A stretch of 64,000 nt of DNA. Origin: an uncultured Bacteroidales bacterium. Its GTDB lineage: Bacteria; Bacteroidota; Bacteroidia; Bacteroidales; FEN-979. Of the stretch, positions 1-64,000 are shown in pieces. The notes below the pieces were generated by a model. The model saw only the letters and a list, made by a program, of their open reading frames with translations, searched no databases and had not been told where the DNA came from. Numbering within the stretch: the stretch's first letter is position 1; each line of letters starts with the position of its first letter. The DNA is taken from positions 1-64,000 of the forward strand of contig CAIQUS010000084.1 in the NCBI GenBank assembly GCA_903875045.1. Direction: 5' to 3'. A program made the translations under genes and the position numbers.

Positions 1-2
1 CG

Positions 3-1265
3 CTTTCTGCCGTCAACAGAGGGTTTATGGCAGTGGTAGCTCCGGCATTCGAAATGAATCTCGAGAAATCTCCCTGTACTTACTGCGGACAATGTGTATC
101 TGTTTGTCCTACCGGTGCCTTAACCGAAGTTGACCACTCGCGCAATGTGATTAATTCACTCGCAGACCCTGCCAAAACAGTTGTTGTTCAAACAGCACCT
201 GCCGTCCGCGCCGCTCTTGGCGAAGAATTTGGCCTTGCGCCAGGCACTCTTGTAACGGGTAAGATGGTCGCAGCACTAAGACGACTTGGTTTTGACTACG
301 TGTTCGACACCGATTTTGCTGCCGACCTGACTATTATGGAAGAAGGAAGCGAACTACTCGACCGCCTTACCCGTTACCTCAAGGGTGACAAATCTGTGAA
401 ACTGCCCATCCTCACATCATGTTGCCCGGGATGGGTGAACTTCTTTGAGCATAATTTTCCTGATTTGATGGATGTCCCTTCCACAGCTAAATCGCCACAG
501 CAGATGTTCGGACCAATTGCCAAAGAGTATTTTGGCAAAAAACTGGGTATCGAACGAAAAAACATGGTTGTTGTTTCCATCATGCCTTGTCTTGCTAAAA
601 AATATGAATGCCAGCGCGATGAGTTTAAAGTAAATGGCGACCCGGATGTCAATTATTCTCTGTCAACCCGTGAACTTGCCCATTTGATCAAGTTTGCCAA
701 CATCGACTTCAACAGTCTTCCAGATGAAGAGTTTGACAACCCGCTCGGCGAATCAACAGGTGCTGCCGTGATCTTCGGAAATACAGGCGGTGTCATTGAG
801 GCTGCATGTCGCACGGCCTATGAACTTTATACCGGCAAAAAACTTGAAAAAGTTGAATTCAATGAACTGCGCGGATTAGATAACATCCGGCACGCAACCC
901 TCGATTTCAATGGCTTGCCTATCAATATTGGCATCGCCCACGGATTGGGGAATGCGCGAAAATTGCTGGAAGATGTGCAGGCAGGCAAAAGTCAGTACCA
1001 TGCCATTGAAATCATGGCCTGCCCGGGTGGGTGCATTGGCGGAGGTGGACAACCTTTTCATCATGGTGATTCTGAGGTAATTAAACAACGTGCCGCTGCC
1101 CTCTACCGCGAAGATGACGGGAAACCCATTCGAAAGTCGCATGAAAACCCATTTGTTATTGAACTATATAAGGAATTTTTAGGAAAACCCTTGAGTGAAA
1201 AATCGCACCACCTTTTGCATACACATTACTTTGATAAGAGTATGGGGACGTATGTAGAGGAATGA
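3..1265 (+). CDS. hydA: [FeFe]-hydrogenase catalytic subunit, 5'-truncated by window edge
   Basis: This is the 3' portion of an iron-only hydrogenase that interconverts H2 with protons and electrons. The frame is already open at base 3 and continues family-typical sequence upstream of the first ATG (base 27), so the gene starts outside the window. Counting from that ATG, there is a ferredoxin cluster (CTYCGQC, residues 17-23), then the three H-cluster signatures: L1 TSCCPGW (130-136), L2 MPC (186-188) and L3 ACPGGCIGGGGQ (331-342). The C-terminus (LYKEFLGKPLSEKSHHLLH) matches the iron-hydrogenase small-subunit-like tail. All H-cluster cysteines and the proton-relay cysteine are present, so it should be catalytically competent. 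A NuoE-like gene follows 60 bases later, suggesting a multimeric NAD(H)-linked enzyme whose NuoF-like subunit would lie upstream, out of view. Confidence 0.95.
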   Translation, partial: LSAVNRGFMAVVAPAFEMNLEKSPCTYCGQCVSVCPTGALTEVDHSRNVINSLADPAKTVVVQTAPAVRAALGEEFGLAPGTLVTGKMVAALRRLGFDYVFDTDFAADLTIMEEGSELLDRLTRYLKGDKSVKLPILTSCCPGWVNFFEHNFPDLMDVPSTAKSPQQMFGPIAKEYFGKKLGIERKNMVVVSIMPCLAKKYECQRDEFKVNGDPDVNYSLSTRELAHLIKFANIDFNSLPDEEFDNPLGESTGAAVIFGNTGGVIEAACRTAYELYTGKKLEKVEFNELRGLDNIRHATLDFNGLPINIGIAHGLGNARKLLEDVQAGKSQYHAIEIMACPGGCIGGGGQPFHHGDSEVIKQRAAALYREDDGKPIRKSHENPFVIELYKEFLGKPLSEKSHHLLHTHYFDKSMGTYVEE

Positions 1266-1275
1266 ACATAATTAA

Positions 1276-1315
1276 CGAAATGGCGAAATGGTGAAATAGC
1301 GAAATGGCGAAATAA
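1276..1315. repeat. 8-bp tandem repeat (five units)
   Basis: Five consecutive units close to CGAAATGG fill the gap between the hydrogenase and the NuoE-like gene. Units 1, 2 and 4 are identical and the others differ by one to three bases. It reads as slipped-strand expansion in a spacer. A short reverse-strand reading frame across it is an artefact of the repeat. Confidence 0.8.
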
Positions 1316-1325
1316 ATAAAAGTAT

Positions 1326-1805
1326 ATGGCTAAGATTAAATTATCGGAAAAAAAGTTGCAGGAGCTGAAAGATGTTTGTAAATCCTTTAACAACGAAAAG
1401 GGTGAACTCATCAATGTGTTGCACAAGGCTCAAAGCCTTTTCGGCTATCTTCCGGCTGAATTGCAGGAAGTCATTGCAAAGGAGTTAAATGTTTCGGTGG
1501 CACACGTTTATGGCGTTGTGACCTTCTACTCATTTTTCACAATGACACCGAAAGGAGAGCATCCCATTTCAATCTGTCTTGGTACGGCATGCTATGTGCG
1601 TGGTGCAGAAAAGGTGTTGGAGGAATTCAAACGTGTGCTGAAAATCCAGGTCGGAGAGACCACCGCCGATGGAAAATTTTCCCTGAGTTGCCTGCGCTGT
1701 GTGGGTGCCTGCGGGCTTGCTCCGGTTGTACTGGTGGGTGAAAAAGTTTATGGTCGTGTTTCCCCTGATGGGGTTAAAGATATTGTTGCTGACTACAACA
1801 ATTAG
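1326..1805 (+). CDS. hydC: NuoE-like [2Fe-2S] subunit of NAD-linked hydrogenase
   Basis: A 159-residue thioredoxin-like [2Fe-2S] protein of the NuoE / 24-kDa complex I family. In multimeric [FeFe]-hydrogenases this subunit passes electrons between the flavin (NuoF-like) subunit and the catalytic subunit in the cytoplasm. The four cluster ligands are visible as C84 and C89 (CLGTAC) and C125 and C129 (CVGAC). The N-terminal helical part with VYGVVTFYSFF is typical of the family, and the length is normal. It follows a complete hydrogenase C-terminus and precedes a strong terminator, so it is the last gene of the operon entering from the left. A second copy of this family lies at 6335-6802, serving a separate hydrogenase set. 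Confidence 0.9.
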   Translation: MAKIKLSEKKLQELKDVCKSFNNEKGELINVLHKAQSLFGYLPAELQEVIAKELNVSVAHVYGVVTFYSFFTMTPKGEHPISICLGTACYVRGAEKVLEEFKRVLKIQVGETTADGKFSLSCLRCVGACGLAPVVLVGEKVYGRVSPDGVKDIVADYNN

Positions 1806-1829
1806 GTGTTTTGGTTAATACTTATGTGG

Positions 1830-1866
1830 AAAACCTGCCGGATGTATTTCTGGCAGGTTTTTTTTA
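1830..1866 (+). terminator. Rho-independent terminator after hydA-hydC
   Basis: A perfect 9-bp stem (AAACCTGCC at 1831-1839 pairing with GGCAGGTTT at 1852-1860), a 12-base loop and a run of T to 1865. It sits 25 bases after the NuoE-like stop codon and ends the first hydrogenase operon. Confidence 0.9.
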
Positions 1867-1943
1867 TTACTGCCTTGCCCTGACAAAAAACGGGACTTAA
1901 CCGTCTCTTTCTGGCTAAAGCAACGGATCATTGAAATTAATTG

Positions 1944-1964
1944 TATTTTTGTTGAAATTTCAAC
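1944..1964 (+). promoter_or_regulatory. Promoter -7 element with overlapping palindromic operator
   Basis: TATTTTTG (1944-1951) matches the Bacteroidota -7 consensus TAnnTTTG. Overlapping its last base is a perfect 14-bp palindrome, GTTGAAATTTCAAC (1951-1964), which would cover the transcription start and ends 6 bases before the ATG of the next gene. That placement suits an autoregulatory operator of the toxin-antitoxin-like pair downstream. No clear -33 box is visible. Confidence 0.5.
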
Positions 1965-1970
1965 TGTTAA

Positions 1971-2282
1971 ATGCTGGCTCCACTCGAAGAACGGCTAAGT
2001 TTGATGCGCTCCCTGATGTGGGATTACGACATTCCGCCCGAACATTGCCTTGAAGTCCTGGAAGGCAAACGTGAGAAGGCAGGACATTACACCGAGGCTA
2101 CTTTATTCCGGAAGTTGTTGGAGTCGTACCGATGGTTTACCATACTTAAAATTATTCCTCCCGAGAGAATTCTTATTTTGCTGACAGAGGATGTTATCCG
2201 CTCATTACGGTTTAAATCGTTATCTGAACACTATGACTTCATCCGCAAAGAATTACAACGAACTTTACAGATTACAAGATAA
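1971..2282 (+). CDS. Small hypothetical protein, putative antitoxin partner of AbiEii-like toxin
   Basis: A 103-residue protein with no recognisable catalytic motif. The WDYDI segment near residue 18 and the helix-rich remainder resemble the small partner proteins that often precede AbiEii-type nucleotidyltransferases in Bacteroidota (DUF6922-like; recognised by general appearance only). It overlaps the downstream gene by about 50 bases, implying translational coupling. A palindrome sits over its promoter, consistent with autoregulation. By context it is the antitoxin or regulator of the pair. A DNA-binding role is inferred and no helix-turn-helix is obvious. Confidence 0.6.
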   Translation: MLAPLEERLSLMRSLMWDYDIPPEHCLEVLEGKREKAGHYTEATLFRKLLESYRWFTILKIIPPERILILLTEDVIRSLRFKSLSEHYDFIRKELQRTLQITR

Positions 2283-2958
2283 AGTTTTATTGGCTTTATC
2301 CGGCCATTTTGGCATTTTTCACCTGACCGGAGGAACCGCGCTTGGAAGGTTTTATTTAAATCACAGGTATAGCGAAGACCTTGATTTTTTCACCAATCAG
2401 AATAATGCTTTTACCTCGGAAGCAAACAATATACGTAGTTTACTTAAAAAGCAATTCAATACCTCTGATGACAAAATTATCCTGTATCAGGATTATATTC
2501 GTGTTTGGGTACCCGGAGAAGAAGATTTAAAAATCGAAATGGTAAATGATGTTGCTGAGCGATGGGGGTCACCGATTTTAGCGGGAACAACTCCGGTGGA
2601 TACCGTCGGAAATATTTTAGCCAATAAACTTACTGCCATTTTAAGCCGTGATGAACCTAAAGATGTGTTTGACATCGTATGCATTGCTTCAAATTTCAGT
2701 TTTAATTGGGGTGATGTATTTGTTTACTCCCTTAGAAAAGCCATTATTGCAGAACCTGATGTGCTGATGCGTATGACCACCTTCCCTGTTGAATGGCTTC
2801 CGGAACAACGATGGCTTAAAGACCCGCTTGATCTTCCTGCTTTCAGAGAGAAACTGAACCGTATTGCCGATGATTTTCTTTTGGCTAAAGACAACTCGCT
2901 CGGGGTTGGGAAGACACCGCTTGAAAATGCAAAACCAGAATTTATTGCCCTGAGATAA
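2233..2958 (+). CDS. AbiEii/AbiGii-family nucleotidyltransferase, putative toxin
   Basis: A member of the AbiEii nucleotidyltransferase family (toxin of type IV toxin-antitoxin and abortive-infection systems). Key residues are the nucleotidyltransferase core GGTALGRFYL followed by RYSEDLDFF, with the paired acidic residues that bind metal. Further on, KLTAILSRDEPKDVFDI matches the family's second conserved block. The reading frame is open from 2191, but the ATG at 2233 (MTSSAKNY) fits family N-termini better and gives about 241 residues. It overlaps the small upstream gene. Known AbiEii proteins transfer nucleotides to RNA or other targets; the target here is unknown. The pair sits alone between two hydrogen-related operons and looks like an inserted accessory module. 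Confidence 0.8.
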   Translation: MTSSAKNYNELYRLQDKVLLALSGHFGIFHLTGGTALGRFYLNHRYSEDLDFFTNQNNAFTSEANNIRSLLKKQFNTSDDKIILYQDYIRVWVPGEEDLKIEMVNDVAERWGSPILAGTTPVDTVGNILANKLTAILSRDEPKDVFDIVCIASNFSFNWGDVFVYSLRKAIIAEPDVLMRMTTFPVEWLPEQRWLKDPLDLPAFREKLNRIADDFLLAKDNSLGVGKTPLENAKPEFIALR

Positions 2959-2972
2959 AGGGAACCCTTTCC

Positions 2973-4169
2973 TTAAAAAAACTTCATCGTCACCTCTTTT
3001 AAAAACTTCTCTTCCAGCGTCCGGGTAATCCGGTGCACAACGGTGCGGCGGAGTTCAAGTTCAACAGGCATCGTCGGATCCTGATGGGCTGTGTTGATAT
3101 TCGTTCCCACCAGGAAATGGATCTCATCGCTTTCGAGAAGATATTTTACAATTTCATCGGCAGGTCCCTTTCCAAGCTGGTAGTTGTTACTGTATTTCTT
3201 CAGCAATTCGCTTACCTTGGAAAGTGTCAGAATTCCTTCGGTGATCAGGTCAACACCATTCATATAAGACACCGGAGGCAGTTCAGCATCAAGCATCACC
3301 TCGCTGTCGGTGATCTCCTCTCCCCATTCACGTGCTACCATGTCGCCTGTTGTTGCCCCGCAAATAATCTTTTTTCCGTCGAACTGTTTCAGCAGCCCGG
3401 TAAACATGGCATCATTTGCCGGATCCTGCGGCGGACCCGAGAAAACCATCAATTTTCTTGGCTCCCGAAAATAGATCACGCCGCAACTGATATCATCGAG
3501 TGGATGAAAATTATCATTCTGGTTTGCTTTGTTGATCACCCTCGTACCCAACTTTACAGCGGAAATGTCACCCTCCTCATGGATCGATTCTTCGACAAAT
3601 TTCTGAAGATTTTCCAGGCCCCAGCCCATCTGGTATTTGTCACTGCCCAATCCTGATTGGGTTACTCCGTCGGAACAAAAAACAATCCGGTCTTCCTTTT
3701 GGGGTTTAAATGTTGTGGTGAGCACCTCCCGGCCGGCATTCTTTTCGCCATCCAGCACAACACAATTCCAATTCGGTTCATGTAATCTGGCTCCACGCAA
3801 TACAAGCGTTTTCGGATTTTCATATTCCAGTATACGCACCTCCCCTTCCACATCTATTTCAACAATGGTAAAAGTAGAGTAATTCATGTTTTTTACACTG
3901 TCAACCGGCAGTGTTTTCATGATAATCTCCGTACTTTTTTCAACACTTTTATGTTCTCGGGTAAAATTGACTGCAAGGGTGGCTGTAAGCGTGGCCAGAA
4001 TATTTGCCTTGATCCCATGACCCATGCCATCGGACAATACAACAATGATTCGCCCCTCTTCCTTGACACGCCTGGAAATGAAAACATCTCCGCAAACCCG
4101 CGCTTCACCATGGCATTTTTGCTGACAATTAACCTCTATGTAGAATTTTTCATCCATGGAATCATCCAT
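2973..4169 (-). CDS. SpoIIE/PP2C-family serine/threonine phosphatase associated with sensory hydrogenase
   Basis: A 398-residue cytosolic phosphatase of the SpoIIE (PP2C) family. Metal-binding aspartates are visible in VVLSDGMGHG (about residues 44-53), FCSDGVTQSG (about 165-174) and DDISCGVIYF (about 224-233). The last 160 residues form a separate domain that I cannot assign; it includes CGATTGDMVAREWG. It lies downstream of, and is co-oriented with, the PAS-containing sensory hydrogenase at 4277-6145, an arrangement known from HydS-type clusters, so it probably relays the hydrogen signal by dephosphorylating a protein. No anti-sigma antagonist or kinase substrate is visible in the window. 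The start could also be the ATG four codons in (4157). Confidence 0.85.
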   Translation of the reverse strand: MDDSMDEKFYIEVNCQQKCHGEARVCGDVFISRRVKEEGRIIVVLSDGMGHGIKANILATLTATLAVNFTREHKSVEKSTEIIMKTLPVDSVKNMNYSTFTIVEIDVEGEVRILEYENPKTLVLRGARLHEPNWNCVVLDGEKNAGREVLTTTFKPQKEDRIVFCSDGVTQSGLGSDKYQMGWGLENLQKFVEESIHEEGDISAVKLGTRVINKANQNDNFHPLDDISCGVIYFREPRKLMVFSGPPQDPANDAMFTGLLKQFDGKKIICGATTGDMVAREWGEEITDSEVMLDAELPPVSYMNGVDLITEGILTLSKVSELLKKYSNNYQLGKGPADEIVKYLLESDEIHFLVGTNINTAHQDPTMPVELELRRTVVHRITRTLEEKFLKEVTMKFF

Positions 4170-4177
4170 TTACATTT

Positions 4178-4275
4178 ATGATTTGAGATTTACGATTTAC
4201 GATCGGCAATAGCATGGTTTTCATACACAAAAGTTTATTGCCGCCAAATCGTAAATCGTAAATCGTAAATCCCAA
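4178..4275. repeat. Long imperfect inverted repeat built from AATCGTA-type heptamers
   Basis: The gap between the phosphatase and sensory hydrogenase genes is almost entirely one hairpin. The left arm (4178-4210) carries two GATTTAC-type heptamers followed by CGGCAAT. The right arm (4234-4275) carries the complement with one extra heptamer. The loop is about 23 bases. The two flanking genes are co-directional, so this is not a convergent terminator. It could attenuate or process the shared transcript, or be a dispersed intergenic repeat. Confidence 0.75.
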
Positions 4276-4276
4276 A

Positions 4277-6145
4277 TTATTTTTTCGTGGTATCTTTATA
4301 TGAGTCTATCACCGAATTAAGCATCTGTTCCGTTTTTGAGGCTCCTTCACCAAGAAGGTAGGCGATTTTTTGTACCATGTCGAAATTTTCATCAATCACT
4401 TCAGTAAGACGTGTGATGATTTGCTCTTTTCGTACTTCGGGAACGTACATGTCACGTAAAATTCCGCCTGCATATTTATGGCTTCGTATCGGAAAGATCG
4501 AAACACCCAGTTTAATCTCACCAAACTGGACATCCTTGTTTTCAATTGTTTCATCGGAGGTGAGCACATAAGAAAACATTTTATAGAAATGCACAGGCAG
4601 CAGGGATTTCAGGTCAGCCCCCACCAGGCCAGGGATCACTTCATCGATCATGGCAGCCTCTTCGCCGATAATGCGGATAAAGGCTTTGTTGCTTTGGTAT
4701 ATTTTCAGATCTTCATCAACAATCACAACGCCTGATAATAAATTTTGCAGCATCGTCGAAATGATTTCAGCCGACTCCTTTTGCGATTCATGTTCATGTC
4801 TGGCCTGTTCTTCCGACTCTTTCAAAGCGGCTTTGGTTTTAGCCAGGTTATCATTCGTAGTTCGCAGGGTCTGAATATATTCCTGACGATTATGCCCGCT
4901 GAACACATGACACATCTCAGTGGTGGCAAGACCTTGTGAAATGGCGATGGCAAGGTCGCGACAATTTGTGTAACCACATGATTCGCAACCAACGTCATTG
5001 TTAATGTGGCCTTCTCGATTGATCATTTTAAGAACTTCTTCAATCTTATCTTCATCGGGAACCGGAAGGCGCTGGTCATCAGGTTCGAACTGCCTTGAAA
5101 GATCGAGGTTTTCATAATAGCCGATCTCTTTTATCCAGGTTTCTTTATCAAAAGTTGTTAAACGCTTGTTTGCATAATCAGTTACCAGCGACATTCTTAA
5201 AAATTTTTCACCCCCGGGTGATGTTCCTGGTCCCATCAAACATCCTTCATCATAAAACAGGTTGAAATTTCTTCTGATAAGTTCAATGCGCGAGTCGAAT
5301 TCCTTAACGGCATGAACCATGTTATTCCGTCCCTCAGTCGTAATTACACTGCCTGTCAGAAGGTTTTCGCTGATATCAACAGCCTGGAGAAAACCATGGC
5401 TGATGGGGTACAGAGATCCCTTGAACCCGAGGGGTGCATCAAATTCGGAGAACTCAACCTGGCTCTCGCGGATATTAAACTCATGAAATAACTGGCGTAA
5501 CTCGACAAACGTCAGTACAGCATCAATTTTAGCATCCCCTTCAAATTTTAACGCTTCATCCTTGGTAGCGATGCATGGCCCGATAAAGACTACTTTAATA
5601 TCCTGTCCGTAGTTTTGCCTGATAATCTTTGCCGTGGCAACCATTGGCGATACGATCGGAGCAAGGTTGGTGATTAAATCAGGATAGTATTTTTCAATGT
5701 AAGAGACGACCGAAGGGCAATTTGACGTAAAATGATATTTCCCCTTAAAGTTTTCAAAAAGCTCCTTGTATTTCATGGCTACCAGGTCGACACCGAAAGA
5801 TGCCTCACTGACAATCGAAAAACCAAGCTGCCTGATCATCTCTACAAATTTCCGGTAATCGGTAATATCATGGAATTCCCCTGAAATGGTCGGGTCGCAA
5901 ATGGCTGCTACCTTTTCGCGCGATGCAAGAATTGTCCGGGTTGCTTCGATAGAACTCCTGTATGAAATAGAATTGGGGGCACAGGCCCGGTAACAACTGC
6001 CACATCCGATGCAACGCTCAGGAATGATGGAGGGAAATTCAGTGACAGTGTCAACCTTTATTGCTTTTACCGGACAAATGCGGATACAGGAATAGCATTT
6101 AATGCAGGTTTCATGGGAGATATGGAACAGAGGTCCTTTAGGCAT
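4277..6145 (-). CDS. hydS: Sensory [FeFe]-hydrogenase with PAS domain (HydS-like)
   Basis: A 622-residue putative H2 sensor. Domains in order: two [4Fe-4S] clusters (CIKCYSC from residue 14; CIGCGSC from 45), an H-cluster domain (about 75-320), a second Fe-S domain with C387, C390, C395 and C412, a coiled coil (about 425-465) and a PAS domain (about 465-575). The H-cluster motifs are altered: L1 reads TSNCPS (140-145), with Asn in place of the proton-relay Cys; L2 reads IGPC (C191), without the usual Met; L3 reads YDEGCLMGPG, where the first of two expected Cys ligands is Tyr298 and only C302 remains. This points to sensing rather than turnover. The PP2C gene downstream is the likely output. 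The gene is divergent from the NuoE-NuoF-HydA operon. Confidence 0.88.
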   Translation of the reverse strand: MPKGPLFHISHETCIKCYSCIRICPVKAIKVDTVTEFPSIIPERCIGCGSCYRACAPNSISYRSSIEATRTILASREKVAAICDPTISGEFHDITDYRKFVEMIRQLGFSIVSEASFGVDLVAMKYKELFENFKGKYHFTSNCPSVVSYIEKYYPDLITNLAPIVSPMVATAKIIRQNYGQDIKVVFIGPCIATKDEALKFEGDAKIDAVLTFVELRQLFHEFNIRESQVEFSEFDAPLGFKGSLYPISHGFLQAVDISENLLTGSVITTEGRNNMVHAVKEFDSRIELIRRNFNLFYDEGCLMGPGTSPGGEKFLRMSLVTDYANKRLTTFDKETWIKEIGYYENLDLSRQFEPDDQRLPVPDEDKIEEVLKMINREGHINNDVGCESCGYTNCRDLAIAISQGLATTEMCHVFSGHNRQEYIQTLRTTNDNLAKTKAALKESEEQARHEHESQKESAEIISTMLQNLLSGVVIVDEDLKIYQSNKAFIRIIGEEAAMIDEVIPGLVGADLKSLLPVHFYKMFSYVLTSDETIENKDVQFGEIKLGVSIFPIRSHKYAGGILRDMYVPEVRKEQIITRLTEVIDENFDMVQKIAYLLGEGASKTEQMLNSVIDSYKDTTKK

Positions 6146-6251
6146 ATTCTGGTTATTATCGTCAAATTTATGAATATCTCCTGGTTAAAACAGCATCGAA
6201 TAAAAAAAAATCAAAAAATCGGCATTCCGTATATTTGTTTAATTATTCACA

Positions 6252-6269
6252 TTGATAAATATTTCACAA
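6252..6269. promoter_or_regulatory. Putative Rex operator
   Basis: TTGATAAATATTTCACAA matches the Rex half-site palindrome TTGTGAANNNNTTCACAA at 12 of 14 fixed positions. It lies in the divergent region between the sensory hydrogenase (minus) and the NuoE-NuoF-HydA operon (plus), about 30 bases upstream of the -7 box at 6299. The rex gene is at 14179. Rex binds when NAD+ is high and releases when NADH is high, so this would let NADH build-up de-repress an NADH-linked hydrogenase. Confidence 0.6.
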
Positions 6270-6298
6270 TTTATCTTTCTTATTTAAGTTTAATTTGT

Positions 6299-6306
6299 TA
6301 TTTTTG
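6299..6306 (+). promoter_or_regulatory. Promoter -7 element of the NuoE-NuoF-HydA operon
   Basis: TATTTTTG fits the Bacteroidota -7 consensus TAnnTTTG and lies 29 bases before the chosen ATG at 6335. No good TTTG -33 box is seen. On the opposite strand TAAATTTG (complement of 6163-6170) may serve the divergent sensory hydrogenase gene, 18 bases from its start. Confidence 0.5.
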
Positions 6307-6334
6307 TACGGCTGATATTGAATTTTATCCCATC

Positions 6335-6802
6335 ATGACAAAAGAGAATCTCGAACTTTTACTTTCAAATTATCCGGCAAATAAAAAGGATGGATTGCTC
6401 CCGATATTGCAGGATATTCAACAGCAACATGGTTATCTAACTGATGAATTACTCGTGAAGGTTGGCAAGTATCTGAATTTACCTGCCAATAAAGTTTATG
6501 GTGTGGCAACATTTTACGACCAGTTCAGGTTCCACCCCCAGGGATCGTATCACATCAGGATTTGTCGGGGCACAGCATGTCATTTATTTGGCACTTCAAC
6601 CTACCTTGGCCAACTGGAAGACCAGTTAAACGTCAAAGCTGGATATACAAGCAAAGACAGGAAATTCAGTCTCGAAATCTCAAACTGCATGGGTGCCTGT
6701 GAATCTGCTCCCGTTGTTCAGGTCAATGAAAATTTTTACACCCATGTCACAGCGGCTGATTTATCCAGGATCATCCGTTCCCTAAAAGAAAAAACATCAT
6801 AA
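6335..6802 (+). CDS. hydC: NuoE-like [2Fe-2S] subunit of NADH-linked [FeFe]-hydrogenase
   Basis: A 155-residue NuoE-type subunit. The cluster ligands are C77 and C82 (CRGTAC) and C118 and C122 (CMGAC), with the family segment KVYGVATFYDQF. The frame is open further upstream to 6113, but that stretch overlaps the divergent sensory gene and carries the promoter; the ATG at 6335 restores normal family length and follows the -7 box at 6299 by a short leader. It is separated by one base from the NuoF-like gene. It works in the cytoplasm as the electron-transfer subunit between the flavin subunit and the hydrogenase. It is a second, clearly diverged copy of the gene at 1326-1805. Confidence 0.92.
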   Translation: MTKENLELLLSNYPANKKDGLLPILQDIQQQHGYLTDELLVKVGKYLNLPANKVYGVATFYDQFRFHPQGSYHIRICRGTACHLFGTSTYLGQLEDQLNVKAGYTSKDRKFSLEISNCMGACESAPVVQVNENFYTHVTAADLSRIIRSLKEKTS

Positions 6803-6803
6803 G

Positions 6804-8753
6804 ATGGCCTCTCTGACCTCCATTGAATCCAAAGAATTCCTGGTCGAAAAGATCCTGAAAAATCATTCAAACATATTTGATAAGGCAACTGGTGAGCAAC
6901 TTTCTCTTATCAGGCGTGCCAAAGTGCTCCAACCGGTAGTTTACATTGGCATGGGCACTTGTGGCATCGTCGCGGGTGCCGATAAAACAATGGCCGCTGT
7001 TAAAAAATACCTGTCAGATAACCAGATTGCCGGAGAGGTTGTCAGAGTCGGATGTTTAGGCTTATGTTCAGCCGAACCCCTGCTTGATGTCCAATTGCCG
7101 GGAAAGGCCCGGTTGTCATTTCATCATGCCACCGAAGATAGGGTTGAAGACCTGCTCAACTCGGTATTTCATCGTACACTGGTGCAAGAAACAGTTCTTG
7201 GGCAGTATAAAACCGAATCACTGGAAGAATGGCCAAACATACCCTTTATCGGGCAATTACCCTATTTTGCCAACCAGCACAGGATTATCCTTCGTAACTC
7301 AGGAATCATTTCACCTTACCTGATAGATGATTATTTAGCCCAGGGTGGGTATAAATCACTATATAAAACAGTCTTGAATTATACCTCAGAAAAAGTATGT
7401 GAAATCGTTGACCAAAGCGAGCTACGTGGTCGCGGGGGAGGTGGTTTTCCTACAGGCAGGAAATGGCTGGTTACCCTGAGTGCAGGCAGTGATCAAAAAT
7501 ATCTTATCTGCAATGCAGATGAGAGCGATCCCGGAGCCTTTATGAACAGGGCAATTATTGAAGGTGACCCTCATCGTGTTCTCGAGGGAATTGCCATTGC
7601 AGCGTATGCAATTGGAGCAAATCATGCTTATATTTATATCAGGTCGGACTATGTGCAATCCCTTTCAATTCTTGAAAATGCCATTAAACAGGCCAAAGAA
7701 TATGGATTCATCGGCGAAAATATCTTCAGCAGCGGGTTCAACCTGAATATGTATATCCGTCGTGGAGCCGGAGCCTTTGTTTGCGGGGAGGAAACCGCCC
7801 TGATCGCCAGCATTGAAGGGCGCCGGGGTATGCCTCAGGCGAAACCGCCCTATCCTGCAGAAAAAGGATTATTCGGACATCCAACCATTGTAAATAACAT
7901 CGAAACGCTGGCCAATATTCCTACCATTCTGGAGCATGGCCCCTCCTGGTTTAAATCGGTCGGAACCAAGGATAGCAGGGGAACAAAACTCTTCAGTGTG
8001 GCTGGTAAGTCAGTCTGCACTGGCTTTATCGAAATACCAATGGGTATTGCTATCTCGGAAATAGTTCAATCAATTGCCGGTGGTGTGAAAAATGGGAAAA
8101 ATCTCAAGGCTGTTCAACTTGGAGGGCCTTCCGGGGTTTGCATCCCACTTCAGGATATGGAAACACCCATTTGCTTTGAATCATTGCAGGACATTGAATC
8201 GCCCATCGGATTGGGGGGATTAATCGTACTTGATGAAGATACCTGCATGGTGAACCTGGCAAAGTATTTTATGAAATTTCTCCAGAAAGAGAGCTGCGGC
8301 AAGTGTATCCCATGCCGTGAAGGAACCCGTCGAATGCTACAGATTCTTGAAGAGGTAACCCATCGTCCAAAGGAAGAGAGTACACATGAGACGCTTGAAC
8401 GGTTCAAAGGAGTTGTCGAACTGGAAAGTCTTGCAGAGGTTATCCGGGATACTTCCCTGTGCGGTTTGGGACGGAATGCGCCAAATCCCGTATTGTCCTC
8501 TTTGAAATGGTTCAGGGATGAATTCGAGGAACATATTTTTGACAGGAAATGCCAGGCAGGGGTGTGTCATGACCTGAGAACTTTTTTTATTGAGGCCAAC
8601 TTGTGCAACGGTTGCAATATTTGTCAGATAAAATGCCCGGAGAATGCAATTATCGGGTCCCCTAAATTGCCGCACTTTATCATCGAATCGAAATGTACCG
8701 GATGCGGAATCTGTTTTGATAGCTGCAAGTTCAATGCTATATACTTCAAATAA
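6804..8753 (+). CDS. hydB: NuoF-like flavin/Fe-S subunit of NADH-linked [FeFe]-hydrogenase
   Basis: A 649-residue NAD(H)-binding flavoprotein subunit, the site of NADH oxidation or reduction and, in characterised HydABC enzymes, of electron bifurcation. Domains: an N-terminal [2Fe-2S]-like domain (GMGTCG at 49-54; GCLGLC at 83-88), the FMN/NADH core with GRGGGGFPTG (209-218) and GAGAFVCGEETALI (321-334), the NuoF [4Fe-4S] site (C498, C501, C504, C553), and a C-terminal two-cluster ferredoxin (CNGCNIC at 601 and CTGCGIC at 631). The added ferredoxin and N-terminal domain are typical of hydrogenase HydB rather than complex I NuoF. One base separates it from hydC and eight from hydA, a tight operon. 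Bifurcation is inferred from domain architecture. Confidence 0.93.
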   Translation: MASLTSIESKEFLVEKILKNHSNIFDKATGEQLSLIRRAKVLQPVVYIGMGTCGIVAGADKTMAAVKKYLSDNQIAGEVVRVGCLGLCSAEPLLDVQLPGKARLSFHHATEDRVEDLLNSVFHRTLVQETVLGQYKTESLEEWPNIPFIGQLPYFANQHRIILRNSGIISPYLIDDYLAQGGYKSLYKTVLNYTSEKVCEIVDQSELRGRGGGGFPTGRKWLVTLSAGSDQKYLICNADESDPGAFMNRAIIEGDPHRVLEGIAIAAYAIGANHAYIYIRSDYVQSLSILENAIKQAKEYGFIGENIFSSGFNLNMYIRRGAGAFVCGEETALIASIEGRRGMPQAKPPYPAEKGLFGHPTIVNNIETLANIPTILEHGPSWFKSVGTKDSRGTKLFSVAGKSVCTGFIEIPMGIAISEIVQSIAGGVKNGKNLKAVQLGGPSGVCIPLQDMETPICFESLQDIESPIGLGGLIVLDEDTCMVNLAKYFMKFLQKESCGKCIPCREGTRRMLQILEEVTHRPKEESTHETLERFKGVVELESLAEVIRDTSLCGLGRNAPNPVLSSLKWFRDEFEEHIFDRKCQAGVCHDLRTFFIEANLCNGCNICQIKCPENAIIGSPKLPHFIIESKCTGCGICFDSCKFNAIYFK

Positions 8754-8761
8754 ACGGAAAA

Positions 8762-10483
8762 ATGCAATTTGATATTGAGATAAACAACCAGCCGGTATTG
8801 GCAAAACGAGGGGAAACTATCAAAAATGTGCTTGACCGGATCGGAATCCATGTGCCTACCCTGTGTTACATGAATGGTTTTACCCCTACAGGAGGATGCA
8901 GATTGTGTGTGGTGGAAGTTGATGGTATCTCTGAACTTGTACCCTCCTGTTCACATCCCGTGAATGAATGGATGAAAATTAAAACTCATTCCCCAAGAGT
9001 ACTGAAAGCCAGAAAGGTACTTGTTGAACTGCTTTTAGCCGGGCACCCTGATGACTGCCTCTACTGTGGGCGTAACGGAAACTGCGAATTGCAGAATCTG
9101 GCTTTTGAAATGAATATCCGTGAACGAAAATATCATGGTAAAAGGCAAAACATACAGATAGATAAAGCATGTGCGTCAATTGTCCGGGATCCGGCAAAAT
9201 GTGTTCTTTGTGGCCGGTGCATACGCGTTTGTGACGAAGTGATAGGCGTTTCGGCCATTGATGTGGTTGGCCGCGGCAGCGAAAGCAAAATCGGAACGAC
9301 TTACAACAAAGGCTTAAACACTCATACATGTGTCAAGTGTGGCCAATGTATCATGGTTTGTCCTACTGGGGCACTAGCCGAAAAAACAAGCATCCAGAAG
9401 GTGATTGATGCCTTAAATAATCCGGAACTATTCCCGGTTATTCAGTTCTCCCCTACTGTCCCGGCATCCATCGGCGAAGATTTCAACATCAAGGCCAGCA
9501 AAGATATTCTTAACCTGTTGAGGGCAGGCTTGAAAAAAATTGGGTTCCGTCAGGTGTTTGATACTTCCATGGCTGCAGATCTGACCATTATGGAGGAAGC
9601 CGCTGATTTTATCGGAAGGATTGCAAACCATCAGAACCTTCCGATGCTGACCTCCTGCTGCCCGTCATGGGTAAAGTATATAGAATCAGCAAAACCACAG
9701 CTCCTTCCAAAGTTATCAACAACAGCCTCACCCCAGCAGATGATGGGCAGGCTCATTAAAAACTATATAACCACTTCGGCTGGTCAAAAAACTGAGAGTG
9801 TTTTTGTGGTTTCTGTGATGCCTTGTACCGCCATGAAATATGATGCTGACACTGATGTTATGAAAGATGGAATTTCCCGTAACGTTGATGCGGTACTTAC
9901 AACAAGGGAACTCGTTGCCCTGATAAAGCTGCTTGGCATCGATTTTAACAACCTTGACCCTGAACCAGCTGATACACACTATGGATTAAGAAGTTCTTCG
10001 GGTAATCTGTTTGGCATTTCCGGCGGACATCTGGAAGGATTGATTCGGACGATTCATTATATGTTGACGGGAATGGATATGAATTCATTGAAAATAAATG
10101 AATTACGGGGATTAAAAGGCAGAAAGGAAACGCGGATTAAAATCGGTAAAGTAATATTTAATGTTGCAGCCGTTAGTGGTTTATCAAATGCCAGGGCATT
10201 GATTGATGATATTGAGGCCGGCAGAGAGAATTTTGGCATCATTGAGGTGATGGCCTGCCCCCATGGTTGTATCAATGGAGGGGGGCAAAGGCTGAATTCT
10301 GATGAAAAAAATCTGAAGTCGCGCATGAAAGCATTATATGATGTTGATGAGGAAGAAATGATCAAGGTTGCACATAAAAGCCCTGTAATCATAGATTTGT
10401 ATGATAAATTCCTTGAAAAACCAGGCAATGGGCGAAACAGGGAATTGCTCCACGTAAACAGGTCACTAAAGGAGGGTTTATGA
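8762..10483 (+). CDS. hydA: [FeFe]-hydrogenase catalytic subunit, complete
   Basis: A full-length 573-residue group A hydrogenase. Domains: [2Fe-2S] plant-type ferredoxin (C35, C46, C49, C63), His-Cys [4Fe-4S] (H95, C99, C102, C108), two [4Fe-4S] clusters (C147-C157; C190-C200), then the H-cluster domain with L1 TSCCPSW (297-303), L2 MPC (353-355) and L3 ACPHGC (498-503). All ligands and the proton-relay Cys (first Cys of L1) are intact, so it should be an active H2 enzyme. It has the usual length of the clostridial CpI type, although gene order (NuoE, NuoF, HydA) points to a trimeric NADH/ferredoxin-dependent enzyme. Its stop codon overlaps the start of the sensory kinase (ATGA), coupling enzyme and sensor expression. 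Confidence 0.95.
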   Translation: MQFDIEINNQPVLAKRGETIKNVLDRIGIHVPTLCYMNGFTPTGGCRLCVVEVDGISELVPSCSHPVNEWMKIKTHSPRVLKARKVLVELLLAGHPDDCLYCGRNGNCELQNLAFEMNIRERKYHGKRQNIQIDKACASIVRDPAKCVLCGRCIRVCDEVIGVSAIDVVGRGSESKIGTTYNKGLNTHTCVKCGQCIMVCPTGALAEKTSIQKVIDALNNPELFPVIQFSPTVPASIGEDFNIKASKDILNLLRAGLKKIGFRQVFDTSMAADLTIMEEAADFIGRIANHQNLPMLTSCCPSWVKYIESAKPQLLPKLSTTASPQQMMGRLIKNYITTSAGQKTESVFVVSVMPCTAMKYDADTDVMKDGISRNVDAVLTTRELVALIKLLGIDFNNLDPEPADTHYGLRSSSGNLFGISGGHLEGLIRTIHYMLTGMDMNSLKINELRGLKGRKETRIKIGKVIFNVAAVSGLSNARALIDDIEAGRENFGIIEVMACPHGCINGGGQRLNSDEKNLKSRMKALYDVDEEEMIKVAHKSPVIIDLYDKFLEKPGNGRNRELLHVNRSLKEGL

Positions 10484-12462
10484 GCCATTCATTTCACCGG
10501 CAACTCGTTTTTACCATCAAGGACAGATGCAGGGTTTGTTTTACCTGCGTTCGTGAATGTCCTGTTAAAGCCATCAAAATAATAAACGGGCAGGCGGAAG
10601 TTATCAACGACCGCTGTATCGGATGCGGCAATTGTGTAAGAGTATGCAGCCAGGGTGCAAAGATTCCGCTACGGTCGGTTGATGCGGTAAATGAACTTCT
10701 TAAATCTGACCATAAAATTGCGGCCTGCATTGCCCCCAGTTTCCCGGCAGAATTTGCAGAATTTCATGATCATAAAACTTTGGTTGGAATGATCAGAAAA
10801 CTTGGGTTTGATTTTGTTACAGAGGTTTCCTTTGGGGCAGATATCGTAGCCCGTGAATATGAAAAAATGATCAATGGGAGTGATTATGAGGGTGATATCT
10901 CCTCCGACTGTCCTGCGATAGTATATTTCATTCGTCATTACCATCCCGACATGGTACCCTATCTTGCACCCATTGCATCACCCATGGTTGCCATGACAAG
11001 GGTTTTGAAAAAAAAGCATGGGCAGGAGCTCAAGGTCGTTTTCATCGGTCCCTGTTTTGCCAAAAAGGCAGAAACGACCGAAGTCGATGAAGTACTTACT
11101 TTTCGGGAACTTCGGGAAATGCTCGACAATCTGAACATTCGTCCTGAAAATTCGGAACTTTCTGATTTTGACCCTCCCCAGGCCGGTAAAGGCGCGATTT
11201 TTCCCATCAGTCATGGGTTGTACTATACCGCCAACAACAAGGAAGCCATCCCTGAAGAGAGAGTCATCATTGCAGAAGGACAGGCCAATTATAAGGAAGC
11301 TATCAGGGAATTTGAAGAGGGCTACATACGGAAAAAACATCTGATGTTGCTTTGTTGCGAAGGGTGCATCATGGGACCGGGAACATCCCCCGGAGGAAAA
11401 AGATTTGCCCGCAGCAATGCAGTTGGAGAATATGTTACCCAAAAGCTTCAGCAAATTGATCAGCAGTCATGGAATCAGAACATGGAGGAGTTTAGTATCC
11501 TGGATTTTTCGCAAAGTTTCACCCCGGAAGACCGCCGACTGGCACCGCCAGGCAACGAAGCTGTGCTGAATGTGCTGCAATCGATGGGGAAATTCTCTCC
11601 CAAGGATCATTTAAATTGCGGAGCCTGTGGATATGATACGTGCGTTGATCATGCTGGCGCCATCGTAAACGGGCTGGCTGAGACCGAAATGTGCCTCCCC
11701 TATTCCATTGAAAAATTGCACGACTCCATCAGTAACCTGAATGTCTCCAATGAAAAACTAGCACGTGCAAGGGCTGCGCTCAAACAATCGGAAAAGCTGG
11801 CCCACATGGGGCAGTTGTCGGCGGGAATCGCCCATGAACTAAACAATCCATTGGGTGTGATCACCATGTACAGCAACATTCTCATGGATGAAGCCCAGGA
11901 AGGGGCTGGTGTACGCGACGACCTTAAACTGATTGTTGAACAGGCCGAACGATGTAAAAAAATAGTTAGCGGATTGCTCAATTTTGCCCGTAAGAATCAG
12001 GTGAACCTGTCCGAAACAGATGTCGTCAAATTCATGCAACATAGCCTAAACTCTATTGTCAAGCCGGAAAATATCATTGTTTCTTTCAAATCTGAAATTG
12101 AGGATCCGATTGCAAAACTGGATATCGACCAGATGATGCAGGTTTTAACAAATCTTGAAAAAAATGCAATTGAAGCAATGCCCGATGGTGGCCATCTCCG
12201 TGTTGGAGTAGAAGGCGATACCGAAGAAATAACCTTTGTTGTGGCAGATACGGGCAGCGGCATTCAAAAAGAAAACATGGACAAACTTTTCACTCCCTTC
12301 TTTACGACCAAAGAAATTGGAAAGGGAACAGGTTTGGGACTTGCCCTGATCTATGGGATTGTGAAAATGCACAAAGGAAAAATACATGTTGACTCCAATG
12401 CAGATCCAACCCAGCGACCAACCGGAACCACTTTCAGAATTACGGTACCACGTGGAAAATAA
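10480..12462 (+). CDS. Sensory [FeFe]-hydrogenase fused to histidine kinase
   Basis: A 660-residue soluble protein combining a hydrogenase-like sensor with a kinase. Domains: two [4Fe-4S] sites (CRVCFTC from 17; CIGCGNC from 46), H-cluster domain (about 75-310), an extra Fe-S domain (C380, C383, C388, C405), a short coiled coil, HisKA with phospho-accepting H452 in GIAHELNNPLG, and HATPase_c (N562 region, DTGSGI, GKGTGLGLAL). L1 is SSDCPA (141-146), so Asp143 replaces the proton-relay Cys. L2 is GPCFAKK (C192). L3 is CCEGCIMGPG, which keeps both cubane ligands (C292, C296), unlike the other sensor. It overlaps hydA by four bases. It presumably senses H2 through an H-cluster and autophosphorylates; partners are likely the receivers at 12604 and 13055. 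Confidence 0.88.
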   Translation: MSHSFHRQLVFTIKDRCRVCFTCVRECPVKAIKIINGQAEVINDRCIGCGNCVRVCSQGAKIPLRSVDAVNELLKSDHKIAACIAPSFPAEFAEFHDHKTLVGMIRKLGFDFVTEVSFGADIVAREYEKMINGSDYEGDISSDCPAIVYFIRHYHPDMVPYLAPIASPMVAMTRVLKKKHGQELKVVFIGPCFAKKAETTEVDEVLTFRELREMLDNLNIRPENSELSDFDPPQAGKGAIFPISHGLYYTANNKEAIPEERVIIAEGQANYKEAIREFEEGYIRKKHLMLLCCEGCIMGPGTSPGGKRFARSNAVGEYVTQKLQQIDQQSWNQNMEEFSILDFSQSFTPEDRRLAPPGNEAVLNVLQSMGKFSPKDHLNCGACGYDTCVDHAGAIVNGLAETEMCLPYSIEKLHDSISNLNVSNEKLARARAALKQSEKLAHMGQLSAGIAHELNNPLGVITMYSNILMDEAQEGAGVRDDLKLIVEQAERCKKIVSGLLNFARKNQVNLSETDVVKFMQHSLNSIVKPENIIVSFKSEIEDPIAKLDIDQMMQVLTNLEKNAIEAMPDGGHLRVGVEGDTEEITFVVADTGSGIQKENMDKLFTPFFTTKEIGKGTGLGLALIYGIVKMHKGKIHVDSNADPTQRPTGTTFRITVPRGK

Positions 12463-12484
12463 TTAACGACGATGCAAACACTTT

Positions 12485-12556
12485 AAACAATGTAAGCAAT
12501 GTGAGCAATGCAAACAATGCAAACAATGCAAACAATGCAAACAATGCAAGCAATAA
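12485..12556. repeat. 9-bp tandem repeat, eight units
   Basis: Eight head-to-tail units of AAACAATGC; units 4 to 7 are identical and the outer ones differ by one to three bases. It is followed by a looser run of TAACCCTT-type units (about 12567-12600) reaching the next start codon. It occupies the gap between the sensory kinase and the response regulator and is non-coding as far as I can see. Confidence 0.9.
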
Positions 12557-12603
12557 CCCCCATTCATTAACCCTTAACACTTTTAACCCTTAACCCTTTT
12601 TTC

Positions 12604-13008
12604 ATGAAACCGTCTAATTATACAATTTTACTTGTTGACGACGATCAGGATTATCTTTTTCAACTACAGAATAAAATTCAGAATCTCGGGTACAAAACAA
12701 TCACGGCTGAAGGCCAGAAAGAAGCTGAAGTATTGTTGGAAAAAACCAAACCGGATTTGGCGATTTTTGACCTCATGATGGAAAATGAAGACAGTGGGTT
12801 CATCCTATGTTATAAAATGAAAAAGAAATACCCGGATGTTCCCATTATCATCGCAACCGGTGTTACCGCTGAAACGGGAATCAGTTTCGATATCAATGAT
12901 GAAAATAACCGCAAATGGATAAAGGCCGATCGTTTTCTTGATAAAGGGATAAGAACCGAACGTTTGAGAGAAGAAATTGAGAAATTACTGTTAAAAAATA
13001 ACAAGTAA
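12604..13008 (+). CDS. Stand-alone response regulator receiver (CheY-like)
   Basis: A 134-residue single-domain receiver. The acidic pocket is DDD at 12-14, the phospho-acceptor is D56 in IFDLMM, and the conserved Thr and Lys appear as T85 and K114. There is no DNA-binding or enzymatic output domain, so it probably acts by protein contact or as a phosphorelay intermediate. It lies directly downstream of the hydrogenase-type histidine kinase, separated by the repeat-filled gap, and upstream of the receiver-kinase hybrid, so it is likely part of the same H2 signalling path. Confidence 0.85.
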   Translation: MKPSNYTILLVDDDQDYLFQLQNKIQNLGYKTITAEGQKEAEVLLEKTKPDLAIFDLMMENEDSGFILCYKMKKKYPDVPIIIATGVTAETGISFDINDENNRKWIKADRFLDKGIRTERLREEIEKLLLKNNK

Positions 13009-13054
13009 TGCTATGTTAACGGATTTTGGCTTATTTTTGAGGTGAAATAAATTT

Positions 13055-14188
13055 ATGTCTACATTAAAAATTCTTATCGTTGATGATGAGCCGGGTATCC
13101 GGAGCGGAGTTTCACGGATTTTGCGAAATTTCCGGGTAGATTATCCATTCATGGATGAAGCATTTGATTTTGAAGTCATTGAAGCCCCAACCGGGGAAGC
13201 AGGAATCGAGATCATTGACGCCAATCCACCGGATATCTTATTGTTAGACAATAAATTACCAGGTATTCAGGGTATTGAAGTTCTTGAGTATATCAAGAAA
13301 AAACAGAAAAGCATCATCGTCGTCATGATTACCTCCTATGCTTCACTTGAATTGGCTGTAAAGGCTACGAGTGACGGAGCTTATGATTTCATTCCCAAAC
13401 CTTTCACCCCGCAGGAATTAAAATCATCCATCGAGAATATCACCAAGCGTGTGTTTCTCAAAAAGATGACCAACCAACTTCAGGATTCAGGAAAGCAGAT
13501 AAGATTTACTTTTTTATCAGTCCTCTCCCATGAACTCAAAGCCCCCCTGAATGCTATTGAAGGTTATCTCAAAATGATAAGGGAGCGTCAGAATGGACCC
13601 AAACTCGAGGATTACGACGTAATGATTGACCGGTCCCTCGACCGGATCAAAGGGATGCGGAGCCTGATACTGGATATGCTTGACCTCACCCGTGTTGAAT
13701 CGGGAAAAGCCAAAAGAAACATCACCGGAGTTGATCTTTCCGTGGTTGCCCGGACGGCAATGGACACTATGCGTCCCTATGCCATTCAGCGGGATGTGAA
13801 ACTCAACCTCCATCACAATGGGACTGTAATACTGCAGGCTGATGCCGAAGAAATGGAAATAATTTTCAATAATTTGATTTCCAATGCAATCAAGTATAAT
13901 AAAGATGGCGGCACGGTCGATTTCACCATCGAGCAGCAGGATAATTGTATGGGGATCACTGTCGTTGATACCGGAATTGGTATGACCCCGGTTGAAATCG
14001 AAAAAATCTTCGATGATTTTGTACGGATTAAGAATGATAAAACCAAAAACATAGCCGGAAGCGGACTGGGACTTTCCATCGTAAAAAAGCTGATTGACAA
14101 CTACGCAGGAAAGATCGAAGTACAAAGTGTTCCGGACCAGGGCAGTACATTTAATGTTAGACTTCCAATTGACAAACCATGTTTATAA
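13055..14188 (+). CDS. Receiver-histidine kinase hybrid
   Basis: A 377-residue soluble two-component protein with the receiver first. The receiver (about 1-130) has D10, D11 and phospho-acceptor D65 in LLLDNKLPG, with K115 in PKPF. HisKA carries H159 in LSHELKAPLN, followed by HATPase_c with NNLISNAIKYN, DTGIGM and GSGLGLSIV. No membrane segment or periplasmic sensor is present, so input must come from phosphorylation of its receiver, plausibly from the H2-sensing kinase upstream. A -7-like TATTTTTG at 13032-13039 may give it its own promoter. Its 3' end overlaps rex by 10 bases, tying its expression to the redox repressor. Confidence 0.88.
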   Translation: MSTLKILIVDDEPGIRSGVSRILRNFRVDYPFMDEAFDFEVIEAPTGEAGIEIIDANPPDILLLDNKLPGIQGIEVLEYIKKKQKSIIVVMITSYASLELAVKATSDGAYDFIPKPFTPQELKSSIENITKRVFLKKMTNQLQDSGKQIRFTFLSVLSHELKAPLNAIEGYLKMIRERQNGPKLEDYDVMIDRSLDRIKGMRSLILDMLDLTRVESGKAKRNITGVDLSVVARTAMDTMRPYAIQRDVKLNLHHNGTVILQADAEEMEIIFNNLISNAIKYNKDGGTVDFTIEQQDNCMGITVVDTGIGMTPVEIEKIFDDFVRIKNDKTKNIAGSGLGLSIVKKLIDNYAGKIEVQSVPDQGSTFNVRLPIDKPCL

Positions 14189-14820
14189 AAAACTTACCCC
14201 ATAAAACCGTAGAGCGGTTAAGTCAATACCGCCGTGCATTGCTTATGATCCTGTCAAAGGAAAAAACACATGTTTTTTCTCATGAAATCGCACAGATGCT
14301 TCACATTACACCTGTACAGGTAAGACGTGACCTGATGCTGATCGGATATTCTGGAAACCTGCGAAAAGGCTATGACATCAAGGAGCTCATCGAATTGATC
14401 GGAAAAATCATCGATTCCGACCGCGGACAGCGGGTAGCAGTCGTTGGCCTTGGCAATCTCGGGAAAGCAATCATAAGCTATTTTAAAGGAAAACGGTCAA
14501 AACTTGCCATCATTGCCGCTTTTGATATTAACCCGGAAAAGATCAACCGGGTTTACGATGGCGTTGCCTGCCACCATATCAGCCAGATGGCAGATATCGT
14601 TAAACAGAACAACATTTCAATCGGTATCATTGCTGTTTCTTCTGAACAGGCACCAGAAATCGCTGAAACAATGGTGATTGCCGGAATAAAGGGAATCCTT
14701 AATTTCACACCCAAACCATTAAACGTCCCTCCTTTTGTCTATCTTGAAGAGTATGATATGATCACCTCGCTCGAAAAGGTCGCATTCTTCGCGAAAAAAA
14801 ATGATGAACGTTTTAAGTAG
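14179..14820 (+). CDS. rex: Redox-sensing transcriptional repressor Rex
   Basis: A 213-residue Rex repressor, which senses the NADH/NAD+ ratio. The N-terminal winged helix includes ITPVQVRRDLMLIGYSG, close to the family recognition-helix region, followed by a Rossmann fold with VVGLGNLGKAI as the dinucleotide-binding loop. Length is normal. It overlaps the receiver-kinase gene by 10 bases and ends the hydrogen island; ribF follows 10 bases later. A candidate operator is at 6252-6269 in front of the NADH-linked hydrogenase, which is a known type of Rex target in fermentative bacteria. Confidence 0.93.
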   Translation: MFIKNLPHKTVERLSQYRRALLMILSKEKTHVFSHEIAQMLHITPVQVRRDLMLIGYSGNLRKGYDIKELIELIGKIIDSDRGQRVAVVGLGNLGKAIISYFKGKRSKLAIIAAFDINPEKINRVYDGVACHHISQMADIVKQNNISIGIIAVSSEQAPEIAETMVIAGIKGILNFTPKPLNVPPFVYLEEYDMITSLEKVAFFAKKNDERFK

Positions 14821-14830
14821 AAAATACTAA

Positions 14831-15760
14831 GTGAAAATATTTTATGATTTCGACCATCTTGGTGAAATCCGCAACGCGGTTATCACCACAGGGTCCTTTG
14901 ATGGCGTCCATATCGGTCATAAGGTAATTCTCCAGCGACTTAAAAAACTTGCTGCTGAAATTGGTGGAGAAACTGTTCTGATCACGTTTCATCCACACCC
15001 GCGTAAAGTACTGTACCCCGACACTTTAGGTAAGGAACTTTTTCTGATCAATTCACAGCGTGAAAAAATTAACCTCCTGCAAAAAGCAGGGCTCGACAAC
15101 CTGATTATTGTAGAATTCACACTTGCTTTTTCGAAGATCACCTCCATAGATTTTGTGAAAAATATCCTGCTGAATAAATTGCATGCACGGATGATCGTTA
15201 TCGGGTTTAACCACCATTTTGGCCATAACCGCGAAGGTGATTATGGGGAGCTTCGCAAATTCGGCAGCAGCAATGGATTTGAGGTGGAAGAAATACCAGA
15301 ACAAGATATTCATAATGAGTCTGTTAGTTCAACAAAAATCAGGAAAGCTATTCAGAATGGCAGCATTCAGAAAGCGAACGCTTATCTTGATCATCAATAC
15401 ATCATGATGGGTGTGTTGTTCAATAGTAGTGAAACCCTTGAAGAGATCGGATTTCCCTGCTACAGCATGAAAATTGAGGAGGCATCAAAACTGGTGCCGC
15501 CCAATGGTGTTTATGCTGTAACCGTAACCGGGGAAGACATTTTTTCGCGCGCAATGTGCTTCATCAGAAAAAATGATGATTCTCCGCTAGATACACTTGT
15601 GGAAGTCCATCTTCTGGAGAATTATGGCAGTATTGAAGGCCAGGTGGGAACCTTGCTCTTTCACAAACGGATTCGCGAAGAACGTGTTCTTACCAGCACC
15701 GATGATTTAAAAAAGCAGCTTACCATCGACCGTAACCAGGTCGACGAACTTATTTTCTGA
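14831..15760 (+). CDS. ribF: Bifunctional riboflavin kinase/FAD synthetase
   Basis: A 309-residue RibF, which phosphorylates riboflavin to FMN and adenylates it to FAD in the cytoplasm. The N-terminal adenylyltransferase domain shows TTGSFDGVHIGHK and HPHPRKVL, and the C-terminal flavokinase domain includes PPNGVYAVTV. The start is GTG at 14831, which gives the usual N-terminus MKIFYDF. It lies 10 bases after rex and overlaps the following MBL-fold gene by one base (TGATG), so it may be in the rex transcript. FMN supply to the NuoF-like subunit is a plausible link but is not shown. Confidence 0.93.
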   Translation: MKIFYDFDHLGEIRNAVITTGSFDGVHIGHKVILQRLKKLAAEIGGETVLITFHPHPRKVLYPDTLGKELFLINSQREKINLLQKAGLDNLIIVEFTLAFSKITSIDFVKNILLNKLHARMIVIGFNHHFGHNREGDYGELRKFGSSNGFEVEEIPEQDIHNESVSSTKIRKAIQNGSIQKANAYLDHQYIMMGVLFNSSETLEEIGFPCYSMKIEEASKLVPPNGVYAVTVTGEDIFSRAMCFIRKNDDSPLDTLVEVHLLENYGSIEGQVGTLLFHKRIREERVLTSTDDLKKQLTIDRNQVDELIF

Positions 15761-16545
15761 TGACGACCAAACCCAGCGACCGGTTAAAAGTCACCTTCCT
15801 TGGAACAGGTACCTCCATCGGTGTGCCGGTAATCACCTGCGACTGTCCTGTATGCATCTCCGCTGATCAGCGGGATAAACGTATGCGGACTTCAATAATG
15901 CTCGAAATCAAAGGATTAACATTTGTGATTGATTGTGGTCCCGATTTCCGCCATCAGATGCTGCGCAAAAATGTAATGAACCTGGATGCTGTTATTTTCA
16001 CCCATGAACATCGTGATCATATTGCCGGGCTGGATGATGTCAGGGCCTTCAACTACGTTCTCAACAAGAAGATTGATATTTATGGAACCCCCCGCGTGAT
16101 GGAGGCCATCAGAATAGAATTTCCCTATATTTTCTCGGAATCACGATATTTTGGCGCACCCCAGCTTACCATTCACCCGATTGATGATCAACCATTTACC
16201 ATCATGGGAATTGAATTTATTCCTATTCAGGTAATGCACGAAAAACTCCCGGTTACCGGTTTCAGGGTTGGCGATTTTACCTATATTACTGACGCAAGTT
16301 ACATCAGCGGTCCTGAATTGATGAAAATTAAAGGATCCAGGGTAATTGTACTTAATGCCCTGCGCAATTCAAAACATGTTTCTCATTTTTCAGTTGGTGA
16401 AGCGGTAGAAATCCTGAAGGAGTTGCAACCGGAAAAAGCATTTCTTACACATCTGAGCCATTTTGTCGGACTCCATGAGGAGGTAAACAAAAAATTGCCC
16501 GATTTTATTCAATTGGCCTGGGACGGACTGGAGTTAGAGGTTTAA
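15760..16545 (+). CDS. MBL-fold metallo-hydrolase, PhnP-like (copy 1)
   Basis: A 261-residue metallo-beta-lactamase-fold hydrolase. It opens with FLGTGTSIGVPV, then a cysteine group (CDCPVC, about 27-32) like the structural zinc site of PhnP phosphodiesterases, and the catalytic motif THEHRDH (about 84-90). Later metal ligands appear as D in YITDAS and H in LTHLSH. The substrate is unknown; a cyclic phosphodiester or nucleic-acid-related ester is likely from the family. Its start codon overlaps the ribF stop. A close paralogue lies at 31315-32082. Confidence 0.85.
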   Translation: MTTKPSDRLKVTFLGTGTSIGVPVITCDCPVCISADQRDKRMRTSIMLEIKGLTFVIDCGPDFRHQMLRKNVMNLDAVIFTHEHRDHIAGLDDVRAFNYVLNKKIDIYGTPRVMEAIRIEFPYIFSESRYFGAPQLTIHPIDDQPFTIMGIEFIPIQVMHEKLPVTGFRVGDFTYITDASYISGPELMKIKGSRVIVLNALRNSKHVSHFSVGEAVEILKELQPEKAFLTHLSHFVGLHEEVNKKLPDFIQLAWDGLELEV

Positions 16546-16569
16546 TGCAGAAAACTTGATAATTTACGC

Positions 16570-17265
16570 ATGGTTGTTGATATTTTGACCTTGTTTCCGG
16601 AAATGTTCGACGGGCCCTTCAGCCATTCAATAATAAAACGTGCCCAGGAAAAAGGCCATGTGGTCATCCACTTGCACAACATCCGCGATTGGTCGGTCAA
16701 TAAGCATAAAACCGTTGATGATTATCCTTACGGCGGCGGGGCCGGTATGGTGATGATGGTTGAACCCATTGTGAAGTGTATTGAAGAATTAAAATCCAAA
16801 ACGCTTTACGATGAGGTTATCTATCTCAGTCCCGACGGGGAACTGCTGAATCAAAAAGTTGCCAACCACCTTTCTACCTGCGGGAATCTCTTAATCCTTT
16901 GCGGCCATTACAAAGGTATCGATGAACGCATTCGGACAAATTTTATCACGCGTGAGATATCTATTGGCGAATATGTGCTGTCAGGCGGCGAACTGGCTGC
17001 CATGGTGCTTACAGATGCCATTGTAAGGATTATCCCGGGAGTACTTAATGATGAAACGTCAGCCCTCTCCGATTCGTTTCAGGACAACCTGCTCTCTCCA
17101 CCGGTTTATACACGTCCTTATGACTTCAGAGGATTGAAAGTGCCCGACATCCTTCTGTCCGGAAATGACAAGGAGATTGCAAAGTGGAAATATGAGCAAT
17201 CTGTTATCCGAACGAAACAGAGGAGGCCGGGGTTATTGAATGAAGGTAGCGGTTGTATTAACTGA
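16570..17265 (+). CDS. trmD: tRNA (guanine-N1-)-methyltransferase
   Basis: A 231-residue TrmD, which methylates G37 of tRNAs using S-adenosylmethionine and so prevents frameshifting. Conserved parts are [10 protein letters not shown] at the N-terminus, [10 protein letters not shown], the trefoil-knot segment [13 protein letters not shown], and [15 protein letters not shown]. Length matches the family. It is 24 bases after the MBL gene and in the same direction. It is not flanked here by rplS or rimM, the usual partners in other phyla. Confidence 0.95.
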
Positions 17266-17300
17266 TATGAATTTGTAGCTTACATCATAGGCTACTCAAC

Positions 17301-18302
17301 CTATTTCACAGGAAATACAATATGCGTCTCCCATTTCATGGTGTCCTTTTCAACCATCGGGTTGGTAATGTAAATTTCAGAAGGTCCTCCGGTTTCAATT
17401 TTACCTGTTTCCTTGATATACTGACCCAGCGACCGGTAAGCCGGTTCCATTTTGCTATAGGGGCCGAAATAAATAGCCCTGACAACCTTTTGCTCCGGAA
17501 GAGTTGAAATCTGGATGCGTCCTTTGCCTTTGTCTGCTTTTTCTACTGGAATGCAAATTTTCATAACGGAAAACAAGGTCACGGAGTCCCATTTGATATA
17601 GGTCGCAAAAGGTGATCCTGCCTGTACAAGTTTACCAGCCTGAAGAAATCCATATAACTCACCGAAAGCTCTTCCCATGACAGATGAATATTCTTTGGGA
17701 CCGGCAGAATCAACCACCATGATAACTGTTTGGGAAGGGATCACATTTTCATCAATCATGGGCCAGTTGTTCCGCTCTTCCGCGACCTTTTTTAGTTTGG
17801 CCAGACCTTTTTCAAAATCCGGTCCCATCATCATATCCATGAATAACCCGAAGTACCGATCGATTGGGTTATACCCCAGATCACCTTCATCCAGCCAGGA
17901 AACTTTTATGGAATCACCTTGATTTTCAATGATAATTTTACCTTTTGACCGGTATTTACCATGATCAAAAGCCAGGTCGTATCCAATGAGCTGGCCTGGC
18001 AAAAGTTCCGTCAGGATCATTTCACCGTTGCCCAGAATTTTTCCGTTCCAAGCCCAGGATGTTCCAACCTTGGCTGCCTCCCCGGTCATTTCAAAAACAG
18101 CGGTTGAATCTACCTCTTTTGTCCAGGCTACCCAAAGATGCCATTGCTGAAAATTGCTTGTCAGGCCATAAATCACATCAGGATTTGATTTTATCAAAAT
18201 AGTCCTTTCAACCTTGTAGGTTTTCGGAAGGAGGAATGCAACAATCACTAATATGGCAACGATGCCCAATAACCAATAAAAAATTTTTACAATTGTTTTC
18301 AT
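17301..18302 (-). CDS. SRPBCC-domain protein with GyrI-like C-terminal domain, membrane-anchored
   Basis: A 333-residue protein with one N-terminal membrane helix (about residues 7-27), a START/SRPBCC ligand-binding domain (about 30-180; polyketide cyclase type) and a GyrI-like effector-binding domain (about 190-333). Both domains bind small hydrophobic ligands in other proteins; no catalytic residues can be named. Proteins with this layout are common and uncharacterised in Bacteroidota. It converges with trmD and is followed upstream by the repeat region. The role is unknown. Confidence 0.75.
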   Translation of the reverse strand: MKTIVKIFYWLLGIVAILVIVAFLLPKTYKVERTILIKSNPDVIYGLTSNFQQWHLWVAWTKEVDSTAVFEMTGEAAKVGTSWAWNGKILGNGEMILTELLPGQLIGYDLAFDHGKYRSKGKIIIENQGDSIKVSWLDEGDLGYNPIDRYFGLFMDMMMGPDFEKGLAKLKKVAEERNNWPMIDENVIPSQTVIMVVDSAGPKEYSSVMGRAFGELYGFLQAGKLVQAGSPFATYIKWDSVTLFSVMKICIPVEKADKGKGRIQISTLPEQKVVRAIYFGPYSKMEPAYRSLGQYIKETGKIETGGPSEIYITNPMVEKDTMKWETHIVFPVK

Positions 18303-18416
18303 ATCTGTTAAAATTTTATTTGTTCAATCTGTTTATTATGAGATAAAATTTATTGCGTAAAATTAATCTATAATTACTGCAATGCACAAATCCTTTAATG
18401 AAAAATGCAATCGGAA

Positions 18417-18486
18417 TCTATTGGTATTAATCTATTGACATTAATCTATTGACATTAATCTATTGACATTAATCTATTGACATTAA
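18417..18486. repeat. 14-bp tandem repeat (five units)
   Basis: Five units of TCTATTGACATTAA, the first with GT in place of AC, run straight into the palindromic array at 18487. The unit resembles the conserved left flank of the palindromes at 19212-19314 (CTATTGGCATTAATCT), so it looks like slipped expansion of part of that element. The rest of the 18303-18416 gap is AT-rich with nothing recognisable. Confidence 0.9.
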
Positions 18487-18583
18487 TCTCCTACGGAGAA
18501 TTAAATCTCCTCCCCCCCAATAGCCCTTAGGGCTTCCATATCAATAAAAAGGCATATCCTTTCTACTCTTAGCCCGTAGGGCT
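18487..18583. repeat. Palindromic repeat array upstream of transposase gene
   Basis: Three short palindromes: type A TCTCCTACGGAGA (18487-18499), then type B AGCCCTTAGGGCT (18522-18534) and AGCCCGTAGGGCT (18571-18583), 49 bases apart. The A core read in reverse (CCGTAGG) matches the B core, so A and B are inverted versions of one element. Similar A-to-B arrays lie on the other side of the transposase. They look like REP elements served by the transposase. Bases 18584-18745 hold no further copies. Confidence 0.85.
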
Positions 18584-18745
18584 TCCATGACAATTACACC
18601 GGCAATCCATTATCATAAAAAAAACAAATACCATTGTGAAAAAGCCACAATCCAATTCATTTACATAGCTAAAAAGATTTTAAATTTACCTGTAATTTCA
18701 TCCTTCGGCGCTCATATATAGTATTATTTTACAAAAATCATCACC

Positions 18746-19207
18746 ATGGCAAACACTTATACTCAATTGTACGTACACTATGTATTTGCCGTGCAAAACC
18801 GGCAAACATTAATTCGGGAAAACTGGCAAACCGATCTTTATAAATACATGAATGGAATTATTGAACAGCAAGGCCACAAACCCTTTGCGATTAACGGAAT
18901 GCCGGATCATGTTCATGTACTTGTGAGCATGAATCCAACTCAAGCTCCTTCTGACTTGATGTATCATGTTAAACGAAGCTCGTCATTGTGGATAAACGAA
19001 AATAAATATGTGGCTGGAAAATTTTCATGGCAGGAAGGATTTGGAGCCTTCTCTTACGGGAAATCACAAATTGCTAAAATTTGTCAATACATTGAGAACC
19101 AGCAGAAACATCACACAAAAAAAACATTTTATGTGGAATATCTTGCTTTTTTAAAATTGTTTGATATTGACTACGATGAACGGTATGTTTTTAAACCAAT
19201 CGAATAA
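18746..19207 (+). CDS. IS200-like / REP-associated tyrosine transposase (Y1 family)
   Basis: A 153-residue single-strand transposase of the Y1 (HUH) family. The HUH motif is H55-V-H57 in GMPDHVHVLV; the nucleophilic tyrosine is Y115 and the metal-assisting glutamine Q119 (YIENQ, followed by HH). All are intact, so it may be active. It has no TnpB or resolvase partner. It is flanked on both sides by short palindromic repeats rather than typical insertion-sequence ends, which fits a RAYT that mobilises REP elements, although a solitary IS200-type element remains possible. Length suits the small Bacteroidota members of this family. Confidence 0.9.
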   Translation: MANTYTQLYVHYVFAVQNRQTLIRENWQTDLYKYMNGIIEQQGHKPFAINGMPDHVHVLVSMNPTQAPSDLMYHVKRSSSLWINENKYVAGKFSWQEGFGAFSYGKSQIAKICQYIENQQKHHTKKTFYVEYLAFLKLFDIDYDERYVFKPIE

Positions 19208-19211
19208 TTCA

Positions 19212-19526
19212 AATGCTATTGGCATTAATCTCCTACGGAGAATAATGCGGATGATTATATGGGAATGCTATTGGCATTAATCTCCTACGGAGAATAATGC
19301 GGATGATCTCTTTGAAAAGCGATTGGCATAATCCCCTACGGAGAATTAAATCTTCCCTCCAATAGCCCGTAGGGCTTCTATATCAATAACAAAAAGGTAT
19401 AACCCTTCATCCAATAGCCCGTAGGGCTTCTAAGACAATATAAAGGCAGGTCCGATCTACTCTTAGCCCGTAGGGCTTCCATATCAATAAAAAAAGATAT
19501 CTCCTCATCCAATAGCCCGTCGGGCT
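19212..19526. repeat. Palindromic repeat array downstream of transposase gene
   Basis: Three type-A palindromes (TCTCCTACGGAGA at 19229 and 19281; variant TCCCCTACGGAGA at 19332) spaced 51-52 bases, then four type-B palindromes (AGCCCGTAGGGCT at 19364, 19416 and 19465; AGCCCGTCGGGCT at 19514) spaced 49-52 bases. The first two A units share about 43 bases. The A-to-B junction repeats the one upstream of the transposase (18487-18534). Spacers are related to one another, so this is not CRISPR. The array fills the gap up to the epimerase gene. Confidence 0.9.
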
Positions 19527-19573
19527 TCAATGTCAGTAAAAAAAATGTACTTTTACACATAATTTCACTCAAA

Positions 19574-20554
19574 ATGAAAATCGCTGTCACTGGTGCCAAC
19601 GGACACGTTGGCGTAAATCTTTGTGATGCCCTGCTTGAACAGGGACATCAGGTAAAAGCACTTACACATAATCATAATCAGGGGCTTAAGTTCATCCCTG
19701 TAACCATTATAAAAGGTGATCTTCTTGATAAAAAGTCATTAATTCCATTGCTTTCCGAGGTAGATGTTGTTTTTCATCTTGCAGCTAAAATATCCATCAC
19801 CGGTGACCCTGATGGCATGGTTTCGAGGATTAATACCGAAGGAACCAGAAATATGCTGGCAGCTGCCATTGACTGCAAGGTTAAGCGGTTCATTCATTTC
19901 AGCTCTATCCATGCCTTTCAGCAACAGCCACAAAATGAACCGCTGGATGAAACCAGACCGATTGTTTTTAATGAAGGGTTTGCTTATGACCGGTCAAAAG
20001 CTGCCGGGGAACGGGCTGTCATGGAAGCTGTAAAAAACGGTCTTGATGCCCTGGTCCTTTCCCCAACGGCAATCATTGGTCCGGCCGATCCTGAGCCTTC
20101 ACTCATTGGGAATGCTGTAATCGACATTTACAATCATAAAATCCCCTCCCTTGTACCCGGAGGTTATGACTGGGTCGATGTAAGGGACATTGTGTCTGCT
20201 GCCATTACTGCCATTGACAAAGGCCGTACTGGTGAAAAATACCTGCTTTCAGGTCATTGGCATAGTTTGCAGGAATTTTCTGCATTTATTCAACTTCATT
20301 CCGGGAGAAAAACAGTGAAGACTGTTTTACCAATGTGGATCGCCAGAGTTGGGTTGCCTTTCATTTCACTGTACAGCTCAATTTCGGGAACAAAACCATT
20401 GTATACCAGTGAGTCGCTTACCATTATTTCGGAGGGAAACCGCATGATCAGCAATGCCAAGGCAAAGAATGAATTGAATTTCGCTCCCCGCCAGTTTACT
20501 GAAACAATAAGGGATTTATTAACCTGGCTTAAAGACCATGGTTATATCAAATAA
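19574..20554 (+). CDS. NAD-dependent epimerase/dehydratase (extended SDR)
   Basis: A 326-residue extended short-chain dehydrogenase/reductase. The NAD(P)-binding motif is TGANGHVG at the N-terminus and the catalytic pair is YDRSK (about residues 138-142), preceded by the HFSSIHAF strand. Length matches nucleoside-diphosphate-sugar epimerases and dihydroflavonol-reductase-like enzymes. Substrate cannot be read from the sequence. It stands alone after the repeat array and converges with recN. Confidence 0.85.
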   Translation: MKIAVTGANGHVGVNLCDALLEQGHQVKALTHNHNQGLKFIPVTIIKGDLLDKKSLIPLLSEVDVVFHLAAKISITGDPDGMVSRINTEGTRNMLAAAIDCKVKRFIHFSSIHAFQQQPQNEPLDETRPIVFNEGFAYDRSKAAGERAVMEAVKNGLDALVLSPTAIIGPADPEPSLIGNAVIDIYNHKIPSLVPGGYDWVDVRDIVSAAITAIDKGRTGEKYLLSGHWHSLQEFSAFIQLHSGRKTVKTVLPMWIARVGLPFISLYSSISGTKPLYTSESLTIISEGNRMISNAKAKNELNFAPRQFTETIRDLLTWLKDHGYIK

Positions 20555-20621
20555 TGTTGACTCAGGAAAGGAACAATTCCTGGCATTTAAACTTCCCGGA
20601 TAGCTCGAACTGGAAGGCATT

Positions 20622-22277
20622 CTATTGTTCCAGCAAATCATTTGCCGCCTGAATGGCAGAATCTGTAACGGTTTCACTGCTCAGCATTTTGGCAATTTCT
20701 TCAACCCGCTCTCTGGAAGATAATTGTTTAATATAGGTTGTGGTTTTCTGATCATTTTCGGATTTAAATACCCAATAGTGACGGTCACCTTTTGCGGCAA
20801 TCTGAGGCAGGTGGGTAATCGCGATCACCTGCATATAACTGCCCATACGTTTCAGGATACCCCCAACCCTTGCCGCCACTTCACCGGAAACACCATTGTC
20901 AATTTCATCAAAAATGATGGTTGGCAGAAGGTTTTTCTGACTGATCATTGATTTGATAGCCAACATGATCCGGGATAATTCACCACCTGATGCACTATTT
21001 GATAAATCTCTTAATTCGATGCCCTTGTTCGCACTAAATAAAAACTTCACTTTGTCAACTCCATCTTTATTCAACGAATCCGACCTGAAAAAATCGATGG
21101 TAAACCGTGCTTTTGGAATCCCAAGTTTGGAAAGAATGCCAATCACCTCTGTTTCAAATTCCGAAACAACTTTTTTCCTACTTAACGAAAGTGTCCCGGC
21201 TTTTTCTGCAAGATTACTTTCAAGGTTTCGTATTTCCTTACGAAGAAAAAGAACCTGTTCCTCTAACCCCACCTCATCAGTTACCTTTTTTTCTATGTCA
21301 AGCTTCAAGAAAATCAACTGTTCAACTGATGTCACATGATGTTTCTTCATCAGACGATACAAGTGGTCAACACGCTGAGTCAGGGATTCTACCCGCTGTG
21401 GATCAACAAAAACCTGCTCCTCAATCGTTTGTAATTCGTTCGATAAATCTTTGACATCAATATAATTTACATTTATCCTTTCTGCAAGGTTTTTCAGTTC
21501 GGGTTTGAATTTTGCCACACCATTGAGCAAATGTCCAATTTCTGACAATTGAGCAAGAATATTCTCATCAGCACCTGATATCATAAAATTTGCGCGGTAA
21601 AGGCCGTGTTTTATCTCCTCTGCGTGGGTGAGTACCTCAAGTTGTGCTTCAATCTCCTGCAATTCGCCGGATGCAAGCCTGGCAAGATCTAATTCATCCA
21701 GTAAAAACCTGAAATAATCCTTCTCCCCTGCAGCTTTGGCTTCTTGCTCTTCAAGTGTAACAAGTTGCCTTTTAATTTCGAGAAATTTGGCGTACCCTGT
21801 TCTGAAGTCGGCAACTTCTGCCTGAATACCAGCATAATTATCAATGACAGCCAGCTGAAAATTGGAGTCATTCAGGGTTATGATGGAATTTTGAGAATGG
21901 ACATTCACCAGCCTGTCACCCAAATCCTTGAACAAACTTAGATTTACTGGTGTGTCGTTCAGGAAAGCCCTTGATTTTCCATTCTGATTAATTTCACGAC
22001 GAAGAATTATATGATCTTCATAATCAAGTTCCTGGCCACAAAAGAAATCTTCAAGATGATACCCACTTATTTTAAAATAGCCTTCAATGATGCACTTTTT
22101 TGATTTATCCAGAAGAATGTCAGAATCGGCCCTCTGTCCCAGGATCAGCGACAATGCTCCCAGAAGTATTGACTTTCCTGCTCCGGTTTCACCTGTGATG
22201 ACAGTGAACCCTTCAGAAAAATCAATCTCTAGGTCATGAATTAAAATGTAGTTTTTTATGGATAATTTTAAAAGCAT
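20622..22277 (-). CDS. recN: DNA repair protein RecN
   Basis: A 551-residue SMC-like ATPase acting in double-strand break repair. Walker A is GETGAGKSILLGAL near the N-terminus, a long coiled-coil middle region follows, and the C-terminal half has the ABC signature SASGGELSRIMLAIKS and Walker B IIFDEIDNGVSG. Length is typical. It is the last gene in the minus-strand block bamD-rpoZ-coaBC-porD-recN, a gene order that recurs in Bacteroidota. Confidence 0.96.
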   Translation of the reverse strand: MLLKLSIKNYILIHDLEIDFSEGFTVITGETGAGKSILLGALSLILGQRADSDILLDKSKKCIIEGYFKISGYHLEDFFCGQELDYEDHIILRREINQNGKSRAFLNDTPVNLSLFKDLGDRLVNVHSQNSIITLNDSNFQLAVIDNYAGIQAEVADFRTGYAKFLEIKRQLVTLEEQEAKAAGEKDYFRFLLDELDLARLASGELQEIEAQLEVLTHAEEIKHGLYRANFMISGADENILAQLSEIGHLLNGVAKFKPELKNLAERINVNYIDVKDLSNELQTIEEQVFVDPQRVESLTQRVDHLYRLMKKHHVTSVEQLIFLKLDIEKKVTDEVGLEEQVLFLRKEIRNLESNLAEKAGTLSLSRKKVVSEFETEVIGILSKLGIPKARFTIDFFRSDSLNKDGVDKVKFLFSANKGIELRDLSNSASGGELSRIMLAIKSMISQKNLLPTIIFDEIDNGVSGEVAARVGGILKRMGSYMQVIAITHLPQIAAKGDRHYWVFKSENDQKTTTYIKQLSSRERVEEIAKMLSSETVTDSAIQAANDLLEQ

Positions 22278-22316
22278 CTGTGACTCTTTTAATAATCCTT
22301 GCCAGATGGAACAGGC

Positions 22317-23231
22317 CTATTTCGCCTCAAGAATCGTTGTGTATTTCGAACCATTGGCCGGATCTATTTCCTTTAAAAGATTTGTAACATTTGTTTTTTC
22401 CATTGGAGGAACCCGCTGATCTGAATAAATATTGACAAATTCATCGCGTTTTGCATCAAAAACCAATTGTAAAGCATACAAATTGGGTTTGGCATTGTAT
22501 ATTTTTTGTAACATCTCCAATCCTTCAGTTGTAACATTTCTTCCCTGGTCAACCTTCTCATACATCTGATCGAGGCCAAGCCGGTGATAGCGGTATGCAA
22601 AATCACGCAACCCTGCATTGGCAGAATTTAAGTAGTTGTTTACAATCCAATAGCGGTTCTTCTCACTTTCAAAAGCTTTCCATCCCGGGTCTGAGGAATT
22701 TTGTGCAGCATTCACCACCTCCTGGGCTTTTTCAAAAAAAGGATTCCCCCCACTGGGTGAAAAAGAATCAAAATAATAGCCCAGAATTGTGTAGGAGTAA
22801 AATGCAAGAATAGAGGTGAGATTTGAAGTAAATGTACCATCAGAATAATCAAGAGGCTGAAATTCAACATATTTGAATTGAATATTTTTATCAACTGTAT
22901 TCAAAAGGACCGAATTATACGATGAATTCAAAACCGGCCTGCGAATGACTACATTCATCGTCCCACGAAACTCATCAGCACCGAGCCGGTCGTTAATGGT
23001 TATCATCATGGTACATTCTATCCGCTCTTCCTGTTTAAAATTAAAACTTGACCATTTGCGATTATTTACAAATTCAAAAACAGCATTTTGTAAAGTCTCA
23101 AATATTTTCTTATCCGACCCATCCAGTTTCTGGGTGTTGATGTTGATCATGCAATTTAGTTCCTGTGAATGTAATCCGGCTGAAGAAAAGACATACAGCA
23201 GGGTTACCAGTAAAACTTTAACTCTTGTCAT
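22317..23231 (-). CDS. porD: Type IX secretion system accessory protein PorD (DUF4835)
   Basis: A 304-residue secreted protein with an N-terminal signal peptide (MTRVKVLLVTLLYVFSSAG, cleavage probably after HSQ). It fits the DUF4835 family, which includes PorD, a protein needed for gingipain secretion in Porphyromonas. Supporting context: it lies between coaBC and recN, the conserved location for this gene, and overlaps the coaBC stop codon by four bases. T9SS cargo proteins with C-terminal sorting domains are encoded at 27990, 33767 and 35769. Family assignment is from sequence appearance and gene order. Confidence 0.85.
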   Translation of the reverse strand: MTRVKVLLVTLLYVFSSAGLHSQELNCMININTQKLDGSDKKIFETLQNAVFEFVNNRKWSSFNFKQEERIECTMMITINDRLGADEFRGTMNVVIRRPVLNSSYNSVLLNTVDKNIQFKYVEFQPLDYSDGTFTSNLTSILAFYSYTILGYYFDSFSPSGGNPFFEKAQEVVNAAQNSSDPGWKAFESEKNRYWIVNNYLNSANAGLRDFAYRYHRLGLDQMYEKVDQGRNVTTEGLEMLQKIYNAKPNLYALQLVFDAKRDEFVNIYSDQRVPPMEKTNVTNLLKEIDPANGSKYTTILEAK

Positions 23232-24436
23232 GGTTGAATGGTTCTGTTTTTAACAATGAAATCTAAGATTTCCGCAGCAACAGCAGGTTTGGTGCCCAAT
23301 TTGCCCTGATAAACTGTGCCGGAACGATCAATGATACTGATTTTGTTGGTTTCAAGTCCGAAGCCCGCCCCTGTTTCGTTCAATGAATTGAGTACTATAA
23401 AATCGAGATTTTTCGAGATCAATTTTCGTTTTGCATTCTCCGATTCATGATCTGTTTCAAGGGCAAAACCGACAATTATCTGGTCATTCTTCTTATTGGC
23501 TCCGATCGTTTTAAGAATATCCCGTGTTGGAGAAAGTTCCAGCAGTAAAGGAGCCGAACCTTTTTTTAGTTTAATGGGAGATTGACGGCTGTATGTATAA
23601 TCAGCGACTGCGGCAGCCATGATCACCATATCTGCCAGAGGCGCTTCCTGCATGCAAATTTGGTACATCTCTTCAGCTGATTCGATATCAATCCGATGAA
23701 TATTGGGATGTTCAGATGTCAGATTTGTTGGGCCGGCAACCAGGGTGACATGAGCCCCGCGTTGTGCTGCTTCATGGGCTAGAGAAAACCCCATTTTACC
23801 GGTTGAATAGTTACCAATAAACCTCACAGGGTCAATTTTTTCATGTGTCGGACCTGCTGTGATCAGGATTTTTTTTTTATCCAGGTCATGCTGCCTGGTA
23901 AAATGATCTTTCAGTATCTGAACAATGGATTCGGGTTCCTCCATCCGTCCCGGACCAGTCAATCCACTGGCAAGTTCTCCAATCTGCGGTTCAATAATGA
24001 TATTCCCGAAACTCCTGAGAATGGCCATGTTGTTTTGGGTGGAAGGATGGGCATACATGTCGAGATCCATGGCAGGTGTAATAAACACAGGGCATTTTGC
24101 AGACAGATACGCCGTAACAACAAAATTATCTGCAATGCCATGGGCCATTTTACCCAGGGTATTCGCAGTTACCGGGGCAAAGATCATGGCATCAGCCCAT
24201 TGCCCGAGTTCAACATGATTGTTCCATTCACCGTTATCAGCTTTGAATGGGTCAACGATCACAGCATGTTGCGAAAGTGTCGCAAGAGTCAGGGGTGTAA
24301 CAAAATCCTTTGCCACCGGTGTCATGATGACTCGTACCTCAACACCTTCTTTAACAAGAAGCCGGACAAGGAACGGGACTTTATAGGCAGCGATGCTGCC
24401 GGTAATTCCGACAACAACTTTTTTCCCTTTCAACAT
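23228..24436 (-). CDS. coaBC: Phosphopantothenoylcysteine decarboxylase/synthetase
   Basis: A 402-residue bifunctional coenzyme A biosynthesis enzyme. The N-terminal flavoprotein CoaC shows GITGSIAAYKVPFLV and PAMDLDMY, and the C-terminal CoaB shows ITAGPTHEKIDPVRFIGN and STGKMGFSLA. It joins 4'-phosphopantothenate to cysteine and decarboxylates the product. Length is normal. It is flanked by rpoZ and porD on the same strand with a four-base overlap to porD. Confidence 0.95.
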   Translation of the reverse strand: MLKGKKVVVGITGSIAAYKVPFLVRLLVKEGVEVRVIMTPVAKDFVTPLTLATLSQHAVIVDPFKADNGEWNNHVELGQWADAMIFAPVTANTLGKMAHGIADNFVVTAYLSAKCPVFITPAMDLDMYAHPSTQNNMAILRSFGNIIIEPQIGELASGLTGPGRMEEPESIVQILKDHFTRQHDLDKKKILITAGPTHEKIDPVRFIGNYSTGKMGFSLAHEAAQRGAHVTLVAGPTNLTSEHPNIHRIDIESAEEMYQICMQEAPLADMVIMAAAVADYTYSRQSPIKLKKGSAPLLLELSPTRDILKTIGANKKNDQIIVGFALETDHESENAKRKLISKNLDFIVLNSLNETGAGFGLETNKISIIDRSGTVYQGKLGTKPAVAAEILDFIVKNRTIQP

Positions 24437-24453
24437 GACACAAAAAGTTAGTA

Positions 24454-24795
24454 TTAAAAATCCTCTGGCCGTTCTTTATGAGGATTGCGGAAATAAACCT
24501 CATTGTTCAAATATTCATGAATGGCAATCAAAGTGGGTTTAGGAAGTTGTTCGTAGTATTTTGCGATCTCAATCTGCTCACGGTTTTCAAAAACCTCTTC
24601 GAGGTTGTCGGTTGTTGTGGCAAACTCCGATAACTTTTGGTTAAGTTCTTCTTTTATTTCAAGACCAATTTGATTTGCACGCTTGGATATGACAGCAACA
24701 GTCTCATACATATTGTTGGTACCGGCTGTAAAGTCCTCAATGTTGCGTGTTACCGCGTGAACATCCGTTTTTACCTTTTTATAATCCATGGTCAT
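24454..24795 (-). CDS. rpoZ: RNA polymerase omega subunit (Bacteroidota type)
   Basis: A 113-residue omega/Rpb6-like protein. The central segment NNMYETVAVISKRANQIG is the omega signature region that contacts beta-prime. The C-terminal extension with PKPTLIAIHEYLNNEV is seen in Bacteroidota members. Its start overlaps the bamD stop codon by four bases and coaBC follows 17 bases later, the conserved order in this phylum. An alternative start is two codons in. Confidence 0.88.
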   Translation of the reverse strand: MTMDYKKVKTDVHAVTRNIEDFTAGTNNMYETVAVISKRANQIGLEIKEELNQKLSEFATTTDNLEEVFENREQIEIAKYYEQLPKPTLIAIHEYLNNEVYFRNPHKERPEDF

Positions 24796-25652
24796 TTTGT
24801 TGGTTTAGATGATTGAATCCTGGAATTTTCCTGATTTATTTTTAGTTGATCTTTATTATAGATTGATTCCAGTTCTTTTCTTGATCGTTCTTTTAAATCA
24901 GCCGCTTCTGCCATAAATTTGCTTTCGGGATACTGCGCAACAAACTCATTGTAGGCGGCAATCGATTTGGTATGACGATCTTTTTGTTTTTCAAAAATGC
25001 TCTCCTGAGCAAATTTGTGATAAGCTTTAACGACAAGAAAAAGCACCTCCTCCTTGTGGGGTGTGTCGGGAAAATCTTTCAGGATGTTGTTCAGCATCTG
25101 GATCGCTGCAGCATAATCATCCATCCTGTAAAACAATTTCGCGATTTTATAATCCTTCAATTCAAGTTTCAGCCTGAGTTTATCAATTAAATCGTTGCAC
25201 TCCGACACCCTTTTGCTTGTCGGATATGTATTGGTAAACAGTTGCAAATCTTTCAGTGCGTCGTAGGTAACCGTTTGGTCGAGACTATACTCAGGGGAAC
25301 TTAGAAAATTGCAATATGCGCTCATAAACATACACTCTTCAGCTTCCGGTGTGTTTGGATAATTGGTTGTGTACCTTTTAAAATAATAGGATGCAAGTGT
25401 ATAATCCTTTTGATTAAAATAGCAATAAGAGTAATAGTAAGCGATTTTTTGAGATTTGTCGGTGGCGCGCATGGCCCCGGTCAACTGATCAAAAAGCTGC
25501 AGTGCTCTTGAATAATCTTTATGTGAATATAATTTAACCGCTTCCTCATATTTCTCATCAACAGAACCACTTTTAACAAGTCTTTGAAATTTACATGCAG
25601 AAAGGGTGAGTAACAGGCCGAAAGCGATAAAAAAAATGGCATTGTATTTCAT
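24792..25652 (-). CDS. bamD: Outer membrane assembly lipoprotein BamD
   Basis: A 286-residue lipoprotein of the BAM complex, which inserts beta-barrel proteins in the outer membrane. The lipobox is LTLSAC near residue 20. Tetratricopeptide-like repeats follow (for example SHKDYSRALQLFDQL; FNQKDYTLASYYFKRY; YRMDDYAAAIQMLNNI). Length is typical of BamD/YfiO. It heads the minus-strand block and is divergent from the serine palmitoyltransferase-like gene. A TAATTTTG box (complement of 25657-25664) sits very close to its start. Confidence 0.92.
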   Translation of the reverse strand: MKYNAIFFIAFGLLLTLSACKFQRLVKSGSVDEKYEEAVKLYSHKDYSRALQLFDQLTGAMRATDKSQKIAYYYSYCYFNQKDYTLASYYFKRYTTNYPNTPEAEECMFMSAYCNFLSSPEYSLDQTVTYDALKDLQLFTNTYPTSKRVSECNDLIDKLRLKLELKDYKIAKLFYRMDDYAAAIQMLNNILKDFPDTPHKEEVLFLVVKAYHKFAQESIFEKQKDRHTKSIAAYNEFVAQYPESKFMAEAADLKERSRKELESIYNKDQLKINQENSRIQSSKPTK

Positions 25653-25715
25653 GGTGCAAAATTACAACTTTATGTCGAAAAATCATAATATAAAGAGTTA
25701 CTAACGGTTGACCCG

Positions 25716-25746
25716 TTGAAAAAGTATTTGTTTTTTGGTACTTTTG
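25716..25746 (+). promoter_or_regulatory. Promoter of the serine palmitoyltransferase-like operon
   Basis: TTG (25716-25718) and TACTTTTG (25739-25746) are separated by 20 bases, fitting the Bacteroidota -33/-7 pattern. The GTG start lies 48 bases beyond. Confidence 0.6.
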
Positions 25747-25794
25747 CAGCCAGAGAAATCAATTCGTATTTATTAATCCTAATTCATTAAAATC

Positions 25795-27048
25795 GTGGAT
25801 ATTTTCGATAAAGTTGCCAACAACATGGGTCCCCTTGGCCAGTATGCCGATCAGGGTTTTGGTTATTTCTCTTTTCCTAAACTGGAAGGGGCGATTTCTA
25901 ATCGTATGTACTTCAGAGGTAAACCGGTTTTGGTATGGAGCCTGAACAATTATCTTGGTTTGGCCAATCATCCTGAAATCAGAAAAGCCGATGCGGAAGC
26001 ATCCGAGCAATTTGGACTGGCTGCACCTATGGGAGCGCGGATGATGTCTGGCCAGACAAGCTATCACCAACAACTGGAGCAGGAATTGGCTGCTTTTGAA
26101 AATAAAGAATCCTCATACCTTCTGAATTACGGATATATGGGCATGGTGTCTATTATTGACTCTTTGCTCGACCGCCATGATGCTGTTGTTTACGACTCCG
26201 AATCACATGCATGTATCCTTGATGGCCTGCGTTTACATATCGGAAAGCGATTTGTGTTTCCACATAATGACCTCGAGAAATTCGAAAGCCAGATCAAACA
26301 TGCAAGAAAAGTCGCAGATGCTACAGGAGGCGGAATTCTTGTTATTACGGAAGGTGTTTTCGGAATGCCAGGAGACCTGGGAAATCTGAAGGGAATCCTT
26401 CAATTCAAGGAAAAATACGGATTCAGACTTTTGGTTGATGATGCACATGGCTTTGGCACTATGGGAAGCACCGGGGCGGGTACCAGTCAGGAACAGAATG
26501 TGATGGATGCCGTTGATGTGTATTTTGGCACATTTGCCAAGGCAATGGCCGGCATTGGTGCATTTGTGGCTTGTGAAAAACGAATTATCAAAGCACTTTC
26601 CTTCAAAATGAGGTCGCAAATCTATGCCAAATCGCTTCCCTTACCAATGGTTGTCGGTTCATTGAAACGTCTTGATATGATCCGTACCCATCCTGAATTG
26701 CGCGAAAACCTTTGGACCATTGTAAGAGCTTTGCAATTGGGATTACGTGAAAACGGTTTTGATATCGGGAAAACACAATCTCCCGTTACCCCTGTATTTT
26801 TTAAAGGCGGCCCGGGTGAAGCAGCACAGGTGATTGTTGACCTGCGCGAAAATTACGGTATTTTCTGCTCGGTAGTCATCTACCCTGTTGTCCCGAAAGG
26901 AGTCATCATGCTCAGACTAATTCCGACAGCGGCCCACACTCTTGAGGATGTTCGTATTACAATCGAAGCCTTTGCCGAAATCAGAAAAAATCTGGATTCA
27001 GGGAAGTACACCTCAGGTGGAATTCCAGCTTATGCTGATAAATTTTAA
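25795..27048 (+). CDS. spt: Serine palmitoyltransferase-like alpha-oxoamine synthase
   Basis: A 417-residue PLP enzyme of the alpha-oxoamine synthase family, which condenses an amino acid with an acyl-CoA. It shows SLNNYLGLANHPE, the cofactor-contact segment VDDAHGFGTMG and the PLP lysine in TFAKAMAGIGAFV. Close relatives in Bacteroides make 3-ketosphinganine from serine and palmitoyl-CoA for sphingolipids; glycine C-acetyltransferase is the main alternative. The start is GTG at 25795, behind a good promoter. A membrane protein gene follows two bases after the stop, suggesting a shared function. No other sphingolipid gene is visible nearby. Confidence 0.82.
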   Translation: MDIFDKVANNMGPLGQYADQGFGYFSFPKLEGAISNRMYFRGKPVLVWSLNNYLGLANHPEIRKADAEASEQFGLAAPMGARMMSGQTSYHQQLEQELAAFENKESSYLLNYGYMGMVSIIDSLLDRHDAVVYDSESHACILDGLRLHIGKRFVFPHNDLEKFESQIKHARKVADATGGGILVITEGVFGMPGDLGNLKGILQFKEKYGFRLLVDDAHGFGTMGSTGAGTSQEQNVMDAVDVYFGTFAKAMAGIGAFVACEKRIIKALSFKMRSQIYAKSLPLPMVVGSLKRLDMIRTHPELRENLWTIVRALQLGLRENGFDIGKTQSPVTPVFFKGGPGEAAQVIVDLRENYGIFCSVVIYPVVPKGVIMLRLIPTAAHTLEDVRITIEAFAEIRKNLDSGKYTSGGIPAYADKF

Positions 27049-27050
27049 GA

Positions 27051-27980
27051 ATGCAGAAGCAACGTCATTTCTCAGGAAACAGGTTATATACAGCCTACCG
27101 GAAAATCCGCTTTCTTGCGAAAAAAGGATCACTGTTCTCACTTTCAAAACCTGCCAAAGCAGGAAAAATTGAAATATCAAAAAGAACATTTCATATAATC
27201 ACTATCAATTCCTGTTTTCTCTTTTTAATCGCTTACCTGATCATTTATCTGCTAAACCTGTTTATCACAGGTTACACTGCCATTATTTTTAATATCCCTG
27301 TTATTGTTTACTTCTATGATGTTGATTACCTGATCAGGGGAATCGACTGGACACCGGATTCAGTATCAGGTGTTTTCAGCAGTGGCCCGATTGCCATGTT
27401 CGTGCTATCAATATTTTTGTTGATACTTTACAAGGCAGTTGAAACCGAAACAGGCATGTTAAGACTTCTGCTTCTCTGGATGATTTTTCATTCACTTACC
27501 CGTTTTTTTGGTGAAGTTCTGGTAGGAACCATCCTGAATAAAGGATTTGGATTTGTAATTCTGTATATGTTTGTGATGGATACAGGTAAAGTTATAATGA
27601 CCATTATTGGTTTTGTGGCCATGTTTACCATGGGACTATATATGACACGGATGGCGCTCTATTCTGCCAATATATACTTTAACGATTTGCTCAGGAGTTA
27701 CCTGTTTAAATTCATCAATAGTCAGTTTTTTTTGCCTTTTTTCATTGGCAACATTCTGATTTTTATCATTAAAATACCAGAATTCAGTCTCTTTGACGTT
27801 GCCATGAATGCTTCGATGATTCTGATGCTTATCCCTGTTTTGGTAAGGAGTATAAATATTGAGGACTTTTATTTTGACGATTTTCCCAAGGAAATTAAAG
27901 TAAAATGGATTATCCTGATTACAGCTTTCCTGTTGTTTTTTGTCTTTAGGCTTGTTCTGGGATTTGGACTACGATTGTAA
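27051..27980 (+). CDS. Polytopic membrane protein of unknown function linked to spt
   Basis: A 309-residue integral membrane protein with a basic N-terminal tail (about 50 residues) and about seven hydrophobic segments (roughly 52-75, 75-97, 112-128, 135-158, 163-195, 220-243, 253-270, 285-305, some perhaps re-entrant). I see no HExxH, DxxD or other catalytic motif. It starts two bases after the serine palmitoyltransferase-like stop, so it is almost certainly co-transcribed and may act in lipid synthesis or transport; that link is inference. It converges with the M14 peptidase gene. Confidence 0.7.
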   Translation: MQKQRHFSGNRLYTAYRKIRFLAKKGSLFSLSKPAKAGKIEISKRTFHIITINSCFLFLIAYLIIYLLNLFITGYTAIIFNIPVIVYFYDVDYLIRGIDWTPDSVSGVFSSGPIAMFVLSIFLLILYKAVETETGMLRLLLLWMIFHSLTRFFGEVLVGTILNKGFGFVILYMFVMDTGKVIMTIIGFVAMFTMGLYMTRMALYSANIYFNDLLRSYLFKFINSQFFLPFFIGNILIFIIKIPEFSLFDVAMNASMILMLIPVLVRSINIEDFYFDDFPKEIKVKWIILITAFLLFFVFRLVLGFGLRL

Positions 27981-27989
27981 CAGGAAACA

Positions 27990-29723
27990 CTACTTTTTAA
28001 TGATCAGCTTGTCCAGATAAATCCTGTAACCGGAATTAAACTTTAGATAATAGAGTCCGTTTGAAAGGCTTGGTATTTCAATCTCTACTGTTGAATTTCC
28101 AGAAAACCGTGTAACTTCTGAAGAATATACAACAGACCCCATGGTATTGATTATTTGAATGGAGCATGATGGGTTGATAGGATTTTCAGGCAAAATCAAC
28201 CTGAAGTGGCCATCGGATGGATTTGGGTAAACAAGCACTGAAACAACACTTTTATCCTGGGCATCGTATGTAAGCGGGCGAAGCTGCACATCCAGGCTGG
28301 TCGTAGTCCATTTCGATACATTCACATCTTTAATGGTTTTTGTAAAATATCCGGGCGATGAAAATGTAACATTGTAACTCCCTTCATAAATGGGCCGGGC
28401 ATAAAATCCAGTGGAAGCACGTGAATAGACTTCAGAAAGATCTTTATCATGACCGTTAATGAAAACCTTGGCAGCAATCGGCTGGTCGGTAACCGTATCG
28501 GTAACAGTTCCGTTAAAGCCATAATGCGACTGCCTGATAAAATTCAGAAAAGATCGGTAATTATAATTCCAAAATGACAGCAACTGATTGACAGGAAGCA
28601 ACTTGGTGTCTGATATTTCTAGTGTTACTTCACGGCAATTATGCCAATAATTCATATAATCCTGACGGCCACCGTTGACTTCGTACCATGCATTTCCGTT
28701 TGTAATTCCATTATTAAGGAAGGTAAAATAACCTGCCGGGCCATTTTGATGTACAGTGTCTGCCCACTCGCGCCCTACAAATTGCCACCACTCATCATCC
28801 GCCGCCAGCTTAACCCAGGTATCCCAGGGATAGTTGAATACTTCAGCACCACCATGAAAATTGACAGCCATTGAAAAATGATTGTTTTCTGCGTAAGCCA
28901 TCCAGGCTTCGGTTTCCTTTTGCCAGGCATTCCCATCAGGGTGCTGCCCTACCTTAGGATCCGGGAAATTGCGGTTTATATCAATATTGTTGGCATTATA
29001 TCGTACTGCACCATATACTGAATTGTTGCCACCATGATATGTGCCGTCGGGATTTGCCAGTGGATTGATACAAATTTCCGTGGTGTTGACCATCTCAGTA
29101 ATGGTTGGATCGATACCATAATTTGACAACAGATAATCGATTAAATGCATCATCAAAATATATCCGGTTGTTTCATCGCCATGGATGCTGGAGGTGAAAA
29201 GAAACTGGGGTTCTGCTTCCTCCTGGTTGATATTTTTACTGATTTTCACAGCTAAAATCAACCTGTTGTCAATGCTAAAACCTACAGTATCCAGTTTACA
29301 GATACCTGGGTATGATGTAGCAAAACCAACCATGTAATCAATGTATTGCTGATAAGTTGGATAGAAATTCCATATAGTTCGGTCACCAGGCCTGAAAGGC
29401 TTTTGATTCTGATTGACTTCAAGTTCACTTAATATCGTTCCCGGATGTGGCAGGATCTGGTACGGAATATTGTACCCAAGAAAGTCGGCAAACTCCTTTT
29501 TACTTGCATACGCATAAACGGTATGTCCCACAACGTTATCTATGGATATCATCCGGGTAAGCATATAAATTTCATCCTTATCCGCAATTTTGAAGGTAAA
29601 ATAGACCTCTCCCCTGTCTTTAAAAATGTTATCGGATAGTTGTTCCAGATGATTTTGGGAAAGAACAGGTTGGGACAAACCAATCATTAAAAATGCCAGT
29701 ATTCCAATGTAGAGGTTTTTCAT
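27990..29723 (-). CDS. Secreted M14 zinc carboxypeptidase with T9SS sorting domain
   Basis: A 577-residue exported peptidase. After a signal peptide (MKNLYIGILAFLMIGLSQPV) and a prodomain-like stretch comes the M14 domain: zinc ligands H181 and E184 in HGDE and H290 in NFHGGAEV, substrate-binding NIDINRNFP (about 246-254), and catalytic E369 in VTLEISDTK. A carboxypeptidase regulatory-like beta domain follows (about 395-470), then a type IX secretion sorting domain with YPNPSDGHF and the terminal LDKLIIKK. It should cleave C-terminal residues from peptides outside the cell or on its surface. It lies one base from dapA on the same strand. Confidence 0.92.
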   Translation of the reverse strand: MKNLYIGILAFLMIGLSQPVLSQNHLEQLSDNIFKDRGEVYFTFKIADKDEIYMLTRMISIDNVVGHTVYAYASKKEFADFLGYNIPYQILPHPGTILSELEVNQNQKPFRPGDRTIWNFYPTYQQYIDYMVGFATSYPGICKLDTVGFSIDNRLILAVKISKNINQEEAEPQFLFTSSIHGDETTGYILMMHLIDYLLSNYGIDPTITEMVNTTEICINPLANPDGTYHGGNNSVYGAVRYNANNIDINRNFPDPKVGQHPDGNAWQKETEAWMAYAENNHFSMAVNFHGGAEVFNYPWDTWVKLAADDEWWQFVGREWADTVHQNGPAGYFTFLNNGITNGNAWYEVNGGRQDYMNYWHNCREVTLEISDTKLLPVNQLLSFWNYNYRSFLNFIRQSHYGFNGTVTDTVTDQPIAAKVFINGHDKDLSEVYSRASTGFYARPIYEGSYNVTFSSPGYFTKTIKDVNVSKWTTTSLDVQLRPLTYDAQDKSVVSVLVYPNPSDGHFRLILPENPINPSCSIQIINTMGSVVYSSEVTRFSGNSTVEIEIPSLSNGLYYLKFNSGYRIYLDKLIIKK

Positions 29724-29724
29724 A

Positions 29725-30618
29725 TTATTTATCGAATTGATCTATACAATGTTGAATTAATTTATATGCTTCCGGGTTAACTGTGACCAGTGGCAGTCTT
29801 ACAAAATTAACACAAAGATTTTTAATTTCCAAGGCTGCTTTGATACCTGACGGACTGCCATCACAGAATAACGCATTGGTAAAATCAATTAGTTTATAAT
29901 GTAAAATCCTGGCCTGTTCAAAATTGCCTTCGAGGGCATACCTAACCATATCTGAAAACTCTTTGGGAAAGGAGTTTGCCGTAACTGAGATGACACCGTC
30001 AGCTCCGGCAGCAATTAAGGGAAGGGTTAATCCATCATCTCCGGAGAGTACAAGGAAATTATCCGGCCTGTTTTTTATGACCTGGAAAATCTGATCAAAA
30101 TTACCTGATGCTTCTTTGATTCCAATGATATTGGAACAATCTTTTGCAAGTCTTAAAGTGGTTGAAGCTGCAATATTGCTGCTGGTGCGGCCTGGCACCG
30201 TATAAAGAATCACGGGTACCGGACATGATTCCGCTATGGTTTTAAAATGCTGATAGATGCCTTCCTGCTGTGGTTTTGAATAATATGGACAAACAGACAA
30301 AATGGCATCAACCCCTTTCAACGGGGTTCCATGGATGGCCATCACAACCTCGGAGGTGCAGTTTCCGCCAATCCCGACCACCAAAGGAACACGTTTAGCT
30401 ATTATCTTTACAGAAAATTCAATAAGCGCTTTTTTCTCAGGTTTTGAAATGGTGGATGATTCACCTGTTGTTCCAAGAACAACAATAAAGTCAACACCTC
30501 CGGCGATAATGTGGTTAATAATGTTTTCAAAAGCTTCGAAATCAATAGCTCCTGATCTTTTAAAAGGGGTGACGATGGCTACACCCGTTCCTTTGAATTT
30601 AGGGGATTCTTTGCGCAT
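29725..30618 (-). CDS. dapA: 4-hydroxy-tetrahydrodipicolinate synthase
   Basis: A 297-residue DapA, which condenses pyruvate with aspartate semialdehyde at the first committed step of lysine and diaminopimelate synthesis. Motifs are GTTGESSTIS (about 48-57), the catalytic tyrosine in ILYTVPGRTSSNI (about 138) and the Schiff-base lysine in IIGIKEASG (about 166). It overlaps the upstream small gene by 20 bases, so the pair is one transcript. Confidence 0.95.
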   Translation of the reverse strand: MRKESPKFKGTGVAIVTPFKRSGAIDFEAFENIINHIIAGGVDFIVVLGTTGESSTISKPEKKALIEFSVKIIAKRVPLVVGIGGNCTSEVVMAIHGTPLKGVDAILSVCPYYSKPQQEGIYQHFKTIAESCPVPVILYTVPGRTSSNIAASTTLRLAKDCSNIIGIKEASGNFDQIFQVIKNRPDNFLVLSGDDGLTLPLIAAGADGVISVTANSFPKEFSDMVRYALEGNFEQARILHYKLIDFTNALFCDGSPSGIKAALEIKNLCVNFVRLPLVTVNPEAYKLIQHCIDQFDK

Positions 30619-31156
30619 GTGGTTTGATCACTGTAAGATAATGTTGAACCTGTCCGAGATATTCTTCTGAAGTCATGGTAGGTTTCAGGTCGATCATCAG
30701 ATCATAATATTCGGTGTTTTTTTCTGAAAATTTTCCAACGCGAAACAAGGCATTCGAAAGACCCGAAATATATTTCAAAGGAAAATTATCCTGCAAACTA
30801 AGATCAATCAGGAGATCAAACTCCTTCTCTATAAAGTCTTTAACTTGAGAATGGATTGGTTTATAAAACCATGTAAGGTCCCTTTTTGAAAAGAAATCGT
30901 ACGATAATTTTGGTAAAAACCGCTGAACCAGGTTCTTGTTTTTAACAAATCCCAATGCCTTCACCTCTTTGTGGTCGCCTTGTAATTGAGACACAAATTC
31001 GGATACCCGTTCATAATCAGGTACATCATCAAGGGTATAAAGGATACCAATGCGTTTTGCATCCTTCAGATTTACCATCTGACATTGTCTGTCAGAACGG
31101 GAATGATCCTGTTTGAAATAGTATTGACCAATTTTAAGTCTAAGATTAGCAAACAT
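30599..31156 (-). CDS. Conserved Bacteroidota protein upstream of dapA (DUF6913-like)
   Basis: A 185-residue soluble protein without recognised motifs. It begins MFANLRLKIGQYYFKQ and contains an alpha/beta pattern (IGILYTLDDVP; EFDLLIDLSLQ). Similar proteins are repeatedly found just upstream of dapA in Bacteroidota and carry the placeholder DUF6913; that match is from memory. It overlaps dapA and has a good promoter upstream. Function is unknown. Confidence 0.65.
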   Translation of the reverse strand: MFANLRLKIGQYYFKQDHSRSDRQCQMVNLKDAKRIGILYTLDDVPDYERVSEFVSQLQGDHKEVKALGFVKNKNLVQRFLPKLSYDFFSKRDLTWFYKPIHSQVKDFIEKEFDLLIDLSLQDNFPLKYISGLSNALFRVGKFSEKNTEYYDLMIDLKPTMTSEEYLGQVQHYLTVIKPHAQRIP

Positions 31157-31190
31157 ATTTTTCAGTTAATTATTCATTTAGACTGAATTG

Positions 31191-31222
31191 CAAAGTTAAT
31201 GATTCCATTTGAACCATCCAAA
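31191..31222 (-). promoter_or_regulatory. Promoter of the DUF6913-dapA operon
   Basis: On the minus strand TTTG (complement of 31219-31222), a 20-base spacer and TAACTTTG (complement of 31191-31198). This fits the Bacteroidota consensus and lies 35 bases before the start codon. Confidence 0.65.
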
Positions 31223-31314
31223 ATGCAATTTCATTTGTAATAAACGCAGGCCAGCAAAACAAAGTATCGAATGCTGTGTTAATAAAACATAATTTTGTGG
31301 TGTAAGGTTGAAAA

Positions 31315-32082
31315 ATGAAGATAACATTTCTTGGCACCGGAACTTCCCAGGGTGTCCCGGTAATTGCATGTAATTGTGACGTATGCAAATCTACGGATCT
31401 GCGCGACAAACGGCTACGGTCATCCATTGCCATCGAAAAAAACAACAGGAGGATCATCATCGATTGCGGGCCGGATTTCAGGCAGCAGATGCTGCGCGAA
31501 AGCATTCCTTCCATTGATGCCATCCTGGTAACTCACGGACACAAGGATCACCTGGGAGGATTAGACGATGTACGTGCATTTAATTACGTAAATCGCAGTC
31601 CTGCAAATGTTTATGCTGCGCCAGATGTACAGAGAATCATAAAACGTGAATTTTCCTATGCCTTCAAGAAAAATCCCTATCCGGGGGTCCCTGAAATAGT
31701 TCTGCATACGCTGACCAATAAGCCATTTACCTTACACGATCAGAAAATTATTCCGGTAAAGGCACTTCACTATGGCAACGACCACTATGTTTTCGGTTTT
31801 CGCATCGATGATTTCACATATATTACCGATGCCAGTAGCATTTCAGAGCGGGAAAAAGCCAAGATCAGGGGATCAAAAATCATCGTTCTGAATGCCCTGC
31901 GAAAACAAAAGCATTACTCTCATTTTAACCTCGGTGAGGCGCTTGTCCTGATGGAAGAATTAAAACCTGAACAAGGCTACCTCACCCATATCAGCCATCA
32001 GATGGGTATGTTTGAAAAGGTCAGCGCCGAATTGCCAGGTTTTGTCAAATTAGCTTACGATGGACTTACATTGACTTTTTAA
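31315..32082 (+). CDS. MBL-fold metallo-hydrolase, PhnP-like (copy 2)
   Basis: A 255-residue paralogue of the protein at 15760-16545, similar along the whole length (roughly half identical by eye). It keeps FLGTGTSQGVPV, the cysteine group CNCDVC, the catalytic THGHKDH and the later ligand motifs YITDAS and LTHISH. A -7 box TAATTTTG at 31290-31297 suggests its own promoter. Its 3' end overlaps that of the convergent substrate-binding-protein gene by 17 bases. The substrate is unknown; the two copies may differ in substrate or expression. Confidence 0.85.
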   Translation: MKITFLGTGTSQGVPVIACNCDVCKSTDLRDKRLRSSIAIEKNNRRIIIDCGPDFRQQMLRESIPSIDAILVTHGHKDHLGGLDDVRAFNYVNRSPANVYAAPDVQRIIKREFSYAFKKNPYPGVPEIVLHTLTNKPFTLHDQKIIPVKALHYGNDHYVFGFRIDDFTYITDASSISEREKAKIRGSKIIVLNALRKQKHYSHFNLGEALVLMEELKPEQGYLTHISHQMGMFEKVSAELPGFVKLAYDGLTLTF

Positions 32083-33694
32083 CATGTTTGAGTGTTAAAA
32101 GGTTCATTGGGTTGCTCCCTAACCCATCAATGTTTTTTTGGATAAACCGCAACACCTGATCATAGTACAGAATCACCACGGGTGCCTCCTCCATGATGAT
32201 GTTCTCCATCTGCCGGTAATAGCTGAACCTTATTGAATCATTGACAGTTGACATCGATTTTTCATAAACCCGATCAAATTCAGGATTGGAAAAATGTGTG
32301 TAATTAGGACCTTTGGGACAAAAATTCTTTGAATAAAACATTGAAAGGTAATTTTCGGCATCAGGATAATCTGCAATCCATGATGCCCGGAAAAATGTCA
32401 ATTTTGCCTCAGATTTCATCTCTTTCACTGCGGCCGGAGGACTTACTTCAATTTTAAGGTCAATACCTATTGACGAAACCTGATATTGGATGTACTTGCA
32501 GATATCCAGATAGTCGGCGGTAGAAGTAAGTGTGATGGCCGGCAGCCCCGCCCCTTCCGGATAACCCGCATCAACAAGCAATCTACGTGCTTTTTCAGGA
32601 TTATAGTCGTAATAAACTTTGGAGGAATCAAAGGAGGGCAAACCTTTAGGGGTGATGCCTTGAAAACCAGGAATTCCAATGTTGTTACGCAAATACCTGA
32701 TCATTTTTTTTCTGTCGAATGCATAGCTGATCGCCTTCCTGATCTCTTTCGAGGGAATCCCTCCTTGCATATCGGGCTTTGTCCTGTCAACCATAAACCC
32801 TAAATACTCTGTATTCAGATATGGTTGGGAAATCAAGTTAATCTTTGACAAATACTTAGGCTGCAATCGGCCTTCCTTTGTAAGCAACTCATCTTTGTAC
32901 GTCGGGTCAATTCCAGACATCAGATCGAGGTTCCCTTTGATAAACTCCAGAAATGCCGATTGCTTGTCAGGAACAAACGTTATAGACACAGCATCAAGAA
33001 AAGGTAAGCGCCGGCCATCTTCGATTTCAAAATATCCAGGATTCTTCAGAAAGACCAGTTTTACACCCTCCTGCCACATTTTGAACATGAATGGTCCTGT
33101 TCCAACCGGGTTTCGCCGGAATTCTTTTCCATAAAGATCAACAGCTTCATGGGGTACCACTGAACAATAATGCATACTGAGCAACCTGAGAAATGGTGGG
33201 AAAGGTTTCGCCAGGTGAATTATGAAGGTGGAATCATCAGGAGCCTCGAAGGCCGTACTATCTGATGATTGATGAATATTGTTGAACAGCCATGCCCCGG
33301 GAGAGGCCACGCCGGGATTGATGATCCGCTGAAAAGAATAGACAAAATCACCTGCAACCACGCGGCGGCCCCTGCCGCCCGTAAAAGCTTGATTGTTATG
33401 AAAAAAAATATCACTGCGAAGATGGAAAACGTAATTTAATCCCGACGATGAGATGCTCCATGATTTGGCAATGCATGGAAGGATTTCCATTCGGTCGTTC
33501 AACTGGATCAGCCCGTTGTATAACTGATTTGCTGCCCAGGTAATTGCCTGATCGCGGGCAAATGCAGGATCCAGTGTTGAAATATTGGCCGCTTCATTGT
33601 AACGAAACACAGTCTTCCCTCGTTCCTCGACAAAATTGGAGCAGGAACAAATCAGCAAAACCAGGACTAAAAAACAGAGGAATTTATAATTCAT
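32066..33694 (-). CDS. Peptide ABC transporter substrate-binding lipoprotein (family 5)
   Basis: An extracytoplasmic solute-binding protein of the OppA/DppA family, about 542 residues. The lipoprotein signal is MNYKFLCFLVLVLLICSCS. The chosen start is the ATG at 33694 because a -7 box (TATTTTTG, complement of 33704-33711) would leave an upstream in-frame ATG at 33706 untranscribed. Family features include NISTLDPAFARD, the YGKEFRRNPVGTGPFMF segment and GGIPSKEIRKAISYAFDR. No permease or ATPase genes are adjacent, so it must work with a transporter encoded elsewhere, or as a scavenging lipoprotein. Confidence 0.88.
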   Translation of the reverse strand: MNYKFLCFLVLVLLICSCSNFVEERGKTVFRYNEAANISTLDPAFARDQAITWAANQLYNGLIQLNDRMEILPCIAKSWSISSSGLNYVFHLRSDIFFHNNQAFTGGRGRRVVAGDFVYSFQRIINPGVASPGAWLFNNIHQSSDSTAFEAPDDSTFIIHLAKPFPPFLRLLSMHYCSVVPHEAVDLYGKEFRRNPVGTGPFMFKMWQEGVKLVFLKNPGYFEIEDGRRLPFLDAVSITFVPDKQSAFLEFIKGNLDLMSGIDPTYKDELLTKEGRLQPKYLSKINLISQPYLNTEYLGFMVDRTKPDMQGGIPSKEIRKAISYAFDRKKMIRYLRNNIGIPGFQGITPKGLPSFDSSKVYYDYNPEKARRLLVDAGYPEGAGLPAITLTSTADYLDICKYIQYQVSSIGIDLKIEVSPPAAVKEMKSEAKLTFFRASWIADYPDAENYLSMFYSKNFCPKGPNYTHFSNPEFDRVYEKSMSTVNDSIRFSYYRQMENIIMEEAPVVILYYDQVLRFIQKNIDGLGSNPMNLLTLKHVKKSM

Positions 33695-33766
33695 AAACCT
33701 GCGCAAAAATATCAGAAAAAAACAAGTAATTTTGGTAATTCTTTCAACACCCTAAACTTAAATCCA

Positions 33767-35764
33767 ATGAAACTTCGCTCATCACTCCTTACATTGTTTA
33801 TCTCATTGTGTCTCATGTCGAACGCCCAGAACTTTTCAACCATGGAAGGTTCTGCCTATTGTTCCATGAAAAAATCAGCGTCGAAAAAGGTAATGACTCA
33901 GCCTTTGAATGCTAATTCAGGTCCAAAGCACTCATTTGACGTGATCAAATATACGATGAATATCGACCTTTACAACTGTTATTCATCACCTTATCCCCGA
34001 AGTTTTTCAGGCTCGGTGATTCTCAGCATTAAAGTTGACTCCTCACTGAATTCCATTAAACTGAATGCGGAGAATTTTTCACTTATCATTGATTCTGTGC
34101 GGCTTGCCGGTATTTCGTTCGTCCATGCCAATAATATACTGACCATCCAAATGAACAGAACATATAATGTCGGGGAATCGGCTGATATTAAAATATTTTA
34201 CAGGCATAAGGATGTTCAGGACAACGCATTTTATTCAAATTCCGGTACAGTTTTTACTGATTGTGAACCTGAAGGGGCCAGGCGATGGTTCCCTTGCTGG
34301 GACAAGCCCTCCGATAAAGCGCTGTTCGACCTTACTGCCAAAGTTAAAGCAAATGTGAAACTAGGCTCCAATGGTCGTTTGGCCGATTCAACCCTTGTTG
34401 GTGATTTTCTGACCTATCACTGGGTGTCTGATCAGAATGTTGCAACATACCTGATGGTAATCACCTCGAAAGTCAATTATAAACTGAATATCAACTATTG
34501 GCACAAATTAAGCAACCCGGCCGACAGCATACCCCTGAGATATTACTTTAATCAGGGCGAAAACCCTGCGGGAGTCATGGCGATCATGCCAGATATGACA
34601 ACATGGTTTTCACAAAACTTCATTGAACATCCTTTTGATAAAAACGGATTTGCAACACTTAATTCCGACTTTGCATGGGGCGGCATGGAAAACCAAACGC
34701 TTACCAGTCTTTGTCCCGGATGCTGGGGTGAAAGTCTGGCAGCACATGAATTCGCACACCAGTGGTTTGGCGACATGATCACTTGCAGCACCTGGGCGGA
34801 TCTGTGGCTTAATGAGGGGTTTGCAACCTGGACGGAAGCCTTCTGGTATGAAAGAAATGGCGGTTATCTCGCTTATAAAAACACTATCAACAATGATGCA
34901 AGCAACTACCTTGGAAGCAACCCCGGATGGGCAATCTCGAATCCTGAATGGGCAGTGACAACGCCACCGAACAACACCCTGTTTAATTATGCCATTACCT
35001 ACGCGAAAGGTGCCTGCGTGCTCCATCAACTGCGTTATGTGCTCGGGGATTCATTGTTTTTTCAAACGCTGAAAGTCTATTGCGCTGATACAAATTTAAA
35101 ATTTCAGTCTGCCACTATCCCCGATTTTATTGCCAAAGTCAACCAGGTTTCCGGACAAGATTACAACTGGTTTTTCGATCAGTGGATCTATCAGCCGAAT
35201 CATCCCGTATATCAGAACAGCTACAATTTTCAAGACCTTGGCAGTGGTCAGTGGCAGGTTAATTTTTTCATAAAACAAATTCAAACCAATGCCCCTTTCT
35301 TCAAAATGCCGGTTGAGGTATTGATCCGGTTTGCGGATGCAACAGATACCACCTTCAGAATTATGAACGATGCGAATAACCAGGGTTTTACCTGGACTTT
35401 CAGCAAACAACCCTTTGTTTTCAAGTTCGATCCTGACAGAGAGATTGTATTGAAAGAAGGAAGTACCATCGTAGGGCTTGAACCTGGCGTTGCAAAAGGA
35501 AACTATGCCAGCTTATGGCAAAACGCTCCCAATCCGGCCGGGAACCATACAAGGATTGGCTATGAAATTGAAAAACCCATGGATGTCAGGTTGGAAATTA
35601 CCGATATGCTGGGCGTTGTACTGATGCGACCGGTTGACGGGCCACATGCAGCAGGCCAATATGAAATTAACCTCGATTGCTCCTCACTTGCACCAGGAAA
35701 TTACTTGTATAAACTTTTAGCCGGGAATTCTCAACAAGTTAAAAAGCTGGTCATCGTCAGGTAA
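33767..35764 (+). CDS. Secreted M1 metallopeptidase with T9SS sorting domain (copy 1)
   Basis: A 665-residue aminopeptidase N-like enzyme. After a signal peptide (ending near SNA) come the M1 domain with the exopeptidase motif GGMENQ (about 305-310), the zinc site HEFAHQWF (about 326-333) and the distal zinc ligand in LWLNEGFATW. The C-terminal 80 or so residues form a type IX secretion sorting domain (NAPNPAGNHTRIGYEI and the terminal KKLVIVR). It should release N-terminal residues from peptides at the cell surface. A -7 box TAATTTTG lies at 33727-33734. A paralogue follows four bases after the stop. Confidence 0.92.
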   Translation: MKLRSSLLTLFISLCLMSNAQNFSTMEGSAYCSMKKSASKKVMTQPLNANSGPKHSFDVIKYTMNIDLYNCYSSPYPRSFSGSVILSIKVDSSLNSIKLNAENFSLIIDSVRLAGISFVHANNILTIQMNRTYNVGESADIKIFYRHKDVQDNAFYSNSGTVFTDCEPEGARRWFPCWDKPSDKALFDLTAKVKANVKLGSNGRLADSTLVGDFLTYHWVSDQNVATYLMVITSKVNYKLNINYWHKLSNPADSIPLRYYFNQGENPAGVMAIMPDMTTWFSQNFIEHPFDKNGFATLNSDFAWGGMENQTLTSLCPGCWGESLAAHEFAHQWFGDMITCSTWADLWLNEGFATWTEAFWYERNGGYLAYKNTINNDASNYLGSNPGWAISNPEWAVTTPPNNTLFNYAITYAKGACVLHQLRYVLGDSLFFQTLKVYCADTNLKFQSATIPDFIAKVNQVSGQDYNWFFDQWIYQPNHPVYQNSYNFQDLGSGQWQVNFFIKQIQTNAPFFKMPVEVLIRFADATDTTFRIMNDANNQGFTWTFSKQPFVFKFDPDREIVLKEGSTIVGLEPGVAKGNYASLWQNAPNPAGNHTRIGYEIEKPMDVRLEITDMLGVVLMRPVDGPHAAGQYEINLDCSSLAPGNYLYKLLAGNSQQVKKLVIVR

Positions 35765-35768
35765 ATAC

Positions 35769-37715
35769 ATGAGAACTCCACGTCTTTTCGTTTTATTCAT
35801 ATTTCTTTCAGCGGCTTTCACGGGCAATGCCTCACCTTTAATTATGAAACCTGCGGATACTGCCCACTTCTATACAAAACACAGTTTCGATGTTTTGAAA
35901 TACAAACTGGATGTGAATTTATATCAGTGTTTTCAAACTCCCTATCCAAGGACATTCAATGCCAGGGAGGTCATAACATTTAAGGTTGATTCATCCTTGA
36001 ATTCAATAAAGTTGAATGCAAATACAGTCTCCCTGACAATTGACTCTGTCAGTATGGCAGCCGTATCCTTTACCCACCTGGCGAACATGCTGAATATTCA
36101 GCTCGACAGAACCTATCAGCCCGGCGAGGTTGTAACCATTTTGGTCTGTTACCGTCATAAAAACACCAATGACAATGGTTTTTTTGTTTCCTCCGGCTTT
36201 GTTTTTACAGATTCACCACCTGAAGGTGCAAGGAAATGGATGCCTTGCTGGGATCGCCCGTCAGACAAGGCAACATGGGAGTTGATCGCCCGGGTTCCAC
36301 TTTCCGTGAGACTTGGTTCAACAGGAATGCTTGCCGATTCAACCATTTCTGCAGACACACTCAGTTATCATTGGATCAGCAATATACCGGTTTCGACCTA
36401 TCTGATTACTTTTACATCAAGTATTAATTTCCAGGTGCATACAAAGTACTGGCATAAACTCTCCAAACCAAATGACAGTATTCCCGTCAGGATTTATTAT
36501 AAAACAGGTGAAAACCTTGCAATTATTGATAGCACCATCATTCCACTGACAAATTTCTTTTCTGAAAAATTTGGAGATTATCCTTTCGAGAAAATTGGTT
36601 TTGCCACACTGAACGGGTCATTTCCATGGGGTGGCATGGAAAATCAAAGCATGGTCAACCTGGCGCCCGGAGGCTATAGCGATGCCAATCTGATTGCCCA
36701 TGAACATTCGCATCAGTGGTTTGGAGATTTAATAACGTGCGGTACCTGGGCGGATATCTGGTTAAATGAGGGTTTTGGAACCTATTGCCAGAATCTTTGG
36801 GTTGAACATTCAGCCGGATACGATGCGTACAAGAACAGCATGAATGCTGTGGCCAACTATTATCTTGCACATAATCCCGGTTGGCCATTGTATCATCCCG
36901 AATGGGCTCTTAATACCCCTAACGGCAATACTTTATATAACCAGGCAATTACCTATAACAAAGGCGCTTGCGTGCTTTTTCAATTGAGATATGTTTTAGG
37001 CGATGACAGTTTTTTCAGGGTGATGTACGATTATGCGACCGACACCAACCTAATGTATAAAAATACTTTTACACATGACTTTGTTGAAAAGGTAAACCAG
37101 GCTTCCGGAGAAAACCTGAATTGGTTTTTTGATGAATGGGTTTACAGTCCTAACCACCCGGTATATCAGAACACATTTCAAATTGACAGTTTGTCGGTAA
37201 CATCGTGGAGGGTTCCTTTTACGCTGAATCAAACACAGGTGAACCCGGAATTTTTCAAAATGCCTGTTCAGGTCAGGATCAATTTCATGGATGGAACTGA
37301 TACAACTATTCAGGTGATGAATGACGTAAATCATCAGGAATTTGCATTTACATGCTCAAAAAAACCTGTAAATCTGGTATTTGACCCTTTCCGAAACATC
37401 CTCTTAAAGCAGGCAGCCACGATTTATAACATTAAACCGTTATCCGGTCAAAAAAGTTCTAAATTGAACCAAAATGAGCCAAACCCCTTTAGAAACAATA
37501 CATTGATTTCATACGAGGTGGCTTCAGAGGAAACTGTGACCATCTCAGTGTTTGACAGCAATGGAAAAATGTTGACTTGTCCGGTCGATCGTATACATCT
37601 GCCCGGCAGTTACAGATTTGACTGGTCAAACCCTGGATTAACACCCGGAATCTATTATTTGAGAATGGAAGCAGGAACCTTCACAGACACGAAAAAAATG
37701 CTGATTATCAGATAA
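35769..37715 (+). CDS. Secreted M1 metallopeptidase with T9SS sorting domain (copy 2)
   Basis: A 648-residue tandem paralogue of the preceding gene, with the same layout: signal peptide, M1 domain with GGMENQ, zinc site HEHSHQWF (about 311-318) and IWLNEGFGTY, then a T9SS sorting domain (NEPNPFRNNTLISYEV; terminal KKMLIIR). The two share long blocks such as VDSSLNSIKLNA but differ enough to be an old duplication. The four-base spacing implies one transcript. Substrate preference may differ because residues around the zinc site (HEHSH against HEFAH) differ. Confidence 0.92.
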   Translation: MRTPRLFVLFIFLSAAFTGNASPLIMKPADTAHFYTKHSFDVLKYKLDVNLYQCFQTPYPRTFNAREVITFKVDSSLNSIKLNANTVSLTIDSVSMAAVSFTHLANMLNIQLDRTYQPGEVVTILVCYRHKNTNDNGFFVSSGFVFTDSPPEGARKWMPCWDRPSDKATWELIARVPLSVRLGSTGMLADSTISADTLSYHWISNIPVSTYLITFTSSINFQVHTKYWHKLSKPNDSIPVRIYYKTGENLAIIDSTIIPLTNFFSEKFGDYPFEKIGFATLNGSFPWGGMENQSMVNLAPGGYSDANLIAHEHSHQWFGDLITCGTWADIWLNEGFGTYCQNLWVEHSAGYDAYKNSMNAVANYYLAHNPGWPLYHPEWALNTPNGNTLYNQAITYNKGACVLFQLRYVLGDDSFFRVMYDYATDTNLMYKNTFTHDFVEKVNQASGENLNWFFDEWVYSPNHPVYQNTFQIDSLSVTSWRVPFTLNQTQVNPEFFKMPVQVRINFMDGTDTTIQVMNDVNHQEFAFTCSKKPVNLVFDPFRNILLKQAATIYNIKPLSGQKSSKLNQNEPNPFRNNTLISYEVASEETVTISVFDSNGKMLTCPVDRIHLPGSYRFDWSNPGLTPGIYYLRMEAGTFTDTKKMLIIR

Positions 37716-37720
37716 CAGCG

Positions 37721-40174
37721 TTATTTTTTGTAATCCAGGTCAAGTGGATTTTTCACCCTTTCAGTAAGCAGCGCCAGATCCTTGATCTCCTGCATTTCAT
37801 CAATATAGTGGAATCTCAGCCCGTGGATATATTCTGCTTTGATCTCTTCAATATCTTTTTTATTCTCCTTGGATAAAATAATATCAGTAAGGTTTGCCCG
37901 TCGTGCGGCAAGCATTTTTTCTTTGATCCCTCCTACCGGTAAAACTTTTCCACGCAGTGTAATTTCGCCTGTCATTGCAAGGCGCTCACGAACTTTGAAT
38001 TGGGTAAATGCGGAAGCCAGTGCAGTAAACATGGTAATTCCGGCAGAAGGTCCGTCTTTTGGTGTTGCCCCTTCCGGCACATGAATATGAACACTCCAGT
38101 TTTGAAAAACACCGGGATCAATTCCGAAAACTTCTGAATGTGCTTTTAAATAAGCCAATGCAATTGATGCGGATTCTTTCATCACATCTCCCAGATTTCC
38201 AGTCAGGGTAAGTTCTCCTTTACCCCTGCTCAGGCTGACTTCCACAAAAAGGATTTCACCACCTGCCATGGTCCATGCCAGGCCAGTTACCACACCGGCC
38301 ACCTCATTGGAAATATATTTATCAGCCTGAAATATTGGAATACCCATGATGACCTTCAGATCGGCTCCTGTCAGTTTTTTATGAAACTTCTCATTGGAAA
38401 CAATAGCCTTTACCTTACTGCGGATAACCTTTGCGATACTTTTTTCAAGCATGCGAACACCTGATTCACGGGTGTAGTCTTCTATTATTTTAGTAATAAG
38501 TTCATCGCTGAACTGCAATTGACTTTTCCTGATTCCATGATCATGAAATTGCTTGGGCAACAAATGACGTTTGGCAATTTCAACCTTTTCTTCAACCAAA
38601 TAACCGGGAATATCTATTATTTCCATTCGGTCGCGCAGTGCCGGATGTATGGTGCTAAGGGTGTTGGCCGTTGCAATAAACATGATACGCGAAAGGTCGT
38701 ATTCAATTTCCAGGTAGTTGTCGTAAAAAGCATTGTTTTGTTCAGGATCAAGTACTTCCAGTAAAGCTGCCTGTGGGTCCCCATTGATATTCATCCCCAT
38801 CACCTTGTCGATTTCGTCCAGAACGAAAACAGGGTTTGATGATTTAGTCTTCTTCAAACTCTGCAATATTCTTCCTGGCATGGCGCCAATATATGTTTTC
38901 CTGTGGCCCCTCAACTCAGATTCATCACGGAGTCCGCCCAATGACATCCTGGTATATTTCCGGCCAAGTGCTCTGGCAACGCTTTTTCCCAGAGATGTTT
39001 TTCCAACCCCTGGGGGACCAACAAGGCACAATATGGGTGACTTAAGGTCACGTTTAAGTTTGATAACTGCCAGATGCTCAATGATGCGCTCCTTGACCTT
39101 TTCCAGGCCAAAATGGTCTTCATCAAGTACTTGCTGGGCATGGTGCAGATCCAGATTATCTGGTGTGAACTCACCCCATGGCAATTGTACAAGTGTTTCA
39201 AGGTAGTTTGTCTGAATAGAATACTCTGCAGCCATCGGATGCATCCTCTGAAGTTTACTCATCTCTTTTTCAAAAACTTCTGAGACTTCCCTGGACCATT
39301 TTTTATCCTTGCCAAGCTCACGGAGTGCATTGATTTCCTGTGAATTCGGACTACCACCGAGTTCCTCCTGGATGGTTTTTAACTGCTGGTTAAGTAAAAA
39401 ATCTCGTTGTTGTTTATCAAGATCGGTTTTAACCTTATTCTGAATGTGTTGTTTCAGGTCAGCCACCTGAAGTTCTTTGGTCAGCAATGTCAGAACAAGA
39501 TTGGCACATTCAGTCAAATCTGCAATCTCAAGCAACTTTTGTTTCTGTGTAAGTTCAACATTGAGGTTTGAAGAAATAAAATGGACAAGGAATGAGGGCG
39601 ATTCAATGTTTTTGATCGCAAAGGCCGCCTCTGACGGGATATTGGGTGATATTGTAATGATTTGAATGGCCAGGTCTTTCAGCGATGCTATGAGTGCGCT
39701 GAACTCCCCATTGTCGGATGGTATGATTACCGGTGCTTCAAATGCAGTAACAGATGCCATAATGTAGGGTTCCGACTGGATCATCTCCCTGATGGCAAAA
39801 CGGCGTTTCCCCTGAATGATGGCAGTATTACTCCCATCTGGCATTTGCAAAATCTTAATAATGTAGGCAACCGTACCAATTTTATTCAGATCCTCAAACT
39901 CAGGATCTTCAATATTGGCATCTTTCTGAGAGACCACTCCGATGGTGCGGCTTCCCTTATAAAATTCCCGGATTAGTTTTATTGATTTATCCCTTCCAAC
40001 CGTAATCGGAATCACAACACCCGGAAAAAGGACGGTGTTGCGTAGCGGAAGTATCGGAAGCACCTCCGGAACCTCCTCAGTGTTCATTGTTTCTTCATCC
40101 TCTGAAGATAATAAAGGGATAAAATCAGTTTCAGAGTCGATTAAATCAGAAAAAATCAGTTCGTTATGTTCCAT
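37721..40174 (-). CDS. lon: ATP-dependent protease Lon
   Basis: A Lon protease of about 817 residues that degrades misfolded and regulatory proteins in the cytoplasm. The N-terminal LON domain starts at [14 protein letters not shown]; the AAA+ module has Walker [13 protein letters not shown] and Walker [11 protein letters not shown]; the protease domain has the Ser in [11 protein letters not shown] and the Lys in [13 protein letters not shown] chose the ATG at 40174 (MEHNELIF); the frame extends to a GTG at 40210, a weaker alternative. It converges with the second M1 gene, five bases apart. Confidence 0.95.
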
Positions 40175-40288
40175 TATATGCTGCATGTTTTTCAAAAGTC
40201 TATAGGTCACCTCACCTCACTTCACCTGGTAGAATTTCAGGGAAAGTGGGTATGTCAATAAATGTGCCACGAAATTGGTGACGGCCTT

Positions 40289-41479
40289 TTAGAGGAATTT
40301 ATTCTTCAAGGTTATGTTATAGACATTTGTCAGCAGGTCTCTTTCTACATCATCAAAAGTACGGCGACGGCGTTTAAAAACAATTTCCGCAACCTCCATT
40401 GCTTTCTTTACCGTGTAATTGGTGTGTCCGGCTGTACCACCCCATGTGAAGGAAGGAATAAAATTTCGCTGGAAACCAGAGCCGAATATATTTGCACTAA
40501 CCCCGACAACGGTCCCTGTGTTGAACATTGTGTTGATGGCGCATTTGGAATGATCACCCATGATCAACCCGCAAAACTGCAGATGTGTATTGATAAAGGT
40601 TTGTTTACCATAACTCCACAGCCGGACATTATCGTATGTGTTTTTCAGGTTGGAGGTATTTGTGTCAGCCCCGATATTGCACCATTCGCCAATAACTGAA
40701 TGTCCCAGGAACCCATCATGGGCTTTATTTGAATAACCAAAGAGAACGGAGTTGTTAACTTCTCCCCCAACCCTGCAAAATGGACCAATGGTTGTCGGAC
40801 CATATATTTTGGCTGCCATTTTTACCTGTGCCCCTTCGCATAAAGCAAATGGCCCACGGATCACAGCACCTTCCATAATTTCAGTGTCCTTGCCGATATA
40901 TATCGGACCGGTTGTCGCATTGAGAATGGCGCATTCTACTTTAGCACCCTTTTCAACGAAAATATTTTCAGCGCCCAAAACTGTATTCGTGTCGCTCAGT
41001 TTTTGAGATTTTCTGCCTTTTGTCAGCAATGCAAAATCATCTTTCAGGGATATGTCATTTTTTGAAAATATTTCCCAGGTATGGTTTATCTTCACCGGGG
41101 CCTCCTTTATCTGGATTTCTTCAATGCCCTCGGACGCGGTGTCGCCAATGTTGTCGAGCTCTTCCGCAGTTATGTGAAGTGCGATAATGGTGTCGTTGAA
41201 AACAACTGTCTGATTCGGTTTCAGATGCTTTATTGCCTCGATTATTTCATCATTGGGGCAGATAGAGCCATTGATTAAAACATTTTCCTCCATCTTCATG
41301 ATGGGGAATTTGGCACTGAGATAACTGTCGGTGAGTGATGAAGTTGGTGATTTAAGGCGTTTTTCCCACTTTTCACGGATCGTAAGGATCCCGATCCGGA
41401 TATCTGATACGGGTCGTGTAAAAGTGAGTGGTAACAGGTTCGTTCTGACAATACTTTCATCAAACAGTATGTAGTTCAT
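40289..41479 (-). CDS. Alternative GlmU-like sugar-phosphate nucleotidyl/acetyltransferase
   Basis: A 396-residue protein resembling the alternative bacterial GlmU family common in Bacteroidota. The N-terminus (MNYILFDESIVRTNLLPLTF; TRPVSDIRIGILTI) is the reduced nucleotidyltransferase-like part, and the C-terminal half is a left-handed beta-helix of hexapeptides (for example GPIYIGKDTEIMEGAVI and GPTTIGPFCRVGGE) typical of acyltransferases. It likely makes UDP-N-acetylglucosamine or a related activated sugar; which half-reactions it performs is uncertain. The stop is 115 bases beyond the lon start. Confidence 0.8.
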   Translation of the reverse strand: MNYILFDESIVRTNLLPLTFTRPVSDIRIGILTIREKWEKRLKSPTSSLTDSYLSAKFPIMKMEENVLINGSICPNDEIIEAIKHLKPNQTVVFNDTIIALHITAEELDNIGDTASEGIEEIQIKEAPVKINHTWEIFSKNDISLKDDFALLTKGRKSQKLSDTNTVLGAENIFVEKGAKVECAILNATTGPIYIGKDTEIMEGAVIRGPFALCEGAQVKMAAKIYGPTTIGPFCRVGGEVNNSVLFGYSNKAHDGFLGHSVIGEWCNIGADTNTSNLKNTYDNVRLWSYGKQTFINTHLQFCGLIMGDHSKCAINTMFNTGTVVGVSANIFGSGFQRNFIPSFTWGGTAGHTNYTVKKAMEVAEIVFKRRRRTFDDVERDLLTNVYNITLKNKFL

Positions 41480-41549
41480 TTTAAAGGAGGATTAAGAAAA
41501 TGATTATATCTCAGTGGTTCGATTATGCAAAAGTAGGAAATATAAGAAT

Positions 41550-41584
41550 AAAAAAAGAGCCCCAATCAAAAACGGAGGCCCTTT
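41550..41584 (-). terminator. Rho-independent terminator after rpmE
   Basis: Read on the minus strand: a stem of about ten pairs (AAAGGGCCTC against GGGGCTCTTT, with wobble pairs), a loop of about 11 bases and a following T run. It lies about 20 bases after the rpmE stop codon. Confidence 0.8.
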
Positions 41585-41605
41585 AAAAAATATTGTGGCA
41601 TTGGT

Positions 41606-41878
41606 TTATTTACTTGCCGCGTTTCTGTCAATATGTTTCTGATACCTGCTCTTGAATTTGTCAACACGGCCTGCAGTATCAACCAGTTTCATTTTACCTG
41701 TGTAGAAAGGATGCGAGGTATGTGAAATTTCCAATTTAATCACAGGATACTCCTTACCGTCTTCCCAAACAATGGTTTCCTTTGTTTTAACTGTTGATTT
41801 CGAAAGAAAAGTGTAATCATTCGACATATCTTTGAATACAACCAGTCTGTAATCTTTGGGATGAATATCTTTTTTCAT
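41606..41878 (-). CDS. rpmE2: 50S ribosomal protein L31 type B
   Basis: A 90-residue type-B L31, recognised by [19 protein letters not shown], the [20 protein letters not shown] block and the basic C-terminus. It lacks the CxxC zinc motif of type A, which in other bacteria marks the zinc-independent form. It is a single-gene unit with its own textbook promoter and terminator. Confidence 0.96.
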
Positions 41879-41904
41879 TGCAATGTGGTATTTTTATGAG
41901 GGTG

Positions 41905-41935
41905 CAAAATTAATCATTATAAATTGATTTCCAAA
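41905..41935 (-). promoter_or_regulatory. rpmE promoter, consensus Bacteroidota type
   Basis: On the minus strand TTTG (complement of 41932-41935), a 19-base spacer, and TAATTTTG (complement of 41905-41912), 26 bases before the start codon. This is the best promoter match in the window, as expected for a ribosomal protein. Confidence 0.8.
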
Positions 41936-41953
41936 GATTTTTTCATATCAAAT

Positions 41954-42994
41954 TCAAGAAATTAAAAACTCCATCGTATCTGTCTGATCGGCATAGTCCC
42001 ACAACGCCGGGATTTGTCCGCCTCCGGGATGTAACGTTCTGAAAGTTAACGATAAGTTACTAATAACACACTGAATCAATTCAAGTTTTCCCCTGATTTT
42101 GAGATCAACCGCCTCAGGTGTGTCATAAAATTCGTAATGCAAAACTGCGATCCGCGATGCAACAGCCTCGTCTTCGGTTAACAAAAGATACCCTGTATCA
42201 ATGAACGGTACCTGGCTGACCATAAAAACAGACTTACAATAATCATAGTTGTTGCGGTATTTATGATGATTGGCAAAGTACTCGTATTTATTCAGCGCAA
42301 TGAACAGATTTGAAAAGTCATAGCCGGTTGGAACATAAAGCTTTGAGATGCTCCGGCATCCCATCCCGAAAAAAAGCATGATGTCATTTGCAAGGTTTTG
42401 CAGATCATGTTGAGTCTCATTTCCTGATAATACGGCTATACTGTTTCGGCTCCTTCGGATGACATGCGGATATTTGCCAAAGTAAAACTCAAAATACCGG
42501 GATGTATTTGTACTTCCGGTGGCAATGATTGCATCGAATTTTTCAAGTTTGCCGGAGGTGAATGAAATATATTCCTTCCATTCTGGCAAATCTTTGGTCA
42601 GAATCTCTGCCATTGCGGGTAAAAGCTGGTCATCAGAAGATGATAACTTGGCAAGCAGTTTATGTCCTGACAACAACACGCAAAGAAAGTCGTGAAAACC
42701 AACAGCAGGGATGTTTCCTGCCATGACTACCCCAATACGTTTTTGAGTAGTGAGCCCTTCGATCCCTGATGCATATCCGGATAACCAAATACTCAAATTT
42801 TCTTTGGTCAAAACTTTGCCAAGATTGTTTAATGCCATTCGGATATGTTCAGGGGTGAACCACGGGTTTCGCTGAAAGGCAATGTTTGAGGCCTCCACAA
42901 GCGGTTTTACCACGGGATCAGTTGAATTTTCATGGTATCTGCCCAGCTTCTCCCCCAGCATTACGAATGAATTAATCCGGTCAGTCAGATTCAT
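41954..42994 (-). CDS. LuxC-like acyl-CoA reductase
   Basis: A 346-residue acyl-CoA reductase of the LuxC family (aldehyde dehydrogenase superfamily). The candidate catalytic cysteine is in FFGMGCRSISKLYVP (about residue 211), and the cofactor-binding region includes GVVMAGNIPAVGFHDF and IIATGSTNTSRYFEFYFG. The family reduces fatty acyl groups to aldehydes using NAD(P)H; in Bacteroidota its physiological role is unclear. A TACCTTTG box (complement of 43009-43016) precedes it. No luciferase genes are present. Confidence 0.82.
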   Translation of the reverse strand: MNLTDRINSFVMLGEKLGRYHENSTDPVVKPLVEASNIAFQRNPWFTPEHIRMALNNLGKVLTKENLSIWLSGYASGIEGLTTQKRIGVVMAGNIPAVGFHDFLCVLLSGHKLLAKLSSSDDQLLPAMAEILTKDLPEWKEYISFTSGKLEKFDAIIATGSTNTSRYFEFYFGKYPHVIRRSRNSIAVLSGNETQHDLQNLANDIMLFFGMGCRSISKLYVPTGYDFSNLFIALNKYEYFANHHKYRNNYDYCKSVFMVSQVPFIDTGYLLLTEDEAVASRIAVLHYEFYDTPEAVDLKIRGKLELIQCVISNLSLTFRTLHPGGGQIPALWDYADQTDTMEFLIS

Positions 42995-43108
42995 GCTTGT
43001 TTTTTTTGCAAAGGTAGTTCAAATCTATTCAGGTGAAGTGGGTGGCAGTCCTGCCCATTAGGGGAGAGATTGAGGATGGGGGGCCGCAAAGCACTTCCAT
43101 CAACTGAG

Positions 43109-43140
43109 TTGTCAAATTCTGAACTTTGTAATTACCTTTG
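43109..43140 (+). promoter_or_regulatory. Promoter of the hypothetical gene at 43186
   Basis: TTG (43109-43111), a 21-base spacer and TACCTTTG (43133-43140), 45 bases before the start codon; a fair match to the Bacteroidota consensus. Confidence 0.5.
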
Positions 43141-43185
43141 TAGCAATATATCGATAAAACAATTTACCAATTACATATCCAACAG

Positions 43186-44097
43186 ATGACGACCAGATTG
43201 ATGTTTTTCCTTCTTTTACTGTTTTTCATCATCGGCAGGCACAATGTACTTTCCGGTCAACGGTTTCAGACAATCAAACAGGCTGAAGATTCACTTGCAG
43301 TTCAACTGATTTCTTTAAATCTTGCCCAGGATGACAGTTCGAAAAATGCAATCAATCAATGTTTTTCAAATACCCTGGAGGCTGCCCTCCACTTCCCCTC
43401 CTCCGATAATTACCCGTTCGAATCATTAAAGACACTCGTAAAAATTACTTCACCGGATCAGAAATTTCGGATATTCCACTGGAATCTTCCCAGGGCGGAT
43501 GGAAAAAGCAGATTCTTTGGATTTCTTAAAATGCTCGGTCATGACCCTGCCCTGATTTACCCTTTGATTGACGGAACGGATTCTTTACAATCACCCGATA
43601 CCTCAATCGTTGATAACTTGCATTGGTTCGGGGCATTATATTACAAAGTGATCCTGCAGGAGGCAGCTTCAGGGGAAAAAATATATACTTTGCTGGGTTG
43701 GGCGGGCAAATATTCCATGATTACTCAAAAGGTAATTGAGATACTGTCGTTTAATGATGAAGAAAAGCCACGCTTCGGTATGAAAATTTTTCCGGATTTT
43801 CAGGCAGGGAAAATGAATCGGATTATTTTTCGTTTTGCTGCCACCACAACCATGTCATTGAAATATGAAAAGCAAACCATTTCCACCAATAAAAAATGGA
43901 ATAGTAAAACAAGGGTTTTTGACTATTCCCCGGTAGAAACTCAATTGATCGTTTTCGACAGGATGGTGCCGCCGGATCCATTGCTGGCAGGCCAATATCA
44001 GTTTTATGTGGCGGCAGGCGATATCTTTGACGGATTCATTTTCAAACAGTACCAATGGAGATTCATGGAGGGAATTGATGCCAGAAACAAAAAATGA
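43186..44097 (+). CDS. Exported protein of unknown function
   Basis: A 303-residue protein with an N-terminal signal peptide (hydrophobic core FFLLLLFFIIG, cleavage probably after LSG) and no lipobox or later membrane helix. The mature part begins QRFQTIKQAEDSLA and contains mixed alpha/beta sequence with several short hydrophobic strands (FRIFHWNLPR, IYTLLGWAGKY, RIIFRFAATTTM). I recognise no domain. It has its own likely promoter and lies upstream of serC, separated by 105 bases, so it is probably not part of the serine operon. Confidence 0.7.
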   Translation: MTTRLMFFLLLLFFIIGRHNVLSGQRFQTIKQAEDSLAVQLISLNLAQDDSSKNAINQCFSNTLEAALHFPSSDNYPFESLKTLVKITSPDQKFRIFHWNLPRADGKSRFFGFLKMLGHDPALIYPLIDGTDSLQSPDTSIVDNLHWFGALYYKVILQEAASGEKIYTLLGWAGKYSMITQKVIEILSFNDEEKPRFGMKIFPDFQAGKMNRIIFRFAATTTMSLKYEKQTISTNKKWNSKTRVFDYSPVETQLIVFDRMVPPDPLLAGQYQFYVAAGDIFDGFIFKQYQWRFMEGIDARNKK

Positions 44098-44202
44098 TAT
44101 TTTTTATTTTTTTTGGATTACACTTAAATTTGTTTACTTTGTTTTCTTATTATTGCAGTACTAAATTCAATACTACATATCTAAACTAAAAACCTTCATT
44201 TT

Positions 44203-45273
44203 ATGAAAAAGCACAATTTTAACGCCGGTCCCTCAATTCTTCCCCAAATTGCCCTTGAAAACTCTGCCAAGGCAATCCTTGAACTGAATGGTATAGGGTT
44301 GTCACTGCTTGAAATATCTCATCGCAGCAAGGAATTTCAGGCCATACTTGATGAAACTGTCGCTTTATTTAATGAACTTCTTAATATTCCGGCTGGTTAT
44401 CAGATTATTTTTCTTGGCGGTGGCGCCAGCATGCAGTTTTGTATGATTCCCTACAACTTTTTGAACAAAAAAGCAGCTTATCTGGAAACAGGCGTGTGGG
44501 CTCAAAAAGCCATTAAAGAGGCTAAATTTTTTGGAGAGGTCAACGTTGTAGCATCTTCTGCTGATAAAAATTTCTGCTATATCCCAACAGGGTATACTAT
44601 TCCCGCCGATGCTGATTATTTCCACATCACAACCAACAATACGATTTATGGTTCTGAAATCCATACGGATATTGACAGTCCTGTCCCTTTAATTGCCGAC
44701 ATGTCTTCAGATATTCTCAGTCGTCAGGTTGATGTATCCAAATATGCGATGATTTATGGTGGTGCCCAAAAAAATCTCGGACCAGCAGGTGTTACCTTCG
44801 TAATTATCAAGGAAGATATGCTTGTGAAGGCCGATCGCAAAATACCCACCATGCTTAACTATTCCACACATACCAAAGAGCCGTCGCTTTATAACACCCC
44901 TCCCGTTTTTGCGATTTATACCTGCCTTGAAACACTTCGCTGGATTAAAAAACTTGGCGGTGTCAAAGCGATTGAAGCCATGAATATCAAAAAGGCAAAC
45001 CTTCTGTACGATGCAATCGACAACAGCAAGATGTTTGTAGGCACAGTTGCCAAAGATAGCCGGTCACTCATGAATATCTGCTTTGTCATGAAAGATCAAT
45101 ACAAGGACAAAGAAGATGGTTTTATGGAATTTGCCAAAACCAAGGGAATGGTTGGAATCAAAGGTCACAGATCAGTTGGAGGCTTCAGGGCATCAACCTA
45201 CAATGCGCTGCCGATTGAAAGTGTTCAGGCTTTGATCGATGCCATGCAAGAATTTGAAAATACTAACGCTTAA
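44203..45273 (+). CDS. serC: Phosphoserine aminotransferase
   Basis: A 356-residue PLP enzyme converting 3-phosphohydroxypyruvate to phosphoserine. It begins with the family signature [11 protein letters not shown], has [15 protein letters not shown] in the middle, the PLP lysine in [13 protein letters not shown] (about residue 191) and the C-terminal [15 protein letters not shown] that binds the phosphate. A -7 box TAAATTTG at 44125-44132 precedes it. serA follows 10 bases later. Confidence 0.96.
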
Positions 45274-45283
45274 TTCTGCTAAC

Positions 45284-46207
45284 ATGACAAAAGTATTGGT
45301 TGCAACAGATAAGCCTTTTGCTCCTGCGGCAGTGAAAGGCATCCGCAAAGTAGTTGAAGATGCGGGATTTGAGTTGGTTCTTCTTGAAAATTACACAAGT
45401 CAGGATGATTTTGTTAAAGCAGTGGCTGATGTTGATGCCGTGATCATACGCAGTGATAAAGCGGATCAAGCAGTGATTGAAGCTGCATCGAAACTGAAAA
45501 TTATTGTCCGTGCCGGTGCCGGGTACGATAATATCGACCTTCAGGCTGCAACGCTTAAAGGCATTGTTGCCATGAATACCCCCGGACAAAATTCTAATGC
45601 GGTGGCAGAACTCGCGCTGGGCATGATGGTCTATTATGCCCGTGGCTTCTTCAATGGGAAATCGGGTAGTGAATTGATGGGAAAAAAATTAGGAATCCAT
45701 GCTTATGGTTTTGTTGGCAAAAATGTTGCCCGCATCGCCAAAGGGTTTGGGATGGAGGTTTTTGCTTTCGATCCTTTTATTTCACGTCAGGAAATTGAGA
45801 AAGATGGCGTAAAATGGATCGGAACTGTTGAAGAATTATATAGTACCTGTCATTTTATATCTTTACATATACCTGCAAACAGCCAGACTAAGCTGTCGGT
45901 GAACTATGCCTTGCTTTCGAGGATGCCGGTACCGGCATGCCTTGTTAATACTGCCAGGGCTGAAGTTATTCATGAAGCTGATCTGTTGAAAATGTTCCAG
46001 GAAAGAAAAGATTTTGCCTATTTGACAGATGTTGAACCTGCAAATAAAACTGAGATCGAATCCGGTTTTAAAGCAAAATTTTTCTGTACCCCTAAAAAAA
46101 TGGGCGCACAAACCGAGGAGGCCAATATCAATGCCGGAATTGCTGCGGCACGCCAAATTGTTAGCTTTATCAAAGAAGGAAATAAAACATTTCAGGTTAA
46201 TAAGTAG
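45284..46207 (+). CDS. serA: D-3-phosphoglycerate dehydrogenase, short form
   Basis: A 307-residue D-2-hydroxyacid dehydrogenase that should oxidise 3-phosphoglycerate, the first step of serine synthesis. The ATG at 45284 gives the family start MTKVLVATDK and follows the serC stop by 10 bases. Visible parts are RAGAGYDNIDL, the NAD-binding HAYGFVGKNVAR, the catalytic Arg in NTARAEVIHE and the Glu in DVEPANK. The usual catalytic His (TPHxGA) is replaced by Lys in TPKKMGAQTEEA. There is no C-terminal ACT domain, so allosteric serine feedback by that route is absent. Its position next to serC supports the assignment. Confidence 0.9.
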   Translation: MTKVLVATDKPFAPAAVKGIRKVVEDAGFELVLLENYTSQDDFVKAVADVDAVIIRSDKADQAVIEAASKLKIIVRAGAGYDNIDLQAATLKGIVAMNTPGQNSNAVAELALGMMVYYARGFFNGKSGSELMGKKLGIHAYGFVGKNVARIAKGFGMEVFAFDPFISRQEIEKDGVKWIGTVEELYSTCHFISLHIPANSQTKLSVNYALLSRMPVPACLVNTARAEVIHEADLLKMFQERKDFAYLTDVEPANKTEIESGFKAKFFCTPKKMGAQTEEANINAGIAAARQIVSFIKEGNKTFQVNK

Positions 46208-46288
46208 TTCATTAATCAATTTTTACTTATTATTGCACTATCAACTATTGTTCGTTTGTAACTTCATCAAAACTAATAGCGCTAAACA

Positions 46289-46714
46289 ATGGAAAATGAA
46301 CACGAAAGGCCGACTACTTTCTTCAGGTTTGAGGATCTAAGAATCTACCACAAGGCTCTTGAATATGTCGATTGGGTTTATTTAATGGCGAATAAAACTA
46401 CAAATGACCCTTTCATGAAATCATTTTTTGAGCGGTTTCTTATCTCTGCCAATGGAATTCCATTAAATATTGCAGAAGGTTCTTCCCGAAATAAAAGCCA
46501 GTTTGTATATTACCTTAAAATGGCCAAAAGTTCCGTGAGGGAATGTGTTGTGGTCTCTTCGATAGCACAAAGCCGTGGCTTTATCAGCCATGAAGCGTAT
46601 GATGATTCGAAGAACCGTTTGATGGAGATGACTAAAATGATTGGCGCGTTGATAGGATCGCTGCAGCGCAGCATTAAACCCGGAGAAATGGATGATGACG
46701 ATGGTACTGATTGA
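46289..46714 (+). CDS. Four-helix bundle protein (23S rRNA intervening-sequence family)
   Basis: A 141-residue helical protein of the S23/IVP four-helix-bundle family. Typical elements are FRFEDLRIYHKALEYVDWVY, NIAEGSSRNKSQFVYYLKMA and SSVRECVVVSSIAQ. These proteins are common in Bacteroidota, often as stray single genes or within 23S rRNA intervening sequences, and their function is unsettled. Here the gene sits inside the serC-serA-DUF1015 cluster with 81 bases before and 69 after, so it looks like an insertion into a conserved operon. No rRNA sequence accompanies it. Confidence 0.82.
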   Translation: MENEHERPTTFFRFEDLRIYHKALEYVDWVYLMANKTTNDPFMKSFFERFLISANGIPLNIAEGSSRNKSQFVYYLKMAKSSVRECVVVSSIAQSRGFISHEAYDDSKNRLMEMTKMIGALIGSLQRSIKPGEMDDDDGTD

Positions 46715-46783
46715 TTTCAGTATACATACTCACCCTTCGCTGATCAAATTTACTTAACAAACCTTATTTAACTATCCATAACC

Positions 46784-48034
46784 ATGGCTATACTAAAACC
46801 ATTTAAAGGACTACGACCACCTGCTAACATTGTTAAGGAGCTTGCCTCAAGACCTTATGATGTCTTGAATTCTGAAGAAGCCAGGGAGGAAGCAAAAGGA
46901 AATCAATTTTCACTGTTGCATATAATTAAACCGGAAATTGATCTGCCTGCTTCACTCGATATTCATTCGCAACAGGTATATGACAAAGCCAGAGAAAATT
47001 TTCTTGAATTCCAAAAACAAGGTTGGCTGCTACCCGACGGTGAAGAGCTACTCTATATCTACGCTCAGACCATGAATGGCAAAACCCAATATGGAATTGT
47101 TGGCTGCGCCGGCGTGAATGATTACCTTGACGGGATTATTAAAAAACATGAACTGACTCGTAAGGATAAAGAAGAGGACAGGATGAAACATGTTCGCATA
47201 ACCAATGCCAACATGGAGCCAGTCTTCTTTACTTACCCGGCGGTACCCGAATTGGATAAAATAGTTTCAGATTTTGTGCAAGCACACAGTCCGGAATATG
47301 ATTTTGTGGCAGGAGATGGCGTTGGGCATCGCTTTTGGGTAATTTATGATCAAGCAATAAACAAAACCATCGTTGCACTTTTTCATAACAAAGTACCATT
47401 TACGTATGTTGCTGATGGCCATCACCGTACGGCTGCTGCTGCTTTGGTTGGGAATGAAAAAAAAATGAATAATCCAGATCACAACGGGAGTGAAGAATAT
47501 AACTATTTTCTTGCTGTGCATTTTCCCGATAATCAACTATCTATTATTGATTACAACAGGGTTGTCAAAGATTTGAATGGATTGTCGATTGACGATTTCC
47601 TGAAAAAACTGGAATCGGCCTTCACTATCGAACGAAAAGGCGCAGAAATTTATAAGCCTGATTCACTTCATAACTTTGGTTTATACCTGGAAGGGACCTG
47701 GTATTCTCTGACTGCCAGAGAAGGCACTTTTAATGATGCTGATCCTATTGGTGTTCTGGATGTTACAATTCTTTCACGTCTCATTTTAGAGCCGATTCTT
47801 GGCATTACAGATCTGCGGACTTCTACTCGCATCGATTTTGTTGGCGGGATCAGAGGTTTGGGGGAATTAAAAAAGAGGGTTGATTGTGGCGAAATGAAAG
47901 TTGCGTTCGCTCTGTTTCCGGTCTCGATGAAGCAATTAATCGATATTGCCGATTCAGGCAATATCATGCCGCCAAAAACAACCTGGTTTGAACCCAAACT
48001 GCGTTCCGGCCTGGTTGTTCACAAACTCGATTAA
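46784..48034 (+). CDS. DUF1015 family protein of the serine cluster
   Basis: A 416-residue DUF1015 protein, recognised by KPFKGLRPPANIVKELASRPYD split over the N-terminus, and by VADGHHRTAAA and IRGLGELKKRVDCGEM in the body. It is regularly found next to serC and serA, which suggests a role connected to serine or phosphoserine metabolism. No enzymatic function can be read with confidence from the motifs here. It converges with the LTA-synthase-like gene, seven bases apart. Confidence 0.85.
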   Translation: MAILKPFKGLRPPANIVKELASRPYDVLNSEEAREEAKGNQFSLLHIIKPEIDLPASLDIHSQQVYDKARENFLEFQKQGWLLPDGEELLYIYAQTMNGKTQYGIVGCAGVNDYLDGIIKKHELTRKDKEEDRMKHVRITNANMEPVFFTYPAVPELDKIVSDFVQAHSPEYDFVAGDGVGHRFWVIYDQAINKTIVALFHNKVPFTYVADGHHRTAAAALVGNEKKMNNPDHNGSEEYNYFLAVHFPDNQLSIIDYNRVVKDLNGLSIDDFLKKLESAFTIERKGAEIYKPDSLHNFGLYLEGTWYSLTAREGTFNDADPIGVLDVTILSRLILEPILGITDLRTSTRIDFVGGIRGLGELKKRVDCGEMKVAFALFPVSMKQLIDIADSGNIMPPKTTWFEPKLRSGLVVHKLD

Positions 48035-48040
48035 CATCCA

Positions 48041-49897
48041 TCAATTGTTCATGTATTCTCCAAAAACCGTTTGAAGGTATGCTTTCCCTTCCTGTTTGAT
48101 TGAATCTGCCAGTTTAGGATCAGTCCACCAGTAGTAAAAGTCAGGACCTTTGTCGTAGGTGAAATAACCATAAGGCCTTATCCATCCAACACCATCTTCG
48201 GTGGTATAATAGGCAAAATCAGGGGCCAGTGGGTTAAACAGATTTTTACTGTAATGAAACCGATTGGCCGGCAAGTTCAGCTGCCCAAGCAAGGTGGCCG
48301 CAATATCATGCTGATTTCCAAGCTTGTGACAAACGCTTCCCCTGAAATTTTCCCTGATCACGTTTCCGTAAAACAACATTGGTATTTTATGATATTCTTT
48401 TGAATATGGATGCCAGTTACGATAGGAATTATGACTATGATCTGCAACCAGAATAAATAGCGTGTTGTTGAACCAGGGTTCGTTTTTCGCTTTTGCGAAA
48501 AATTCGCCTAAACAATGATCGGTGTAGTAAGCAGCGTTGATATATTCATGTTCGTTATCTCCCCATTTCAAGGGTTTTTTAAATGGCTGGTCCCATGGAG
48601 AATGTGTACTGAGTGTAAAAAGTGCAGCAAAAAAAGGTTGTTTCATTTTACCAATGTCATCTTCCAGATAACCCAGCGTAAATTCATCGTGGATTCCCAA
48701 CTTGCCCTGGGGCATGTTTTTTGGGAAATTATCCCCTTCCATGATCTTATCGAAACCATTGAAAATAATATAACTCTTGATATTGCCGTAAATCAGCTGG
48801 CCTCCAAAGTAAAACGATGAACTGTATCCGATACTTTTCAGATCTTTGACGATGCTCGGCAGTTTGACAAATTTATCGGGTTGAACCGTGATTGAACTGA
48901 TGGGATGTGCCGGGAAACCACCAAAAATAGAAGCCATCCCCTGTTCTGACCGTGCACCGGAAGCATATAATTGGTCGAACAAAATCCCGTTCTGCGTTAA
49001 CTTTTTAAACTCGGGGGTAATGCCGGGTTCACCACCTAAATCTTCTATTAAATCGGCCGACCAGCTTTCAAGGATCAGCAATACAATGTTTGGTCGACTT
49101 GTTTTCAGTATCGATTGGGTCGAATCATGAGGCGTGTAATAAATCTTCTTCATGATTTCAGCAGCAGATTCCTGTTTCATGAACATATATGGGTCATGAT
49201 CGAAGTTTTTCAGGTTTTCAAAAATACTGATATACAGATTAAAAGCATTATTTACTGCAGCAATGTTCAGGATATTATGATCAGAATAATATGATTGGCT
49301 TTGATTAATGGGTATCTGCTGAATTCCACCGCGTAATCCGACAAGGAGAAAACCAGGGACGAAAATTACAAAAACCAATGAAAACCAGTTATTCCTTTTG
49401 ATATCCTCAAGATTCATATAAAACACCCTCATATAGGCAAAAATACCCCCGACCGCAATTAAAATAAAAACAAATACCAGCAGATAAAAGGTAAGCGTCT
49501 CGGCAGAGTTGAAGATCTCACCAGGATGCCGGAGATATTTTATCACTTTATAGGTCAGCTTGGTCTTCCATTCGGCATAGATGCCCATTTCGCCGGCTGC
49601 TATGAGGCTGTAGCCGGCAATAATGATACTTGTATATACCTTGTTAATATAATTCAGCCACCGGGGGCTCCATACAGACTGTACTGCAAGAATTAAAAAA
49701 GGAAGAACCATGATATAGCAGGCTGTTGCCAGATCAAGTTTCAGAGAATTCCAGAATACACCAAGGACTTCCGTATACCTTATTTTTTCAACAATAATGA
49801 TATTCAGGTAATAGATGATAAAAATCAACCGGGTAAGGTTGAAAAACAAGACCCAAAAAGCAAGTTGCCGCAGAAAGGATAATACTATTTTTCGCAT
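48041..49897 (-). CDS. LTA synthase-like membrane sulfatase/phosphotransferase
   Basis: A 618-residue membrane protein of the alkaline phosphatase superfamily. The N-terminal third has about five membrane helices; the extracytoplasmic catalytic domain begins near residue 270 with NIVLLILESWSADLIEDLG. The expected nucleophile region reads GARSEQGMASIFGGFP, with Ser where relatives often carry Thr, and the second metal site is in LFILVADHSHNSY. Relatives transfer phosphoglycerol or phosphoethanolamine to envelope glycans or lipids. The substrate here is unknown. It has a strong promoter on the minus strand, overlapping that of the divergent YggS-like gene. Confidence 0.85.
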   Translation of the reverse strand: MRKIVLSFLRQLAFWVLFFNLTRLIFIIYYLNIIIVEKIRYTEVLGVFWNSLKLDLATACYIMVLPFLILAVQSVWSPRWLNYINKVYTSIIIAGYSLIAAGEMGIYAEWKTKLTYKVIKYLRHPGEIFNSAETLTFYLLVFVFILIAVGGIFAYMRVFYMNLEDIKRNNWFSLVFVIFVPGFLLVGLRGGIQQIPINQSQSYYSDHNILNIAAVNNAFNLYISIFENLKNFDHDPYMFMKQESAAEIMKKIYYTPHDSTQSILKTSRPNIVLLILESWSADLIEDLGGEPGITPEFKKLTQNGILFDQLYASGARSEQGMASIFGGFPAHPISSITVQPDKFVKLPSIVKDLKSIGYSSSFYFGGQLIYGNIKSYIIFNGFDKIMEGDNFPKNMPQGKLGIHDEFTLGYLEDDIGKMKQPFFAALFTLSTHSPWDQPFKKPLKWGDNEHEYINAAYYTDHCLGEFFAKAKNEPWFNNTLFILVADHSHNSYRNWHPYSKEYHKIPMLFYGNVIRENFRGSVCHKLGNQHDIAATLLGQLNLPANRFHYSKNLFNPLAPDFAYYTTEDGVGWIRPYGYFTYDKGPDFYYWWTDPKLADSIKQEGKAYLQTVFGEYMNN

Positions 49898-49911
49898 AAA
49901 GTAAAAAAATG

Positions 49912-49942
49912 CAAAGGTAAGCCTTAGACCTGTTCGTTCAAA
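49912..49942 (-). promoter_or_regulatory. Divergent promoter region, LTA-synthase-like gene and yggS
   Basis: Minus strand: TTTG (complement of 49939-49942), a 19-base spacer and TACCTTTG (complement of 49912-49919), 14 bases from the start codon. On the plus strand a -7 box TATTTTTG at 49947-49954 lies 22 bases before the TTG start of the YggS-like gene. The two promoters nearly touch and may exclude one another. Confidence 0.7.
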
Positions 49943-49976
49943 TGTGTATTTTTGTTAGATAATAATCCTGTCTGAT

Positions 49977-50645
49977 TTGAATATCGCCGAAAACCTTCAA
50001 AGGCTTAAAAAGTCCATTCCTGACCACGTCAGTATTGTATCTGTGTCAAAGCAACAACCTGTTGCACTCCTCATGGAAGCTTATCAGGCCGGGCAGCGGG
50101 TTTTTGGTGAGAATAAAGCCCAGGAACTGGCATTGAAACAATTTCAGCTCCCGAATGATATAGCATGGCATTTTATCGGGCATCTTCAAACCAATAAAGT
50201 GAGGCAACTGGCACCATTCATCAGCCTTATCCATAGCATTGACAGGCTAAGTTTGCTTACCGAGGTAAATAAGGAAGCAGCAAAAAACAGCCGGGTTATT
50301 GACTGTTTGCTTCAGTTCCACATTGCTACCGAAGAAACCAAATTCGGAATGAATATCGAAGAAGCCCGGGTACTGCTTGAATCCGATGGTTACCATGCAT
50401 GTGCAAATATCAGGATTACCGGAGTGATGGGCATGAGCAGCTTTTCAGATAATACTGATTTGGTTAGGAAAGAATTTCAATGTTTGCATGATTACTTTCT
50501 AACTTTGAAACGGCTTTTTTTTAATCAACAACGCAGTTTCGAGGTTATTTCGATGGGCATGTCGGGAGATTACCAGATTGCGATTGAAGAAGGCAGCACC
50601 ATGGTACGCATTGGCACTGCCATTTTCGGCGAACGGAAATATTAA
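49977..50645 (+). CDS. yggS: YggS-family PLP homeostasis protein
   Basis: A 222-residue PLP-binding protein of the YggS/PLPBP family, which buffers pyridoxal phosphate and affects amino acid pools. The PLP lysine is in VSIVSVSKQQP (about residue 24), followed by VFGENKAQEL, WHFIGHLQTNK and the phosphate-binding ISMGMSGDYQIAIEEGSTMVR split near the C-terminus. The start is TTG at 49977, which gives the normal N-terminus; no ATG fits. The following secreted protein starts 19 bases after its stop. Confidence 0.92.
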   Translation: MNIAENLQRLKKSIPDHVSIVSVSKQQPVALLMEAYQAGQRVFGENKAQELALKQFQLPNDIAWHFIGHLQTNKVRQLAPFISLIHSIDRLSLLTEVNKEAAKNSRVIDCLLQFHIATEETKFGMNIEEARVLLESDGYHACANIRITGVMGMSSFSDNTDLVRKEFQCLHDYFLTLKRLFFNQQRSFEVISMGMSGDYQIAIEEGSTMVRIGTAIFGERKY

Positions 50646-50664
50646 CAACAATAAGGATTTTCAG

Positions 50665-51735
50665 ATGAAAAACTATCTTGGATTAACGCTCTTTTTGTGC
50701 TTGTATACATTGAATATCCAGGCACAGAACGTACTTCCGCCATCATGCTATTTAAGAATGGAAGGCATGAAAGACCAAAAAACTAAAATTATCCTGCACC
50801 TTGTTAAATTGAATGATAGCCTTTATGGTGCTTACAGTTCAGGGGAATTCTCCGGGAAAATCACTGCCAAGGGGAAATTTTGGCTGAAAACCTGGCCCGG
50901 AGATAATGGAATTGAAATTAAAGGGCAATTCAAAGATGAACATCATGCCTCCATTTCCTGGGAGGATCCAGCGAATAAAGGCAAAAGCTTTTCCTTTGAT
51001 TTGACTGAAAAATACCCCGAAGGAAGTACCCGGTTAAACGTATTTTCTGATATAGCAGAGCAAAAACTCCTCAAGGATCCTAAATCACCGCATGCGTCCT
51101 TAAAGCTGGCACTTCTGATACCAGAGATACCAGAAAGCCATGCCTTCGGAATAGATTCGCTGAACCGGATTATGTTAAACAAATTTAGTGAAGGTACAGA
51201 GTATAAGGGTGATCCGTCATCTGAAGTAACCTTACTCTCATCAATGAAGAAAGATTTTTTCGAAAATTACATCAGCAGCAATGAAACCATGTACAGGGAA
51301 ATGCCTGGTGCCAGTTACGGTTGGGAGTTGCTCAAGTCTACATACATTATATTTAACGAAGAGGACAAACTCTCCTTTTATATTCTGAATTACACTTTTA
51401 CAGGTGGTGCACATGGCCTTGAAACCCAACTTTTCACTTCAGTCGATATGAAAACAGGAAGAACCATTACCATCAACGAGCTGTTTAAACCTGGATATGA
51501 AAATAGACTTATGAACCTGCTTACCAATAAATTACATCAAATGATCAAATTGCCTCTGCAAACAAAACTTACTGAATCCGGGTATTTTGTCGACGAGATC
51601 AAGCCCAACGATAACTTCTATCTGAATGGAGAAGGAGTTGGTTTTTTTTACAACCATTACGAGATTGCACCCTACTCTTTTGGAACGACAAATATTTTTC
51701 TTACAAAGGAAGAGTTGAAAGGGGTTTTAAAATAG
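50665..51735 (+). CDS. Secreted DUF4163/DUF3298 (RsiV-like) protein
   Basis: A 356-residue exported protein. The ATG at 50665 begins a signal peptide (MKNYLGLTLFLCLYTLNIQA). The first 120 residues form a beta-rich domain; the remainder fits the DUF4163 (SNETMYREMPGASYGWELL; YTFTGGAHG) plus DUF3298 (TINELFKPGYENRLMNLL) architecture seen in the extracellular part of the anti-sigma factor RsiV. There is no membrane helix or anti-sigma domain here, so it is not an anti-sigma factor itself. The frame extends upstream to 50578 inside yggS, which I reject. Its end overlaps convergent prmC by 35 bases. Confidence 0.78.
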   Translation: MKNYLGLTLFLCLYTLNIQAQNVLPPSCYLRMEGMKDQKTKIILHLVKLNDSLYGAYSSGEFSGKITAKGKFWLKTWPGDNGIEIKGQFKDEHHASISWEDPANKGKSFSFDLTEKYPEGSTRLNVFSDIAEQKLLKDPKSPHASLKLALLIPEIPESHAFGIDSLNRIMLNKFSEGTEYKGDPSSEVTLLSSMKKDFFENYISSNETMYREMPGASYGWELLKSTYIIFNEEDKLSFYILNYTFTGGAHGLETQLFTSVDMKTGRTITINELFKPGYENRLMNLLTNKLHQMIKLPLQTKLTESGYFVDEIKPNDNFYLNGEGVGFFYNHYEIAPYSFGTTNIFLTKEELKGVLK

Positions 51736-52597
51736 CAACTGCAAACCTGTCCTTGCCATGAAAATCCTTTAAAATACGAACCTCATCAAAGCCCAGGGAA
51801 AGGATCAATGCACGAACTTGCATGCCAAAGCGTTCATTTATCTCAAAATAGAGTCGGGCCGGAGGATTCAGATGGCCGATCGCAAATGTGGAGATGGCCC
51901 TGTAAAACACCAGTGGATCATTGTCAGTGACAAATAAAGCTTCGGCCGGTTCATAGCAAAGCACATTACGATGCATCAGTTCCTTTTCACTTTCCGGAAT
52001 GTATGGAGGGTTGCTGACGATGATATGATATTTCCCAAAGCCAATCCAATTCGATGGCTCCAGTATGTCAGAAAGGAGAAAAGATATTTCACAATGGTTA
52101 ACCCTTGCGTTTTCCCTTGCAGTTTCAAGTGCACCAACAGATTTGTCGACTGCAGTAACGATAGACTGAGGGAAATGTTTTTTAAGGTCTATTGCAATAC
52201 AGCCTGAACCTGTACCAATATCAAGCATCGCAAAAGGCCGGTTCATATCCTCACGGAGATCGGATTTAATGATCAAACACAGTTCTTCGGTTTCAGGCCT
52301 CGGAACCAACACCTGGGAATTCACCTTTAATAAAGTTTCATTAAACCATGTTTTTTGGAGGATATATTGAATGGGGCATCCTCTGGATAACTCTTCCAGG
52401 GCAAGTTTCAATGATTTTAGTGCTGGTTCAGGTATTTCGGCATCGGGTGACCAATGAATCCTGGTTTTAGGCCAGCCGAGATACTCTTCAAACAGGGTGT
52501 AGATAAACTGCCTGATCTCTTCATCAGGATAGAGACCTGATAGTTGCTGACGAAAATCCCTGATCAAATTTTTTACCAAATTTCCCGTTAGTTCCAT
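51701..52597 (-). CDS. prmC: Peptide chain release factor N5-glutamine methyltransferase
   Basis: A 298-residue PrmC, which methylates the GGQ glutamine of release factors. The SAM-binding motif is MLDIGTGSGCIAIDL and the catalytic signature is IIVSNPPYIPESE; the N-terminal helical substrate domain precedes them (QYILQKTWF, VLVPRPETEEL). Length is normal. It is divergent from the IMPACT-family gene with a 35-base gap. Confidence 0.95.
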   Translation of the reverse strand: MELTGNLVKNLIRDFRQQLSGLYPDEEIRQFIYTLFEEYLGWPKTRIHWSPDAEIPEPALKSLKLALEELSRGCPIQYILQKTWFNETLLKVNSQVLVPRPETEELCLIIKSDLREDMNRPFAMLDIGTGSGCIAIDLKKHFPQSIVTAVDKSVGALETARENARVNHCEISFLLSDILEPSNWIGFGKYHIIVSNPPYIPESEKELMHRNVLCYEPAEALFVTDNDPLVFYRAISTFAIGHLNPPARLYFEINERFGMQVRALILSLGFDEVRILKDFHGKDRFAVAILKPLSTLPL

Positions 52598-52632
52598 GCT
52601 GCGAAAGTAAAAATAAAAGTAACTTCGTGACG

Positions 52633-53241
52633 ATGGAAAATGTTAAAGATTCGTATCTGTCAATTGAAGGTGAAGGCCGGGCAATTTTCAGAGATAAAGC
52701 AAGCAAATTCCTGGCGGTGGCACGGCCGGTTTCAACCGAAGAAGAGGTAAAGGAAAACCTCGACGAGTTGAGAAAGTCCTACCACGACGCTAACCATCAT
52801 TGCTATGCATACCGGTTAGGTCTCGAAAATAATGTATACCGGATCAATGATGATGGTGAACCTTCCGGTTCGGCCGGAAAACCAATCTACGGTCAATTAT
52901 TATCATTGGGTCTTTCTGATGTTCTCGTTGTTGTTATCAGATATTTTGGAGGGACAAAACTTGGAATTCCTGGGCTTATACATGCATACCGCACTGCTGC
53001 AAGGGAAGCACTGGACCAAACAGCCATTATTGAGAAAATCATCCGGGTGCAATTCAAGGTTATTTTTGATTATCCGATGATGAACGAAATAATGCGTATT
53101 TTAAAAGAAGAGCGGGTCAAAATCGTTCATCAGGCTGCAACGGAAAAGTGTGAAATCGACTTTCAGGTACGTAAAAATCATGAAGAAAAAATGAAATTCA
53201 GGCTAACACAGCTCAAAAACATAGAGTTAACTAAACCCTAA
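52633..53241 (+). CDS. YigZ/IMPACT family protein
   Basis: A protein of about 202 residues in the YigZ/IMPACT family. The core shows HHCYAYRLG, RINDDGEPSGSAGKPI and VVVIRYFGGTKLGIPGLIHA, followed by the ferredoxin-like C-terminal DUF1949-type domain. The ATG at 52633 is preferred to an in-frame GTG six bases upstream. The family binds ribosomes or nucleic acids, or regulates translation; its bacterial role is not settled. It is the last gene before the AT-rich region ahead of dnaA. Confidence 0.9.
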   Translation: MENVKDSYLSIEGEGRAIFRDKASKFLAVARPVSTEEEVKENLDELRKSYHDANHHCYAYRLGLENNVYRINDDGEPSGSAGKPIYGQLLSLGLSDVLVVVIRYFGGTKLGIPGLIHAYRTAAREALDQTAIIEKIIRVQFKVIFDYPMMNEIMRILKEERVKIVHQAATEKCEIDFQVRKNHEEKMKFRLTQLKNIELTKP

Positions 53242-53636
53242 CGAAATTGGCCTGCCACGCGACAATAATAAGTCTGAATAATAATTATGAGAGGATTGAT
53301 TTTTTTAACTAATTGAAATATAGACATTAAGTTATTTAGATGCATTCTTAATAGTAAAATATGCCCAGATAATTCTTTGATCAATTCGTTGATGTGATGG
53401 AAAATAGAATGGTGCAGATCGATTTTTTAGACGAACGAATCAAGGTACTTTAAAAAAACAATTTTTTAATTAATCAAGGGTAAAAAGTTTTTTTTATCCA
53501 CTTTTTTTTTGAAAATTTGTTAATTAAATCGACCAACACTTCAGACGAGGATTTTGACTTGCGGACAAATTCCAACAACTTGATAAATATAACGATACGA
53601 GAAAAAAGCAATTAATCATTCATGGTAATTTAATTA
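53242..53636. other. AT-rich intergenic region upstream of dnaA
   Basis: About 395 bases with no credible gene. It is strongly AT-rich, with homopolymer T runs around 53483-53510 and TTAATTAA-type motifs near 53470 and 53520. One near-consensus DnaA box, TTATCCACT (53494-53502; consensus TTATCCACA), lies 134 bases before dnaA. A single box is too little to call a replication origin, but dnaA promoter control or a partial origin is possible. No Bacteroidota -7/-33 pair stands out. Confidence 0.45.
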
Positions 53637-55073
53637 ATGGAAAAGAGCGCAGTTGAAGTTTGGGAAAATTGCCTGAAAGTCATAAAAGATAATATAAACT
53701 ACCAAAGCTTTAAAACCTGGTTTCTTCCGATTAATGCAGTGAAGTTGCAGGACCACGTTTTAACGATTCAGGTTCCAAGCCAGTTTTTTTATGAATGGCT
53801 TGAGGAGCATTACATCGGATTACTTAAAAAAACAATCAAAAAAGAACTGGGAACGGCAGGGCGGTTAGAGTACAGTATCATTGTAGACAATTCCGATACC
53901 GAACCAGGACCTTACACGATCAATGTACCAACAGGGGAGAAAAGAGCAACCTTAAATCCGTCCGTGTCTATGCCCATCGATCTGAATAGAGGCACTTCAA
54001 AAGAGATTCCTAACCCATTTATTATCCCCGGGTTAAAAAAAATCAAGATTAACTCTCAATTAATCGAAAGTTACTCTTTTGATAATTTTATTGAAGGTGA
54101 CTGTAATCGTTTGGCCAGATCTGCGGGATTTGCCATTGCCAGCAACCCGGGAAAAACGGCATTCAACCCACTCCTTATATATAGTGTTACCGGCCTTGGT
54201 AAAACGCATCTTTCACATGCCATTGGCCTTCAGGTCAAGAACAACTTTCCTGAAAAAACTGTTCTCTACGTTACTACGGATCAGTTTACAAACCAATTCA
54301 TTGATTCTGTCAGAAATAACAACCAAAACGATTTCATCCATTTTTATCAGATGATCGATGTACTCATTCTGGATGATATTCATAACCTGGCAGGTAAAGA
54401 GAAAACCCAGGATGTGTTTTTTCACATCTTCAATCACCTCCATCAAAAAAGCAATCAGATCATCCTCACCTCAGATAAACCACCGGTAGAGATGAAAGGC
54501 ATTGAACCCCGGTTGCTTTCACGGTTTAAATGGGGGTTATCAGCCGACCTGCAGATTCCTGATCTTGAAACGCGCATTGCCATCCTGCACAAAAAACTTT
54601 ACAACGATGGAATTCAGATTCCATCTGAAGTTATCGAATACCTGGCATATAATATCAATACGAATATCAGGGAGTTGGAAGGTGCCCTGATATCTCTCCT
54701 CGCACAATCCTCCCTGAACAAAAAAACCATTACACTCGAACTTGCCAAACAAATGATTGACAAGTTTGTGAAAAATACTTCACGCGAAATTTCCATCGAT
54801 TATATTCAAAAGGTTGTTTGCGAGTTTTTCAACATCCCGATCGAGTTGATATACTCAAAAACCAGGAAACGCGAAATTGTGCAGGCACGCCAGCTTTCGA
54901 TGTATTTTTCGAAAAAACACACCAAATCATCACTTGCCAGCATCGGCCTGCATTGTGGAAATAAAGACCATGCAACGGTACTGCATGCCTGCCGCACCGT
55001 CAACAACCTTGTTGAAACTGACCGGCAGTTCAGGCAATTTGTTGAAGAATTGGACAAACGGATTAAATTGTAA
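53637..55073 (+). CDS. dnaA: Chromosomal replication initiator DnaA
   Basis: A 478-residue DnaA, which unwinds the origin and loads helicase. Domain I (VWENCLKVIKDNINYQSFKT) is followed by a linker, the AAA+ domain (from about 140) with Walker B VLILDDIHNL and sensor region NTNIRELEGAL, and domain IV with the origin-binding HCGNKDHATVLHACRTVN. Walker A reads YSVTGLGKTHL (182-192): the first P-loop glycine of the usual GGxGLGKT is Ser183. Length is typical. dnaN is not adjacent; instead the phosphatase gene follows 17 bases later. Confidence 0.95.
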   Translation: MEKSAVEVWENCLKVIKDNINYQSFKTWFLPINAVKLQDHVLTIQVPSQFFYEWLEEHYIGLLKKTIKKELGTAGRLEYSIIVDNSDTEPGPYTINVPTGEKRATLNPSVSMPIDLNRGTSKEIPNPFIIPGLKKIKINSQLIESYSFDNFIEGDCNRLARSAGFAIASNPGKTAFNPLLIYSVTGLGKTHLSHAIGLQVKNNFPEKTVLYVTTDQFTNQFIDSVRNNNQNDFIHFYQMIDVLILDDIHNLAGKEKTQDVFFHIFNHLHQKSNQIILTSDKPPVEMKGIEPRLLSRFKWGLSADLQIPDLETRIAILHKKLYNDGIQIPSEVIEYLAYNINTNIRELEGALISLLAQSSLNKKTITLELAKQMIDKFVKNTSREISIDYIQKVVCEFFNIPIELIYSKTRKREIVQARQLSMYFSKKHTKSSLASIGLHCGNKDHATVLHACRTVNNLVETDRQFRQFVEELDKRIKL

Positions 55074-55090
55074 CCGAACCTAACCAGGCT

Positions 55091-55567
55091 TTGATAAAAA
55101 TTCTTTTCGTCTGTACTGGCAATATCTGCCGCTCTCCAATGGCAGAAGGCATTTTACGTGAGAAATTAAAAGAAAGAAGGATACCTGCCGAAGTCGATTC
55201 ATGCGGATTTGAATCATTTCATGTTGGCGACCCTCCCGATTCAAGGGCTCAGGAAGTTACCAGAAAGCGAAGAATAGATCTTTCATCACACAGGGCAAGG
55301 TTGTTTACAACCCAGGATTTTGACAGATTTGACTATATTTTCGCGATGGATTCCTCTCATTTCAACAATATCATGAAACTCGCCAGAAATGATTCAGACA
55401 GATCAAAAGTCGATTTTATGCTGAATGTATTGCATCCGGGGCAAAACCTAGGTGTACAAGATCCCTGGTACCATGGCATGAAAGCTTTCGAACAGGTTTA
55501 CTGGCAATTGGATGAAGCATGCGAGAGGTTCGTAGAGACTTTGATCACTGAACCCCCGCACAAATGA
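55091..55567 (+). CDS. Low-molecular-weight protein-tyrosine phosphatase
   Basis: A 158-residue phosphatase with the CX5R loop at the N-terminus (FVCTGNICRSPMAEG, nucleophile C8, R14) and the general-acid aspartate in VQDPWYHG (about residue 126). It would dephosphorylate tyrosine residues, for example on capsule-regulating kinases. The start is TTG at 55091, giving a family-length N-terminus; there is no nearby ATG in frame. It overlaps the following dehydratase gene by four bases. Confidence 0.93.
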   Translation: MIKILFVCTGNICRSPMAEGILREKLKERRIPAEVDSCGFESFHVGDPPDSRAQEVTRKRRIDLSSHRARLFTTQDFDRFDYIFAMDSSHFNNIMKLARNDSDRSKVDFMLNVLHPGQNLGVQDPWYHGMKAFEQVYWQLDEACERFVETLITEPPHK

Positions 55568-56529
55568 ATAGCATCGGGTCTATTCAATCATTTACCATTC
55601 TGGATGCCGCCAAACGGATAGCTCCGTTTATTAATTATACTCCTGTACTCACCTCACATACAATTAACCGGTTATTTAAAGCAGAGATCTTCCTGAAATG
55701 TGAGAATTTTCAAAAAGTTGGCGCATTCAAAGCCCGTGGCGCAACCAATGCAATTTTATCCCTGCCTGAAAGCGACCTGGGATGTGGAGTGGCAACGCAT
55801 TCGTCGGGCAATCATGCACAGGCTCTGTCATGGGCTGCATCACTGGTGAATACCAGGGCATTCATAGTTATGCCGGTCAACTCATCCAAAATAAAGGTTG
55901 CAGCGGTAAAGGATTACGGTGGCGAGATTACATTTTGTGAGCCCGATCTGGCATCAAGGGAGACCACACTTTTTCGGATTCTTGAACAAACAGGGGCAAA
56001 AGAGATCCATCCATACAACAATGAGCAGATCATTGCCGGTCAGGCTACCGCCGCCCTTGAACTCATTGATGAGATAAAAAACCTCGATATCATCATGGCG
56101 CCGGTTGGTGGCGGCGGTTTGCTCGGTGGAACTTCACTTTCCGTCCATTATTTCCTGCCGGAAGGGAAAGTGATTGCTGCAGAACCGGAACAGGCCAATG
56201 ATGCCTATTTATCCTTCACAAACCGAAAATTTATCCCATCGCTAAACCCTGATACCATCGCCGATGGACTTCGAACATCCCTCGGTACAATAACCTTTCC
56301 GATTATTCTGAACCACGTACATCGCATAGTCACTGTTAGCGAGGAGAGTATTGTAAAATCGATGCGTTTTTTATGGGAACGGATGAAAATCATGGTTGAG
56401 CCTTCATCAGCCGTGCCATTTGCCGCGCTGATGGAAGGAAAAATTGAGATCACCGGAAAAAAAGTTGGCATCATCATCTCCGGAGGAAATGTTGACCTGG
56501 ATCATTTACCCTGGATGAAAAATGGATAA
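55564..56529 (+). CDS. Threonine/serine dehydratase-like PLP enzyme
   Basis: A 321-residue fold-type II PLP enzyme similar to catabolic threonine dehydratase and serine racemase. The PLP lysine is in NFQKVGAFKARGATNAI (about residue 56), the substrate loop is HSSGNHAQALSWAA and the phosphate-binding glycine loop is PVGGGGLLGG. It lacks the C-terminal regulatory ACT domain of biosynthetic IlvA. It would deaminate threonine or serine to the keto acid. It overlaps both neighbours by a few bases, so dnaA-linked genes form one long transcript. Confidence 0.88.
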   Translation: MNSIGSIQSFTILDAAKRIAPFINYTPVLTSHTINRLFKAEIFLKCENFQKVGAFKARGATNAILSLPESDLGCGVATHSSGNHAQALSWAASLVNTRAFIVMPVNSSKIKVAAVKDYGGEITFCEPDLASRETTLFRILEQTGAKEIHPYNNEQIIAGQATAALELIDEIKNLDIIMAPVGGGGLLGGTSLSVHYFLPEGKVIAAEPEQANDAYLSFTNRKFIPSLNPDTIADGLRTSLGTITFPIILNHVHRIVTVSEESIVKSMRFLWERMKIMVEPSSAVPFAALMEGKIEITGKKVGIIISGGNVDLDHLPWMKNG

Positions 56530-57229
56530 AGGAACCTTATATTTACTGCCATCATTGCTTTCCGATGGCATCGTGGAATCTGTATTGCCGGAAGGTACAC
56601 TTTCCATTATCAGAAAACTAGACTATTTCATCGTTGAAGAGATCCGTACAGCACGCCGGTTTCTTATAAAGGCCGGAATCCAAAAACCTATTGATACATT
56701 AAACTTCAGCGTTTTTAATGAGCATTCCAGTGATCAGGATATCGTTGAATATCTTGCAGAGGCCATCAATGGCCATGACCTGGGGCTGTTATCTGAGGCT
56801 GGAGTACCCTGTGTGGCCGACCCGGGATCGTTGATTGTGAGAACAGCCCACGAACTTGGGATACGGGTTGTACCCCTCACCGGCCCATCCTCGATCCTGC
56901 TGGCGTTAATGGCTTCGGGGTTTAATGGGCAAAATTTTGCATTTTTAGGATATTTGCCTGCAGATAAAGCCCTGAGGGCCAGGAAAATTAAAGAAATTGA
57001 AAAAACCATACTTGAAAAAGACCAAACCCAAATATTTATTGAAACGCCTTACCGGAATTCACCTTTGTTTGAATCTCTGATACGCGTCTGCCGTCCGGAT
57101 ACATGGCTCTGCCTTGCAACGGACTTGTCGGGAAATAATGAGGTTATCAAATCCCATCCTATTGCCGAATGGCGTCATCTGAAGCCTGATCTGCAGAAAA
57201 AACCGACCATTTTTCTATTGTATCATTGA
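56522..57229 (+). CDS. Tetrapyrrole-methylase-family SAM methyltransferase (RsmI-like)
   Basis: A 235-residue member of the tetrapyrrole methylase superfamily, close to RsmI, which methylates the ribose of C1402 in 16S rRNA. It shows LLSEAGVPCVADPGSLIV and VVPLTGPSSILLALMASGF, followed by FLGYLPADKALRARKIKEI. The N-terminus (GTLYLLPSLLSDG) lacks the extended form of true RsmI, so the substrate may differ. It overlaps the dehydratase stop by eight bases. Confidence 0.85.
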   Translation: MDKGTLYLLPSLLSDGIVESVLPEGTLSIIRKLDYFIVEEIRTARRFLIKAGIQKPIDTLNFSVFNEHSSDQDIVEYLAEAINGHDLGLLSEAGVPCVADPGSLIVRTAHELGIRVVPLTGPSSILLALMASGFNGQNFAFLGYLPADKALRARKIKEIEKTILEKDQTQIFIETPYRNSPLFESLIRVCRPDTWLCLATDLSGNNEVIKSHPIAEWRHLKPDLQKKPTIFLLYH

Positions 57230-57272
57230 CATGAGCGGGTCAAGGGTCAACAAATAATTAAAGTATTCACAA

Positions 57273-58172
57273 ATGATGGACACAATATTATCAATCAACA
57301 ATATTTCTAAACGATATGGAAAGATCCAGGCGGTAAGTAACCTTTCCCTTGAGGTGAACAGAGGCCAGGTATTCGGGCTCCTTGGCCCCAATGGCAGTGG
57401 TAAAACCACCACGCTCAGTGTGATCCTTGATCTCATCAAAGCGAACAGCGGCACCTTTCAGTGGTTCGGACAAGCCCCATCCAAGGAAAGCCGAAAAAGG
57501 ATCGGGAGTGTTATAGAGAGTCCTAATTTTTTTCCCTATCTGAGTCCGGTCATTAATCTTAAAATTGTTGCAGATATTAAGGACCATGGCTATGACGATA
57601 TTGACAGGGTACTCAACTTAACCGGACTTTATGACCGAAGAAACACCAGGTTTAAAACGTTTTCATTTGGCATGAAACAGCGGCTCGCGGTAGCCTCTGC
57701 CCTACTGGGAAATCCCGACGTACTTATACTGGATGAGCCAACAAACGGTCTCGATCCCCAGGGGATCGCACATATCCGCGAATTGATCCTGCTCATCGCA
57801 AGCCAGGGAACCACCATCATCATTGCATCCCATCTTCTGGATGAGGTACAGAAAATTTGCAGTCATGTGGCTGTTTTGAGTAAAGGGAAAAAACTATTTG
57901 ATGGCAAAGTAAGTGAAGTGCTGGCCATTTCCGATTCTTATGAACTTTCGGCAGAAAACATTGAACAGCTCACCATGATTGTCAGGACCCACCCCTCCTT
58001 TTCATCAGTGACTCCCGGTATTGAAAAAATTCAGGTTTATTTTAAAGAAATAGTAAATCCGGAAGAGATCAATCTTTTTTTCTTTAAGCAAGGTGTTATT
58101 CTGACTCATTTATCTGAGCGGAAACGGAGCCTCGAACAGCATTTTCTTGAATTATTAGACCAGAACAAATGA
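57273..58172 (+). CDS. ABC transporter ATP-binding protein
   Basis: A 299-residue ATPase of an ABC-2 type exporter. Walker A is GPNGSGKTTT (about 38-47), the signature is FSFGMKQRLAVASALLG (about 130-146) and Walker B is VLILDEPTNGLDPQG (about 151-165). The C-terminal 80 residues are an extra domain typical of drug or antibiotic-peptide exporters. It overlaps the permease start by four bases, so the pair forms one transporter. The substrate is unknown. Confidence 0.93.
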   Translation: MMDTILSINNISKRYGKIQAVSNLSLEVNRGQVFGLLGPNGSGKTTTLSVILDLIKANSGTFQWFGQAPSKESRKRIGSVIESPNFFPYLSPVINLKIVADIKDHGYDDIDRVLNLTGLYDRRNTRFKTFSFGMKQRLAVASALLGNPDVLILDEPTNGLDPQGIAHIRELILLIASQGTTIIIASHLLDEVQKICSHVAVLSKGKKLFDGKVSEVLAISDSYELSAENIEQLTMIVRTHPSFSSVTPGIEKIQVYFKEIVNPEEINLFFFKQGVILTHLSERKRSLEQHFLELLDQNK

Positions 58173-58999
58173 TAAAGCTTTTAAAAATTGAATACAAGAA
58201 AATTTTGACTTATAAAATTTTCTGGATACTTACCGGCCTCTATTTTCTTTTCCTGTCGCTCGGGCTGTTGATGTCGGAGTTTATGATCAATAACATGGTC
58301 GACAACATGAACAGGCGTCTTCCTATTCCGCTACCGCACGTAACCATCTACTTTTTTCCCTGGGTTTGGCAAAATATTACATTTTTTGCCACCATTCGTT
58401 ACGTGTTGATATTTCCGGCCATCGTTATCATTATTCTGATAACCAATGAATTCACTTTTAAAACCATCAGACAAAATGTGATCAATGGCATGAGCAAGGC
58501 GGAATTTCTTATTTCGAAACTAATGCTGATTTTGCTCATATCGATTGTTGTGACGGTGTTGTTAACAGCAGGTACCATCATCATCGGGGTTTCTCATACA
58601 TCTGATCTTACACTTGCACTGGTGCTTGAAAAGTCATCGTTCATGCTTGGCTTTTTCATCACCATGCTGACATTCCAGGTTTATGCCCTCTTTTTTGGAT
58701 TCATTTTAAGAAATACCGGGCTCTCCATTGCGCTGTTCACCTTGTATGTTTTCATAGTTGAGCCAATTCTGTATTACTTTCTTAAAAGCCCGATTGTTTT
58801 TAAGAATGATATCTCCCCTTACCTCCCTGTGAACGCCGTACTCCGTGTTACTGAATATCCGGCCATACAGGTTTTGAAAAACATCATGGGGTTGAATCTG
58901 CAAAATTCAATCAGCTTTGCCGTTTGCAGCCTTCCGGTATTTTATGCCGCCTTGATGGTGGGAATTGTATATTGGGTATTGGTAAAAAGGGACTTGTAA
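58169..58999 (+). CDS. ABC-2 type transporter permease
   Basis: A 276-residue permease with about six membrane helices (roughly 17-37, 68-93, 119-143, 155-180, 184-206, 250-272) and a soluble loop after the first. It starts inside the stop codon of the ATPase gene and should form the membrane part of that exporter. The helix pattern fits ABC-2 proteins acting on lipids, peptides or drugs. It converges with the VWA protein gene. Confidence 0.88.
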   Translation: MIKLLKIEYKKILTYKIFWILTGLYFLFLSLGLLMSEFMINNMVDNMNRRLPIPLPHVTIYFFPWVWQNITFFATIRYVLIFPAIVIIILITNEFTFKTIRQNVINGMSKAEFLISKLMLILLISIVVTVLLTAGTIIIGVSHTSDLTLALVLEKSSFMLGFFITMLTFQVYALFFGFILRNTGLSIALFTLYVFIVEPILYYFLKSPIVFKNDISPYLPVNAVLRVTEYPAIQVLKNIMGLNLQNSISFAVCSLPVFYAALMVGIVYWVLVKRDL

Positions 59000-59015
59000 A
59001 TTTCCGGGATAACAA

Positions 59016-61118
59016 CTACAAACCTTCTCGTTTTCGGATGATCCATTCTGCTGTGAGCAGGGAAAGGATCAAAATAAAAAGCCACGGATTTCCGATCAGA
59101 TCAGACATTCGCTGCTGAAAGATGGAAACCGTACGGATGTCTTCACGTGCGAGGATCTTGCTGGCAAGTTTTCCAATGTTTTCCTTATTGACCATCTCTC
59201 CATCATGTGATGAGGCAATCCTGAAAAGAAGGTTATGATTGGCAACCAGATCAGAACTCTCCACATTGACCTGCTCAACAAAAAATCTTCCGGATTTCTG
59301 GTATGTTTCCGAACCTACCTTTACTGAAGCAGTATATTGATACTCGCCTATTGGGAAGAGTCCGGCATTAAGGAAATAGGCCTTGGCAGTTTTGCTGAAG
59401 ATGAAGGGAAATGTTTTATTGGCTGCATCCGTGATCGATATGTTCACATCAGGCCCGTTGATCAACTCATACGAGGCATTGAACACCTCTGCATCAATTT
59501 CAACAGGTTCATTTTCTGAAATCCTGTTATTAAGATGTATCCTGAAAAAACTTTTATCATCTTTTGTTGACAAATATTGAGCAATTTTATCGATCATCAA
59601 ATCAAAGGCTTCGTGATTGGCTTCCTGTATATAATCAGAGATTCGCCAACGCCAGATATTTTCACCTGCAATAAATCCAACTTTCTTCTCTGCAAGATGG
59701 GTAAACATGATCATAGGGGTCCTTGTCGCCACATTCCCGATTTTCTGATAGAACAAAACATCTGAAAGGGGGCTGAACTGGTAGGTGCCAAAAGGGCACT
59801 GTAAAGGAGGGAATTCACGAAATACCGATATGTCTTTTTTATCCATTGTGAAAAGTGAAAATTCCTCGTTTACAATTGGTTGTGATTCCAAAAAAGAGTT
59901 TTTCGCAGAGTTTATGATCAATCCGGCCTTAAGGGTATTGAGTGCATTAACATCTGTTTGTGAACCAACAATAATTAACAATGATGACTTTGACCTGAAG
60001 AGTGTACCCAGGTCAGCCACATTCGTAACAGATGGAAGTTGATAGAGAATTACCAGGTCATATTTTTCATAAGATTTCGGCAGGTCATTTGCACGGATCT
60101 GTTCAATTTCAAAATGGGAGGAGCCTTCAAGTCCTTTTTGAATGGCAGTGATATCGGGATGGGGGGCATCGAAAATGAGAGCGATTTTCTGACGTGCATC
60201 CAGCACGTCAACAATAAAACTTGCGTTGTTGTTGTTTTTACTCCCTTCCCCTTGTATTTCACTGAGTTGCAGTGAATATTTAACTATTCCTTTGTCCCTG
60301 GCTTCCAGCATAAAAGTAATTTTCTGGAGTGTATGGTCGCTATTGGCCTTGATCTCTTTTGTATCCAGTAGATGAGAGCCCTGCGAAAGGGTTAGCTTTG
60401 TGGTTGAACCAGCACATTTATTCATTTCAACCAGCACTTCAACAGGAAATTTATCACCCTTATATGCAGTTTTATTCACCAGGATTTTGCGTAGCAGAAT
60501 GTCTTTCTTTAAAAGCGTATCCCCAAGGGCAATGGTATAGGCCGGGAAGGTACTTTTACGGGCAGCATAAAATGGGTCAGTACCATCGTTGTAAATGCCA
60601 TCCGATGCAAGGATAACAGCTGCGGCATTCCTGTTTGAATAGCGTGTATTTACCTCTGTGAAAAAAGTGGAAATGTCAGTCTTTAATCCGTTATAGGATG
60701 CATCGAATCCTGTTACAAGGCTGCCGCCGAAGGAGTAGGTTTTGACATCGCATTTACTTTTCAGGGCACTGATAAGTGAATCGATTGCTTTAGGAAATAC
60801 CGTCCGGTAATAGTCAGAATCACTGGTCAGTACCATTGACCTGGAATTATCGATTCCAAGAATGATCATTGGTTTTTCAATGATCTTGTCCGATTGTTTA
60901 ATCAATGGACCCAATAGCAGAAAAGAGATCAATGAAACCGAAAGAAACCGGAAAACCAGCATCAACCGATGCGTTGTCGACTTCAATCCCTGTTTAATAT
61001 CACGGAAATAGAGGATAAAGGCATAACCTGCTCCTGCCAGAAAGCATAATATTACAAAACCAAAAGGGTATTCAGTAACAAGTCCCACAACATCGATTAA
61101 GTATGCAGCCCACCACAA
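59016..61118 (-). CDS. Membrane-anchored VWA-like protein
   Basis: A 700-residue protein with two N-terminal membrane helices (about 15-35 and 47-67), a von Willebrand A-like domain starting at MIILGIDNSRSM (MIDAS residues D-x-S-x-S) and continuing to about 200, long beta-rich domains, and a final membrane helix (LFILILSLLTAEWIIR) close to the C-terminus. The bulk lies outside the cytoplasm. The only start that fits is TTG at 61118, 22 bases inside the end of fabG. Similar uncharacterised proteins occur in Bacteroidota near Bat-type genes; function is unknown. Confidence 0.75.
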   Translation of the reverse strand: MWWAAYLIDVVGLVTEYPFGFVILCFLAGAGYAFILYFRDIKQGLKSTTHRLMLVFRFLSVSLISFLLLGPLIKQSDKIIEKPMIILGIDNSRSMVLTSDSDYYRTVFPKAIDSLISALKSKCDVKTYSFGGSLVTGFDASYNGLKTDISTFFTEVNTRYSNRNAAAVILASDGIYNDGTDPFYAARKSTFPAYTIALGDTLLKKDILLRKILVNKTAYKGDKFPVEVLVEMNKCAGSTTKLTLSQGSHLLDTKEIKANSDHTLQKITFMLEARDKGIVKYSLQLSEIQGEGSKNNNNASFIVDVLDARQKIALIFDAPHPDITAIQKGLEGSSHFEIEQIRANDLPKSYEKYDLVILYQLPSVTNVADLGTLFRSKSSLLIIVGSQTDVNALNTLKAGLIINSAKNSFLESQPIVNEEFSLFTMDKKDISVFREFPPLQCPFGTYQFSPLSDVLFYQKIGNVATRTPMIMFTHLAEKKVGFIAGENIWRWRISDYIQEANHEAFDLMIDKIAQYLSTKDDKSFFRIHLNNRISENEPVEIDAEVFNASYELINGPDVNISITDAANKTFPFIFSKTAKAYFLNAGLFPIGEYQYTASVKVGSETYQKSGRFFVEQVNVESSDLVANHNLLFRIASSHDGEMVNKENIGKLASKILAREDIRTVSIFQQRMSDLIGNPWLFILILSLLTAEWIIRKREGL

Positions 61119-61843
61119 ACAGTTATTGCCTGTCCGGTAACATAGGAACTAAGGTCGGAAGCCAGGAAAAGTGCGAGATTGGCAACATCCTCCGGAGTTC
61201 CTACACGCCTCATGGGTATATCCTGGATCCATTTGTCCCGGAATTCCTGGGGTAATTTAGAGGTCATTTCAGTTTCGATGTAGCCCGGGGCAATCGCATT
61301 GCAACGAATGTTGCGTGAACCAAGTTCCTGTGCGATTGACTTTGTGAAGCCAATGATCCCGGCTTTGGAGGCTGAGTAATTAGACTGGCCGCTATTTCCT
61401 TCAATGCCAACGATTGAACTCATGTTGATGATTGAACCAAACCTTTGTTTAATCATTACCTTTTGGATTGCTTTGGTAAGATTAAAAACAGATTTGAGGT
61501 TTACATTGATCACACGGTCCCAATCCGATTCCGTCATCCGAAGCAACAGGTTATCGCGTGTGATCCCTGCATTGTTTATCAGGACATCAATGGTGGTAAA
61601 ATCCTCCATGATCGCGGAAATCAGTTGTTCACTATCGCCAAACGAACTTGCATCAGAGGCATAACCCTTTGCTTTGATACCAAAAGCGCTCAGTTCCTGC
61701 TCCAAAAGTATCGAGTCATCATTGTATTGTATATCCGAAAAAGCTATGTTAGCACCATTTTCTGCAAATTTTAAGGCAATTGATTTTCCAATGCCACGAT
61801 TTGCGCCGGTTATTAAAGCAGTTTTTCCTTCAAGTAACTTCAT
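61097..61843 (-). CDS. fabG: 3-oxoacyl-[acyl-carrier-protein] reductase
   Basis: A 248-residue FabG, the NADPH-dependent ketoreductase of fatty-acid elongation. The nucleotide motif is TGANRGIGKSIA, followed by NNAGITRDN, the catalytic Ser in NMSSIVGIEGN, and the YSASK tyrosine and lysine. The ATG at 61843 gives the standard length and N-terminus MKLLEGKTALITG; in-frame starts at 61852 and 61873 would add 3 or 10 residues. The C-terminal GGLHT is normal. It lies between the glucan phosphorylase and VWA genes, not in a fab operon. Confidence 0.92.
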   Translation of the reverse strand: MKLLEGKTALITGANRGIGKSIALKFAENGANIAFSDIQYNDDSILLEQELSAFGIKAKGYASDASSFGDSEQLISAIMEDFTTIDVLINNAGITRDNLLLRMTESDWDRVINVNLKSVFNLTKAIQKVMIKQRFGSIINMSSIVGIEGNSGQSNYSASKAGIIGFTKSIAQELGSRNIRCNAIAPGYIETEMTSKLPQEFRDKWIQDIPMRRVGTPEDVANLALFLASDLSSYVTGQAITVCGGLHT

Positions 61844-61863
61844 GGTTGTCATTTTTGGTTTAA

Positions 61864-64000
61864 CTAAATCCATTTTACAAGGTTAAAATCCTGACGATGA
61901 GGCAACAGTGGGCTTTTGGGAAACAACCGGAATACATAGTCATAAACGCCAGCCTGGTTGATCGGGATATCGCATGAAAATGCAACAATATTCTTCTCAG
62001 ACCTCATCAGGGTCATTTCCTCTTTGAAACTCGGTTCTTTTACTTCATCATTAATTTTTTTGCCAAAGAGCACTTCAATACCAATATCGGTTCCTGATAA
62101 TTCATTCAGGTCGAGAATGATCTCCGCTTTAAAAGATTCGCCGAGTGATAATGGTTTCACATTTGGATCAGGGGTTTTCACAGAAACGACCTGGATGCTC
62201 TCCCACCCTCTCAGGACTTTACGTTTCCAATTGGCAATATGCCTCGCCATCTCGTAATTTTTGCCTGCCATGATCCGCGAGCGCTTGAATAACGGATTGT
62301 AATATTGGCGAATGTAATCATCCAACTGCCGTTTCATGGTAAAGTGGGGAGCGATATCTGAAATGGTGTTTTTAATATAGGAGACCCATTTTACAGGTAT
62401 ATTCTTCTCATTGACATCATAATATATGGGAATAATCTCCTCTTCAAGAATGGAATAAATGGTTTCAGCATCCAATTCATCCTGGAATTGGTGGTTATCG
62501 TATGTAGCTTCCTCTTTGAGTGCCCAGCCGGCATTTGGCCGGTAGCCTTCGGCCCACCATCCATCCAGAACGCTAAAGTTTACGACACCATTCATCACGG
62601 CTTTTTCGCCACTTGTTCCGGAAGCCTCCAATGGCCGGGTTGGTGTATTCAACCAGATATCTACTCCTTTGATCAGGTATTTGGCAACTTCCATGTCATA
62701 ATTTTCAAAAAAGAAAATTTTTCCAACGAATTCCGGGACATGTGAAATTTCATAAATCCGTTTGATCAGGTCCTGGCCGGCTTTGTCATTCGGGTGTGCT
62801 TTGCCGGCAAACATAAACTGAACAGGCTTTTCTTTATTATTCACGATCCGTGAAAGCCTGTCGAGGTTGCTGAAAAGAAGATGGGCTCTTTTATAGGTTG
62901 CAAATCTTCTGGCAAATCCGATGGTGAGCGCTTTGGGATTCACAGCCTCCTTGATTTTGAAAATCAGTTTTGGATTCTCGTGGCGGCGGGTCATGTCGGC
63001 ATAAAGATGTTGCAAAAGGTATTCGGTCATCTGGTCCTTTTGTTTAAGCTTCATGGTCCAGATGGTTTCATCACTCACATTATGAATATTCTTCCAATAA
63101 TGAGGGTTTGACTGATCGCTGAAGAATCCGTCACCAAATTCCTTGCTGTATAATTGCTGCCACGATTTCGCAGTCCATGTGGGTAAATGAACTCCATTGG
63201 TAACATAGCCGATATGCAGTTCATCGGGATAATAACCCTGATAAAGCTTCACCATCATTTCACGTGTTACCCTTCCGTGTATTTTACTTACACCATTGAT
63301 CTCCTGCGATAATTTTGCGGCAAGCACGCTCATGGAGAACTTTTCATTTACATCATATTCTACCATTCTCCCCAGGTTCATAAATTGCTCCCATTTGAGG
63401 TTCATGTGGTCAGGATAATGGGACAAATACCTGCGGATCAGATCCTCCGGAAAGGTATCATGTCCTGCCGGCACAGGTGTATGAGTGGTGAACAGCGTGG
63501 AAGAGCGAACCATTTCCATAGCTTGGGGGAATGTAAGCTTCTCGTTCTGAATAAGTTTTCTTAAACGTTCCAATCCGATAAAGGCAGAATGTCCTTCATT
63601 GCTGTGGTATACATCAGGATGGAGCCCCATGGCATCCAGCATGCGGATCCCGCAGATTCCAAGCAGTAATTCCTGACGAAGCCGGTTTTCAAGATCCCCT
63701 CCGTACAACTGGTGCGTGATGCTGCGGTCGGCTTCTTCATTTTCATCAATATCGGTATCCATCAGGAAAAGCGGAACACGACCTACATCACATCTCCAGA
63801 CTTTCGCATACATGGTACGTCCGGGCAAAGCGAAAGAGATCTTCAACAAGTTGCCATTATCGTCGCGAATGGGAATCAATGGCAAATGGGTGAATTTTTG
63901 AGGTGTATATATGGCGATCTGGTCACCGAATATGGATAAACTTTGTGTAAAGTAACCATAACGGTATAAAAGTCCGACACCTACGATGTTATAATTTGAG
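61864..64000 (-). CDS. glgP: Alpha-glucan (glycogen) phosphorylase, 5'-truncated by window edge
   Basis: The C-terminal 711 residues of an alpha-glucan phosphorylase, which releases glucose 1-phosphate from glycogen or maltodextrin. The frame stays open to base 64000 on the minus strand, and the extra upstream part reads VGVGLLYRYGYF, the family's glycine-rich region, so the gene begins outside the window (family members are often about 850 residues). Visible motifs are HSNEGHSAFIGLERL, TTHTPVPAGHDTF and the PLP-lysine region PLEASGTSGEKAVMNG. The last 90 residues are a beta domain seen in Bacteroidota members. It implies storage glycogen turnover. Confidence 0.93.
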   Translation of the reverse strand, partial: SNYNIVGVGLLYRYGYFTQSLSIFGDQIAIYTPQKFTHLPLIPIRDDNGNLLKISFALPGRTMYAKVWRCDVGRVPLFLMDTDIDENEEADRSITHQLYGGDLENRLRQELLLGICGIRMLDAMGLHPDVYHSNEGHSAFIGLERLRKLIQNEKLTFPQAMEMVRSSTLFTTHTPVPAGHDTFPEDLIRRYLSHYPDHMNLKWEQFMNLGRMVEYDVNEKFSMSVLAAKLSQEINGVSKIHGRVTREMMVKLYQGYYPDELHIGYVTNGVHLPTWTAKSWQQLYSKEFGDGFFSDQSNPHYWKNIHNVSDETIWTMKLKQKDQMTEYLLQHLYADMTRRHENPKLIFKIKEAVNPKALTIGFARRFATYKRAHLLFSNLDRLSRIVNNKEKPVQFMFAGKAHPNDKAGQDLIKRIYEISHVPEFVGKIFFFENYDMEVAKYLIKGVDIWLNTPTRPLEASGTSGEKAVMNGVVNFSVLDGWWAEGYRPNAGWALKEEATYDNHQFQDELDAETIYSILEEEIIPIYYDVNEKNIPVKWVSYIKNTISDIAPHFTMKRQLDDYIRQYYNPLFKRSRIMAGKNYEMARHIANWKRKVLRGWESIQVVSVKTPDPNVKPLSLGESFKAEIILDLNELSGTDIGIEVLFGKKINDEVKEPSFKEEMTLMRSEKNIVAFSCDIPINQAGVYDYVFRLFPKSPLLPHRQDFNLVKWI

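Follow-up and report, generated by a model that had tools for sequence, protein, structure and literature searches.

A group C1-type [FeFe]-hydrogenase/histidine kinase fusion of the Bacteroidales with aspartate at the proton-relay position

The nearest described counterpart of the protein considered here, an [FeFe]-hydrogenase H-domain fused to a histidine kinase, is group C1 of HydDB, and one C1 gene is from Petrimonas, a member of the Bacteroidales. HydDB characterizes the group, in which a group C H-domain is linked to a histidine kinase as it is here, as "histidine kinase-linked, putative", says that it may sense H2, and lists its role as undetermined (PMC5037454). The Petrimonas mucosa gene, ING2E5A_0849, is close to hnd hydrogenase genes (PMC7768429), much as ours is near hydABC. 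The accessible parts of these two descriptions say nothing of which residue stands at the relay, of a REC pair next to the gene, or of a CCEGC loop. An H-domain with an HATPase_C/kinase domain has also been reported from Hydrogenedentota C1 (PMC11406978), but there the H-cluster motifs are hardly recognizable, whereas the fusion here keeps four Cys. In the partly accessible literature covered by our search, we found no C1 kinase for which H2 binding, kinase activity, or phosphotransfer had been measured.

Two sensory hydrogenases from outside C1 are informative for comparison. TmHydS of Thermotoga maritima, from group C (PMC10055695), shares with the fusion the N-terminal clusters, the H-domain, the C-terminal cluster, the replacement of Met353 by Gly, and the loss of the relay Cys, but it has Ala131 at the relay, is followed by a PAS domain, and in the accessible text no kinase is mentioned. 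The relay residues named in that source are Cys at 17%, Ala at about 43%, Pro and Ser at about 10% each, and others, with Asp not among the names in the text available. TamHydS of Thermoanaerobacter mathranii, from group D (PMC8163306, PMC10407848, PMC13104023), is like the fusion in having no PAS domain and in its Cx2Cx4Cx16C cluster, a C-terminal Cys spacing reported for HydS enzymes (PMC8163306). Its gene lies upstream of a trimeric bifurcating hydrogenase and is flanked by a gene for a histidine-kinase-like ATPase; unlike the fusion, it has Ala137 at the relay, Met353 changed to Ser, and its kinase as a separate gene. Asp at the relay position is found in CaHydA C298D, CpI C299D, and CrHydA1 C169D (PMC3485046, PMC6226526, PMC9563086), but these are engineered group A enzymes in which the rest of the proton path is intact.

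In the window, by which we mean the whole 64,000-nt stretch of contig CAIQUS010000084.1 analyzed here, the fusion is one open reading frame of 660 aa on the plus strand (10480..12462), the strand of all features below unless stated. Its Pfam domains all score above the family cut-off. The N-terminus has a ferredoxin-type domain (10516..10659; Fer4_10/Fer4) with C17, C20, C23, and C27 followed by C46, C49, C52, and C56, all eight unchanged in an alignment of 53 kinase rows. The H-domain occupies residues 79-300 (10714..11379; Fe_hyd_lg_C PF02906, 151 bits), and a C-terminal FeS motif, Cx2Cx4Cx16C (C380, C383, C388, C405; 11617..11694), coincides with a match to FeS PF04060 at residues 378-407. 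After that come a HisKA dimerization/phosphoacceptor domain at residues 443-506 (11806..11997; 51 bits), whose H452 is unchanged in the same 53 rows, and HATPase_c at residues 548-658 (12121..12453; 86 bits) with an N box, G1 (D590-x-G-x-G), and G2 (G616-T-G-L-G). The cluster Cys, except C292, and the kinase H, N, G1, and G2 residues are invariant over these 53 kinases, which reach down to 40% identity. A Pfam search up to E = 0.001 gives no PAS match, and HisKA/HATPase occupy the PAS place. The AlphaFold model matches CpI 4xdc with Z = 36.6 over 346 residues at an rmsd of 2.9, the CpI C299D structures 6glz and 8pvm are also among its fold matches, and the linker at 423-455 has pLDDT below 50. 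No hydrophobic segment was found (the top 19-residue Kyte-Doolittle mean is 1.25), which is consistent with a soluble protein. The initial annotation, a single soluble chain with all the parts of an H2 sensor and a transmitter, agrees with this predicted domain set.

To place the protein among the hydrogenase groups, we note that it has what marks the H-domain superfamily, Fe_hyd_lg_C together with four H-cluster Cys, and also the C-terminal Cx2Cx4Cx16C of the sensory groups C/M2f and D/M2e. The group A mark is absent, since Asp143 stands in place of the relay Cys of TSCCPxW and the Glu279/Ser319 proton path is missing. The group D/M2e mark, Met353 changed to Ser or Thr, is absent as well, the residue being Gly190, and Gly is found there in 82/82 Bacteroidales and 25/25 homologs from other classes. 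By its architecture, and by a tree whose rows were labeled by motif, the fusion fits HydDB group C1, so the kind of protein would be one already known.

Genome contigs were covered by one scan, from which the best 80 of 253 matches were taken; these are nearly all labeled Bacteroidetes, Bacteroidales, or member groups, with one labeled Spirochaetia (L054) and one "uncultured bacterium" (L036). The first set holds C1 open reading frames of 641-729 aa having a GTGLG-type box and an H-box, a filter that left out a stop-interrupted copy (L007/L088; 541 aa, with Asp), a window fragment, and L052 (with Asp). An early 96-row set contains some genome regions more than once. The second set has 44 loci, 40 of them picked with a preference for low identity, of which two are C3-type, and 4 best-match loci (L177-L180); 3 of its 42 kinase open reading frames repeat the first set.

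Asp143 (codon 10906..10908) occupies the site of the proton-relay Cys (C299 in CpI), as the initial annotation had it: the alignment puts ISSDCPAIV over FTSCCPAWV of a solved HydA chain, with D143 on the relay Cys. Asp is present in 82/82 of the first Bacteroidales set, and of the 42 kinases of the second set, picked mostly for low identity, 34 carry Asp, 5 carry Ser, and 3 carry Asn. The 121 distinct Bacteroidales kinases come to 113 Asp, 5 Ser, and 3 Asn, with no Ala, Pro, or Cys, which rules out a sequencing error or a one-off, and the members that carry Asp extend down to about 49% identity in the H-domain part. Among 25 homologs that sit in the same cassette but come from other classes of the phylum, 14 have Pro, 8 have Ala, and 3 have Ser. 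A single change divides the Asp rows from other C1 rows on a tree that is without the Ser/Asn Bacteroidales rows. That Asp is the usual relay state of the Bacteroidales clade is new here. Our search, which reached part of the literature, found no account of a natural sensory hydrogenase with Asp at its relay, a weak negative.

The catalytic hydA of the window has its relay Cys intact; for HydA, relay counts cover 72 of 76 cassettes with hydA, the remainder being too short for alignment. The other H-cluster ligands can be followed in the same alignments. C144 (10909..10911; CpI C300) and C192 (11053..11055; CpI C355) are cubane ligands, and C296 (11365..11367; CpI C503) is the bridging ligand, by position and conservation. 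The counterpart of CpI C499 falls in the pair C292-C293 (11353..11358), where alignment and conservation make C293 the likelier cubane ligand. HMMER pairs the first L3 Cys of a HydA (8a6t domain 3) with C293 rather than with C292, in a weak stretch of 5.7 bits. C144, C192, C293, and C296 are Cys in all 121 Bacteroidales kinases, while C292 is kept in 117, the other 4 having Ser, Ala, or Thr; in other classes, position 292 is Phe and 293 is Cys in 25/25. Hence the ligand set is likely C144, C192, C293, and C296, with a loop that lacks one residue of the CxxxC length. C292 as ligand would restore the CxxxC spacing and is the less likely of the two; it had been named with C144, C192, and C296, which are present and kept, as the fourth cubane ligand, and is probably the wrong member of the pair. 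Homologs of HydE, HydF, and HydG are in the genome, each above the family cut-off, which makes an H-cluster in the fusion plausible.

It had also been suggested that an acidic relay could allow slow turnover or tune H2 affinity. CpI Glu279 and Ser319 are without conserved counterparts, there being no Glu at the 279 position and Ala163 standing for Ser319, so slow turnover by the acidic relay is possible and unproven. The 25/25 homologs with Pro, Ala, or Ser indicate that an acidic relay is unnecessary for the function of the family, and with the eight Bacteroidales Ser/Asn members they argue that Asp is not essential. As stated, the turnover proposal is not supported. In the laboratory, relay Cys has been changed to Asp in CaI, CpI, CpII, CrHydA1, and CbA5H. 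Asp has chemical significance at this site: in CaHydA it is given as the sole relay replacement that keeps efficient turnover (PMC3485046), and the carboxylate of CpI C299D forms a bond to the bridgehead amine (PMC6226526). Group A Cys-to-Asp variants are listed as retaining 0.02-4% of wild-type H2 oxidation and 10-58% of H2 evolution (PMC9563086 Table 3), losses that point to a weaker H2 response rather than a higher affinity. CaI C298D is described as largely Hox under H2 (Morra 2016, cited in PMC9563086), and CrHydA1 C169D and CpI C299D as having reduced-state mixtures like wild type (PMC6226526), so that published work disagrees on the poise that Asp gives to the cluster.

The fusion gene is part of a deeply conserved cassette with the order hydC-hydB-hydA-kinase-REC-(REC+kinase). 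In the window, hydC-hydB-hydA (6335..10483), identified by Pfam/NCBIfam and synteny, encode NuoE-like, NuoF-like, and group A catalytic subunits. Downstream of the fusion are REC1 (12604..13008), a single-domain response regulator by Pfam with phosphoacceptor D56, and REC_HK (13055..14188), in which Pfam finds a receiver (D65), HisKA (H159), and HATPase. REC1 residues D12, D13, D56, T91, and K114 are identical in 103/103 aligned rows, and REC_HK D65 and H159 are kept in 81/81, both including the query. At loci with enough flank, REC1 is found in 72/73, REC_HK in 68/68, and HydA in 75/79; the mostly low-identity second set has REC1 in 38/41 and REC_HK in 14/14; and in other classes of the phylum, REC1 is found in 25/25 and HydA directly upstream in 19/25. 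This depth of conservation makes REC1 and, as a second partner, REC_HK the likely phosphotransfer partners, and gives C1 kinases concrete candidates for that role. No DNA-binding response regulator was found in the cassette, and no RNA element reached the gathering threshold in positions 1-20000. The next gene in the run (14179..14820) is a Rex-type redox repressor by Pfam/NCBIfam, found downstream of the cassette in 30/66 loci with 3 kb of flank.

The window also has a divergent paralog, a C3-type HydS on the minus strand (4277..6145), with Asn at the relay and Tyr-Asp at the C292-C293 positions, adjoined by a SpoIIE/PP2C-type phosphatase by Pfam (2973..4169, minus strand). Among 33 C3 rows chosen by motif pattern, a choice that omitted L032 (Tyr-Arg, with C192 changed to Ser), 26 have no Cys at either 292 or 293, and none of the four cluster Cys is left in row L131, while L219 and L220, added later, keep Cys at 293.

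The explanation that we consider fairly probable as a whole is a cytoplasmic group C1-type sensor kinase, with signaling from cluster to kinase, phosphoryl transfer to REC1/REC_HK, and tuning by Asp143. What the sequences show is the domain anatomy, its conservation, the neighboring genes of the cassette, and the presence of maturase genes. We infer that the cofactor is inserted and that H2 moves the kinase switch in one direction or the other. Without a PAS domain, the change would reach the HisKA/HATPase module through the C-terminal domain with the four-Cys cluster and a helical linker, and the module would phosphorylate H452. The phosphoryl group would then go to the adjacent REC1 (D56) and/or REC_HK (D65), and the output of the phosphorelay would adjust fermentation as well as the HydABC hydrogenase. 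Asp143 would be a second-sphere residue at the bridgehead amine that sets the ease of cluster reduction by H2, most likely biasing the cluster against H2 oxidation. A laboratory substitution appears to occur in nature, in a predicted sensor, kept by most members across an order. Because Asp in the Bacteroidales is set against non-acidic residues in the same cassette elsewhere, the role of the relay in sensory hydrogenases becomes testable with natural pairs. A bolder proposal, rather unlikely to be right in full, is that the Bacteroidales kinases are natural Asp-relay H2 sensors with a short C293-x-x-C296 loop that respond only at high H2 by virtue of Asp143 and the added C292, and that the other classes, with the same REC/REC-kinase cassette, Pro/Ala/Ser143, and Phe292, are the second of two natural settings of one sensor.

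The kinase might sense H2 by binding or reduction along another path, with Asp143 a neutral lineage residue that affects neither proton transfer nor affinity. TmHydS has Ala at its relay and is less active as the A131C variant (PMC10055695), a different route via E252/E289 has been proposed for TamHydS (PMC10407848), and same-cassette homologs do have Pro, Ala, or Ser; the persistence of Asp in 113 of 121 and down to about 49% H-domain identity, with none of Ala, Pro, or Cys in 121, speaks against neutrality, which we think possible and doubtful. We judge unlikely a sensor of redox or FeS state (ferredoxin/NADH poise, O2, or CO) with no dependence on H2 turnover, its H-domain a scaffold perhaps without the [2Fe] subcluster. 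Lost proton-path residues, a relay that varies across the family, Rex behind many cassettes, and the faded Hydrogenedentota motifs (PMC11406978) speak for it, and the C3 losses tell us that H-clusters do degrade in such a setting; but the genome has HydE, HydF, and HydG, and a dead scaffold would hardly be expected to keep four Cys in 121/121 kinases. Very improbable, to our minds, is a working hydrogenase in metabolic turnover, perhaps with HydABC, whose flux the kinase domain reports. Its gene does directly follow hydA, and group A Asp variants retain some H2 evolution (PMC9563086 Table 3); its second sphere is, however, of the sensory type, with Gly190 as in TmHydS, the proton path is absent, and relays in other classes are non-acidic.

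Asp in some hydA genes led us to consider gene conversion from kinase to hydA; the motif codons differ between the two genes in each of the eight loci compared, with no sign of a recent event. Translation of the kinase had been proposed to be coupled to that of hydA through an ATGA overlap. The overlap exists, the hydA stop ending at 10483 and the kinase ATG lying at 10480, but it is exact in 17 of the 76 loci with hydA adjoining the kinase (80 loci checked), and the kinase ATG is preceded by a Shine-Dalgarno-like aggaggg of its own, so coupling does not count as conserved. At the other end of the hydrogenase genes, the start given for hydC, 6335 (MTKEN...), is a chosen one, the mechanical open reading frame running from 6113.

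The kinase is a single ORF of 660 residues at window 10480-12462 (+), in a 5.96-Mb genome that is 99.1% complete. The copies most alike, up to 88% identical among the best 80 of 253 matches, are in records from Bacteroidales/Bacteroidetes. Pfam places Fer4 motifs at residues 13-60, Fe_hyd_lg_C at 79-300, FeS PF04060 at 378-407, HisKA at 443-506, and HATPase_c at 548-658, and finds no PAS domain in the 660-residue protein. Cysteines occur at 17/20/23/27, 46/49/52/56, 83, 144, 192, 292, 293, 296, 380/383/388/405, and 492; the C380-C405 set has the spacing Cx2Cx4Cx16C, as given for sensory HydS enzymes in PMC8163306. The AlphaFold model has a mean pLDDT of 82 and a pTM of 0.61, with residues 423-455 below 50. 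Its top fold match is CbA5H at Z = 38.7, and structure alignment to CpI (4xdc) gives Z = 36.6 over 346 residues at rmsd 2.9. D143 aligns with the proton-relay Cys of a solved HydA protein. The sensor and transmitter fusion with Asp at the relay, as claimed in the initial annotation, stands, with a probable correction to one ligand.

The cubane ligands had been assigned as C144, C192, C292, and C296. Three of these hold up, as C144, C192, and C296, along with C293, are invariant in 82 Bacteroidales and 25 other-class kinases. Position 292, on the other hand, is Cys in 82/82 of the Bacteroidales kinases of the first survey but Phe in 25/25 from other classes, and in the enlarged Bacteroidales set Cys is found at 293 in 121/121 versus 117/121 at 292. 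The L3 loop reads C-C-E-G-C or F-C-E-G-C in the kinases. Other families keep a Cys-x-x-x-Cys loop: VMACPGGC and similar in group A, and CLNCEMGC in a further type, among whose members are the chemoreceptor fusion L144 and the hybrid kinase L154. The parsimonious reading of these alignments is that C293 would be the ligand, on a loop shorter by one residue, and C292 an extra. The alternative, that C292 is the ligand with the usual spacing, would mean that proteins of the other classes lack the fourth Cys; C293 is the likelier.

In the divergent C3-type HydS paralogue at window 4277-6145 (-), the relay residue is Asn and the C292-C293 positions are Tyr-Asp. Among 33 distinct C3 rows, chosen by motif, 26 have no Cys at either position (16 Tyr-Asp, 9 Tyr-Asn, 1 Tyr-Lys) and so lack the residue that normally serves as fourth cubane ligand; the other 7 have Tyr-Cys, and 2 later rows (L219, L220) keep Cys293. 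A C3-type HydS at L131 1231-3177 (-) has lost all 4 H-cluster Cys (NDPV, SPLI, YKE-F), while the adjoining C1 kinase retains them.

The first survey, which was weighted to close relatives, gave Asp at the relay in 82/82 distinct kinase fusions from Bacteroidales; in 25 fusions from other classes of the phylum the relay residue was Pro (14), Ala (8), or Ser (3). Because of that weighting, 393 genomes of the order were then searched: 190 had a match at E = 1e-40, and 40 regions, mostly of low identity, were fetched. The resulting 42 kinase ORFs, including four best-match loci, have Asp in 34, Ser in 5, and Asn in 3, for a combined 113 Asp, 5 Ser, and 3 Asn (n = 121 after dropping three duplicates). 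The five proteins with Ser all belong to one genus and were missed by a simple kinase-box pattern; Pfam finds HisKA and HATPase in both that were checked (L188, L191). An unrooted tree, built with the relay column left out and with the Ser/Asn Bacteroidales rows absent, sets 58 Asp rows apart from 24 other C1 rows by one change. Over residues 60-419, the 82 Bacteroidales kinases share just seven fixed positions whose residue is absent from the 25 others (143, 212, 265, 292, 298, 391, 414). Three of them (143, 292, 298) lie within the L1/L3 active-site loops, and 143 and 292 lose strict fixation in the set of 121.

Farther along the proton path, the HMMER alignment puts CpI Glu279 opposite a gap; counted ungapped from FGAD its counterpart would be Tyr127, with Tyr in 81/82 Bacteroidales and 25/25 other-class kinases. 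CpI Ser319 becomes Ala163 (Ala in 74/82, Ser in 3; Ala in 24/25 other-class), and Met353 becomes Gly190 throughout both sets. Hence, the first relay position is the sole acidic one among the residues compared.

The gene order is hydC-hydB-hydA, kinase, REC1 (a lone receiver domain), and REC_HK (a receiver fused to a kinase). Among the 80 loci, counting those with enough flank, we find REC1 in 72/73, REC_HK in 68/68, HydA in 75/79, HydB and HydC each in 68/71, the C3-type paralogue in 35/71, and Rex in 30/66. The second, mostly low-identity set has REC1 in 38/41 (absent from L183, L197, L213) and REC_HK in 14/14; other-class loci have REC1 in 25/25 and HydA directly upstream of the kinase in 19/25. 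Phosphoacceptors are kept in all aligned rows, D56 of REC1 in 103/103 and D65 and H159 of REC_HK in 81/81. Because the cassette is conserved, REC1 and REC_HK are our best guess for the signalling partners. Homologues with Pro, Ala, or Ser show that the cassette can do without an acidic relay. The proposed ATGA coupling of hydA to the kinase is present as an overlap in the window, but the exact overlap occurs in 17/76 loci with adjacent hydA, so coupling is not general. The maturases HydG, HydE, and HydF are all in the genome, each over its family cut-off. Between the kinase and REC1, at 12472-12554, is a nine-base tandem repeat (ATGCAAACA) of 9.2 copies.

As for mechanism, the H-cluster and the N-terminal clusters would change with H2 or redox poise, and HisKA would receive a conformational signal directly, without a PAS domain. 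Since H2 does not reduce the C-terminal cluster of TamHydS (PMC13104023), the C-terminal cluster domain more likely has a structural than a redox role. In laboratory enzymes a relay Asp bonds the bridgehead amine (PMC6226526), and with it H2 evolution remains at 10-58% and H2 oxidation at 0.02-4% of wild type (PMC9563086 Table 3). CaHydA C298D under H2 is more in Hox (Morra 2016 as cited in PMC9563086); contrary to this, CrHydA1 C169D and CpI C299D under H2 give reduced-state mixtures like wild type (PMC6226526). Should this bias against oxidation apply in the kinase too, an Asp sensor would require more H2 before switching. The initial suggestion that an acidic relay could allow slow turnover or tune H2 affinity is plausible, with the likelier direction being opposite to a gain in affinity.

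Kinase-linked C1 enzymes are already a known kind, of which the Asp clade is a variant. The HydDB table lists C1 as "Histidine kinase-linked (putative), undetermined role" (PMC5037454); Petrimonas mucosa has a C1 gene near hnd genes (PMC7768429), and Hydrogenedentota have C1 with HATPase (PMC11406978). HydDB sensory enzymes have Cys at the relay in 17%, Ala in ~43%, and Pro and Ser in ~10% each, "etc." (PMC10055695). PMC5707799 and PMC11837493 discuss genetic evidence for a role of PAS-type HydS/HfsB proteins in regulating hydrogenase or fermentation. Within the portions of the literature that our search covered, we found no description of an Asp-relay clade. The interest is in the natural comparison of Asp with Pro, Ala, and Ser, and in the conserved partners.

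Catalytic-type HydA in 72 cassettes has a relay Cys in 63, Asp in 7, Ser in 1, and Asn in 1, the Asp versions lying beside the kinase in L044, L063, L065, L068, L072, L074, and L076. In the second set, the HydA relay is non-Cys in 10/38 (Ala 2, Phe 2, Leu 3, Asn 1, Ser 2). PMC9563086 says that every catalytic enzyme has the relay Cys. The window also encodes, at 27-1265, a further [FeFe]-hydrogenase with an Fe_hyd_SSU domain and, after it, at 1326-1805, a NuoE-like protein; close to the hydrogenase region is an AbiEii-type nucleotidyltransferase toxin-like gene (2191-2958). Two fusions of the H-domain to other outputs have a relay Pro: L154 2425-6471 (-), of 1349 aa, which carries PAS, HisKA, HATPase, receivers, and Hpt; and L144 3001-5310 (+), of 770 aa with a C-terminal chemoreceptor signalling domain.
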